Below, piece by piece: positions 1 to 39,850 of a stretch of 39,850 nt of DNA. The stretch is from Burkholderiales bacterium (GTDB lineage: Bacteria; Pseudomonadota; Gammaproteobacteria; Burkholderiales; Casimicrobiaceae): the NCBI GenBank assembly GCA_016790165.1, contig JAEUPL010000036.1, positions 1 to 39,850 of the forward strand, read 5' to 3'. The notes under the pieces are model-generated. The model saw only the letters and a program-made list of their open reading frames with translations. It ran no database searches and was not told the origin of the DNA. Each line of letters opens with the position of its first letter. Within the stretch, counting starts at the first letter, position 1. The position numbers and the translations under genes are program-made.

Positions 1-1
1 G

Positions 2-139
2 AACAACAGCGCCGAGCGCACCGCTTGGCTGCCGTCCTTCCTGGCCTACTACAACGCCCGCAGGCCCCATTCGGCCTTGGGCCACAAGCCTCCAGCTTCC
101 CGACTCAGCGGGAAGAACCTATTGCAACTTAACAGCTAG
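2..139 (+). CDS. IS481-type transposase, C-terminal fragment
   Basis: Only the last 45 codons before a TAG stop are inside the window; the rest lies to the left. The fragment contains the tail of a DDE integrase core, with the run YYNARRPHSALGHKPPASRL that is typical of IS481-family transposases (integrase core, rve_3 type). I could not place the right end of the element between the stop and the receptor terminator at 190-218. Whether the element is intact cannot be judged from this piece. It marks the left boundary of the amino-sugar locus as a site of insertion. Confidence 0.8.
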   Translation, partial: NNSAERTAWLPSFLAYYNARRPHSALGHKPPASRLSGKNLLQLNS

Positions 140-189
140 CCGGCAGCGAGGCCCGGTCCGCGTCGTTGAGGATCCGCATCGGCGCAGCG

Positions 190-218
190 AAAAAAAACGG
201 GCGCGAATATCGCGCCCG
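190..218 (-). terminator. Rho-independent terminator of the TonB receptor gene
   Basis: Read on the minus strand, a perfect 9-bp stem (198-206 with 210-218, cgggcgcga arms, 3-base loop) is followed by an uninterrupted run of eight T (190-197). It starts 22 bases after the receptor stop codon. It should end the whole minus-strand amino-sugar transcript. Confidence 0.9.
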
Positions 219-239
219 CTGCCATTGAACCTGCGTGAT

Positions 240-3101
240 CTATTTGAAGCTGTACGTCGCAAGCAGCGTGTAGGCGCGCCCACGAGGATCGGCGACGCGC
301 GGCTCCCACGAACTGCCCGCGCCGGTATTGCCGTCATAAGCGGCACTGAACGGTGGATCCGTGTTGAGGATATTCTTGACACCCAGGGTCACGCCAAGAT
401 TCTTGATGCCGGAGTACGTCAGGCTGACATTGAAACGCGAGACGTCGCCGGTCTTGGCGCTCCAGTTCGGCGGGACGATCGTTCCATTGGCAACACCAGG
501 AAGCACGGCGTCATAGTAGCCGGTCGAAAAGATCTGGGTGAGTGTCCCTGTCCACGGCCCCTTTTCGAACGAAATCGACGCGACGTGCTTCCAGCGCAGC
601 GGGATATCACCGCTGCGGCTGAAACGCCCCACCTCATTACTCCCAAACGGTGCACTCGTGATCACGCGCGACTTGCGTTCGATCATGTAGGTGCCATCGA
701 TCTTGGCACTGAGTTTGCCACCCCACACGCTCGTCGATGCTCGCGCACCCAGTTCCAACCCCTTGGTGATCGTCTCGCCGGCATTCACCCACCGCCGATC
801 AATGCCAACCAGCGCGCCGCTGGCGTCGCGCAGGAAGCGATCAGGAAACAGGTTTGCATTGCTCAACAACGTCGTCAAGGGAATGTCGTAGATCGTGCCA
901 CTACGACGTACTTCCCAGTAGTCCGCGTTGGCGCTCAACCACGGCGTGGGATCAATGACCAGGCCCACCGAGTGCTGTTTCGCGGTTTCCGGGCCGAGGT
1001 CGGGCTTGCCGCCGGTGTAGATCGAGGGCGTGATGGACTCGCAGCCCGGGACCGTGGCACTCACGACGCCGGAGGGACATTTGGCGGGGTCAGCCAAGTC
1101 CTTGCCCGAATAAGGCGATTGCGTGACACCATAGAACAGTTGCCCAAAGGTCGGGACCCGGAAGCCGGTGTTGTAGGAACCGCGCACCAACACCTGCTGC
1201 ACGGGTACCCAACGGAACGTGACCTTCGGGTTCGTCGTGCCGCCAAAGCCGCTGTAGTCGTCGTAGCGTACGGCGCCAGTGACTTCGAGGGACTTCGTGA
1301 TCGGGACCAGCACTTCTGCGTATGCGGCCTTGATGTCGCGCTTGACACCGTTGAGATCATTCACGGAATCGAAGGGCGCGTTAAAAATGTTGCGCTGGGT
1401 CGCGATGTCGGTCGCGTTGCCAGTGAATTGGTATTTCTCCTGGCGAACGTCGACCCCGACGGCGGCCATCACGTCACCGGCGGGCAGTTTGAAGATCGGG
1501 CCGGACGCAGAAATGTCGGCCTGTGTCGTGGTGTACTTGCCGCCGTAGAGCGTCGTGCCCGTTGCGGATGCGGCGGCGAGCGCAGCCATCGCCTCAGGCG
1601 TTTGCGACTGCCCCGCCGGCAGGAACGGATTGAGCAGACCGCTGCGCAGTAGCGGCACGAACTTGTCGTTGAAGTAGTAGCCGCCACCCAACAGCGACTT
1701 GGTATCGCTCGTCGCCTGCGACACGCCAAACTTGTAGTCCCAGGTGCCGAAGACGCCCTCGCCGCCGACCAGAAAGCGACGCGTTTCCGCCGTCGTCTCA
1801 ATCTCGCGCGGACCACAGGGCATGCAGCGCCAACGGTAGGCGATGCCCTGTCCGCGGTTCTCCTCGATCGTCGGAAAGACCGAGACCAGAGCGTTAAATA
1901 CCGTGTTGTAGGCCGACCCCGTGCTCGGATAGAGGAGGTTGAAGAACGGGTTGGTGGATGCGGTGCTGCTCGAAATCTGGTTCGGCGAGAAGGTCTTCTT
2001 CGTCGTGACGTCGGCGCCGATGAATTCGCCGAACAGTGTCAGCGAGTCGTTGAGCTTGAAGCTCGCGCGGGCCACCGCGCTCAGATTCTCGACGGGCTGT
2101 TGAATTGCGGCGGCACGTCCGGTGTCCCATGCGCAGCCGTACTTGGCGGAGGGAGTGGCCCAGAGTCTTTCATCGTACGCGGCCATCCCATCAATCGAAT
2201 TGCAACCGGCTTGCCCCGGCAAGTCCAGGACGTTAATGCCGTTCATGGCAACGGTCTCGCCCGGCCGGGTGGGCCCGGTGCCGTTGACCAGCGTGCCAGC
2301 CGCGTTGCGTGATGACAGCGCTGTACGCACCGTGCTCAAGGTGAAAGCAGTCGCGTACGGTGTGCCACGCGTGTCAACAGACAACCCACGGTCTGGCTGG
2401 AACGTATTGACAAAGTCACGTTGATCCCCGCGCAGGGCTTCGTTCTTCGTGTAGGACAGCGACGCCATCACGTTGTATCGGTCTCTCGCCAGGTTACCCC
2501 ACCCGCCGACGGCGGAGAAGCGCGTGATGTTTCCGCCGCCAGCTTCGGTGACGTCGGTGAACGCACTGAGCGTGAGGCCAGTGACATCCTTGCGCAGAAT
2601 GAAGTTCATCACACCGCCGATAGCATCAGTGCCGTACAGAGCGGAGGCACCGTCTTTCAGTACTTCAACGCGCTCGATCGCGGCGATCGGAATCGAGTTC
2701 AGGTCGACCACACCACCGTTGAGTCCGTGCGCCGCGATGCGGCGACCGTTGACGAGGATCAGGGTGGCGTTCGAACCCTGGCCGCGCAGGTTGGCCGCAG
2801 ATGCGCCGTTGTTACCCCGACTCACGCCGGCCGCGACGTCGCCGTTGGAGGCCAGATTGTCGAGGCCGTTTCCGTTCACGCTCAACTCCATCACGAGTTG
2901 TTCGGCGCTGACGATACCGGCGCGTTCGATGTCCTGACGCGTCACGATTTGAACCGGCAGGGCGCCTTCGTTCTGCACGCGCTTGATGCCCGAGCCGGTA
3001 ATCTCAACGCGCTCAACCTTTTGCGGCTGCGCGTCTTGCGCAAACGCTGGGCTTGCAATCAAAACCAGTGACATGCACTGAGCGAGTTTGTTTAGTTTCA
3101 C
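240..3101 (-). CDS. TonB-dependent outer-membrane receptor
   Basis: A 953-residue outer-membrane receptor that should import a specific ligand using TonB energy. A Sec signal peptide (about residues 1-21, ending SPAFA) is followed by a TonB-box-like stretch (VERVEITGSGIKR), a plug domain (about 45-170, with LRGQGSNATLILVNGRR and the ALYGTDAIGGVMNFIL motif) and a long beta-barrel ending YSFK. The start is GTG, with a purine-rich AAGGGG about 6 bases upstream. It is the last gene of the minus-strand string of amino-sugar and peptidoglycan genes, 246 bp downstream of the serine hydrolase, and has its own promoter candidate. From context I infer a muropeptide or GlcNAc-oligomer ligand. Sequence alone gives only the family; siderophore or other substrates remain possible. 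Confidence 0.93.
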   Translation of the reverse strand: MKLNKLAQCMSLVLIASPAFAQDAQPQKVERVEITGSGIKRVQNEGALPVQIVTRQDIERAGIVSAEQLVMELSVNGNGLDNLASNGDVAAGVSRGNNGASAANLRGQGSNATLILVNGRRIAAHGLNGGVVDLNSIPIAAIERVEVLKDGASALYGTDAIGGVMNFILRKDVTGLTLSAFTDVTEAGGGNITRFSAVGGWGNLARDRYNVMASLSYTKNEALRGDQRDFVNTFQPDRGLSVDTRGTPYATAFTLSTVRTALSSRNAAGTLVNGTGPTRPGETVAMNGINVLDLPGQAGCNSIDGMAAYDERLWATPSAKYGCAWDTGRAAAIQQPVENLSAVARASFKLNDSLTLFGEFIGADVTTKKTFSPNQISSSTASTNPFFNLLYPSTGSAYNTVFNALVSVFPTIEENRGQGIAYRWRCMPCGPREIETTAETRRFLVGGEGVFGTWDYKFGVSQATSDTKSLLGGGYYFNDKFVPLLRSGLLNPFLPAGQSQTPEAMAALAAASATGTTLYGGKYTTTQADISASGPIFKLPAGDVMAAVGVDVRQEKYQFTGNATDIATQRNIFNAPFDSVNDLNGVKRDIKAAYAEVLVPITKSLEVTGAVRYDDYSGFGGTTNPKVTFRWVPVQQVLVRGSYNTGFRVPTFGQLFYGVTQSPYSGKDLADPAKCPSGVVSATVPGCESITPSIYTGGKPDLGPETAKQHSVGLVIDPTPWLSANADYWEVRRSGTIYDIPLTTLLSNANLFPDRFLRDASGALVGIDRRWVNAGETITKGLELGARASTSVWGGKLSAKIDGTYMIERKSRVITSAPFGSNEVGRFSRSGDIPLRWKHVASISFEKGPWTGTLTQIFSTGYYDAVLPGVANGTIVPPNWSAKTGDVSRFNVSLTYSGIKNLGVTLGVKNILNTDPPFSAAYDGNTGAGSSWEPRVADPRGRAYTLLATYSFK

Positions 3102-3193
3102 GGTAACCCCTTTTCGTCTCGAAAGCTGAATCAGCGGCGCACCCAGCCTGCCTGGTCGCGCTACAGGAATATTGTTACAACGCTGCGTAGTCC

Positions 3194-3224
3194 ATTATCA
3201 CCCGATTGCCGCAATCCGTGTCAA
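3194..3224 (-). promoter_or_regulatory. Sigma70-type promoter for the TonB receptor gene
   Basis: On the minus strand, TTGACA (3219-3224) is followed after 18 bases by TGATAA (3195-3200), or after 19 bases by GATAAT (3194-3199). This is the best -35/-10 match in the 246-bp gap between the serine hydrolase and the receptor. The leader to the GTG start would be about 85 bases. It suggests the receptor can be expressed separately from the upstream catabolic genes. Confidence 0.6.
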
Positions 3225-3347
3225 CGCGAGCCTGCCGAATCGAACTATCGGGGCGGGGGATTTGCAAACTTGCGACGCCAAGCCTCGGGGTGGACCCGTC
3301 GGATCCGGCGTCGGGCGCACCGGCCATCCGCTAAGCGGCCGTCGGCA

Positions 3348-4727
3348 CTATCGGGCATCCGTCTCCGATCTCGCAACGCGCCAAAGCGCGTCAAGAATCA
3401 GCTCCTCGTAGCGGTAGAAACCCGAATAGCGCCCAGTGTCCGTCGCCGGATCGAATCCGACCCCGCCCGAGAGAAAAACGACGCCGCAGCGCTCATGACG
3501 ATTCATCAGCACCGCAGAGGTCAATCCGTACGCGTCTCCGAGGTGCCCAACCGCTGTGAGCCCACCGCCAGCGCGCAACCAGTCCCCTCGCCCGTGTGCG
3601 AACGTGTCAGTGAAGATCTGCGCGCCCAGTCCCCAGGCCTGGCTGCGCGACACAGTCTCCGTACCCTTCGCGGTGGCGGATTCCCCGCGCTGCCACTGCG
3701 GACGAAACATTTCGTCGATCCAGTTGCCGTTGAAGACCAACCGACCGCGGTGCCTGCCGTGGTTCAGCACGACCTGAACCAGCGTTGCCAGGCCACGCGC
3801 CCCGATGCGCAGGCCGCCCTGCGGGCTCAGCAGTGACCCATTGCGCCCCGGCACATACGCCGCAGAGGTACGCGGCACAGGCGGGGACGCCTCGTAGTCG
3901 TCCACCTGCGGCCGCCACGGCCCGCGCGGTTCCCACTGCTCACGTCCCTGGCGTTCAACACGCTTGCGATAAAGGGTCGCGACGTGCTGCAACGCCGACG
4001 TCGGCAAGTGCGCGGGGTCAAACGTCGCCTGGACACCCAGCGGCGAGAACACCGCGTCCTGCATGAACCGATCGAAACGCTGCCCGGTCACCGTCTCAAT
4101 GAGGGTCGCGATCACGCCGGAGGCGAGGTTGCAGTACGCAAACGCCTGGCCGGGAGCCGCATCGCGCGACCATACGCTTCGTTTGCCCGCGAACGCCCCG
4201 CGAGCAAGCAGTACGTCGCGGATGTCGTCTGCCTCGGGAAAGCTATACCCGGCATCGTCGCGCAGCGACGACGTGTGGCACAACAGCATTCGCAGCGTGA
4301 TGGCTTGCGACGGAAAATTCGGGTTGCGAACCGCGACGCCGAGATAGCTCGAAATATCGCGGTCCAGATCAAGCCTGGCTTGCGCCAGCAGGGTCAGCAC
4401 GCCGAGCGCGGTCACCCACTTGGAAATCGATGCAACTCGATAGAGCGTATCGACGGTGGCAGGCCGATGCGCCACGCCAGTGGCGTCGATCCAGCGCTGT
4501 CCGTAGTAGCCCTCAAAGACAATTTCGCCGTTGCGCAGAACAATCGTCGCGAGGCTGGCCAGCTCGCGATCGGGTCGCCGCAGAATGGCGGCGAGTTCGG
4601 CGGCCGTTGCCGCGTTGCTGTCTGCAGGGATGGGCGTCATGTCCCAGAAATTGCTGCGACATCCGGCCAGCCCCAGCGACGCGGCGAGCATCGTGCGGCG
4701 GCGCCAGTCGACGCTGCCCCTCACCAT
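3348..4727 (-). CDS. Class C beta-lactamase-fold serine hydrolase, lipoprotein
   Basis: 459 residues with the three motifs of class C beta-lactamase/penicillin-binding-like hydrolases: SxxK at S100-K103 (SISK), YxN at Y198-N200 (YCN) and HxG at H395-G397 (HLG). The N-terminus has a short hydrophobic segment ending in a lipobox, LAGC (C23), preceded by RRR, so an exported lipoprotein is likely. The start overlaps the stop of the upstream AmiD-like gene by 7 bp (ATGGTGA), showing translational coupling. Family members include esterases, D-aminopeptidases and Bacillus AmiE/YbbE, a muropeptide amidase found in murQ clusters. Its place beside AmiD and MurQ makes a muropeptide-cleaving role the best inference; a beta-lactamase is less likely. 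The exact bond cleaved is unknown. Confidence 0.85.
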   Translation of the reverse strand: MVRGSVDWRRRTMLAASLGLAGCRSNFWDMTPIPADSNAATAAELAAILRRPDRELASLATIVLRNGEIVFEGYYGQRWIDATGVAHRPATVDTLYRVASISKWVTALGVLTLLAQARLDLDRDISSYLGVAVRNPNFPSQAITLRMLLCHTSSLRDDAGYSFPEADDIRDVLLARGAFAGKRSVWSRDAAPGQAFAYCNLASGVIATLIETVTGQRFDRFMQDAVFSPLGVQATFDPAHLPTSALQHVATLYRKRVERQGREQWEPRGPWRPQVDDYEASPPVPRTSAAYVPGRNGSLLSPQGGLRIGARGLATLVQVVLNHGRHRGRLVFNGNWIDEMFRPQWQRGESATAKGTETVSRSQAWGLGAQIFTDTFAHGRGDWLRAGGGLTAVGHLGDAYGLTSAVLMNRHERCGVVFLSGGVGFDPATDTGRYSGFYRYEELILDALWRVARSETDAR

Positions 4728-5584
4728 CGCTGCCGAACGCGAAATCCATCCGCCCGATTGACAACGTCCAGGAGCGCTGCGGTCTCTGCGTCGGGATGGC
4801 CCTCAAAGTTGGCCGGGCGGTACTTCAACTGGAAGGACGTCAAGGCGTCTCGTGTCACGCGGTCATGCGCGCCCGTGGGTGGTACGTTGAAACCGTGCGC
4901 CATCAGTTTTTGCTGAAACCAGAGCACATCAGGCAACGCCTGCTGATAAGCCACCAGGCGTTCCCGCGTCATCCCCTCGTCCGGCCAGGGAATCAGGCCG
5001 GCGTCTGCGAACTTTTTCCAGGGAAATTTGGGGCCGGGGTCGTTCTTGCGACCCGGTGCGATGTCGCTGTGGCCGAGCACGCGGTCGGGCCGGATCGCGT
5101 GATCCTTCATGATCTGACGGCACAAGGCGATCACGAGATCTATCTGCGCCGGGTCGAAATCGTCAAAGACGACGGAACCGTCGGCCTGCTTGCGCGGTCC
5201 CCGGTTGACGATCTCGATCCCGATCGAACTGGCATTCAGCAGTGCAGCGCCCTTCCACCAACTCACCCCCGCGTGATACGCACGGCGACTCTCATCGACC
5301 AGGCGATAGATCTTCGGCGGCGTGTCGCCCTGGGAGTCGCTAACGAGATAGTGGCTGCTGACGGGTCCCTGGGTGAGAATCTTCAGCGACCGAGGAAAGT
5401 CCTCGGCCGTGAAATGCAGTATCAGATGTTGCGCACGACTGTCCTGGCTCACCGAAGTAAACGTGGTGTCGATCACCAATCGGGGCGCGTCCGGCGCGGG
5501 CAGCCCAGCGCAGCCTGCAAGCACCGCGCTGCAACAAGCGAACAAGGCAGCGCGGATGCGTCCGCAATCGTCACGAAATGCCAT
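4721..5584 (-). CDS. amiD: N-acetylmuramoyl-L-alanine amidase, AmiD-like lipoprotein
   Basis: 287 residues. A lipobox LAGC (C25) follows a hydrophobic signal, so it should be an outer-membrane or periplasmic lipoprotein. An Amidase_2 domain (about 35-190) carries the zinc ligands H57 (LILHF), H172 (GHSDIAPGRK) and D182 (NDPG), with the catalytic Glu at E124 (GIEIVN). A peptidoglycan-binding domain follows (about 210-275). This is the E. coli AmiD layout. It cleaves the MurNAc to L-Ala bond, freeing glycans from stem peptides. The start chosen has AAGGAG 7 bases upstream; a longer frame up to 5659 lacks this and overlaps the kinase gene by far more. It overlaps the kinase 3' end by 14 bp and the serine hydrolase start by 7 bp. 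Confidence 0.93.
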   Translation of the reverse strand: MAFRDDCGRIRAALFACCSAVLAGCAGLPAPDAPRLVIDTTFTSVSQDSRAQHLILHFTAEDFPRSLKILTQGPVSSHYLVSDSQGDTPPKIYRLVDESRRAYHAGVSWWKGAALLNASSIGIEIVNRGPRKQADGSVVFDDFDPAQIDLVIALCRQIMKDHAIRPDRVLGHSDIAPGRKNDPGPKFPWKKFADAGLIPWPDEGMTRERLVAYQQALPDVLWFQQKLMAHGFNVPPTGAHDRVTRDALTSFQLKYRPANFEGHPDAETAALLDVVNRADGFRVRQRW

Positions 5585-6521
5585 GCTGTCGCTCCTTGTC
5601 CGTCGTGTTCGTGCGCAATCGTTCAACCGCGCATTTTGCAGCAGCCACATGCGCCTCAAGCGTGCGCCAGTTCACTGGAACATCAGGGGCGATCCGGGCG
5701 CGCGCCGCGTGCTGAATCAGCTCGTGCATCAGTGCGGCCCGTCCCGCGATGGTCACAGGTCGTTGACCGAAGCGTCCGACCATCGCATTCGCCAGCCGCG
5801 CCAGCTCGCCGCCGGCATCGCGGAGAATGTCTCGCGCGAGGCCGTCGACCTCAGCGCATTCGGCGACGATCAACGCGAGTCGACCCACCTCGCCGCGATC
5901 CCGCTCCATCAAAAACCGAGCGGAAAAAATCGACGAATCGCCGCCAACGGCATTGAACAGCCGCTGCGCCATCGGTGAGTGCTGCCATGCGCCCGGCGAC
6001 TCATCCTCGCGCCGCCATACCCGACGCAACGCCTCACGCGCCATCCAGTAGCCGCCACCGGCATCGTCGAGCAGCACGCCCCGCCCGCCTGCTCGTTGCA
6101 ACGCGCCTGTCTCGTCGATGAATGCGGCGATCGAACCGGTTCCGGCGTACACGAGATACCCCTCACCCGGCGTAAACGCTGCACGACAAGCGATCTCCAC
6201 GTCACTCGCAATCGACACCGCAGCGTCGGGCAATCTGAATGCCCGCGCAAATATCGATTGCAATGCCGCGCTGCCGGCCCCGATACCCGTCACACCGGCG
6301 TAAACCGAGTCGGCCCCCGCTGGTACGGTCGACGCCAGCTGCTCAACACATTGCCTGACCCGGTCAAACCCGGTTGGCGCCAGAAGCTCGGCCCCGCTGA
6401 AGCCCGGCCCATCGCCGTGCGCAATGTCGCTCCCTGCCGAGTCCATCAGCGCCCAGCGCGATGACGTTCCACCCACATCGACACCGAGCGCGAACTGGTG
6501 CTTCATCGGCTGGGCGATCAT
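5571..6521 (-). CDS. BadF/BadG/BcrA/BcrD-type amino-sugar kinase (GlcNAc or MurNAc kinase)
   Basis: 316 residues of the ASKHA ATPase fold. The N-terminal phosphate-binding loop reads GVDVGGTSSRW, the second phosphate motif region has GTGSIAAFI, and GVLLDDAGGGYWMAREAL is typical of the BadF group that includes human and bacterial GlcNAc kinases and clostridial MurK, which phosphorylates both GlcNAc and MurNAc. Start: ATG at 6521 forms an ATGA overlap with the upstream glycosidase stop; an ATG at 6506 is the alternative. MurQ and NagA in the same operon need MurNAc-6-P and GlcNAc-6-P, and no PTS is present, so this enzyme is the likely source of both. Dual specificity is inference. Confidence 0.88.
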   Translation of the reverse strand: MIAQPMKHQFALGVDVGGTSSRWALMDSAGSDIAHGDGPGFSGAELLAPTGFDRVRQCVEQLASTVPAGADSVYAGVTGIGAGSAALQSIFARAFRLPDAAVSIASDVEIACRAAFTPGEGYLVYAGTGSIAAFIDETGALQRAGGRGVLLDDAGGGYWMAREALRRVWRREDESPGAWQHSPMAQRLFNAVGGDSSIFSARFLMERDRGEVGRLALIVAECAEVDGLARDILRDAGGELARLANAMVGRFGQRPVTIAGRAALMHELIQHAARARIAPDVPVNWRTLEAHVAAAKCAVERLRTNTTDKERQHGIS

Positions 6522-8221
6522 CGCGTCACCACGGAACGCGGACCCTCGCGGCCATGCCGATCCAGCCAACTCGCAGCCACCCGACGCAGCGGCTGGCCCC
6601 TGCCGTCGAACGCGGGCACCGTCCGTTCGATTGTGGTGCGCGGCAACGCCGTCAACAACGGCTCTGGCGCAGTCCACGGTACCCGCTGCACGGGTTCGCT
6701 GGCATCGCCGTAGCCGAGCCAGAGCGCACCCGATTTGATGCTTGCGCGTTCGCGCTCGTCGGAAACATTTATCGCGACTGCGATACGACAGGATGCGCCG
6801 GGCGCCGAATCACCGCATTGCAAAGCCAGCAGGGGCGCCTGCGGCGGCAAGACGCGCGGTGGCACCCGCCATGGCGTTGCCGGCACCCAGGCGCGAGTGG
6901 CGTAAGACCCACGCGCGAGCACGTCGCTCACGCCACGGCGGTTTTCATTGAGCGCGGCGAGACTGAAATGCAGGTGCCCAGTCGCGCCCACCCGACTGCG
7001 CTGCGTGGCAATTTGCTGAGTGATTTCGTCCGGCGACCACGATTTCTCGCTGGCATCGATTCGACTGGTGAACAAGCCCGGCCAGATATGCCGCCCGCGA
7101 ACATTCGATTGGGTCCAGTAGTCCAGCAGAACGGGAAACGCTTGCGCAGTTTGCGCGATGGGCCAGTACAGTTGCGGGGCCAGGTAGTCGAGCCAGCCGT
7201 TGGCGAGCCACCGTTCCACGTCGGCGTAGATGCGGTCGTACTGGCTGAACCCGGAAATGCCCGGCGGACGGCGATCAGGGCGACCCACGCCGAACGGGCT
7301 GATACCCACCTTGAGCCCCGGCTTGATGGCGTGGACTTCCCGGTAAAGCGCGGCGACAAAACGGCTGACGTTTTCGCGGCGCCAATCCTCGCGGCTCATA
7401 CGACCGCCGCTACCCTGATATCGCAACCAGGACGGCTCGTCCGGGAAGGGTTCGTCGCGCGGCGCTGCGCTCTCCGCTGGCGTGCCGGCCGCGCTCGGTG
7501 CCACCGGTGCATTCGGGACGGGCACAGCGGAAACAGGCGCGGGGGTCGCGGGCACCGACGCCGCCGGTACCGGATACGGATAAAAGTAGTCATCGACGTG
7601 CACCCCGTCGACGTCATATCGGCGCACGACGTCGGCAATCACATTCAGTGAATGCCGGGCAGCAGCGTCGTCGCCTGGGTCAATCCACAGCATGTCGCCA
7701 TAGCGCTTTACGGCGTCAGGCATGATGCGGCTGACGTGCGTGGCTGCCGGCGGGGACTTCGCACTCGAATGCCGCGCCCGAAACGGATTGAACCAGGCGT
7801 GCAGCTCGATCCCGCGCGCATGCGCAGCGGCAATCCATTCCGCCAGCGGGTCGTACCCCGGCGCGGGAGCACGCCCTTGTTCGCCACTGAGGTACTCCGA
7901 CCACGGCTCAAGCGCCGACGGGTAAATTGCGTCGGCGGCCGGTCGCACCTGCAGGATGATCGCGTTGAGTTTGAGCCGCTCAACGGTATCGATTGCGCGC
8001 TGCATCTCGGCGCGTAGAGCAGCCACCGGCAACCCGCGCTGGCTCGGCCAGTCAATATTTGCCACCGTGGCGATCCAGACACCACGGAACTCGCGTGGCA
8101 GCGGCGGCGGTTCCGCACTATCGCGACCGCCATGCACGCCCCGGGACGCGCAGCCGACCAGCCCGAGCAATACGCTACAGCCCAGAACCAATGCGAACAG
8201 ACGGTGCAACCCGCGCGTCAT
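6518..8221 (-). CDS. GHL10-family (DUF187) glycosyl hydrolase-like lipoprotein, DigH/YddW-like
   Basis: 567 residues. A signal ending in a lipobox (LVGC, about C24) gives a lipoprotein. The GHL10 domain starts at EFRGVWIATVANIDWPS and contains the family blocks NAIILQVRPAADA, HAWFNPFRA, VDGVHVDDYFYP, LKVGISPFG and YLAPQLYWP. E. coli DigH (YddW), of this family, cuts peptidoglycan glycans stripped of peptides, which fits the amidases encoded just downstream. A Pro/Ala/Val-rich low-complexity stretch (about residues 219-254, bases 7460-7567) sits right after the VDDYFYP block, inside the barrel. The start at 8221 makes an ATGA overlap with the nagX-like gene and gives a clean signal peptide; a start at 8248 would add nine residues. 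Substrate is inferred from family and context. Confidence 0.9.
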   Translation of the reverse strand: MTRGLHRLFALVLGCSVLLGLVGCASRGVHGGRDSAEPPPLPREFRGVWIATVANIDWPSQRGLPVAALRAEMQRAIDTVERLKLNAIILQVRPAADAIYPSALEPWSEYLSGEQGRAPAPGYDPLAEWIAAAHARGIELHAWFNPFRARHSSAKSPPAATHVSRIMPDAVKRYGDMLWIDPGDDAAARHSLNVIADVVRRYDVDGVHVDDYFYPYPVPAASVPATPAPVSAVPVPNAPVAPSAAGTPAESAAPRDEPFPDEPSWLRYQGSGGRMSREDWRRENVSRFVAALYREVHAIKPGLKVGISPFGVGRPDRRPPGISGFSQYDRIYADVERWLANGWLDYLAPQLYWPIAQTAQAFPVLLDYWTQSNVRGRHIWPGLFTSRIDASEKSWSPDEITQQIATQRSRVGATGHLHFSLAALNENRRGVSDVLARGSYATRAWVPATPWRVPPRVLPPQAPLLALQCGDSAPGASCRIAVAINVSDERERASIKSGALWLGYGDASEPVQRVPWTAPEPLLTALPRTTIERTVPAFDGRGQPLRRVAASWLDRHGREGPRSVVTR

Positions 8222-9429
8222 AGTTTGATGAAAATCCGCCGGCGCCAAAGTCCATACGCCAGCAGGAACATCAGCGCGTTAAAACAGAGCGCGAAGGTCA
8301 GCGATGCGTTCACCGGCTCGAGCCAGCCCCGGTTAATCGCGCCATACAGCAACGCTTTCAGCGACACCGTCGTGGCTGCGGCGCCCGCCGCCGTGGCCAC
8401 CTCGCCAGTGACGACGGATGTGAACTTGATCGTTGCCAATGCCTTCGCAATCAGACCGGAGACGACGAATACGAATAGCGCGTTCACGCCGTAAATTTCG
8501 AACGGGCGCAGCCATTGCGTGGCTCGCCGGCGGACCCAATCTTGGTCGCAGCCATCGATCAACCAGTAGCTGGCCGCCAGCAGGAGCAGCGCCCATCCCC
8601 CGGTGTACGCCACGTAGGACGGTGTCCACAGCGACTTGTTAGTGGGCATCAGCAACGTGTCGAGGACCACGCCGACATACAGAGAGATCAACCCGGCAAG
8701 CATCATCCACACTGCGGTCACTGCGGGTGCCCGCTGGGTCAACAGCCAACGTCCGGTCAGTGCCCCCATGAGCAGCGTCGCCACCGCAGGTAGCGTACTG
8801 AGCAGACCTTCCGGATCCCAGGTTTTCGACTGCGACCACAGATGCCCACCCAGCAGGCGTCGATCGATAAACGCCCCCACATCACGGCCCGGTTCGAGCG
8901 CCCCAGCGATGACCACGCCATTGACATCGGGCACCGGCACGGTGAGCATCACCAATGCGTAGGCTGCGAGCAAACACAACGCAAGCACCCCCAGACCACG
9001 GCTCCGCCACACCAGCACTGCCGGGGCAGCGATCATTGAGCAGAGTCCGATGCGTTGCAACACACCCGGGAGTCGCCAGGTGGAGACGTCGAACGCGGGG
9101 ATGAAGTTCAGGGCGAGACCAATTGCCACAATCAGCAGCGAGCGGCGCCAGAGTTTCAACAGCAACGTGCGGGGTGAGACCCCTGTCGTCCGCGCGCGAT
9201 CAATTGACAACGCCATCGACACGCCAACGATGAAGAGGAAGAATGGGAAAATCCAGTCGGTGAACGTGCAGCCATTCCACGCGGCATGGCGCAACGGCGG
9301 ATAGATGTGCGACCAGTCGCCGGGATTATTCACGAGCACCATCGCGGCAATGGTGAAACCGCGGAATACGTCAAGCGAGCGCAAACGCGATGCGTTGCGC
9401 GGTTCAGGTAGCGGCTCTGCAACAGACAC
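8218..9429 (-). CDS. nagX: NagX/HGSNAT-like membrane acyltransferase (DUF5009)
   Basis: 403 residues with about ten hydrophobic segments. The N-terminus has the family block RLRSLDVFRGFTIAAMVLVN, then HAAWNGCTFTDWIFPFFLFIVGVSMALS, as in COG4299 proteins related to lysosomal heparan-alpha-glucosaminide N-acetyltransferase, which carries acetyl groups across a membrane to terminal glucosamine. Bacterial relatives (NagX) recur in chitin and GlcNAc regulons but their reaction is not firmly known. The start is GTG, 29 bases after the murQ stop. The 3' end overlaps the glycosidase start by 4 bp. A role in acetylating periplasmic glucosamine residues is inference. Confidence 0.88.
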   Translation of the reverse strand: MSVAEPLPEPRNASRLRSLDVFRGFTIAAMVLVNNPGDWSHIYPPLRHAAWNGCTFTDWIFPFFLFIVGVSMALSIDRARTTGVSPRTLLLKLWRRSLLIVAIGLALNFIPAFDVSTWRLPGVLQRIGLCSMIAAPAVLVWRSRGLGVLALCLLAAYALVMLTVPVPDVNGVVIAGALEPGRDVGAFIDRRLLGGHLWSQSKTWDPEGLLSTLPAVATLLMGALTGRWLLTQRAPAVTAVWMMLAGLISLYVGVVLDTLLMPTNKSLWTPSYVAYTGGWALLLLAASYWLIDGCDQDWVRRRATQWLRPFEIYGVNALFVFVVSGLIAKALATIKFTSVVTGEVATAAGAAATTVSLKALLYGAINRGWLEPVNASLTFALCFNALMFLLAYGLWRRRIFIKL

Positions 9430-9458
9430 GTCGATGGGCCCGATTCAGCGCCGTCAGC

Positions 9459-10361
9459 TCAGCGGGCGAGCGCGGCGCGCACATCACCGTCGTTATCAGC
9501 CAGCCGCTGCTGGGCGGCCAACGCATCGACGTCAAGAACGATCATCACGATGGCCGTCTTCACGCGATAGCGACAGGCTTTCAACGCGGACTCTGCGACG
9601 CTCTCTTCGGCCCCGGTGGCGAGTGCAGTCAGACGGATCGCGCGTGCGAGCAGTTTGGCATTGGTGGGCACCAGATCAACCATCAGGTTGCCGTAGACCT
9701 TGTGCAACCGCACCATCAACGCAGTGGAAAAGGTATTCAGTGCGATCTTCTGCGCCGTGCCCGCCTTGAGCCGGGTGCTGCCGGAAACCATCTCGGGCCC
9801 GGTGTCCAGTGTCACGCCCACGTGCGCCTGCGCGCAGACGGGCGAATCGGCGTTGTTCGCGATACCGATGGTGAGCGCACCGGCCTCGCGCGCCGCCCGC
9901 AACGCACCCAGCACATACGGCGTGGTGCCCGAGGCGGCAATGCCAATGACCACGTCGTTGGCGGTCGGTGCGAGTCGCGAAACGTCTAGCGCGCCCTGCT
10001 CGGCGTTGTCTTCCGCCCCCTCGACCGCGCGATAAACCGCCCCAGCACCGCCCGCCAGCAATGCAAGAGAGCGCTCCGCGGGCCAGGCAAAGGTCGGATA
10101 CAGCTCCACACTATCGAGCAGGCCGAGGCGACCGGATGTGCCGGCGCCGGCGTAGATCAGGCGCCCTCCGGCCTTGATCCGTGGCACGGCGCTCGCCACC
10201 GCGCGTGCGAGATCAGCCCCAGCACGTTGAACTGCCGTCGCCGCACGCGCCTGATCAGCCGCCAGCGCTGCAACGAGTTGCTCGACCGGATAGGTATCGA
10301 GGTCAACGTGGTCGGCGCTGGGCCGCTCGGTGGCGAGAATTTTCCGTTTCATGGCAGACAT
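9459..10361 (-). CDS. murQ: N-acetylmuramic acid 6-phosphate etherase
   Basis: 300 residues, the normal MurQ length, with a SIS fold. The glycine-rich signature GAGTSGRLG begins near residue 72, and the two catalytic glutamates known from E. coli MurQ appear as E86 (LLDSVELYP) and E117 (VEGAEDNAE). It removes D-lactate from MurNAc-6-P to give GlcNAc-6-P in the cytoplasm. Its product is the substrate of NagA, encoded two genes upstream. The ATG at 10361 has a second ATG three codons later; either could be used. Its presence shows that the operon handles peptidoglycan-derived sugar and not only chitin. Confidence 0.97.
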   Translation of the reverse strand: MSAMKRKILATERPSADHVDLDTYPVEQLVAALAADQARAATAVQRAGADLARAVASAVPRIKAGGRLIYAGAGTSGRLGLLDSVELYPTFAWPAERSLALLAGGAGAVYRAVEGAEDNAEQGALDVSRLAPTANDVVIGIAASGTTPYVLGALRAAREAGALTIGIANNADSPVCAQAHVGVTLDTGPEMVSGSTRLKAGTAQKIALNTFSTALMVRLHKVYGNLMVDLVPTNAKLLARAIRLTALATGAEESVAESALKACRYRVKTAIVMIVLDVDALAAQQRLADNDGDVRAALAR

Positions 10362-10377
10362 CGATTCGAAGCCCGTG

Positions 10378-11457
10378 TCATGTGGTTCGCGTGACTTTCG
10401 CCAGGTGCGGGGGGTGATCCGGCTCGAGACCTCGCGACCGCGCCAATGCTTCGACCATCAGATAGAAGCTCTGAATCGCGCTCGCCGCATCAAACATTGC
10501 CGAGCCTTCCGCCGCGCCAGTGGATGTAGCGATGTCGACCCACGTCGCCGCAGGGCATTCAACGTGCAGGCTACCTTGCGGCGCCATGATCAAAATGCGC
10601 GCACCGCGCCGCTGCAAATCGCCCGCCAAACGCAACAACCCCGCCTGCTCCGGCCCACGCACCGCAAGAATTAGCACAGGATAACCCGCTTCGATCAGCG
10701 CCTGGGGCCCGTGTCTCACCTCCGCCCCGGAGAACGCCTCGGCCTGAATGCCACACACCTCCTTGAACTTGAGCGCCATCTCTGCCGCGATGGCCAACCC
10801 GGCGCCGCGCCCGATGACGAACAGGCGATCCGCGGTACGCAACTGATCAACGGCAGTCGACCAATCGGCCAGCACCGCGCGCTGCAACAGTCCGGGCAGC
10901 GCAGGCAACGCGCGGCGCACAGCATCATCGTCGGCCAGCTCTGCGAAGAGGCAGAGACCGGCAACCAACTCCGCGATGAAGCTTTTGGTGGCCGCGACAC
11001 TCTGCTCCGGCCCCGCGCAAAGATCCACAACGTGTTCGGCTGCGGCGGCCAGCGGTGATGCGGTCGCGTTGACAAACGCCGCCGTCAGTGCGCCACGCGC
11101 GCGCAGATGGCTCAGAGCGGCGACCAGGTCCGGGCTCTGTCCCGACTGCGACAGCGCAAGCGCCGCCACCTGCGGCCCGCCGATGGGCGCCTGATGCAGT
11201 GTGACGGCCGAGGGCGGCAGCGACGCCGCCACCCAACCCAGGCGCGATAGCAGCAGATACGCGAGGTGACTCGCCGCGTGGTCTGAGCTGCCGCGCGCGA
11301 CCGTCAGCACCTGCGGGTGTGAAATCCTGCGCAACGCCGCCGCCAGCGACTGAATGGCCGGACCGCTGCGCTCCATCAGCCGCGCGGACACGCCGGGCGA
11401 GTCCCGCGCCTCGATCTGCATCTGCGACGATTGGGGCTCGCCCTGGTGCTCAATCAC
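10378..11457 (-). CDS. nagB-II: SIS-domain glucosamine-6-phosphate deaminase (NagB-II type)
   Basis: 359 residues with two SIS domains like the isomerase half of GlmS but lacking the glutaminase half. Seen motifs: ARGSSDHAA, SQSGQSPDL, AATKSF, then GRG and the ALKFKE...E...HGP block that holds the isomerase/deaminase residues. NagB-II proteins of this type turn GlcN-6-P into fructose-6-P plus ammonia and replace the classical NagB in many proteobacteria. The GTG start at 11457 overlaps the nagA stop by 8 bp; an ATG at 11421 is an alternative. It lies between nagA and murQ, so the three enzymes form a linear pathway. Confidence 0.93.
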   Translation of the reverse strand: MIEHQGEPQSSQMQIEARDSPGVSARLMERSGPAIQSLAAALRRISHPQVLTVARGSSDHAASHLAYLLLSRLGWVAASLPPSAVTLHQAPIGGPQVAALALSQSGQSPDLVAALSHLRARGALTAAFVNATASPLAAAAEHVVDLCAGPEQSVAATKSFIAELVAGLCLFAELADDDAVRRALPALPGLLQRAVLADWSTAVDQLRTADRLFVIGRGAGLAIAAEMALKFKEVCGIQAEAFSGAEVRHGPQALIEAGYPVLILAVRGPEQAGLLRLAGDLQRRGARILIMAPQGSLHVECPAATWVDIATSTGAAEGSAMFDAASAIQSFYLMVEALARSRGLEPDHPPHLAKVTRTT

Positions 11458-12565
11458 ACAACCGCCCTGCGCGCATCACACTGCGCAATGTGAGATCACG
11501 ATCCAGGGTCAGCACATCCGCCACCGCACCGACCGCGAGTCGCCCCCGATCGTGCAAGCCAACATAGTCGGCCGCAACGGTTGCCGTGCGACGCGATGCC
11601 TCGGCGAGATCGAGACCGAGCACATTCACCAGATTGCGAAACGCCTGTTCCATGGTAAGCACGGAACCCGCCAGCGTGCCGTCGGCCAGCCGCACCCCAC
11701 CCATACAGCGGGTAACGAGTTGCCGCCCCAAACGGTATTCGCCATCGGGCATACCGGCAGCCGCCGTGGAGTCTGTCACGCAATAGAGCCCCGCGATGCA
11801 GCGCAACGCGACGCGAATGGCGCCGGGATGCACATGCAGGAGGTCCGGAATGATTTCAGCATGCGCCGCGTGCGCCAACGCCGCACCGGCCACGCCGGGC
11901 GCGCGATGATGCAAGCCGCTCATGGCGTTAAACAAGTGCGTGAATCCGGTCGCCCCAGCGGCCAGCGCCGCGCGCGCGTTCTCATAGGTGGCGTCGGTGT
12001 GCCCGAGTTGCACGCGAATACCGATTGCCGTCAACGCGGGGATCACCTCAGCCTGCCCCGGCACGTCGGGCGCCAGCGTCAGGACGCGAATCGGAACAAT
12101 GGAATGCAGTGCAGCGACTTCGTCGAGTGTCACGGCACGCGTGAAATTGGGTTGCGCTCCGAGCTTGGCTTCGCTGATGAAGGGCCCTTCGAGATGCACG
12201 CCAGCGATATAGGCCTCGGCGCCCTGCTGCTGGGAAACGGCTGCGATGCCGGCGAAGGCACGCTCCAGCTCCGCTCGCGGCGCCGTCATGGTGGTGGCGA
12301 GGAGTGTCGTCGTACCTGTGCGCAAATGTGTTGCCGCCACGGTACGCGCTGCGTCGGCACCGTCCATGATGTCGGCCCCACCGCCGCCGTGCACGTGCAG
12401 ATCGACAAACCCCGGAATCAGCAGCGCCTCTGAGGTGCTGCGCACCTCGGCTTCAGTCACGGCCGCGCCGTGAATGGCTGCAATGCGCCCGCTCGCGGCG
12501 TCCGCATCAAGGCGGCCGCGAATCCAGCCGGTGGGTGTGAGGACATCTCCGTGGAGCGACGTCAT
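11450..12565 (-). CDS. nagA: N-acetylglucosamine-6-phosphate deacetylase
   Basis: 371 residues of the amidohydrolase fold. Metal and catalytic residues are in place: H57/H59 (PGFVDLHVHGGGG), E126 (HLEGPF), H189 (GHTDATY), H210 (THLFNAMSGLHHR) and D265 (YCVTDSTAAAG). It removes acetate from GlcNAc-6-P to give GlcN-6-P for the deaminase encoded next. It is the first gene of the minus-strand string. The ATG at 12565 has no clear Shine-Dalgarno, and a TGATAAAA box lies only about 8 bases upstream, so translation may be leaderless. The spacing to the divergent membrane-protein gene is 100 bp. Confidence 0.96.
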   Translation of the reverse strand: MTSLHGDVLTPTGWIRGRLDADAASGRIAAIHGAAVTEAEVRSTSEALLIPGFVDLHVHGGGGADIMDGADAARTVAATHLRTGTTTLLATTMTAPRAELERAFAGIAAVSQQQGAEAYIAGVHLEGPFISEAKLGAQPNFTRAVTLDEVAALHSIVPIRVLTLAPDVPGQAEVIPALTAIGIRVQLGHTDATYENARAALAAGATGFTHLFNAMSGLHHRAPGVAGAALAHAAHAEIIPDLLHVHPGAIRVALRCIAGLYCVTDSTAAAGMPDGEYRLGRQLVTRCMGGVRLADGTLAGSVLTMEQAFRNLVNVLGLDLAEASRRTATVAADYVGLHDRGRLAVGAVADVLTLDRDLTLRSVMRAGRLCD

Positions 12566-12665
12566 GGGGCAGTTTTATCACTCGTGCAAGCCAGCGCGGC
12601 GCGCGGCGAAAGCCCGGCATGCGACACGACACGACGCGTCGGCGTGTGGCTCATAGTAAAACCTC

Positions 12666-13910
12666 ATGACCATGACGCTCACCTACCTCTGGACCGGATT
12701 TTTCATCGTTGGCTTTGTGGCAGCGCTGGTGCAGTGGCTGGTGCTGGGTGATGCCACCGTGTTCAAGCGAATCGCCGACGGCACCTTCTCCGCCGCCAAG
12801 GTCGCCGTGATGGACATTTCGCTACCGCTCGCGGGTGTGATGACGTTTTGGCTGGGCATTCTGGCGGTTGGCGAGAAGGCAGGCGCCATCGCAATCGTGA
12901 GCCGCTGGATCGCTCCGTTCTTTGCCCGGATCTTTCCGTCCGTGCCGCGCGACCATCCCGCCAACGGGCACATGATCATGAATTACTCGGCCAATTTCCT
13001 CGGCCTGGATAACGCCGCCACACCGCTCGGCCTGAAGGCGATGAAGAGCCTGCAGGAATTGAATCCGCAAAAAGACACGGCGAGCGACGCGCAGTTGATG
13101 TTTCTGGTGATTCAGACCGCCGGGCTGACGCTGATTCCGCTGTCCGTCATCGCCCAGCGCGCAGTGCTCGGCGCCGCCAACCCGACCGACATCTTCATTC
13201 CAACGCTGATCGCCACGTACGTCGGCACCGCAGTGGCGATCATCCTCTGCTGCGTGAAGCAGCGCATCAGCCTGCTGGACCGCGTGTTGCTTGGCTGGCT
13301 GGGCGGTATCGCCCTGGCCTTGGCGCTGATGGTATGGCTCATGACCACGCAGCTCGACAAGGCGCAGATTGAAACCGTCTCGCTGATTGCGTCCAACGTC
13401 ATCCTGTTCGGCATCATTGTGGCGTTCCTCGCGTTGGGGCTGAAGCGCAAGATCAATGTCTACGAGGCGTTCATCGAGGGGGCCAAGGACGGGGTGCAGA
13501 CGGCGATCACCATCATCCCCTACCTCGTTGCGATGCTCGTGGCGATCAGTGTGCTGCGCAATTCCGGGCTGCTGGAGATGCTGGTCAAGGGCGCTGCCTG
13601 GATGTTCGCGTCGCTCGGCGTGAATGCAGATTTCGTTGGCGCCCTGCCGACCGCACTCATGAAATCGGTGAGCGGCAGCGGTGCCCGGGCCATGATGATC
13701 GACGCCATCAAAACCTACGGCGTCGACTCCTTCGTGGGACGGCTGGCCAGCATCATGCAAGGCTCGTCGGACACTACCCTCTACATCATCGCGCTCTACT
13801 TCGGCTCGGTCGGCATCGCCAAAGTGCGCTATGGCGTTGCGTACGGCCTGCTCGCCGATCTGGCGGGCGTGCTGGCGGCGATCTGGGTGGCATATCTGTT
13901 CTTCGGTTAA
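12666..13910 (+). CDS. SpmA/SpmB-like fused nucleoside-recognition-domain membrane protein
   Basis: 414 residues, strongly hydrophobic. The N-terminal half resembles SpmA (MNYSANFLGLDNAATPLGLKAMKSL region), and the C-terminal half resembles SpmB (ALPTALMKSVSGSGARAMMIDA, and the IMQGSSDTTLYIIALYFGSVG block). In Bacillus the two separate proteins are needed for spore-core dehydration; in Gram-negatives a fused version with two gate-type nucleoside-recognition domains is common and its substrate is unknown. It diverges from nagA across 100 bp and is followed after 3 bp by the next gene, then by ddl. A cell-envelope transport role is possible but not shown. Confidence 0.88.
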   Translation: MTMTLTYLWTGFFIVGFVAALVQWLVLGDATVFKRIADGTFSAAKVAVMDISLPLAGVMTFWLGILAVGEKAGAIAIVSRWIAPFFARIFPSVPRDHPANGHMIMNYSANFLGLDNAATPLGLKAMKSLQELNPQKDTASDAQLMFLVIQTAGLTLIPLSVIAQRAVLGAANPTDIFIPTLIATYVGTAVAIILCCVKQRISLLDRVLLGWLGGIALALALMVWLMTTQLDKAQIETVSLIASNVILFGIIVAFLALGLKRKINVYEAFIEGAKDGVQTAITIIPYLVAMLVAISVLRNSGLLEMLVKGAAWMFASLGVNADFVGALPTALMKSVSGSGARAMMIDAIKTYGVDSFVGRLASIMQGSSDTTLYIIALYFGSVGIAKVRYGVAYGLLADLAGVLAAIWVAYLFFG

Positions 13911-13913
13911 GAA

Positions 13914-14987
13914 GTGCCGGCACCGAGAAACCATCTGACGCCACAACCGCCGCGAGTGAACGCTCGTGCACTTGGCGCGGCATCACTGGCGCTCGCAGCG
14001 ATGCCGCTGGCAGGCATTGCAACAGTCGACGCCATGACTTTGCATCGCGACGGCACCACACTGATCCTCTCGGGCGAGGTTGTCCGCCGTGATCTCGATG
14101 CGGTGCAAGCGGAGTTCGCCCAACCTCCCGCCATCACGCATGTGGTGCTGCGCAACTCGATGGGCGGGAATAGCTGGACGGGCTATCGGCTGGGCGAACT
14201 GTTCCGCGGGAAGGGCGTGACGACGGTGGTGTCGGGCCATTGCGTCTCGTCCTGCTCGCGGCTGTTTCTGGGCGGACGGCAGCGCTTGTTCTCCGACGAC
14301 TACCCGGCGAGCCTGACCTACGTGGGCTTTCATGGGCACTACGATTTCGGGAAATTGAACATCGCAGCGGTGGAGAAAAACGACCTGCTGCAATGGACGC
14401 TCAAATTTACCGATGGCAAGGCCGACCCGGCGCTGGTGAAGCGCTGGATCGCGATCGAGCGGCGGGCCGGCGACGTGCGCTTCTACCCACCGGCGGCGGC
14501 GTCGCGATTCGGGCAGGCCACGGTGCTGTGTCAGGGCAACGAGTCGGTGCGTCCGCAGCAATGCGAAAAGATTGCCACCCACGCGCTGGCACAGGGCATC
14601 GTCACGGCGCAGACACTGTGGTCCAGCCCGGATGCATCCCACCTGCTTTACGGCGCGCGGCGCGTGCAGTATCCAACCTCCGCGTTCGCCACGCTCGATC
14701 AGGCCGATCGTTTGCCGGTGCGCAACGCGGTGGCGCGGCGTGATTTCGCGCTGTTCAAACAGGCTGCGCTGCCGCGCGCGTTTGCGGTCTCCGCAAACGG
14801 CCTGCACTGGGCCTGGGCGGCGAACGATCCGAATTCGGTGGACGTGGCACTCGCGCGCTGCAGGAGCAACGGCGGTGGCCGCACCACGGGCGCAAAGTGC
14901 GTGCTCTACGCGGTGGATGAGCGTGTGGTCTATGCGGGGCAGACCGGGACGCCGGGGGCGACGCGCCACCTAAAATCCCTGCCATGA
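13914..14987 (+). CDS. Secreted COG3904-like protein of unknown function
   Basis: 357 residues with an N-terminal signal-like segment (about 18-36). The middle part resembles the ClpP/crotonase-like fold of COG3904 proteins: [20 protein letters not shown] (about 78-97) and [15 protein letters not shown] with a close cysteine pair (C110, C114). No Ser-Lys or Ser-His-Asp catalytic set can be named with confidence. The GTG start lies 3 bp after the preceding stop, and the 3' end overlaps ddl by 4 bp (ATGA). It is thus coupled both to the SpmAB-like protein and to a cell-wall ligase. No enzymatic function is claimed. Confidence 0.8.
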
Positions 14988-16015
14988 AGAAAACACGCGT
15001 CCTCGTCCTTGCCGGCGGTCAGTCCGGAGAACATGAAGTCTCGATCAACAGCGCGCGCAGCATCCTTGCGGCGTTGCCCGATGACCGGTTTGAAGTCACC
15101 AGCGTGGTGATTTCGCGCGAGGGCCGGTGGCTGCCGGCAGCCGAGTCGCGTCGCGCGCTGGAGCGCGGTAGCGCGCCCTCGGGCGGCGAGCTGGTGCTGC
15201 ATCAGGCGCGTGCGGCGGAAGGCTACGACGTGGTGTTCCCGATCCTGCACGGCCCGAATGGTGAGGACGGCACGGTACAGGGCATGCTCAAGCTCGCGGG
15301 CATTCCCTGCGTCGGCTCCGGCGTGCTCGGCAGCGCCGTCTGCATGGACAAGGTCATGGCGAAAGCCGTGCTCGCCGCGCACGGCATTGCGCAGGTGCCC
15401 TACCTGCTGGTGACGCGCGCCGAGTTCGCCAGCGCGCCCGAGGCCGTGATTGAGCGCCTCCACGCGCTGCCGTTCCCGCTGTTCGTGAAACCTGCGAACC
15501 TGGGTTCGAGTGTGGGCATCTCGAAGGCACGCGACGATGCCGAGCTGCGCGTGGCGTTGCGTCTGGCGCTGGAACACGACCGGCGCGTGATCGTCGAAAC
15601 CGCGGCCGGCGCCGGGGCGGGCAAGCCGCGCGAGATTGAGGTGGGCATACTCGGCAACGACGAGCCCAAGGCAAGCCCGGTCGGTGAGCTGACCTTCGAC
15701 AGCGAGTTCTACGACTACGAAACGAAGTACACCGCAGGCCGCGCCGAGATGCATATCCCCGCACAGGTGCCCTCCGAGATTGCCGAGCGTGCGCGCCGTC
15801 TGGCGATTGCCGCGTTCCGCGCGCTGGATTGCGCGGGCCTGGCGCGCGTCGATTTTTTCTACGTCGAAGCCACGGGCGAGCTCTTTCTCAACGAAGTCAA
15901 CACCATGCCCGGCTTCACCAAGACCTCGATGTACCCCGAGCTGTGGCGTGCGGCAGGGATTGGCTACGGTGAACTGGTTTCAACCCTCGTCTCTCTCGCG
16001 CTCGAACGCAGATAG
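14984..16015 (+). CDS. ddl: D-alanine--D-alanine ligase
   Basis: 343 residues, an ATP-grasp enzyme joining two D-Ala for the peptidoglycan pentapeptide. Seen blocks: [15 protein letters not shown] near the N-terminus, [36 protein letters not shown] (ATP loop), [18 protein letters not shown] and the metal-binding [16 protein letters not shown] at the C-terminus. Length and all blocks are normal. The start overlaps the preceding gene by ATGA. Ddl is usually in the dcw cluster; here it stands apart, near the cell-wall recycling operon, and may be a second copy in the genome. Confidence 0.97.
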
Positions 16016-16078
16016 GCGCGCGACCCGACGCAGCGCGCGCAAATCGGGGACGCAAACGCTGCGGTTGTCGGCTATCAG

Positions 16079-16112
16079 CTTTTTGCCATTTACCACCGTC
16101 CAGCGGTCGATA
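16079..16112. repeat. Dispersed intergenic repeat, copy A
   Basis: A 34-base stretch matching 29 of 34 positions with 33284-33317. The shared core runs from ctttttgccatt through ccagcggtcg. It lies in the 261-bp gap after ddl. Further downstream (about 16170-16195) a tcgtcgttag motif recalls the second unit seen near copy B. The rest of this gap shows no gene I can support. Confidence 0.6.
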
Positions 16113-16276
16113 GCCGCCGATTTTTGGCAAAGTCGACTCGTGAGGAAAATGGTCTTGAATGACCATAGAATCGTCGTTAGCACGAAAAAGCCATAGTACT
16201 TGGCGTGGGCACCACCGTCGGCGCCGGCACCCAACTTCCGCGTCCATTCTGCTGCGTCCATTCTGGAGGATTGATC

Positions 16277-16636
16277 ATGAAACTGCTCGCCAATGGCATC
16301 GTCGCACTGGTTGCGCTGATTCACATTTACATCGTGTACCTGGAGATGTTCCTGTGGACGACGCCCAAGGGCCAGAAGGCGTTCGGCATCACGGCCGATT
16401 TCGCGCAGCAGTCAAAAACGCTCGCCGCCAATCAGGGCCTGTACAACGGCTTTCTCGCCGCCGGGCTGATCTGGGGCCTGGTCAAAGATGACGCCGCGGG
16501 CTTCGAGATCAAACTGTTCTTCCTCGTCTGTGTGTTGATCGCCGGGCTGTACGGCGCGGCGACCGCATCGAAGCGCATCCTCTACGTGCAAGCGGTGCCG
16601 GCCCTGCTCGGCATCGCGGCGCTCTTGCTGGCGTAG
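16277..16636 (+). CDS. DUF1304 family small membrane protein
   Basis: 119 residues with four hydrophobic segments. The N-terminal block LLANGIVALVALIHIYIVYLEMFLW followed by TTPKGQKAFG is the DUF1304 signature. The start is chosen at an ATG with GGAGG 8 bases upstream. Function is unknown; family members are inner-membrane proteins of about 120 residues. It stands alone after copy A of the dispersed repeat and converges on the thioesterase gene. Confidence 0.9.
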   Translation: MKLLANGIVALVALIHIYIVYLEMFLWTTPKGQKAFGITADFAQQSKTLAANQGLYNGFLAAGLIWGLVKDDAAGFEIKLFFLVCVLIAGLYGAATASKRILYVQAVPALLGIAALLLA

Positions 16637-16684
16637 CGCGGCGACACTCCGACGCGCGCGCCCCGGCCGTCGCTCAGGTGGCGA

Positions 16685-17203
16685 CTACGTCGCCTTGTTG
16701 GGGGGCGGCGCGAACCGGAGGAAGTTGCCCTCGCCATCCGGGAACGCATCGCCCAGCTTGAAGATGCCGCCGACGCGAGCGATGAGCTTGCCGTCGGCAA
16801 ACACTTTGCCTTGGGCAAACGCCATGCTGCGCGTGACTTTCAGGACGTCCGCTTCGCCGTCAATCCAGGCGCCTACGCCGGCCGGTGCGATGTAGTCGAC
16901 CTGCAGGTTGATGGTGGGCAGAAATCGCCGGTGGCCAAGGCCTTGATACATGATGGCGTACGGCAACAGCATGTCGGCAAACGTGGCGAGCATGCCGCCG
17001 TGCAGGCCACCGCGCAGGTTAGTGAGGCGGGGCGACACGCGAAAGCCCAGCCTGAGCCGATCATCCCGCCAGCAGCCGAAGAAACGGGTGTTGTGGGTGG
17101 CAAATCCCACCCCGAGGTCCACGGGCTGAAAGCCCGCAGGTGGCCGGTCGTCCGTGCCCGACTCGGCACGGCCTTGTTCGGTCGGTGCGCTCATCGCGGT
17201 CAT
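16685..17203 (-). CDS. PaaI-like hotdog-fold thioesterase
   Basis: 172 residues with the hotdog thioesterase core: LRGGLHGGMLATFADMLLPYAI contains the HGG turn and the usual catalytic Asp of the PaaI group, followed by TINLQVDYIAPAG. Such enzymes hydrolyse acyl-CoA thioesters; the substrate here is not predictable. The start at 17203 forms an ATGA overlap with the stop of the upstream histidine-phosphatase gene. Together with that gene and arsR it forms a likely minus-strand operon. Confidence 0.88.
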   Translation of the reverse strand: MTAMSAPTEQGRAESGTDDRPPAGFQPVDLGVGFATHNTRFFGCWRDDRLRLGFRVSPRLTNLRGGLHGGMLATFADMLLPYAIMYQGLGHRRFLPTINLQVDYIAPAGVGAWIDGEADVLKVTRSMAFAQGKVFADGKLIARVGGIFKLGDAFPDGEGNFLRFAPPPNKAT

Positions 17204-17880
17204 GCGTGCGTCGCCCACGCCCGATGCGCGGGCGTGTCGAGGTGAGGCAGTGTGTTGTAGGTGATCAAGGTGTGCCGCTTTGGCGTCACCGCAAACTCGG
17301 TCACGGCACTGTTGCGCATGCGCATGTTGAGATCAATCGTTGCTTCATGCGCCGTACCCAGCACCAGACCGATGGCGGTCGAGATCGGGCCCCCACTGGA
17401 GACGATCAACACGTCATCGTCGGCATGCTCGGCGCGCACCCGATCCAGCACACGCGCCACACCGGCACGAAAAGCAGTGTAGGCCATCATGCCTGACGGC
17501 GCCGTCCGGCCCTGCATCCAGGCCAGCAGCCCGTCGCGCAACAGGCGGAAATGAGCGCGAACATCCGCCGCGGTTTCCGGTTTGCGCAGCGGCCCGGGAT
17601 GGACGGCCCGGATGATGGCCTCGGCATCGAATTCGTTGAGATCCGGCGTGACGAAAGGGCCGGGGGCTGGCACGTCCTGGCGCATGCCGTCCGCGATGCC
17701 CGCCCACGTCTGTTGGTGCCGCTTCAAGGTGCCGGTCAGCACCGCGCCGAAGCGTTGCTCCCGCTCGCGAAAATATTCCCCCAGACGCCGGCTTTGCTGG
17801 GTGCCCAACGGGCTGAGTTGATCGTAGTCGTCAGCGCCGAACGAGGCCTGCCCGTGGCGCGCCAGATAAAGGGTTCCCAT
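17200..17880 (-). CDS. Histidine-phosphatase-superfamily protein with altered second motif
   Basis: 226 residues. The N-terminus starts MGTLYLARHGQASFG with the RHG motif (R8-H9-G10), the phosphate-binding and phospho-accepting histidine of the phosphoglycerate-mutase/acid-phosphatase superfamily. The second usual histidine, in a VxHGG context near the C-terminus, reads VSSGGPI here, with S162 in its place. The enzyme may be a phosphatase with changed chemistry. The start gives the standard superfamily N-terminus; a longer frame up to 18000 would add an implausible Arg-rich extension. It follows arsR by 41 bp. Confidence 0.88.
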   Translation of the reverse strand: MGTLYLARHGQASFGADDYDQLSPLGTQQSRRLGEYFREREQRFGAVLTGTLKRHQQTWAGIADGMRQDVPAPGPFVTPDLNEFDAEAIIRAVHPGPLRKPETAADVRAHFRLLRDGLLAWMQGRTAPSGMMAYTAFRAGVARVLDRVRAEHADDDVLIVSSGGPISTAIGLVLGTAHEATIDLNMRMRNSAVTEFAVTPKRHTLITYNTLPHLDTPAHRAWATHA

Positions 17881-17921
17881 GGCACCGATTGTCGCAGAGC
17901 ATCGCCACGAGTCGTGCAGGG

Positions 17922-18299
17922 CTACCTGGGTGGCGCCACGCCCGCAAACAGTGCGCGCCCCTGCGCCTGGCGTTCGAGTTTGCGGCTGATATTGCCGCAC
18001 ACCAAATCGCAGAGTTCGTAGATCGACGCGTCGGCAATTCGGTAGTAGGCGCTGTTGCCACGGCTTTCCCTGGACACCAGTCCATGCTGCATCAACAGGC
18101 TGAGGTGCCGCGAAATGTTGGCGGAGGTGTAACCGCAGAGTTCGGCCAGTTCACCGACGTTGCGCTCCTTCTCGCGCAACAGATTGAGGATCTGCAGACG
18201 GGTCGGTTCCGACAGCGCCTGGAAATAGGCGGCAACTTGCGTGAGCGCTTCGGGGGGCAGTCCATCCATGATCGGGCACCGGGCGGCGTACAAAGTCAC
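17922..18299 (-). CDS. ArsR-family transcriptional regulator
   Basis: 125 residues with one winged helix-turn-helix: LSEPTRLQILNLL, the VGELAELCGYTSANISRHLSLL recognition helix region, and the wing near SRGNSAYYRIAD. Cysteines C8, C55, C97 and C101 (ELCDLVC) could sense metal or thiol/persulfide stress, though the placement is not exactly that of BigR/SqrR. It is transcribed divergently from the RND-DUF2892-trxC operon, with a palindrome in the 123-bp gap, so it likely represses that operon and itself. A GTG start with GAGG upstream is used; ATG at 18269 is an alternative lacking an obvious ribosome site. Confidence 0.9.
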   Translation of the reverse strand: MTLYAARCPIMDGLPPEALTQVAAYFQALSEPTRLQILNLLREKERNVGELAELCGYTSANISRHLSLLMQHGLVSRESRGNSAYYRIADASIYELCDLVCGNISRKLERQAQGRALFAGVAPPR

Positions 18300-18320
18300 G
18301 ATGATGCCTCAAATGGTCGC

Positions 18321-18339
18321 GATCAAGAAATATTTGATC
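18321..18339. promoter_or_regulatory. Candidate ArsR operator palindrome
   Basis: GATCAA-N7-TTGATC inverted repeat in an AT-rich gap, 22 bp from the arsR start and 19 bp upstream of the -35 of the divergent efflux operon. Position and symmetry fit a site that controls both directions. Confidence 0.5.
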
Positions 18340-18357
18340 AACTTCACAATTACGCAC

Positions 18358-18386
18358 TTGACTATTTAACTACTTGCGCAAATAAT
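18358..18386 (+). promoter_or_regulatory. Sigma70-type promoter of the RND efflux operon
   Basis: TTGACT (18358-18363), a 17-base spacer and AATAAT (18381-18386) on the plus strand, about 36 bases upstream of the adaptor gene start. This is the clearest promoter in the window after that of the TonB receptor. Confidence 0.65.
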
Positions 18387-18422
18387 ACAACAAGAACGAC
18401 AACGCAGTAAAGCACCACGCCA

Positions 18423-19559
18423 ATGTTCCCCACTCAGCTTCAGCCCGGCACGTCACCCAACCGCTTGCAGCGCGCGATAACTGCGGCTGCCATCACGGCG
18501 CTCACTTTGACACTCACCACGTCGGGCGCAGCGGCGCAACCCGCAGCCAGCACGGTCGCTACGTCAAACCCGCCGGGCGCAAGCGCGTCGCTGCCGACGG
18601 TGATTGCGCGCAGCTCCGCCAGCGGCGAACTGGTCGCCTATGACGGTGTGGTCGAGGCGGTACGCCAGACCGTGCTCGCAGCACAAGTTCCCGGTGCCAT
18701 CGTGCAGCTTGATGTGAAGGCAGGCGACCGCGTGAAAGCTGGGCAAGTGCTGGCACGAATCGACGCACGGGCGGCGGACCAGGCGGCCGTCGCCAGCGAA
18801 GCGCAAGTGCAGGCTGCGCGCGCATCGCTCGACGTGGCCAAAGCCGATCTGGCCCGGCAACAGCAGCTCTTTCAGAAGAACTACATCAGTCCGGCCGCCC
18901 TTGAACGCGCAGAGGCGCAATTCAAGGCCACGGCAGCTCAGGTGAACGCGCAACTGGCACAAGCCGGTGCGGCCAGAACGCAGACGGGATTTCACGTCGT
19001 TCGCGCGCCGTACGCCGGCGTAGTGTCGGAGGTGCCCGTCACGCTCGGCGACATGGCCATGCCGGGGCGTGCGCTGCTGACCCTGTACGACCCCAGCGCG
19101 CTGCGCGTCACCGCCGCCGTACCGCACAGCGCCCTGGCCGCGGCGTCGGCGAGCAGCCCCCTCGCCGCGCGTGCCGAGCTGCCGGGCCGGCCTGCGGACG
19201 CGCAGTGGCCCGCCACCACCCGTACCCATGTCTTGCCCACGGTAGATCCAGGAACACATACCGCGCAGGTACGGCTCGATCTGCCGACCGATCTGGGTGG
19301 CGTCGCGCCCGGCATGTTCGCCCGCGTATGGATTGCCGGGAAAAACGCCGCCGCCGCACAACGCGTTACGGTACCCGCAAGCGCCATCGTGCGTCGCAGT
19401 GAATTGACCAGCCTGTACGTGCTCTCGGGCAACAACCAGCCGCTGCTGCGCCAGGTACGCCTCGGCCGCAGCGACGGCAACAACGTCGAAGTGCTTGCCG
19501 GCCTCAACGACGGCGAGCGCGTCGTCACCGAGCCGCAGTTGGCCGCTCGCGTGCGCTAG
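18423..19559 (+). CDS. RND efflux periplasmic adaptor (membrane fusion protein)
   Basis: 378 residues. A Sec signal (ending about SGAAAQ, no lipobox) is followed by the biotinyl-lipoyl-like half-motif VPGAIVQLDVKAGDRVKAGQVLARID, a coiled-coil hairpin (about 115-185, rich in Ala/Gln/Leu), the second lipoyl half VRAPYAGVVSEVPVTLGDM and a beta-barrel domain. It links the inner-membrane pump to an outer-membrane channel. No outer-membrane factor gene is present, so a channel encoded elsewhere must be used. The pump gene follows after 12 bp. Confidence 0.93.
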   Translation: MFPTQLQPGTSPNRLQRAITAAAITALTLTLTTSGAAAQPAASTVATSNPPGASASLPTVIARSSASGELVAYDGVVEAVRQTVLAAQVPGAIVQLDVKAGDRVKAGQVLARIDARAADQAAVASEAQVQAARASLDVAKADLARQQQLFQKNYISPAALERAEAQFKATAAQVNAQLAQAGAARTQTGFHVVRAPYAGVVSEVPVTLGDMAMPGRALLTLYDPSALRVTAAVPHSALAAASASSPLAARAELPGRPADAQWPATTRTHVLPTVDPGTHTAQVRLDLPTDLGGVAPGMFARVWIAGKNAAAAQRVTVPASAIVRRSELTSLYVLSGNNQPLLRQVRLGRSDGNNVEVLAGLNDGERVVTEPQLAARVR

Positions 19560-19571
19560 GCGGGCTGACGT

Positions 19572-22500
19572 ATGTCACACCACAACGTACCGGACCCGAT
19601 CCCTGCCGCAACGATGGGCGTGTCGGGACGCATCGCCGCGTTCTTTCAGAACGCACAGATCACGCCGCTCCTCGCCCTCGTCGCATTTCTGTTGGGCGCA
19701 TTCGCGGTCATGGTCACGCCGCGCGAAGAAGAACCGCAGATCAACGTCACGATGGCCAATGTGCTCATCCCCTTCCCCGGCGCCGCCGTGCGGGAGGTGG
19801 AACAGATGGTGGCTGGCCCCGCTGAACAGGTACTGTCACAAATATCAGGCGTTGAGCATGTGATGTCGGTGTCGCGACCGGGCCTCGCCGTGATTACCGT
19901 GCAGTTCAAGGTGGGCGTCGGGCGCACCGAGGCGCTGGTGCGCCTGTATGACACGGTGAATTCCAATGCCGACTGGTTGCCCAAGGGCCTCGGCGTGCTC
20001 GATCCGATCATCAAGCCAAAGGGCATCGATGATGTGCCGATTGTCACCCTCACCCTGTTCAGCAAGACGGAAAGCGCGAGCGCATTCGACCTCGAGCGCG
20101 TGGCACACAGCATGGAATCCGATCTCAAGCGGGTCAATGGCACACGTGAGGTTGTGACGGCCGGTGGCCCGGGCCGTGCGGTGGTGGTGGAAATTGACCC
20201 CACGCGGATGGCCGCCGTTGGCGTCACCGTCAACGACCTTCGCAATACACTGCAATCGGCCAATCTTGGCCTGCCCGTCGGCGACTTGCTTGGCGGGAAC
20301 CGCGCCGTGGCGATTGAATCCGGCCCCTTCCTGCGGTCCGCTCAGGAGGTAGGCGAGCTGGTGGTCAACGCACGCGCCGGCAAGCCGGTGTTCTTGCGTG
20401 ACGTGGCGACCGTGCGCGACGGCGCGCTGCCAGCCAGCCGCTACGTGTGGCATGGCACCGCAGACCGCGACGGTAAAGCCGGGACCGAGTATCCGGCGGT
20501 GACAGTCAGCGTGACCAAGAAGCCGGGGGAAAACGCGATCGATGTGGCGAACGCAGTGATGAAGCGTGTCGACGCACTGCGCAACACCGTCATCCCGGCC
20601 GACGTCGAAGTCGCAGAGACTCGAAACTACGGCGCCACCGCCAATGACAAGGCGCAAAAATTGATCCAGAAGCTGCTATTCGCCACGATCTCGGTGGTGG
20701 CACTGGTGTTCTTTGCGCTGGGACGACGCGAGGCGGCGATCGTCGGCGCCGCCGTGATCCTCACTCTGACCGCGACACTGTTTGCGTCGTGGGCATGGGG
20801 CTTCACGCTCAACCGCGTGTCGCTGTTCGCGCTGATTTTTTCCATCGGCATCCTGGTGGACGACGCCATCGTGGTGGTGGAGAACATTCATCGTCACCAG
20901 CAGTTGCATCCCGGGAAGACCTTGTTGCAGATCATTCCGGGCGCGGTCGACGAAGTGGGCGGACCCACCATCCTCGCCACGTTAACGGTGATCGCGGCGC
21001 TGCTGCCCATGGCGTTTGTGTCAGGGCTCATGGGGCCGTACATGAGTCCCATTCCGATCAACGCCAGCATGGGCATGCTGCTGTCCCTCGCCATTGCGTT
21101 CGTTGTGACCCCGTGGCTCGCGCGACTCTGGATGAAGGCGGCTGGTACCGGCCAGCAAACCGCGCACGTAGCAGCACATGGTCTGAGCGCGAAGCTGGCA
21201 CCGCTCTTTGAACGCGTGTTCCGCCCGCTGCTCGATGCAAAGCGCGGCGGCCGCAACCGCACGCTGCTTGGCCTCGGCGTCGCGACCCTGATCGCAATCT
21301 CGGTGCTGCTCCCGGTCGTCGGTCTGGTTCAGCTCAAGATGCTGCCGTTCGACAACAAGAGTGAATTCCAGGTTGTCGTTGACATGCCAGCGGGCACGCC
21401 CGTGGAGCAGACCGCAGCCCTGATGCATGAACTCGGCGCCTATCTGCGCACGGTACCCGAGGTCACCGACTATCAAGCCTACGCCGGCACGTCGGCGCCG
21501 ATCAACTTCAACGGCCTGGTGCGGCAGTACTACCTGCGCTCGGGCGGCGAAGTGGGTGACATTCAGGTCAATCTGCTCGACAAGCACGACCGCAAAGAAA
21601 AGAGCCACGCCATTGCCACGCGAGTGCGTCCGGCGTTGCAAAAGATTGCTGCACGGTTTGCGGCCAACGTGAAAGTCGTGGAGGTTCCACCGGGCCCGCC
21701 GGTGCTGTCGCCCATCGTGGCCGAGATCTACGGCCCCGAGGCCGAAGGCCGGCGCGCGGTGGCAAAAGCCGTACGCGCCGTATTCGACAAGACCCCGGGA
21801 CTTGTCGACGTCGACGACAGCAGCATCGCCATCGCGCCAAAGAAATTGTTGATCGTGGACCGTCGCAAGGCGGCCATGCTCGGTGTGCCGCAACAGGCCA
21901 TCGTGACCACGCTGCGCGCCGGTCTTGCCGGCGAGGCCACAGCGTATCTGCACGATGGCAGCAAGTACCCGGCTGCCGCCACGTTGCAACTGCCTGCCGA
22001 ACGCCATGGCGATATTGATGCGCTGCTGCAGCTGGCGGTGCGCAGCGCCGAGGGCAAGCTCGTACCGGTACGCGAACTGGTGACAGTGAGTGACACCGAG
22101 CGCGAGCAACCGATCTATCACAAGGATCTGTTGCCCGTGAATTTCGTCGTTGGCGACATGGCCGGAAAGCTGGATTCGCCGCTCTACGGAATGTTCAGCA
22201 TGCGCAGCGACATCGCCGCTATCAAGACACCCAACGGCGGCAGCCTGATCGAATACTTCATCAAGCCTCCGGCCGAGGCGTATCGTGACTACGCGATCAA
22301 ATGGGACGGTGAATGGCAAATCACCTATGAGACATTTCGCGACATGGGGGCCGCGTATGGCGTGGGCCTGATCCTGATTTATCTGCTGGTGGTTGCACAG
22401 TTTGGTTCGTACCTCACACCACTGATCATCATGGCCCCCATCCCATTGACCATCATCGGAGTCATGCCGGGCCACGCGCTGCTCGGCTCGCAGTACACGG

Positions 22501-22883
22501 CGACCAGCATGATCGGCATGATCGCACTGGCAGGCATCATTGTGCGCAATTCGATCCTGCTCGTGGACTTCATCAATCTGCAAGTCCGCTCAGGCATTGC
22601 CTTTGCTGACGCGATCGTGCATTCGGCCATCACCCGGGCGCAGCCGATCATGCTGACGGGCCTCGCGGCCATGCTCGGCGCCTTCTTCATTCTCGATGAC
22701 CCCATCTTCAACGGTCTGGCCATCTCGTTGATCTTCGGGATCTTCGTTTCCACCATCCTCACGCTGGTGGTCATTCCCATCTTCTACTACGTGGCTTACC
22801 GCAATCGCCTGTCAGCGATCACCGGCGAGGCCACGCCAGCCGTCCACCCGTCAACCGCAACCACTCAAGGAGCAACTCCATGA
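19572..22883 (+). CDS. RND-family efflux permease (AcrB/HAE1-type)
   Basis: 1103 residues with the RND layout: first transmembrane segment (about 27-45), a large periplasmic loop opening with INVTMANVLIPFPGAAVREVE, segments 2-6 with SIGILVDDAIVVVENIHRH (the Asp pair of the proton path), a second loop, and segments 8-12. It should export small molecules driven by protons. The central region (about 515-560) has a longer cytoplasmic linker than AcrB. The end overlaps the DUF2892 gene by ATGA. The substrate is unknown; its operon partners point to sulfur, thiol or redox stress more than to classic antibiotics, which is inference. Confidence 0.95.
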   Translation: MSHHNVPDPIPAATMGVSGRIAAFFQNAQITPLLALVAFLLGAFAVMVTPREEEPQINVTMANVLIPFPGAAVREVEQMVAGPAEQVLSQISGVEHVMSVSRPGLAVITVQFKVGVGRTEALVRLYDTVNSNADWLPKGLGVLDPIIKPKGIDDVPIVTLTLFSKTESASAFDLERVAHSMESDLKRVNGTREVVTAGGPGRAVVVEIDPTRMAAVGVTVNDLRNTLQSANLGLPVGDLLGGNRAVAIESGPFLRSAQEVGELVVNARAGKPVFLRDVATVRDGALPASRYVWHGTADRDGKAGTEYPAVTVSVTKKPGENAIDVANAVMKRVDALRNTVIPADVEVAETRNYGATANDKAQKLIQKLLFATISVVALVFFALGRREAAIVGAAVILTLTATLFASWAWGFTLNRVSLFALIFSIGILVDDAIVVVENIHRHQQLHPGKTLLQIIPGAVDEVGGPTILATLTVIAALLPMAFVSGLMGPYMSPIPINASMGMLLSLAIAFVVTPWLARLWMKAAGTGQQTAHVAAHGLSAKLAPLFERVFRPLLDAKRGGRNRTLLGLGVATLIAISVLLPVVGLVQLKMLPFDNKSEFQVVVDMPAGTPVEQTAALMHELGAYLRTVPEVTDYQAYAGTSAPINFNGLVRQYYLRSGGEVGDIQVNLLDKHDRKEKSHAIATRVRPALQKIAARFAANVKVVEVPPGPPVLSPIVAEIYGPEAEGRRAVAKAVRAVFDKTPGLVDVDDSSIAIAPKKLLIVDRRKAAMLGVPQQAIVTTLRAGLAGEATAYLHDGSKYPAAATLQLPAERHGDIDALLQLAVRSAEGKLVPVRELVTVSDTEREQPIYHKDLLPVNFVVGDMAGKLDSPLYGMFSMRSDIAAIKTPNGGSLIEYFIKPPAEAYRDYAIKWDGEWQITYETFRDMGAAYGVGLILIYLLVVAQFGSYLTPLIIMAPIPLTIIGVMPGHALLGSQYTATSMIGMIALAGIIVRNSILLVDFINLQVRSGIAFADAIVHSAITRAQPIMLTGLAAMLGAFFILDDPIFNGLAISLIFGIFVSTILTLVVIPIFYYVAYRNRLSAITGEATPAVHPSTATTQGATP

Positions 22884-23089
22884 CCTCATGGCAAATCGTT
22901 CGTCTCATCGCAGGCACCTTCATTCTTCTGTCCCTCGCGCTTGGCGTACCGGGCAGTCCGATTTTCGTTAGCCAGTGGTGGCTCGCGTTCACTGCGTTCG
23001 TCGGCGCCAACCTGCTGCAAAGCGCGCTGACTCGCTGGTGCCTGATGGAGAGCATTCTGCGCAAGTTGGGTGTGAAGGCTGGGGCCTGA
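22880..23089 (+). CDS. DUF2892 small inner-membrane protein
   Basis: 69 residues, two hydrophobic segments (about 6-24 and 29-50), matching the DUF2892 domain that forms the membrane anchor of the rhodanese YgaP and occurs alone in sulfide-responsive operons. One cysteine (RWCLMESIL) lies near the second segment. It starts with an ATGA overlap on the RND gene, with AAGGAG about 7 bases upstream, and trxC follows after only 4 bp. Confidence 0.87.
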   Translation: MTSWQIVRLIAGTFILLSLALGVPGSPIFVSQWWLAFTAFVGANLLQSALTRWCLMESILRKLGVKAGA

Positions 23090-23093
23090 ACGC

Positions 23094-23519
23094 ATGCACC
23101 TCGCCTGCCCAAAATGTGCTGCGGTCAATCGGGTCCCTGAGGATCGGCTGCAGGACAATCCGGTGTGCGGCGTCTGCAAGACGGCGCTCGCCGCAGCGGA
23201 ACCCTTCGCGTTGACCGATCTGACGTTCAAGTCCTACATCGAACACACCGAAGGGCTGATCGTTGTGGACTTCTGGGCAAGTTGGTGCGGTCCATGCCGC
23301 ACGATGGCGCCGCAATTTGAAGTCGCGGCCAACCAACTGCCGCGAGTCCGATTTGCCAAGGTCGACACCGACGCTGAGCCATACACGGCGGGGCAATGCG
23401 CCATTCGCAGCATCCCGAGTTTGCTGGTGTTCAGCGGCGGCAACGAGATTGCCCGGCAGGCCGGTGCCATGCGCGCCGCCGACATCGTACGCTGGCTGGA
23501 GAGCCTTTCGCGCGGCTAA
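23094..23519 (+). CDS. trxC: Thioredoxin 2
   Basis: 141 residues. An N-terminal zinc-binding segment with two CxxC pairs (C5/C8 and C25/C28) precedes a thioredoxin domain with WCGPC (C65, C68) and the cis-Pro at P108 (RSIPS). This is the TrxC layout, a stress-induced disulfide reductase of the cytoplasm. It is the last gene of the RND-DUF2892 operon, 4 bp behind the DUF2892 gene, which is unusual since trxC is normally tied to OxyR-type control. It converges on the AroE-like gene. Confidence 0.95.
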   Translation: MHLACPKCAAVNRVPEDRLQDNPVCGVCKTALAAAEPFALTDLTFKSYIEHTEGLIVVDFWASWCGPCRTMAPQFEVAANQLPRVRFAKVDTDAEPYTAGQCAIRSIPSLLVFSGGNEIARQAGAMRAADIVRWLESLSRG

Positions 23520-23578
23520 GTGTGGGGGGGTGCCGCTGGGCGCATTGGCGTCGTGGCTACGCGCCCCGTCGCGCTGCC

Positions 23579-24415
23579 TCACGCGTATTTGATCGTCGAG
23601 ACGCTGCGAAGCGCGTCCGCCGTCGTCGTGGGAAAACCGAAGTATTCGAGATACGCCGGGATTTGCTCGAACAGCATGTCAGTGCCGACTTGCACTTGAC
23701 AACCCCGGGCCTGCGCCGCCGCAAGGAAAGCCGTTGTCTCTGCGCGCATCACCACCTCGCCGACGAACGTGCTTGACGCAATGCGCGACACATCCATCGG
23801 CAGGGGATCGCCCGGGTTCATGCCCATGGGCGTCGCATTCAATACGATATTGAAGCCAGCAGGGTCGTTGCTACCCGTCAGCACCTCGATGGCGGGATAG
23901 TGCTGGCGCAAGCGCGCCGCGAGCGCAAGCATCGACTCGGTGTTCACGTCAAACAGCGCGAGGCGGGAAACGCCTGCTGCAGCGAACGACGCGGCAATGG
24001 CGGAACCCACACCACCGCAGCCAACGACGAGCACACTTGCACCGGAGACGGCAATGCCCTTGCGTTTGACGCCGCGGACGAAGCCTTCACCGTCGAACAT
24101 GTCACCCTCAAGCTTGCCGTCAGCGCCGATCCGTACCGCGTTGCACGAGCCAGCGACGGCCACGGTCGGTGTCACACGCTCGAGCAAATCCACGACAGCG
24201 ACCTTGTGCGGCATCGTGATCAACGCACCGCGGATATTGGTGACAGAAAACAGTGCACGAAGAAAGGCAGGGAAATCCTCGGGCTTGCAACCCATGGGCA
24301 CGACGCAGGCGTTCACGCCAATGCTGTCAAAGTACGGGTTGTAGATCATCGGCGCCTTGAAACTGTGCGTTGGGTAGCCGATGTGAGCGATGAGTTCTGT
24401 GTTGCCGGTAATCAT
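23579..24415 (-). CDS. AroE-like (shikimate/quinate-type) dehydrogenase, divergent
   Basis: 278 residues. The catalytic Lys (K71, ITMPHK), Asn (N92, GSCNAV) and Asp (D108, GDMFDGEGF) of shikimate dehydrogenases are kept, and the NADP fold follows (VLVVGCGGVGSAIAASFA). The N-terminal substrate motif, HSxSP in AroE, reads HSFKAP here, losing one of the two serines that bind the shikimate carboxylate. With the neighbouring Gfo/Idh/MocA oxidoreductase 38 bp upstream, a catabolic role on a shikimate- or quinate-like acid, or on another polyol acid, is more likely than aromatic biosynthesis. The substrate is not known. Confidence 0.85.
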   Translation of the reverse strand: MITGNTELIAHIGYPTHSFKAPMIYNPYFDSIGVNACVVPMGCKPEDFPAFLRALFSVTNIRGALITMPHKVAVVDLLERVTPTVAVAGSCNAVRIGADGKLEGDMFDGEGFVRGVKRKGIAVSGASVLVVGCGGVGSAIAASFAAAGVSRLALFDVNTESMLALAARLRQHYPAIEVLTGSNDPAGFNIVLNATPMGMNPGDPLPMDVSRIASSTFVGEVVMRAETTAFLAAAQARGCQVQVGTDMLFEQIPAYLEYFGFPTTTADALRSVSTIKYA

Positions 24416-24453
24416 GAAATCGACAAGGGGACGCGGTGCATGCCGCGGTCGGG

Positions 24454-25497
24454 TTAGAGACGGACCAGGGCGCCAGTCTCAGCGGCGCGCGTGATGGCCT
24501 CAGTGATCCGAAGGTTTTCGAGCCCGTCGCGTGCCGAAACAATTGGTTCGGCCTCACCACGCACGACAGCGCCAAAGTGTTCCATCTGTCGCACGAGGGG
24601 GTCTTCGCGTACCAGGCCGACGACGCCAACTTCGAAGGGCTTCCACCACGACCGATCTTCGCCGCGCGGATAGGTCTTGATGCGCATGGTCGGCACGGAC
24701 AGGCTGCCCTGCGTGCCATTGATCACGTAGCAGTCCTCATCGGCGTACGTTGGATAGGCCTTGTTCTCCTGGGACGTGTGCTCCCAGTTGCGTGCCGACG
24801 CCGCAACATCCGAGAGCAAAAAACTGCCGAGTGCGCCACCAGCGAATTGCAGCGTAATCGCCACGGTGTCTTCGACCGCGAAGCCACGCACCGCGTGCGA
24901 CTTGATCGCCTGCACTGCGGTCACCTCGCCACACAACATGCGCAAGTTGTGCACTTCGTGGATCATGTTGATCAGAATCGGGCCGCCACCGATTTCGCGG
25001 CGCCACGGACCATCGGCGAAGTAGTGATCGGGCTTGAAAAACGTGGCACTACCCATGACACCCACAACGCGCCCGAGCTGACCGGACTGAACGACTTCGC
25101 GCGCCTTGGCCATGATCGGGCTGTGCGCGCGATGGTGACCAATCAGCACACGCCCTCCGCGCTCCTTGACCGCAGCGACCAGGGTCTCTGCCTCGGCAAC
25201 GGTGGGCGCGATGGGCTTTTCCACCAAACAGGGAACACCCGCTTCGACGCATTGCAGTGCCTGAGGCACGTGTAGCGCGTTAGGTGTCGCCAGGACGACA
25301 CCTCCCGGCCTTTCGTGGAGCAGCATGTCGCCAAGATCCTGATAGAGCCGAACGCCCGCAGCCGTTGCGACGGCTTGCGCACCCGGTGACGGATCGACGA
25401 TGGCGACCAGTTCGACCGTTGCGCTAGCCTGCGCGACACTGATGTGGCTACGGCCGATGAGGCCTGCGCCCGCGATCGCGATTCGTGTTTTGCTCAT
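24454..25497 (-). CDS. Gfo/Idh/MocA-family NAD(P)-dependent oxidoreductase
   Basis: 347 residues. The Rossmann loop IAIAGAGLIGRSHI lies at the N-terminus, EKPIAPT (the conserved EKP with the catalytic-region Lys) near residue 95, and the GGGPILINMIHEVHNLR block contains the usual His of the C-terminal domain. The start at 25497 has GGAG upstream; a longer frame to 25554 adds 19 Arg/Cys-rich residues and is rejected. It probably oxidises a sugar, inositol or cyclic polyol acid, and forms a two-gene operon with the AroE-like dehydrogenase. Confidence 0.92.
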   Translation of the reverse strand: MSKTRIAIAGAGLIGRSHISVAQASATVELVAIVDPSPGAQAVATAAGVRLYQDLGDMLLHERPGGVVLATPNALHVPQALQCVEAGVPCLVEKPIAPTVAEAETLVAAVKERGGRVLIGHHRAHSPIMAKAREVVQSGQLGRVVGVMGSATFFKPDHYFADGPWRREIGGGPILINMIHEVHNLRMLCGEVTAVQAIKSHAVRGFAVEDTVAITLQFAGGALGSFLLSDVAASARNWEHTSQENKAYPTYADEDCYVINGTQGSLSVPTMRIKTYPRGEDRSWWKPFEVGVVGLVREDPLVRQMEHFGAVVRGEAEPIVSARDGLENLRITEAITRAAETGALVRL

Positions 25498-25607
25498 CAC
25501 TCCGCCCATCAATGACCGCCCGCGTGCGCTCCGACACACACATTGGCTCTGCATGCGACGCCCGAATGCGGTCGGAAAACCATGACCTCAAGTGTCGCAT
25601 CCAGAAC

Positions 25608-25629
25608 CCTCTCCCACCACGGGGAGAGG
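25608..25629. repeat. Short GC-rich palindrome
   Basis: cctctccc (25608-25615) pairs with ggggagagg (25621-25629) over a 5-base loop. It lies in the 283-bp gap between the Gfo/Idh gene and tRNA-Asn. No T-run follows on either strand, so it resembles a short intergenic repeat rather than a terminator. The rest of the gap shows no supported gene. Confidence 0.5.
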
Positions 25630-25742
25630 TCATCCGTACCGGAAACTACTTGCGCAGTTTCGCCAGTTCGGAGTTCATTTCGTTGACAAGCGCTTCACCG
25701 ACATTGGCGGAGAGCTGTGCGATGATCCGACTGCACGTAACG

Positions 25743-25765
25743 AAAAAGCCCGCTGGACGCGGGCT
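25743..25765 (-). terminator. Rho-independent terminator of tRNA-Asn
   Basis: On the minus strand, agcccgc/gcgggct arms (25747-25753 with 25759-25765) with a 5-base loop are followed by TTTTT. It begins 15 bases after the tRNA 3' end. Confidence 0.9.
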
Positions 25766-25780
25766 TGTTCGACTTCGATT

Positions 25781-25856
25781 TGGCTCCCCGACCTGGGCTC
25801 GAACCAGGGACCTACGGATTAACAGTCCGGCGCTCTACCGACTGAGCTATCGGGGA
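25781..25856 (-). tRNA. tRNA-Asn(GTT)
   Basis: 76 bases on the minus strand, including an encoded CCA. The acceptor stem is TCCCCGA/TCGGGGA, the D arm is AGCTCAGTCGGTAGAGC, the anticodon loop CTGTTAA has GTT, and the T arm has GGTTCGAGCC. It lies 64 bp behind pgsA on the same strand and has its own terminator. Confidence 0.98.
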
Positions 25857-25920
25857 ATCGAAGCTTTGAATTATAGCCACAAGTCCGCACGTTGCGCAAA
25901 CGAGGGAGCCCTCGCGTCCG

Positions 25921-26523
25921 CTATCGAACGTCGTCCTGCTTCTCGATTATCGGTTGCGGTTTGCTCAGGTGCGGCCACGCCAGCCTGAGGTAATAGAACA
26001 TGGACCAAAGGGTCAGGCCCGCAGCAATCCAGAGCGCCACGGTGCCGAGCAATGGCGTGGGAATGCCGGGAAAGAAGGGTTCGTAGAGCAGGAGCGCAAT
26101 CAACGCGGTGATCTGTGCCGCGGTCTTGAACTTGCCCACCGTGTTCACGGCGACGCTTCTTGACTGACCAATCTTGGCCATCCATTCGCGCAACGCGGAG
26201 ATTGCAATTTCGCGACCTACGATGACAAACGCCAGCACCGCATCGGCACGCTTCATTTGCACCAGCAGCAGCAAGGCAGCGGCCACCATCAGCTTGTCGG
26301 CCACTGGGTCCAGAAAGGCACCAAACGCCGACCCCTGCTTGAGGCGTCTCGCGGCAAAACCATCCGCCCAATCGGTGATTGCGGCAATCGTGAAGATCCA
26401 GGCGCCGGTCCAGTTTTGTTGCGTCGGCGTTAGCCAGTCGTGCGGCAGGTAGTACACGCCGACAAAGGCAGGGATCAGCGCGATGCGAATCCAGGTCAGC
26501 GTGGTGGGAATGTTGAGCCGCAT
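25921..26523 (-). CDS. pgsA: CDP-diacylglycerol--glycerol-3-phosphate 3-phosphatidyltransferase
   Basis: 200 residues, a multi-pass inner-membrane enzyme making phosphatidylglycerol phosphate. The CDP-alcohol phosphatidyltransferase motif is complete: D51, D54-G-x2-A-R, G, D72 and D76 (DWADGFAARR, then FLDPVADKL). The N-terminus MRLNIPTTLTWIRI is typical of PgsA. The linkage with a tRNA gene downstream recurs in proteobacteria. Confidence 0.96.
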   Translation of the reverse strand: MRLNIPTTLTWIRIALIPAFVGVYYLPHDWLTPTQQNWTGAWIFTIAAITDWADGFAARRLKQGSAFGAFLDPVADKLMVAAALLLLVQMKRADAVLAFVIVGREIAISALREWMAKIGQSRSVAVNTVGKFKTAAQITALIALLLYEPFFPGIPTPLLGTVALWIAAGLTLWSMFYYLRLAWPHLSKPQPIIEKQDDVR

Positions 26524-26588
26524 GCGTGCATTTTGTCATGCAGCGGAGCGCGTGGCGCTGCAATGAGGCTGACTTGCCGCCCTAAGAC

Positions 26589-27173
26589 TTATCGCCCCAT
26601 CCACTTCTGCGCAAGCGGGAACGGACGCGTACGCAGGCCATCGAGCAACTCGTGCACTGTCGCGCCATGCACGATCAACTCATGATTCACGGCCTTGACC
26701 AGACCGACTTCGACGGAATGGCGAATCCATGCGATCAGGTGGTCGTAGTAACCCGCCACGTTGAGCAGACCGCAGAGCTTGCGATGGTAGTCAAGCTGGC
26801 TCCAGGTCAGCGCTTCGAACAACTCGTCCAGCGTACCGAAGCCCCCCGGCATTGCAATCACGGCATCGGCCAACCCGAGCATCATCGCCTTGCGGCTGTG
26901 CATGTCGGGCACCACGTGCATGGTGGTCAACCCCTTGTGCTCGACTTCGAGCGCCTTGAGCGCCTCGGGAATCACGCCAATGACTTCGCCGCCCGCAGCC
27001 AACGCCGCATCAGCAATCGTGCCCATGAGGCCCACGCCGCCGCCGCCGTAGACCAGCCCGATCCCCTGCTCCGCCAGCGTACGCCCGACCTCAATGGCGG
27101 CAGCCTTGTACGCCGGGTTATTGCCGACGTTCGCACCGCAGTAGACGACGATGCGTTTGATTGAATTGCTCAA
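26589..27173 (-). CDS. LOG-family protein (TIGR00730 Rossmann-fold nucleoside phosphoribohydrolase)
   Basis: 194 residues with the LOG signature PGGFGTLDE (P109-E117) and the upstream R94-K95 pair. Characterised members cleave nucleoside 5'-monophosphates, including cytokinin ribotides, at the N-glycosidic bond. The start is TTG, with AGAGG about 10 bases upstream that overlaps the end of the Bug-family gene; no ATG fits. Housekeeping hydrolysis of nucleotides is the safest reading. Confidence 0.9.
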   Translation of the reverse strand: MSNSIKRIVVYCGANVGNNPAYKAAAIEVGRTLAEQGIGLVYGGGGVGLMGTIADAALAAGGEVIGVIPEALKALEVEHKGLTTMHVVPDMHSRKAMMLGLADAVIAMPGGFGTLDELFEALTWSQLDYHRKLCGLLNVAGYYDHLIAWIRHSVEVGLVKAVNHELIVHGATVHELLDGLRTRPFPLAQKWMGR

Positions 27174-27176
27174 CGC

Positions 27177-28142
27177 CTAGTCCTCTTTCATGCCTGAAAC
27201 CTTCACCACCGCCGCGAGGCGCGCCTTTTCCTCGGCTACAAATTGCACGAACGACGCGCGTGTGCCGCCCACCGGCTCAATACCTGATGACTTCAGGCGA
27301 TTGGCAATCTCCGGCATTTTCATCGCGGCGTCGACGGCAGCGGCCACTTTGTCCAGGATGTCGGGCGCGACGCCGGCGGGTGCGTGCACGCCCGCCCAGT
27401 GAGCGATCTTGACCTCGGGGAATCCCTGCTCGGTCGCGGTCGATAGCTGGTTGTACGACGAAATTCGCGTCGTCCACGTGTTCGCCAGCGCCTTCATCTT
27501 GCCACCGGTGATCTTGGGCAAGGAAACGATGCTGGCTTCGCTCGTGGCGTGCACCTGACCGGCCATGATGGCCGTAGCGCTTTCGTTGCCGCTCTTGTAG
27601 GGCACCACCTGCAGCTTCGCGCCGTACTTGCTCTTCAAGATTTCCGCGACGAAGTGCGGCGTGCTGCCGGTGCCTGCGGTGGCAAAGTTGAATCCATCCG
27701 GGCTCTTTTTCGACGCCTCCACGAATTCCTTGAGCGTGCCGTAACTCGCGTTGGGCGGCGCCACGATGATGGACGGGGCCAGCGCAATCATGACCACCGG
27801 CACCAAATCAGACTCCTTGAACGGCATCGACTTCTTGATCATGTGGTTCGAGATCACACCGGCCGCACTGATCAGAAACGTATAGCCGTCCGGTGCGCTC
27901 CTGACCACAGAGTCGGCCCCGAGCGTGCCACCCGCCCCAGGTCTGTTGTCAATCACCACGGGCTGCCCCAGCACCTTCGACGCGCCCTCTGCCGCCGCGC
28001 GCGCCATCAGATCATTGGCACCGCCGGCGGCGAATGGCACCACGAACTTGATCGGCTTACCAGGCCAGACCTGGCTGTGGACGGCGCTCGCCGCGCTGAG
28101 GCAGCAGAACAAAAGGGTCGTGCGAAACAGGGTGGAATTCAT
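27177..28142 (-). CDS. Bug-family (TctC) tripartite tricarboxylate periplasmic receptor
   Basis: 321 residues. A signal peptide ends near SAVHSQ, then come WPGKPIKFVVPFAAGGANDLMAR and QPVVIDNRPGAGGTLGADSV, the standard N-terminal lobe blocks of Bug solute receptors, with APDGYTFLIS after them. Ligands are usually carboxylates. No TctA/TctB membrane genes are here, so it is an orphan receptor. It starts with an ATGA overlap on the Nudix gene. Confidence 0.94.
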   Translation of the reverse strand: MNSTLFRTTLLFCCLSAASAVHSQVWPGKPIKFVVPFAAGGANDLMARAAAEGASKVLGQPVVIDNRPGAGGTLGADSVVRSAPDGYTFLISAAGVISNHMIKKSMPFKESDLVPVVMIALAPSIIVAPPNASYGTLKEFVEASKKSPDGFNFATAGTGSTPHFVAEILKSKYGAKLQVVPYKSGNESATAIMAGQVHATSEASIVSLPKITGGKMKALANTWTTRISSYNQLSTATEQGFPEVKIAHWAGVHAPAGVAPDILDKVAAAVDAAMKMPEIANRLKSSGIEPVGGTRASFVQFVAEEKARLAAVVKVSGMKED

Positions 28143-28762
28143 CGGTGGGCCCCGGAAACAAAAGCGGCGCTACCAGCGCGCCGGAGAGTTAATTCAATCA
28201 TGCGTTGCGTCTCGGCGCCGAACGCGGTGTCGCTCACCATCTCACTGAGCGCAAACCAGCGACAGGCATGCGACTCCTCAGCGTTCAGCGCCAACGACTG
28301 CCCCGAGTTCGCACCGGCCTCGATATCCGCAACAAAAAGATAGCGAAGGTCGTAATGCCAATGCGCCGGCTCGTCTGCGCGTGCAGGTATCGCGTGTACA
28401 TCCACGTCAAATAGCGCCGCATCGTCAGCCGGCGAAACAAAGCGAGCGAGCCCAGTCTCCTCGCGCAGCTCACGCTCGGCGGCCGCGCGCCACGACGCGT
28501 CGCTGTCATCGATGTGTCCACCGGGTTGCAACCAACGATTGAGCTTGCGATGGTGGATCATCGCCGCATAGCGGCCGGTGCAATCCACCACCCAAGCCGA
28601 CGCCGTCAAATGTCCTTCGAGCACACCGCGTTGCCAGGGCTTGGCGTGTCGATCAAGCAGCCCAAGCGTTGCATCAGCGTGCTGGCGCGTGATCGCGTAG
28701 GGTGTCTGCGCCGCGTAGCGCTTCAGATCAGCACGCAACGCCTGCAACTGGCCGGCGTTCAT
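28139..28762 (-). CDS. Nudix hydrolase
   Basis: 207 residues. The Nudix box occupies about G82-L105: GGHIDDSDAS followed by REL.EETGL, with Asp in place of the first Glu of the box and the REUxEExGU half complete. An N-terminal helical extension of about 45 residues precedes the domain. It hydrolyses some nucleoside-diphosphate-linked compound; the substrate is unknown. It lies between lpxR-like (3 bp upstream) and the Bug gene (4-bp overlap). Confidence 0.92.
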   Translation of the reverse strand: MNAGQLQALRADLKRYAAQTPYAITRQHADATLGLLDRHAKPWQRGVLEGHLTASAWVVDCTGRYAAMIHHRKLNRWLQPGGHIDDSDASWRAAAERELREETGLARFVSPADDAALFDVDVHAIPARADEPAHWHYDLRYLFVADIEAGANSGQSLALNAEESHACRWFALSEMVSDTAFGAETQRMIELTLRRAGSAAFVSGAHR

Positions 28763-28765
28763 GCG

Positions 28766-29905
28766 CTACAGCGGTCCGGAGACGGTGATGGCGCCGTATC
28801 TCGGTGCGCTAGATTGCCCGACGAACTCACGTGTGCGGAACACGCGAACGTAGGCGATCTTGTACTTGCCAATGTTGGCCGCCACGCCGACCGCCGCGTC
28901 GGCCACGATGCGCTCCTTGCGTACGGAATGCGAGTCGCGAATCGTATTGCCATCAAGAAAGATGTTGCGCACCACCGCGCGGGCATCGAGGGAGGCAAAC
29001 ACGTGGGCGCCGATGTCGCGTGTGAACTGGCGGACGGTGCTGTCTGCTCGCGGCGCGGCATTGTCACCCGCAGGTCGAATCGGTGATGTGCCGAAGTCGT
29101 CGGGCAACCCCCAACCGCCGCGAAGCTCGAAGCCGACATTGCCGTACGTCGCGACGTTGCCTACCGACCAGCCAAAGTGCGGAATCAGATCCATGCCGAA
29201 GCCCTCGTGCCGGTCGGGAAACTGGAGCAACTCACTGCGGTACTTGCGCTCATAGACGACCTGGGCGCCGAACTCATTGCCGAGCTGGTTGCTCCAGCCC
29301 TGAAAACGGTCGAACCCCCGAACGCGGTGGATGAAATCCTGCATTTCCTTGGCGCGGGACCACGGCCCGACCACGCCGAGGTTGATTTCGTACGAATCGA
29401 GCCGGCGCTTGGAGCGCGTATTGAAACCGAATCCGAGGTACGTCCAGCCGGCGTAGGGGCGATCAGCGCTGATCAGGCTGGTCGCCGCGCGATCACGCGG
29501 GGTGTACATCGCCTGTCCGAAGGTGACGATCACGTTGCCCTCGTCCACGGCGAGCGGATAGACCTGTCGAAACAATCGCCCGGCTTGCTGCAACCACGGT
29601 GGCAGGCAGTCGTCGTCCGCAAAACTGCGCACGTTGGGCGACGCCCAGGCGAGCTTGGCGCCGCTGGTGTAGTCCTGATCGCGGTTGGCGAACAGGTCGT
29701 TGTCGAGCGTGAAGCGATAGGTGCCCTCGTACTTGCGCATCGCATCGAGCGGCCGGTCGCCGGACGCGCAGCGCGCGGTCGGCGCCGCCGTGTCCTGCGC
29801 TTGGGCAGCCTGCGGCATGTTGAAGACGATCTGCGCTGCGTACACGGCGAGGGACGCGGCGAGGCGCAGCGACGGCGCCGGGGAAAATGGGGTTGTCATG
29901 CTCAC
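28766..29905 (-). CDS. lpxR: LpxR-like lipid A 3'-O-deacylase (DUF2219)
   Basis: 379 residues. A signal peptide (ends near QAAQAQ) is followed by the LpxR pattern: TLDNDLFANRDQDYTSG with the N69-D70 pair and T80, PYAGWTYLGFG, then a DFIHRVRGFDRFQGWSNQL block holding the family His. LpxR is an outer-membrane barrel that removes the 3'-acyloxyacyl group from lipid A. Length is above that of Salmonella LpxR, with an N-terminal extra stretch. It is first in the lpxR-nudix-bug-LOG string and diverges from the CRP-type gene. Confidence 0.87.
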   Translation of the reverse strand: MSMTTPFSPAPSLRLAASLAVYAAQIVFNMPQAAQAQDTAAPTARCASGDRPLDAMRKYEGTYRFTLDNDLFANRDQDYTSGAKLAWASPNVRSFADDDCLPPWLQQAGRLFRQVYPLAVDEGNVIVTFGQAMYTPRDRAATSLISADRPYAGWTYLGFGFNTRSKRRLDSYEINLGVVGPWSRAKEMQDFIHRVRGFDRFQGWSNQLGNEFGAQVVYERKYRSELLQFPDRHEGFGMDLIPHFGWSVGNVATYGNVGFELRGGWGLPDDFGTSPIRPAGDNAAPRADSTVRQFTRDIGAHVFASLDARAVVRNIFLDGNTIRDSHSVRKERIVADAAVGVAANIGKYKIAYVRVFRTREFVGQSSAPRYGAITVSGPL

Positions 29906-30055
29906 ACACGAACGAATCGGCCTGGACGTATTTTGGCCGATGCGGCGGTGCCGAGGTCGGTCGTCGAAAGCGGTCGGCTCGCCGCGCTATCTGCACGAAA
30001 GAGGGCGACCCTGCGCACGAAACCCGCACTTTGCGCTACTGTTGACAGCGTGAAC

Positions 30056-30757
30056 ATGACATCCGACGCCCCGCCCCCGCACCTTGACGGCAGCCACTGG
30101 CTACCGCTGTACCCGTCCCTCGCCGGGGTGCCGCAGGCCGATCTGCTCGCGCTCCCCGTGCTCGACGTGCCGGGCGGCACCGTGCTATTTTCTGCCGGGC
30201 AGCCCTGCCAGGGTTTTCCGATGCTGCTCTCCGGGGAAGTTCAGGTGTCTCGGCAATCCGGCGAAGGCCGTTCGCTCGAGCTCTACCGCGTGACTCCGGG
30301 TGAAATTTGCCTGGTGTCGTCCGCGGGTCTCTTCTCGCACACGCCGATGTCCGCCACCGGGGTCGCAACGCGCCCGACGCGACTCGCGCTGGTGCCGCCG
30401 GGAACCTTCCTGCGCTGGCTGGCGGTGAGTGACTTCCGCGAAAGCGTGCTGAGCATGTTCGCAGCGCGCATGGCGGACCTGACGGCACTGGTCGACGCGG
30501 TGGCCTTCCGGCGCCTGGACCAACGCCTCGCTGCGGCGCTGCTTGGCCGCGGTCAGGATGTGGCGGTCACCCATCAGGCGTTGGCTGACGAACTGGGCAC
30601 CGTGCGTGAAATCGTGACCCGACTGCTGCACCGCTTTGAACGCGATGGCTGGATTGCCCTTTCGCGAGAGCACATCCGAATCGTGCACAGTGCCGCACTG
30701 CGGACGCTGGCAGCGGGCGATGCGCCAGAGCGCGCCGCGGTCCGTAAACCGGCATGA
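30056..30757 (+). CDS. Crp/Fnr-family transcriptional regulator
   Basis: 233 residues: a cyclic-nucleotide-binding-like beta-roll (about 30-125, VLFSAGQPCQGFPMLLSGEV), a dimer helix and a C-terminal HTH. The recognition helix reads GTVREIVTRLLHRF with R184, E185 and R189 in the positions of CRP R180, E181 and R185, which predicts TGTGA-type half-sites. There is no N-terminal Cys cluster, so it is not an oxygen-sensing FNR. The cAMP-contact residues are not conserved well enough to call a ligand. ATG at 30056 is chosen; GTG at 30050 is possible. A matching box lies just behind the gene, in front of a DUF2892 gene. Confidence 0.92.
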   Translation: MTSDAPPPHLDGSHWLPLYPSLAGVPQADLLALPVLDVPGGTVLFSAGQPCQGFPMLLSGEVQVSRQSGEGRSLELYRVTPGEICLVSSAGLFSHTPMSATGVATRPTRLALVPPGTFLRWLAVSDFRESVLSMFAARMADLTALVDAVAFRRLDQRLAAALLGRGQDVAVTHQALADELGTVREIVTRLLHRFERDGWIALSREHIRIVHSAALRTLAAGDAPERAAVRKPA

Positions 30758-30758
30758 A

Positions 30759-30774
30759 TGTGACTTGAGTCACT
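30759..30774 (+). promoter_or_regulatory. CRP-like operator in front of the DUF2892 gene
   Basis: TGTGACTTGAGTCACT matches the CRP consensus TGTGA-N6-TCACA at 9 of 10 fixed positions. It starts one base after the regulator stop codon. A TGAAAT sequence at 30796-30801 would sit at -10 if the box is centred at -41.5, giving class II geometry. Confidence 0.65.
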
Positions 30775-30872
30775 GACGCTGCTCACTCAACCTGTTGAAA
30801 TGATCGCAAGGTCATCGCGCAACGATGATCGTGGAATCAGCCTTCAACCGCTAGACATCAGGGAGCCTTCAC

Positions 30873-31067
30873 ATGAACAAGAACGTTGGCGGCATTGACC
30901 GCATCGCCCGCATCACCGTCGGGATCGTACTCATCGCACTGGCCGCCACCGGCACCGTCGGCTGGTGGGGTTGGTTGGGCGTCGTGCCGCTGGCAACAGG
31001 AGCCCTTGGCTGGTGCCCGCCGTATGCGATGTTCGGCTGGAGCACGTGCAAGACCAAGACCCCCTAG
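30873..31067 (+). CDS. DUF2892 (YgaP-anchor-like) membrane protein
   Basis: 64 residues with two hydrophobic segments and the typical start MNKNVGGIDRIARI, followed near the C-terminus by GWCPPYAMFGWSTC, with two cysteines. This is the DUF2892 fold, often encoded beside Crp/Fnr regulators in betaproteobacteria. A GGGAG site lies 8 bases upstream of the ATG. Function is unknown; a link to sulfane sulfur handling is known only for fused forms. It ends before a bidirectional terminator. Confidence 0.92.
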   Translation: MNKNVGGIDRIARITVGIVLIALAATGTVGWWGWLGVVPLATGALGWCPPYAMFGWSTCKTKTP

Positions 31068-31082
31068 TCCGGCCTGCACAAT

Positions 31083-31114
31083 GCAAAAAGCGCAGCGATC
31101 GCTGCGCTTTTTGC
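31083..31114. terminator. Bidirectional terminator between DUF2892 and hsp20
   Basis: A perfect 32-base palindrome with a GC-rich core (gcgcagcga and tcgctgcgc), flanked by AAAAA on the left and TTTTT on the right. It sits between two convergent genes ending at 31067 and 31128, so it serves both strands. Confidence 0.95.
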
Positions 31115-31127
31115 TTTTGATCGAGCG

Positions 31128-31550
31128 TCAATCCACCGTCAGCCGGCGCGTGCTGCTCGCGGCCTTCTTGGGCAGCGTCAATGCCAGCACGCCGTTGTCG
31201 TACTTCGCTTTGGCCTGCGCCGCGTCAATCTCCACAGGCAACTGGAAGCTTCGCGACACCGCGCCGTAGTAGCGTTCGCTGCGCAGCACTTTCTCTCCTT
31301 CGGTCTGCCGGTCTTCCTGCTTGACTTCGGCGCGTAGCGTGACGACGTTGCCGTCGATGCCGACGTGAATTTCGTCCTTGTTGACACCGGGCAGCTCCGC
31401 GTTCACGACGTAGCTCGCCTCGGTTTCTTTCACGTCGATCTTGATCTGCGCCGGCAGCGTGTCACCGTGCAGGGGTTTGATGAAATAGCCTGGCGTGAAG
31501 TCCCGGAAAAAGTCGTCCAGCAGGCTGTTGCGCGATACCAGTGGGTTCAT
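31128..31550 (-). CDS. Hsp20/alpha-crystallin small heat-shock protein
   Basis: 140 residues, an ATP-independent holdase chaperone. The alpha-crystallin domain spans about 42-140, starting IKIDVKETEASYVVNAELPGV and containing VGIDGNVVTLRAEV and the strand GVLALTLPKK. The N-terminal arm is short (MNPLVSRNSLLDDFFRDF). A purine-rich AAAAAGGAGC lies before the ATG. No sigma32 promoter is clear, but a perfect FNR-type box lies 130 bp upstream of the start codon. Confidence 0.96.
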   Translation of the reverse strand: MNPLVSRNSLLDDFFRDFTPGYFIKPLHGDTLPAQIKIDVKETEASYVVNAELPGVNKDEIHVGIDGNVVTLRAEVKQEDRQTEGEKVLRSERYYGAVSRSFQLPVEIDAAQAKAKYDNGVLALTLPKKAASSTRRLTVD

Positions 31551-31679
31551 GTGCGATGCTCCTTTTTAGGGTGGTCAATGCAGCATTGCCCGGGCGAATC
31601 GCTACAGGCAGTGCCATGGTTTCTTCACCCAACGATGCGGTCGTTTTCCCGCCACCACAAGCGCGAGGAGCATCAATCC

Positions 31680-31693
31680 TTGATGTGCATCAA
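31680..31693 (-). promoter_or_regulatory. FNR/ANR-type box upstream of hsp20
   Basis: On the minus strand TTGAT-GCAC-ATCAA, a perfect match to the FNR/ANR consensus TTGAT-N4-ATCAA. It lies in the 359-bp gap between hsp20 and the S4-domain gene. The -10 expected for class II activation is poor, so the mode of action is open. The gap holds one further palindrome and no supported gene. Confidence 0.65.
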
Positions 31694-31774
31694 ACGCGCG
31701 GCTGGACGGCCAGCGTCGCCGACATACGTCCTCGCGTCACCACCTGTGCCAGGATTGGATGCCGCCAACGGACG

Positions 31775-31798
31775 CTAGGGCGTGTCAACACGCCCTAG
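31775..31798. repeat. Perfect palindrome before the S4-domain gene
   Basis: ctagggcgtg and cacgccctag arms around TCAA, 24 bases in all, with no T-run behind it on either strand. It may be a weak terminator, a protein site or a small repeat. It is 111 bp upstream of the S4-domain gene. Confidence 0.6.
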
Positions 31799-31909
31799 TT
31801 GCCCCGCGCTGTCCGGACCGCCACACGTTGCCCGGAATCGTCCCCCTTCTGAGCGATGCTGCGCCGGACGCGCGTCACCCGACACGGTGGCGATGTCATA
31901 CTGCCGCCC

Positions 31910-32167
31910 ATGAAACGAAAACCCATCCACGTACACCACTTCACGCTGCGCGATGAGTACATTGAGCTGCACAACCTGCTCAAGCTGGTCGGCGTCACCG
32001 ACAGCGGCGGGCAAGGCAAGGCGCTCGTCGCGGCCGGCGCCGTGCAGGTGGATGATGCGCCAGAGGCGCGCAAAACCGCCAAGATTCGTGCCGGCCAGAA
32101 GGTGACGCTCGACGGCGTCACCATCCATGTCCATGCACCGGACGCCAGAACGTCCGGTAGCAGTTAA
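31910..32167 (+). CDS. S4-domain RNA-binding protein (YbcJ-like)
   Basis: 85 residues comprising little more than an S4 domain: YIELHNLLKLVGVTDSGGQGKALVAAGAVQVDD, followed by ARKTAKIRAGQKVTLDG. This pattern fits the small YbcJ/RlbA-like RNA-binding proteins. The start ATG is chosen because the N-terminal MKRKPIHVHHFTLR leads straight into the domain; the frame from 31856 adds a weak Arg-rich stretch. It is followed after 12 bp by the next gene. Confidence 0.9.
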   Translation: MKRKPIHVHHFTLRDEYIELHNLLKLVGVTDSGGQGKALVAAGAVQVDDAPEARKTAKIRAGQKVTLDGVTIHVHAPDARTSGSS

Positions 32168-32179
32168 CTGACACGTCGC

Positions 32180-32782
32180 ATGCGGATCGCCGTTGCGCTG
32201 CTGGTCATCGTCGCGGCCCTTGCCGCCGCGCGCGACTGGCGGGACCGTGAAGTCCGTCAGCCCGCGGGCGTTCTTGTAAGCACCGAGCCGGCGCAGCGGG
32301 AACTCACCGCGGCGCCGATTCAGGTTCGCGACTACACGCTCACGCCGCGTGCGCGCTTCCGGCTCGCTGCGCGCGTGCTCGCGGGCGAGCGCTACCGCTT
32401 CGCTCTGGCGGCAGATTTGATGCCGCGCGATCTGGCGTTGGGTTGGGGCGTGATGTCGGACAGCGCACTGATCAGTCAACTCGTCATCAGCCAGAGCGAC
32501 CGCTTCTACTTCTGGAAGTCGCGAAACCACGACTTACCGGCTCCGGCGGAACAAATCATCGCCAACAGCGCCAACATGCACCTGATCGCAGCCAACGAGA
32601 CCGTCGCCCAGGCGATCGACCGCGCCCGCGTGGGGCAAGTGATCGAACTTGACGGGATGCTGGTTGACGTGGCGCTACCGCAGGGACGCGGTGGCGGTGA
32701 GCTGCGCACCTCGCTCACCCGCACCGACCGCGGTGCCGGCGCCTGCGAGATCATCTACGTGGAGCGCTTTTCGATTCGCTAA
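32180..32782 (+). CDS. Conserved hypothetical secreted or membrane-anchored protein
   Basis: 200 residues. A short hydrophobic N-terminus (MRIAVALLVIVAALAAARDW) may be a signal anchor. The remainder is soluble, with a central block LALGWGVMSDSALISQLVISQSDRFYFWK and later SANMHLIAAN, then a beta-rich end with a Cys near EIIYVERFSIR. I recognise this only as a type of uncharacterised proteobacterial protein. It probably shares a transcript with the S4-domain gene. No function is claimed. Confidence 0.8.
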   Translation: MRIAVALLVIVAALAAARDWRDREVRQPAGVLVSTEPAQRELTAAPIQVRDYTLTPRARFRLAARVLAGERYRFALAADLMPRDLALGWGVMSDSALISQLVISQSDRFYFWKSRNHDLPAPAEQIIANSANMHLIAANETVAQAIDRARVGQVIELDGMLVDVALPQGRGGGELRTSLTRTDRGAGACEIIYVERFSIR

Positions 32783-32838
32783 ACCGCAGGCACCGGCTAA
32801 GCTGCGTCAATTCCCCACACCAACACAACACATTCGCC

Positions 32839-33228
32839 ATGAAGCACTTCACCCAAGTCATCCTCTACACCGATCACGACGGCCGTGCGCGCTTTCGCGA
32901 TGAGCCCATCGCGCTCGATCACGGCTCGCCGCAATCAATGCTCTCCGCCGTGCTACCCGCCACCGGACTGCAGTTGCGCGAGAGCCCGGTCGGATTTCGC
33001 AGCCAGCCGCACTGCACGCCCGCGCCGCAGTGGCTGTTCATCCTGACGGGGCACATGGAAATCGGGCTCGCCGACGGCAGCACGCGGGTATTCGGCCCGG
33101 GAGAACATTTCCTCTCCGCCGACACCCTGCCCGTCGGTGCGAGCTTCGACCCGAAACTTCACGGGCACTGGAGCGCCCAGCGCGGCGACGAACCGCTGCG
33201 CACGTTGTTTGTAAAAATTCCGGCGTAG
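32839..33228 (+). CDS. Cupin-domain protein
   Basis: 129 residues with one cupin barrel. Motif 1 spans HCTPAPQWLFILTGHMEIGLADG and motif 2 is weak (GPGEHFLSADTLPVGASFD). The usual metal-binding His-x-His of motif 1 is not complete, so a metal-free or small-ligand cupin is possible. The gene lies 56 bp after the hypothetical protein and before dispersed repeat copy B. Confidence 0.85.
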   Translation: MKHFTQVILYTDHDGRARFRDEPIALDHGSPQSMLSAVLPATGLQLRESPVGFRSQPHCTPAPQWLFILTGHMEIGLADGSTRVFGPGEHFLSADTLPVGASFDPKLHGHWSAQRGDEPLRTLFVKIPA

Positions 33229-33283
33229 GGAAACGCTGACTCCGTCCGCGCGGTAGAACAACGCACGCGACGACAGCGAACAA

Positions 33284-33317
33284 CTTTTTGCCATTAACGA
33301 CCAGCCAGCGGTCGTTA
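33284..33317. repeat. Dispersed intergenic repeat, copy B
   Basis: Matches copy A (16079-16112) at 29 of 34 positions. Inside it taacgacc and ggtcgtta (33295-33302, 33310-33317) form a perfect 8-bp inverted repeat. A second, related half-palindrome (tagcgacc...gtcgtta, 33362-33384) lies 45 bases further on, just before yaeQ. Confidence 0.65.
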
Positions 33318-33408
33318 CAGGCCATTTTCGTCATAAGTTGATTTTTCGCAATTTTGTGCTGTAGCGACCGTCTGGCAGTCGTTAGGGCCGGAAAGCTGTT
33401 AACGCCGC

Positions 33409-33960
33409 ATGGCCCTCAAGTCCACCATCTTCAAGATCAACCTCAACGTGGCCGACATGGATCGCGGCTACTACGGCGACCACGCGCTGACCGTCGCGCG
33501 CCACCCGTCCGAGACGGACGAGCGCATGATGGTGCGCGTGCTCGCGTTTGCGCTGCACGCCAGCGACCGCCTCGAATTCGGCAAGGGCATCTCCACCGAC
33601 GACGAACCGGCGCTGTGGGAGCACGACCTCACCGGCCGCATCATGCACTGGATCGAGGTGGGCCTGCCGGACGAGCGCATCATCCGCCGTGCCTGCGGTC
33701 GCGCCGACGCGGTAACGCTCTACGCCTACGGCGGCGGTCGCACCGTCGACGTTTGGTGGCAGCAGAACGAAGCGCTGCTCGCCAAACAGGACAAGCTCAC
33801 CGTGAAGAGCGTGAGCGGCCCCAGCAGCAAGGCGCTCGCCGCGATGGCGGACCGCTCGCTGAACCTGCAATGCATGGCGCAGGACGGCGAGGTCTGGCTG
33901 TCCGACGATCAGGAGCGTTTGCAGGTGGCGTTGCAGACGCTGCAAAGCGCCGGCGCGTAA
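33409..33960 (+). CDS. yaeQ: YaeQ-family protein
   Basis: 183 residues, the family length. The N-terminus MALKSTIFKINLNVADMDRGYY and the block DDEPALWEHDLTGRIMHWIEVGLP are characteristic. The YaeQ fold resembles PD-(D/E)XK nucleases, but no activity is established for the family. It is monocistronic here, preceded by repeat copy B and followed by a Bug gene after 66 bp. Confidence 0.95.
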   Translation: MALKSTIFKINLNVADMDRGYYGDHALTVARHPSETDERMMVRVLAFALHASDRLEFGKGISTDDEPALWEHDLTGRIMHWIEVGLPDERIIRRACGRADAVTLYAYGGGRTVDVWWQQNEALLAKQDKLTVKSVSGPSSKALAAMADRSLNLQCMAQDGEVWLSDDQERLQVALQTLQSAGA

Positions 33961-34026
33961 GCGCAGCGCGGCGCCTTTGCACCGAACGGCTACGATGAGG
34001 CCTGCATCAGATTCACGGGCATCGAT

Positions 34027-35010
34027 ATGAACCGAATTTCACTGCTCACCCGTCTCGCCGCCATTGCGATCACGGCCGTCGCGGCCGTCAGCAGCGCGCC
34101 TTCGGCCGCAGCCTACCCCGACAAGCCGATTCGCCTGATCGTCGTGTACCCCGCAGGTGGCACCACCGACGCCGTGGCCCGCGCCCTCGCCGAGAAGCTC
34201 GGCAGCCAGATGGGGCAGCAGGTCATCGTGGAGAACAAGGGCGGTGCCGGAGGCGCCATCGGTATCGATGCCATGGCAAAGGCTGCGCCCGATGGCTACA
34301 CACTCGCCATCTCGGCGGTCAGCCCGATCACGCTGCTGCCACATCTGGGCAAGCTGCCATTCGACCCGGTCAATGACGTAGCGCCGGTGGCAAGCGTTAT
34401 GTATTCGCCTGTCTACGTGCTGGCCACGCCCGCGTTCACCGGCAAGACGTTCGCCGATGTGCTCACCCAAAGCAAAGCCAAACCCGGCGCGATTCGGGTC
34501 GCCACCAGCGGCATTGCCACGCTCGGCCATCTGATGGTGGAGAGCATCAAGGCGAAGAGCGGGCTTGACCTGATTCACGTGCCGTACAAGGGCGGTGGCC
34601 AGGTGGTGACCGATGCCGCAGGCGGCCAGTTCGAACTGTTCACCACCAACCCGAGCCCCGCCGCCAACGGCCAGATGCAAAAGGGCACGCTCAAGTTGCT
34701 CGCGGTCGGTGCGCCACAGCGACTGGCGTCGTTCAAGGATGTGCCCACGCTCGGCGAGCTTGGCTTCCCGGAGGCGAACATGACCAGCACCTTCGGCATT
34801 TTTGCGCCGTCGAAAGTGCCGCCCGAGATCATCAACCGGCTGCACAGCGAAATCGCCAGAGCCATCGCCACACCGGACATGACGCAGCGCCTGACCCAGC
34901 TCGACAACGTGCCCGCCGTGCTGAACCCGGCCGAGTTCAGCAAGTTCATCCGCGCGGAATCGGCAACCAATGCGAAGGTCGTCCGCGAGCGCGGCATCAA
35001 GGCCGATTGA
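34027..35010 (+). CDS. Bug-family (TctC) periplasmic solute receptor
   Basis: 327 residues. The signal peptide ends near APSAAA, then YPDKPIRLIVVYPAGGTTDAVARALAE and GQQVIVENKGGAGGAIGIDAMAKAAPDGYTL give the Bug N-terminal lobe; VPYKGGGQ and the FGIFAPSKVPPEII region complete it. It should bind a carboxylate or amino-acid-like ligand. The cupin gene follows after 26 bp, so the pair may act on one compound. The membrane subunits of a transporter are absent. Confidence 0.95.
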   Translation: MNRISLLTRLAAIAITAVAAVSSAPSAAAYPDKPIRLIVVYPAGGTTDAVARALAEKLGSQMGQQVIVENKGGAGGAIGIDAMAKAAPDGYTLAISAVSPITLLPHLGKLPFDPVNDVAPVASVMYSPVYVLATPAFTGKTFADVLTQSKAKPGAIRVATSGIATLGHLMVESIKAKSGLDLIHVPYKGGGQVVTDAAGGQFELFTTNPSPAANGQMQKGTLKLLAVGAPQRLASFKDVPTLGELGFPEANMTSTFGIFAPSKVPPEIINRLHSEIARAIATPDMTQRLTQLDNVPAVLNPAEFSKFIRAESATNAKVVRERGIKAD

Positions 35011-35036
35011 GTGCGGTACACCAACGAAAGAGCGCC

Positions 35037-35558
35037 ATGTCCAAAGCCGACGACCTTCGCAGCCAGCTGATCCGCAGTTTCGCCACCCCCGACGCGAGCT
35101 GGAGCACGTTCAGGCGCGAGCCGCACTACGAGAGCGACGGTGTGCGCCTTGCCCGTGGCACGGCCGCCAAAAAGCTCGGCATGTCGGTCGACATCGTACC
35201 GCCCGGCAAGCGTGCCTGCCCGTACCACTTTCACTACGCCGAGGAAGAAGCCTTCATCGTGCTCCAAGGCAGCGGTACGCTGCGCGTCGCGGGCGAGATG
35301 CTGCCCATCACGGCGGGCGATGTGATCTTCATCCCGCCGGGGCCCGAGTACCCACACCAGATCCTCAACACGTCGGACGCGCCACTCAAATACCTGTCAC
35401 TCAGCGTCAACGCCGACATCGAAATCTGCGAGTACCCCGATTCCGGCAAGTACCTCGCGATGGCAGCTGGTGCGCGCGGACGCGGCGACACGCTGCTGCA
35501 GGACGGCCGCATGCATCGCGTTGCGACCGACCTTGACTACTGGGACGGCGAACCGTGA
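35037..35558 (+). CDS. Cupin-domain protein (possible isomerase or ligand-binding type)
   Basis: 173 residues. The cupin_2 core has HFHYAEEEAFIVLQGSGTLRVAGE (motif 1 with the HxH-E pattern) and ITAGDVIFIPPGPEYPHQILN (motif 2 with PGxEYPHQ), so a metal site is likely. The start at 35037 with GAAAGAG upstream is chosen over a TTG at 35007. It ends exactly where the convergent DUF2306 gene ends, with no spacer. Confidence 0.88.
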   Translation: MSKADDLRSQLIRSFATPDASWSTFRREPHYESDGVRLARGTAAKKLGMSVDIVPPGKRACPYHFHYAEEEAFIVLQGSGTLRVAGEMLPITAGDVIFIPPGPEYPHQILNTSDAPLKYLSLSVNADIEICEYPDSGKYLAMAAGARGRGDTLLQDGRMHRVATDLDYWDGEP

Positions 35559-36392
35559 TTACAGGCGCGGCAGCCAAAGCCCCATCGTGGCGCCGACGAT
35601 GCCGCCCGCGGTGACGACGGTAAGCACCGCAATGACCGCAGCCGCCATCCACTTGCGCCTGGCAACGTCGCTGCGCTGCGCGCGGAAGTAAAGCTCCAGT
35701 GCCGCCAGCGGCACGAGCGTTTGGGCGAACACGAGGAACGTGAGAAACGGGCCCGTAAAGGTCTTCGCATCAAAGCCGACCGGCTGCTGGTGAATCATCA
35801 GCCAAAGCAGCAAGCCAAGGCGAAAGAACCACACGCCATTCATCACCATAAACAGGCGCAGCGCCCACTGCCGGTGCAGCGCGAGGTCGCGGCTGCGCGC
35901 GTGGCGCAGAGCGACCACGGCGATGGCGACCAGCAGGATCGCGTTCAGCGTGCTGCCGATGTGCTGTGAAACATCTCCAACCGCACCGCGCACCCACATC
36001 AGGTACATGCTGCCGAAGGCAATGCCGAACGCGGACGCGATGTAGATGCGCCCCGTCCAGCGATGCACGCGCGGCGCCGCGCGACGAATGGCTGGCACCA
36101 GTTGCGCGAGGCCTGCCAGCGTCACGATCAGTGCCAGCAGCAGGTGAACGAAGATCGCGACATTACCGACGGTGTCGCCCTCATTCCAGCCGCGCGGCAT
36201 CACCTTGTTCCACGTCGCCCAGTCGCCGCGCAACGCAGACATGCCGTACAGCGCCGCCATGTACCAGGCAAAGATGAGCTGCCCGGCCGCGGCGACGATG
36301 AACCAGGATTGGCCGGCGCGCGCAAGCGCGTTGGCGGCGGTAGACAGGTTGGCATTTCGAGGCAACAGCGTAGCCTCCGTGAGCGTGCTCAT
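35559..36392 (-). CDS. DUF2306 family membrane protein
   Basis: 277 residues with about seven hydrophobic segments. The block IFVHLLLALIVTLAGLAQLVPAIRRAAPRVHRWTGRIYI, with its spaced histidines, is the DUF2306 signature and might bind haem, though this is unproven. GGAG lies about 8 bases upstream of the ATG. It lies downstream of the ABC operon but is separated from it by a 244-bp inverted-repeat element. Confidence 0.9.
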   Translation of the reverse strand: MSTLTEATLLPRNANLSTAANALARAGQSWFIVAAAGQLIFAWYMAALYGMSALRGDWATWNKVMPRGWNEGDTVGNVAIFVHLLLALIVTLAGLAQLVPAIRRAAPRVHRWTGRIYIASAFGIAFGSMYLMWVRGAVGDVSQHIGSTLNAILLVAIAVVALRHARSRDLALHRQWALRLFMVMNGVWFFRLGLLLWLMIHQQPVGFDAKTFTGPFLTFLVFAQTLVPLAALELYFRAQRSDVARRKWMAAAVIAVLTVVTAGGIVGATMGLWLPRL

Positions 36393-36440
36393 GGATGTCT
36401 CCTTGCGATGAAAAGTGGCAGCCAGCGGCCGCTGCGGTTA

Positions 36441-36684
36441 GCCCGGATATTTCATGAGGGGCGGGAGGCAGCGGCGAGTGGAATTGGAATGCAGGTTGCG
36501 ACGGCCGCCCGCAGCGCCGATAGCGGGGCTATCGGTCAAGGGAGTCGTCGCAAGATGCGCCCAATGGCACCGTCGATGCGCCCGCAGCAGGAAAACCAGA
36601 TTGGATTCGACACAACAGCGTGTGAAATCCAGTCCACGTGGGCGTGCAGCCCGGTTTTCCTGCGACCTCATGAAATATCCGGGC
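36441..36684. repeat. 244-bp structured inverted-repeat element (MITE-like)
   Basis: 19-bp perfect terminal inverted repeats (gcccggatatttcatgagg, 36441-36459, and its complement 36666-36684) enclose about 206 bases without a supported gene. Inside are three further paired regions: 36496-36503 with 36546-36553 (8 bp), nested in it 36517-36524 with 36528-36535 (8 bp), and 36587-36597 with 36653-36663 (11 bp). The right end is 5 bp from the permease stop codon. No clear target-site duplication is seen. A non-autonomous transposable element is the likeliest reading; a structured transcript is the alternative. Confidence 0.7.
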
Positions 36685-36688
36685 CATA

Positions 36689-37639
36689 TCAGCCGGACTG
36701 CGATTCCTGGCGGCGCCGCAGCCAGATGGTTACGGTAATCAGCGCCAGGGCGATGGCGATGCCGATCCAGACGTCCGCGTTGCCCAGAAAGCGCGCCACG
36801 TCCGGCACGTACTCAGCGACTCGCGAGTCAGCAGCGCTTTGTTGCTGCAGCGTCTGCGCGACGTCCGCCAGCGGCTCACGCGTTGAAAACGCAGCGTCGA
36901 ATCCGCCCGTGAAGCGATGGTGTAGCCACTTCGCCACATGCGATGAGCGAAACATCAGTTGTTCGATCGCGGTGACGGCAATCCATGGCACCACCGCCCA
37001 GGCGAGCGGGCTACGCTGCGCCCAGGCCGACACCAGCAGCAGCCACGCGTAGATCGGTGCGTACCACACCGCCAGCGTGCTCACCAGGTGAGCCAGGCCG
37101 AGCGGCATATCAATCCACGGCAGGCGCTGCAACAGGTTGCCGACGCTCAGCCCCTTGACCGCCCAGAGCCCGACATGCACGACCAGCACCGCGAGCTGGG
37201 TGGCCGTGATCAACGCAAACAGGAACACCGGCACCACCAGCATCGGCACGGCCACCTTGGCGAGCACGGCGGTGCGATCTGAAATCGGCATCGATTTCCA
37301 GAACAGCACGCTGCGATCGCGCCGCTCGCCATACAGTGCATCAAGGCAGTAGAACAGCGCCACCACCACGGCCGTCGCCACCAGAACGATCGCGACGATG
37401 GCGTACGGGGCAACGGCGAGCTCGCGCTGCTTGGTGGGTGCCATCGTATCGAACATCGCCACCATGGGTGGCAACTTGAACCCGCCAAAGATCATCGCCA
37501 GCAGCAGCAACGCGGCCACCACCGTCGGCGCCAGATAAAGCGAGCGGTGCTCCCACAGCTCGCGCCGGACTGACCAGTAGAAGGGACGCACCGGCTTGGC
37601 GCTGGCCGTGGTCGGAGTTGCGGTCACGGGGGTGCTCAT
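36689..37639 (-). CDS. ABC-2-type transporter permease
   Basis: 316 residues with about six to seven hydrophobic segments and a large loop between segments 1 and 2. It begins with a soluble stretch and the REL WEHRSLYLAPTV motif seen in ABC-2 permeases of GntR-linked systems. It overlaps the ATPase gene by ATGA. Substrate unknown. The stop codon is directly next to the 244-bp element. Confidence 0.9.
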   Translation of the reverse strand: MSTPVTATPTTASAKPVRPFYWSVRRELWEHRSLYLAPTVVAALLLLAMIFGGFKLPPMVAMFDTMAPTKQRELAVAPYAIVAIVLVATAVVVALFYCLDALYGERRDRSVLFWKSMPISDRTAVLAKVAVPMLVVPVFLFALITATQLAVLVVHVGLWAVKGLSVGNLLQRLPWIDMPLGLAHLVSTLAVWYAPIYAWLLLVSAWAQRSPLAWAVVPWIAVTAIEQLMFRSSHVAKWLHHRFTGGFDAAFSTREPLADVAQTLQQQSAADSRVAEYVPDVARFLGNADVWIGIAIALALITVTIWLRRRQESQSG

Positions 37640-38511
37640 GCGTTGCCCTCCAGTCCGTTCGCGCTGGCATTGCCGAGCAATGCGACAAAAAGATCGGTAA
37701 TGCCGGGCGTGCGCACTTCACCGAGCGATTCCAGCGTGGCGGCATCCACGCCGTCAAACAGCAAGGTGACCCGGCCAAACACCTGTCGCTCACGCTGCGG
37801 GCGCAACGCCCGGGCGCGCTCCACCTGCGCGGGCTCCACGCGCACCTCGGCGTAGCGCGCCTGCAGCGCCTCCATCGTGCTGTTGAGGGCGATGCGGCCA
37901 TCGTTGATGAACACCACGTCGGTGAGGATGTGTTCAATCTCCTCCGCATGATGGGTGGTGATCACGATGGTGCGGTCGCCGTCGTAGTAGTCGTTGATCA
38001 GTGAGTCGTAAAACTGCTTGCGGAACAGAATGTCGAGCCCAAGGGTGGGTTCGTCGAGCACCAAAAGCTTCGCCTCAATCGCCATCACCAGCGCCAGATG
38101 CAGCTGCGCCACCATGCCCTTGGAGAGCGCGCCCACTTTGCTCTCGCGCTTGATCACGGTGCGCGCCAGAAAGCGCTCCGCCTTGGCGCGATCAAACTTT
38201 GGATGCACACCCGCCACAAACTCAATCGCCTGCTGCACCTTGAGCCAGCGCGGCAGCACCGCCACATCGGCGATGAAACACACGTCCTGCATCAGCAGAT
38301 CACGCTCGGCCCACGGGTCGCGCCCGAGCACATTGAGCGCGCCCTGAAACGGCGTCAGCCCCAGCATGGCCTTCAGCGCCGTGGTCTTGCCCGCGCCATT
38401 GGGGCCGATCAGCCCGACGATGCGCCCGCGCTCGACAGTGAGGTCGATGCCCTTCACCGCCACGTGTTTGCCGTAGGCCTTGGTGAGGCCCCGTGCGTCA
38501 ATGGATGCCAT
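37636..38511 (-). CDS. ABC transporter ATP-binding protein
   Basis: 291 residues. Walker A is GPNGAGKTT (near residue 36), the signature region reads LSKGMVAQLHLALVM instead of the strict LSGGQ, and Walker B is LLVLDEPTLGLD. A C-terminal extension of about 70 residues follows the ATPase core. With the permease and the GntR gene it makes a YtrA-type exporter operon, often responsive to cell-envelope stress or peptide antibiotics; that role is inference. Confidence 0.95.
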   Translation of the reverse strand: MASIDARGLTKAYGKHVAVKGIDLTVERGRIVGLIGPNGAGKTTALKAMLGLTPFQGALNVLGRDPWAERDLLMQDVCFIADVAVLPRWLKVQQAIEFVAGVHPKFDRAKAERFLARTVIKRESKVGALSKGMVAQLHLALVMAIEAKLLVLDEPTLGLDILFRKQFYDSLINDYYDGDRTIVITTHHAEEIEHILTDVVFINDGRIALNSTMEALQARYAEVRVEPAQVERARALRPQRERQVFGRVTLLFDGVDAATLESLGEVRTPGITDLFVALLGNASANGLEGNA

Positions 38512-38514
38512 GGT

Positions 38515-38898
38515 CTAGCGTCTCCCCGTCGTTTTGTTGCGAGCGGCAGTGCCCTCGTTCAGCAGCGTTTCGGCGCTGAGGCCAAGCCGTTCAATCGTCG
38601 CGCGGATGCGCGGCCACTCATCGCGCAAGAAGCGCTCGCGCTCGCCCGCCGCCAGCGCGGCCTTCGCCCCCGCGTTAACAAACATGCCCAGCCCGCGGCG
38701 TGACTCCACAATGCCGGCATCAGCCAGCTGCTGGTAGGCCTTCAGCACCGTCAGCGGATTCACCCGCGTCTCCGCCGCCACCGTGCGCACCGACGGCAAC
38801 GGATCGCCCTCACCCAGCGTGCCATCCAGAATCATCGCCACCACGCGGTCATGCAATTGCCGGTAGATCGGTTGGCCGTCGGCCCAGTCCTGGTCCAT
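38515..38898 (-). CDS. GntR-family regulator, YtrA subfamily
   Basis: 127 residues. The short form has a winged HTH (PIYRQLHDRVVAMILDGTL, then LPSVRTVAAETRVNPLTVLKAYQQL) and only a short C-terminal dimer helix pair, as in the YtrA subfamily. It is the first gene of the ABC operon, 3 bp ahead of the ATPase gene. A palindrome over the -10 of its promoter suggests autorepression. Confidence 0.94.
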   Translation of the reverse strand: MDQDWADGQPIYRQLHDRVVAMILDGTLGEGDPLPSVRTVAAETRVNPLTVLKAYQQLADAGIVESRRGLGMFVNAGAKAALAAGERERFLRDEWPRIRATIERLGLSAETLLNEGTAARNKTTGRR

Positions 38899-39078
38899 CA
38901 GGGCGCTCCGTGGTGGCCGCTACACGGGCGGTCGCGTGATGCCGACCGCCGCCAACAATCCGGTGGGCGTGACGACAACCAATGGGTGTTAATGCATTTC
39001 ATCGGGGCAACGCTCCCTGCTTGCTGGTCAGTGTGCACACCCGATTCGGCGCACGTGTTTTGACTGGCGATTGATTTA

Positions 39079-39118
39079 GTGTTGTAGCTAACTATATCAC
39101 AGCTTCACCGATTTGCAA
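39079..39118 (-). promoter_or_regulatory. Promoter and overlapping operator of the GntR-ABC operon
   Basis: On the minus strand, TTGCAA (39113-39118), a 16-base spacer and TATAGT (39091-39096). A 22-base imperfect palindrome (39079-39100, pattern GTGnTnTAG-N4-CTAnAnCAC) covers the -10 box, as expected for a YtrA-type repressor site. The leader to the ATG would be about 185 bases; the DNA between shows no supported gene. Confidence 0.6.
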
Positions 39119-39402
39119 GTGTTACCGCGAATAGATAGTTAGTGCGCGAGAAGCGCTCGTCGGAACCGCAAGCATTCCGACCAACCGGCTGCCGCTTGGC
39201 GAGAAAGAGTGACGACACATCGGATTGAATTGGAAATGACACGAGGTGCCGACGCCCCCTACACGCTTCGGCGCGCGGCCACTGCGGGCCGGCAAATCGT
39301 TTGAGCCAAACAACCCGGTATCGCGGCGTAAACTGCGATGATGCACTCATACAGAAGTCGCATCGAGCCATACATGTCGCCCGTGTTATCTCACAGCCGC
39401 AC

Positions 39403-39430
39403 GCATAACACCGCGATTACGTTGTTATGC
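39403..39430. repeat. Inverted repeat upstream of the truncated gene
   Basis: gcataaca (39403-39410) and tgttatgc (39423-39430), a perfect 8-bp pair with a 12-base loop. A further gtgttat at 39383-39389 can pair with the left arm. It lies in the 348-bp gap 39119-39466, which otherwise shows no gene. Confidence 0.5.
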
Positions 39431-39466
39431 ACGCGACGCGTGGACAAATCATGTTAGGCAACTCAA

Positions 39467-39712
39467 ATGGCAAGCCTTGTGTGGGGGAGAGATCCCCAAG
39501 AAGCTCACGACAACCCTTATGAATATGAGGCACAAGATCAGTTCGTGCGTGAGGCAAAGGAGTTGCTCAGCCAGATACAGGTTGCGCTTGACCACTTCAC
39601 AATGAGCTTTCATAGGGACGACCGATCACTAGAAAAAGCAACCTGGATGCTTGCCATTGATTTGAATGATGCGCTTCTTGAGAGCGCTCAACTGTTCGTC
39701 GAGAAGCGCCAT
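39467..39712 (+). pseudogene. Unknown acidic protein gene, 3' part displaced by an IS3-type insertion
   Basis: 82 original codons starting MASLVWGRDPQEAHDNPYEY, then a helical stretch rich in Glu, Asp, Leu and Gln. I do not recognise the family. The frame stays open to 39826, but from codon 83 (TGGACTGACC) the DNA looks like the left end of an IS3-family element, so the last 37 residues are probably IS-derived. No Shine-Dalgarno is visible. Codon use is less GC-biased than in the neighbours, consistent with acquired DNA. Confidence 0.55.
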
Positions 39713-39850
39713 TGGACTGACCCCGATTTCACGGACACTACGTGTTTGAAGAAATTGAAGGAGTCAGGGAATGGGTGGAAGGACAAAGCCGCCGTACGCG
39801 GAGGCGTTTCGGCAGCAGATAGTTGAACTGGTGGCGAGCGGTCGTCGGCC
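39713..39850 (+). mobile_element. IS3-family insertion sequence, left end (partial)
   Basis: The proposed left end starts TGGACTGACCCCGATTTC, of the TGnACTGnCCCC type found at IS3-family ends, 58 bases ahead of an orfA start. The rest of the element lies beyond the window. The boundary is inferred from the terminal pattern, not from a duplication. Confidence 0.6.
39771..39850 (+). CDS. IS3-family transposase OrfA, N-terminal fragment
   Basis: 26 codons are visible, reading MGGRTKPPYAEAFRQQIVEL and then VASGRRP. This matches the N-terminus of IS3-type OrfA, which carries an HTH for end binding. AAGGAG lies 9 bases upstream of the ATG, separate from the overlapping frame of the truncated gene. 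The window ends before the HTH is complete. Confidence 0.8.
   Translation, partial: MGGRTKPPYAEAFRQQIVELVASGRR

Follow-up and report, generated by a model that had tools for sequence, protein, structure and literature searches.

A probable PTS-free locus for peptidoglycan-fragment catabolism in a Burkholderiales bacterium

Introduction

Does a gene cluster that combines amino-sugar catabolism with secreted cell-wall hydrolases and a TonB-dependent receptor enable a Burkholderiales bacterium to use peptidoglycan fragments without a phosphotransferase system (PTS)? The question is raised by a locus in a window of 39,850 nucleotides, this being the whole stretch of DNA that was analysed, for which an earlier note had proposed the scavenging of muropeptides by a nine-gene operon. 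We find that the locus is probably a peptidoglycan-fragment catabolic system that would pass sugars to glycolysis without a PTS, on the evidence of family assignments and gene neighbourhoods.

Results

Gene organization

The features of the locus are as follows.

11450..12565, minus strand: NagA, GlcNAc-6-P deacetylase, first gene of the operon (TIGR00221, 245.7 bits, cut-off 225.65)
10378..11457, minus strand: NagB-II-type glucosamine-6-P deaminase, SIS family (best match NF046059, 232.9 bits, below the equivalog cut-off of 430)
9459..10361, minus strand: MurQ, MurNAc-6-P etherase (NF003915, 362.5 bits, cut-off 168)
8218..9429, minus strand: NagX-type transmembrane glucosamine N-acetyltransferase, HGSNAT family (best matches PF07786 and NF046061)
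6518..8248, minus strand: GHL10 (DigH/Cwp19 family) glycan hydrolase, lipoprotein signal LVGC by eye (PF02638)
5571..6530, minus strand: BadF-type sugar kinase, putatively for MurNAc and/or GlcNAc (PF01869)
4721..5584, minus strand: AmiD/AmpDh2-type N-acetylmuramoyl-L-alanine amidase, lipoprotein signal LAGC by eye (PF01510 and PF01471)
3348..4727, minus strand: serine hydrolase, beta-lactamase/PBP4B/AmpH class, lipoprotein signal LAGC by eye (PF00144)
240..3101, minus strand: TonB-dependent receptor, neighbour of the operon (PF00593/PF07715)
196..220, minus strand: terminator-like hairpin after the receptor gene, 11-pair stem and T run (pattern match only)
12666..13910, plus strand: divergent SpmA+SpmB-type (SpmAB) membrane protein with two Gate domains (PF07670, two stretches)
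13914..14987, plus strand: secreted-looking protein between SpmAB and Ddl (no Pfam match)
14984..16015, plus strand: putative D-alanine-D-alanine ligase (Ddl) in the flank, named from sequence

Pfam and NCBIfam searches place each of the nine families named in the earlier note at its position on one strand. The eight genes from nagA to the serine hydrolase gene form a tight operon, and the receptor gene follows as the ninth on the same strand. When the AmiD start is taken at 5584, the ATG preceding the signal peptide, five of the eight junctions overlap (-8, -31, -13, -14 and -7), two are short gaps (+16 and +29) and one, ahead of the receptor gene, is 246 bp, in agreement with the mostly overlapping junctions described before. 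The proposed nine-gene operon thus holds for eight genes, with the receptor gene being a neighbour 246 bp away rather than a stable operon member. The terminator-like pattern occurs at 18 sites in 16.2 kb against 12.3 expected. No inner-membrane sugar permease is present among the nine genes, and no MurR-type regulator was found in Pfam and NCBIfam scans of these genes and SpmAB, or in the next ORF, which has no Pfam match.

Amino-sugar enzymes

The chain from MurNAc-6-P to fructose-6-P through MurQ, NagA and NagB-II is supported by family matches. MurQ, which shares 43% identity with the E. coli enzyme, also scores above the cut-off of NF009222 (310.8 versus 255 bits) and falls narrowly under that of TIGR00274 (301.4 versus 302 bits). 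NagX (NF046061, 155.8 versus 480 bits) and the BadF kinase, for which the NCBIfam NagK model is the best match (70.7 versus 370 bits), lie below their equivalog cut-offs, as does NagB-II, and these three are therefore family-level calls.

His48 of NagX aligns with residue 297 of the human HGSNAT chain, and His297 is the catalytic residue of HGSNAT according to PMC9007349. Because the acyl-carrying histidine is retained, we set aside NagX as a sugar importer; it is better read as a putative periplasmic glucosamine acetyltransferase than as a component of uptake.

The BadF kinase may act on MurNAc, GlcNAc or both. A profile of 22 relatives matches 8zo3, which is named a MurNAc/GlcNAc kinase (E 5e-17). 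At the position of Thr94 in Tannerella forsythia MurK, Asn is found in 14 of 21 aligned BadF relatives and Ser in the window kinase. According to PMC10465942, Asn at this position hinders MurNAc, but it is also the residue in 8zo3.

Secreted hydrolases

The proposed secreted amidase and glycosyl hydrolase are borne out by family domains and by lipoprotein signals, the latter being read by eye in the translations of the window only; a lipobox count across relatives was set aside because it missed obvious cases. The GHL10 domain matches PF02638 with 212 bits (cut-off 27.9), and the protein has 33% identity to E. coli DigH (E 2e-58), suggesting a glycan-cutting enzyme. Cwp19 is the only solved structure found among GHL10 relatives. 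The amidase, which combines a secretion signal with a C-terminal PG-binding domain, matches AmpDh2 (E 6e-88) and AmiD (2bh7, E 8e-50). The serine hydrolase, whose ortholog in genome G005 has no lipoprotein signal, shows 25% identity to E. coli YfeW/PBP4B, the gene for which lies within the E. coli murQP operon.

Conservation among relatives

Longest-ORF gene calling was abandoned, since it picked antisense frames over AmiD, BadF and many genes of GC-rich relatives; genes in relatives were located by homology (tblastn) with a third-codon-position rule. Among 200 genomes of the order, MurQ is present in 14, GHL10 in 12 and both in 10 (Fisher p 2.8e-12, a value overstated because the genomes are related), leaving 4 of 14 MurQ genomes without GHL10 and 2 of 12 GHL10 genomes without MurQ. 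The 10 genomes with both are spread over four families, and in nine of them the two genes are at most 5 kb apart. Within the family of this organism, MurQ does not occur outside the genus (0 of 19 genomes). Of the 14 genomes with MurQ, 8 have NagX and 6 lack it. At 80 MurQ loci of other genomes we observed GHL10 (65), an AmpG-like permease (60), BadF (48), AmiD (48), an M15 dipeptidase (41) and an S13 carboxypeptidase (31), with NagA and NagB-II at 6 loci each. The conserved clustering and co-occurrence thus go far beyond chance. Moreover, BadF is directly followed by AmiD at all 44 loci holding both, an arrangement that links the kinase with the release of MurNAc. MurQ-GHL10 loci also occur in Opitutia records.

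In relatives, the genes resolve into two units that can be far apart (G007, G009 and G057): one for sugars (nagA-nagB-murQ-nagX-GHL10-badF) and one for peptides, which is separable from the first and comprises SpmAB, the amidase, the serine hydrolase, an LD-carboxypeptidase and the receptor. G103 and G220, which belong to another family, have the genes from murQ to the serine hydrolase gene arranged as in the window.

TonB-dependent receptor

Matches to the receptor (E up to 1e-120) are present in 10 of 10 genomes with MurQ and GHL10, but in only 1 of the 190 others of the order; outside the window, they have 38-75% identity. In the eight relatives read that have a layout of serine hydrolase, LdcA and receptor (G005, G007, G009, G012, G057, G103, G184 and G220), the receptor is on the opposite strand and the LD-carboxypeptidase gene lies in between. 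At loci L028, L036, L050 and L068 of another group, GHL10 is followed on its own strand by a 57-58% match to the receptor, and the best match in G102 (38%) is far from murQ. A peptidoglycan fragment is the candidate substrate of the receptor.

Permeases and supporting genes

The earlier claim that no PTS is involved stands for family PF02378, which includes the EIIC of MurP-type EIIBC proteins for GlcNAc or MurNAc: no match was found in the organism's own assembly (91.9% complete), the control search being positive in 7 of 14 genomes. Outside the operon, this genome has genes for two AmpG-type permeases, for AnmK, for a GH3 protein of NagZ size, and for an LD-carboxypeptidase, an S13 carboxypeptidase and a D-Ala-D-Ala dipeptidase (M15); orthologs of the last three genes flank the receptor gene in a relative. 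The LdcA-DacB-dipeptidase genes of this genome lie on contig C36. The second AmpG-type gene (contig C18) is canonical (TIGR00901, 516.3 bits, cut-off 350), whereas the operon-type AmpG-like gene, on contig C23, scores 168.5 bits. An AmpG-like permease gene lies right after murQ in 33 of the 60 relatives' loci holding both. Among 17 genomes of the genus, the operon-type permease (at least 59%) and MurQ are present in 13 each, and together in 11. We had called this permease MurT-like, a name dropped because TfMurT belongs with NagX (PMC9007349). Inspection by eye and one Pfam scan found no further cell-wall genes around the organism's own permease gene (L107). The gene before it encodes a subtilase (Pfam).

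SpmAB-type protein and divergent flank

We propose that the SpmAB-type protein is a member of the peptide unit. In all 10 genomes that have a copy of 66% identity or more, this copy is found beside an amidase, nagA or peptide-binding-protein gene, and in six it adjoins a family-5-type peptide-binding protein gene. In addition, SpmAB remains together with the genes for the amidase, the serine hydrolase, the LD-carboxypeptidase and the receptor in genomes that lack the sugar genes or carry them at another site (G007, G009, G057 and G184). Distant copies (37 genomes, 20 examined) are without such neighbours, save weak amidase-like matches in three. In E. coli, the SpmAB relatives YjiH-YjiG are encoded directly before the isoaspartyl dipeptidase gene; the match of SpmAB to YjiG covers 45 residues (E 4e-4). 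SpmA and SpmB are needed for spore maturation, and we know of no activity for the family. It is conceivable, albeit doubtful, that the Gate protein imports stem peptides or D-Ala-D-Ala across the inner membrane, with the peptide-binding protein where one is present, which would give the SpmA/SpmB family a role in transport. Its structure model (mean pLDDT 52.7) was left out of fold searches. Further along the flank, the secreted-looking protein has a 57% match in the same place in G009, and Ddl has 75-85% matches nearby in G005, G009, G012 and G015, but does not adjoin SpmAB in G007.

Discussion

A muropeptide-catabolic role of the locus is well supported, and the uptake of outside fragments is suggested by the receptor. 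In the mechanism that we propose, the receptor would carry muropeptides or short glycans across the outer membrane; in the periplasm, GHL10 would cut the glycan, the AmiD-type amidase would release the stem peptide, and peptides would be trimmed by the serine hydrolase, while NagX might re-acetylate free glucosamine. Glycan pieces would then cross the inner membrane via the AmpG-like permease, NagZ would split disaccharides, the BadF kinase would phosphorylate the sugars (with AnmK doing so for anhydroMurNAc), and MurQ, NagA and NagB-II would hand the sugar on to glycolysis. The scavenging reading of the earlier note is therefore upheld in its enzyme chain, hydrolases, lack of a PF02378 EIIC and clustering, but not in the receptor as a stable operon member.

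A competing explanation, which we regard as rather unlikely, is that the main task of the locus is to salvage, from the periplasm, fragments released by turnover of the cell's own wall, with the receptor serving something else. Such recycling would draw on a largely identical gene set: in known systems, AmiD/AmpDh2-type amidases and AmpG process fragments of the cell itself, and AnmK, the NagZ-sized GH3 protein and a canonical AmpG are all present in the genome. The receptor gene is, moreover, separate, given the 246 bp gap and its opposite orientation in eight relatives. Against this reading stand the near restriction of the receptor to genomes with MurQ and GHL10, a chain that ends in glycolysis rather than UDP-MurNAc, and a dense set of secreted hydrolases that suits a foreign substrate.

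It is very improbable that the cluster is a nag system for chitin or free GlcNAc that happens to hold murQ, even though nagA, nagB-II, nagX and an NagK-type BadF kinase belong to described nag clusters and two relatives carry GH84 and a sodium symporter alongside GntR-nagA-nagB. We favour peptidoglycan over chitin because LD-carboxypeptidase, S13 D-Ala-D-Ala carboxypeptidase, M15 D-Ala-D-Ala dipeptidase and an AmpG-type permease accompany these genes in relatives. The recurrence of such peptidoglycan-type enzymes, MurQ and the AmiD-type amidase among them, and the rarity of NagA and NagB-II at MurQ loci relative to BadF, AmiD and GHL10 led us to reject a chitin-only reading. A chance neighbourhood without joint function deserves almost no credence, since gene order is conserved across families and the core genes co-occur far above chance, even if relatives differ in gene content and can carry the units at distant sites.

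If peptidoglycan-fragment catabolism is the correct reading, a group of betaproteobacteria would be able to feed on bacterial cell walls by a PTS-free route that includes a candidate receptor in the outer membrane. The locus also makes a role of GHL10/DigH outside division, and the role of SpmA/SpmB-type Gate proteins, testable.

Comparison with known systems

NagX-containing nag/chitin clusters share NagA and NagX with the window, and the NCBIfam models for NagB-II and BadF-type NagK are Shewanella-derived, according to their names. To our knowledge, these clusters contain no MurQ, amidase or GHL10. In them, a sugar permease works jointly with NagA, NagX and NagK (PMC9007349). Caulobacter crescentus likewise has an amino-sugar TonB receptor beside nagA/nagB, but its nag clusters employ a PTS permease and the species is without MurQ, according to passages of PMC13046382. 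The E. coli murQ-murP-yfeW operon resembles the window in having murQ beside a beta-lactamase-class serine hydrolase gene, but has the PTS protein MurP and a divergent MurR, with no kinase, amidase or GHL10 gene in the account consulted (PMC5061867, in part). Bacillus subtilis murQ-murR-murP-amiE-nagZ-ybbC, which serves to rescue muropeptides, also groups murQ with genes for an amidase and for an enzyme that splits glycans; the six genes listed in the same partial source include the PTS protein MurP and an extracellular NagZ, and neither a receptor nor NagA or NagB (PMC5061867). MurQ is thus common to the window and both PTS operons, whereas MurP (PF02378) and an adjoining MurR were not found here.

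Of the described systems, the ampG-murTKQ cluster of T. forsythia (Tanf_08345-08385) comes closest, being one transcription unit for muropeptide and MurNAc use with the AmpG permease, a MurNAc kinase and MurQ (PMC5388701, PMC7670621, passages). Like the window, it has an HGSNAT-related membrane protein, and those passages name no PTS. According to PMC9007349, TfMurT is distantly related to NagX, the family to which we assign the window protein (PF07786). The MurNAc kinase MurK is encoded next to murQ in T. forsythia; the BadF-family kinase of the window operon may act on MurNAc, GlcNAc or both. The AmpG permease lies inside the T. forsythia cluster but outside the window operon (C23). According to a figure legend, the T. 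forsythia cluster also has a xanthan lyase, two glycosyltransferases, LytB and YbbC; that list is without GHL10, an AmiD-type amidase, NagA, NagB and a TonB receptor, all of which the window has, and an outer-membrane receptor step is not mentioned in the passages and term counts available from PMC5388701 and PMC7670621. A literature search, with subscription papers mostly outside its coverage, found no work on murQ with nagX, or on murQ and nagA in peptidoglycan use by Burkholderiales. The parts of the locus are known from several systems, and it is their combination that looks undescribed.

Organization of the locus

The window occupies the whole of contig C40 (39,850 bases) in a 3.76 Mb assembly of 41 contigs with 91.9% completeness, and the named records closest to its MurQ are MAGs of Burkholderiales, Betaproteobacteria or Pseudomonadota. 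Pfam and NCBIfam matches, together with the junction lengths, agree with the earlier note that nine families lie on one strand with mostly overlapping junctions:

Minus strand, in gene order: nagA, nagB-II, murQ, nagX, GHL10, badF, AmiD/AmpDh2-type amidase, beta-lactamase-class serine hydrolase, TonB-dependent receptor
12666-13910, plus strand, first on the divergent side: SpmA+SpmB-type protein (SpmAB) with two Gate domains
13914-14987, divergent side, between SpmAB and Ddl: secreted-looking protein of 357 residues, no Pfam family
Divergent side: D-Ala-D-Ala ligase (Ddl), named from sequence alone

The junctions from nagA to the serine hydrolase are, in order, -8, +16, +29, -31, -13, -14 and -7 bases, and a gap of 246 bases precedes the receptor gene on the same strand, so that the claimed run of nine genes consists of eight tightly packed ones with the receptor set off. 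Lipoprotein-like signals are seen by eye at the N-termini of GHL10 (LVGC), the amidase (LAGC) and the serine hydrolase (LAGC); none was seen in the serine hydrolase of the complete genome G005. The receptor is oriented opposite to that in eight relatives read with an LdcA-receptor (LdcA, LD-carboxypeptidase) arrangement. In four other loci (L028, L036, L050 and L068), GHL10 is followed on its own strand by a receptor match of 57-58%, and because some relatives thus keep the receptor on the operon strand, its membership of the operon becomes less clear either way.

A terminator-like hairpin lies 3' of the receptor gene. Just past it, positions 1-140 look like the last part of an IS-type transposase frame, which makes a local rearrangement possible; a similar CTAG-ending stretch begins contig C36 of this genome, ahead of an LD-carboxypeptidase gene. 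The 357-residue protein is matched at 57% in the same place in G009. Elsewhere, the window carries a membrane-fusion protein paired with an AcrB-type efflux pump (18423-22883, Pfam) and a gene for a TctC-type solute-binding protein (27177-28142), with one similar by look at 34027-35010.

Enzyme identities

MurQ shares 43% identity with the E. coli enzyme, and NagA scores above the NCBIfam cut-off set for it. For NagB-II, NagX and the kinase, the top NCBIfam matches stay under the equivalog cut-offs. The amidase matches AmpDh2 with E 6e-88 and AmiD (2bh7) with 8e-50. GHL10 is 33% identical to E. coli DigH, and its sole match among solved structures is Cwp19, which is a lytic transglycosylase. 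Judged from the alignment of its His48 with HGSNAT chain residue 297, NagX retains the acetyl-carrying histidine of HGSNAT; the available text of PMC9007349 names that residue as such, and gives fitness evidence for a role of NagX in glucosamine use, with periplasmic acetylation proposed.

The BadF kinase profile matches the MurNAc/GlcNAc kinase 8zo3 with E 5e-17. Tannerella forsythia MurK holds MurNAc through S133-P134-L135 and T94, according to the accessible part of PMC10465942. When these positions are mapped by way of human NagK, MurK itself being absent from the matches, the window kinase has Gly-Gly-Arg and Ser. The T94 position is Asn in 14, Ser in 6, Thr in 1 and Ala in 1 of 22 aligned proteins, and since 8zo3 likewise has Asn, the residues there neither prove nor exclude MurNAc as the substrate.

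Transport and recycling genes in the same genome

No inner-membrane sugar permease is found among the nine window genes. An AmpG-like MFS permease directly follows murQ in 33 of the 60 relatives' loci holding both, and the genome's own operon-type permease lies on contig C23 (61% to the query; 168.5 bits to TIGR00901, cut-off 350), with a canonical AmpG on C18 (516.3 bits, same cut-off). Within the genus, the operon-type permease (at least 59% identity) and MurQ each occur in 13 of 17 genomes, and both in 11. The proposed absence of a PTS stands for EIIC of family PF02378, which has no match in this assembly; the control was positive in 7 of 14 named genomes. An AnmK gene is present on C3 and two GH3 proteins on C30 and C33, one of which, with a frame of 334 aa, has the size of NagZ.

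Of the genome's two S66 LD-carboxypeptidases, one is encoded on C36, ahead of an S13 D-Ala-D-Ala carboxypeptidase and then an M15 D-Ala-D-Ala dipeptidase. Because matches to this trio (53%, 47% and 62%) directly flank the receptor in G005 (L171), C36 probably carries the missing flank of the window locus.

Conservation of the gene set

A survey of 60 relatives gave a MurQ match (E < 1e-50) for 13 of the 17 members of the genus, counting the window's own genome, for none of the 19 remaining genomes in the family and for 1 of 24 elsewhere in the order. Of 200 genomes sampled evenly across the order, 14 have MurQ, 12 GHL10, 10 NagX, 11 the receptor (E up to 1e-120) and 47 SpmAB. MurQ and GHL10 coincide in 10 genomes spanning four families, at most 5 kb apart in nine (G057 is the exception), and a receptor match accompanies them in all 10, and is also present in G184. 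Co-occurrence, which the earlier note proposed to check, is therefore seen, with Fisher p values (2.8e-12 for MurQ/GHL10; 3.2e-14 for GHL10/receptor) that are too optimistic given relatedness. For NagX the expectation holds in part: it is present in 8 of the 14 MurQ genomes, missing in 6, and found without MurQ in G030 and G184. GHL10 is absent from 4 of the 14 (MurQ there 42-50% identical) and occurs without MurQ in G056 and G145; murQ and the receptor match of G102 lie far apart.

We also read the best 80 of 468 MurQ loci, chosen by MurQ similarity, 58 of which exceed 20 kb. GHL10 is found in 65, the permease in 60, BadF in 48 (confirming its clustering with murQ), AmiD in 48, M15 dipeptidase in 41, S13 in 31, NagX in 22, serine hydrolase in 22, SpmAB in 19, LdcA in 12 and NagA in 6, with receptor-like matches, distant paralogs included, in 25. 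In this set, BadF immediately precedes AmiD in 44 of 44 loci holding both. Immediate succession is also seen for GHL10 and BadF in 35 of 44 and for NagX and GHL10 in 19 of 21, but in no more than 2 of 19 for the amidase and the serine hydrolase. GHL10 directly follows MurQ in 15 loci from records titled Opitutia, Opitutae, Opitutus or near names.

The earlier interpretation as muropeptide-sugar scavenging appears mostly right, and the strongest addition to it is the joint recurrence of these genes, alongside other peptidoglycan enzymes, across several families. Its least secure parts are the specificity of the kinase, the substrate of the receptor and the origin of the fragments, from outside or from the cell itself. 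We consider it unlikely that the locus mainly recovers the cell's own turnover fragments, the receptor serving something else; from its gene content, it is probably a peptidoglycan-fragment catabolic locus.

Sugar and peptide units

Two genomes of the window's genus, G007 and G009, keep sugar genes (nagA-nagB-murQ-permease-nagX-GHL10-badF in G007; murQ, permease, GHL10 and one nagB-II in G009) and peptide genes (SpmAB, amidase, serine hydrolase, LdcA, receptor) on separate contigs. The peptide unit is present in G184, where neither murQ nor GHL10 has a match, and the single contig of G057 carries murQ, nagX-GHL10-badF and the peptide unit at three sites. In the window, G005 and G012, the sugar genes occupy precisely the interval from SpmAB to the amidase. 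A joined arrangement (murQ-permease-nagX-GHL10-badF-amidase-serine hydrolase, then LdcA and receptor on the opposite strand) is also shared by two genomes from a different family, G103 and G220, so this layout could be an old one. In front of nagA in G002 and G007 (L055, L117) are a GH84 enzyme, a GntR-UTRA regulator and a divergent sodium symporter, which suggests a regulator and an alternative importer.

SpmAB copies of at least 66% identity occur in 10 of the 200 genomes, the window's own included, all with the receptor (p 4.9e-16; G102 has the receptor without such a copy), and adjoin an amidase, nagA or peptide-binding-protein gene in all 10. A family-5-type binding protein lies beside SpmAB in six genomes, assigned by Pfam (L127), BLAST (L129, L131, L135) or likeness of sequence (L128, L133); these proteins resemble E. 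coli DppA, OppA, DdpA and MppA about equally, mostly at 22-28%. Genes of this type are usually accompanied by ABC permease genes; none was seen by eye directly beside the SpmAB-linked ones, including L127, L128, L131, L133 and L135, and an OppA-type gene near murQ in L011 does come with them (by eye). Distant SpmAB copies (44-55%) occur in 37 genomes. In the 20 examined with the same tblastn queries, no tested peptidoglycan gene adjoins them besides weak hits: an amidase-like match in three (33-36% over 123-143 residues, 3-5 kb off) and a symporter match in one. The 20 counts for the peptide unit express association and not mechanism. The window SpmAB matches E. coli YjiG (gene order yjiH-yjiG-iadA) over 45 residues only (E 4e-4). 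Judged from title and abstract, the papers located for yjiG with yjiH do not deal with function, and for SpmA and SpmB the text available of PMC3533761 indicates apparently no data on activity.

Comparison with described systems

The searched literature, with most subscription papers outside its coverage, held no description of this gene set. Available portions of the sources describe murQ-murR-murP-amiE-nagZ-ybbC with a PTS in B. subtilis (PMC5061867) and, in Caulobacter, TonB receptors with nag genes and a PTS, MurQ being absent (PMC13046382); the E. coli order is murQ-murP-yfeW, also with a PTS (gene order; also PMC5061867). T. forsythia has a nine-gene unit including ampG, murT, murK and murQ, together with a xanthan lyase, two glycosyltransferases, LytB and YbbC, as far as PMC5388701 and PMC7670621 were available. 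The window locus is predicted from its genes to work in a similar manner, with BadF as a candidate MurNAc kinase. Unlike the Tannerella unit, it has no permease within the cluster, and it adds GHL10, the amidase, NagA/NagB and the receptor; on account of these differences, we regard it as a variant of a Tannerella-like system.
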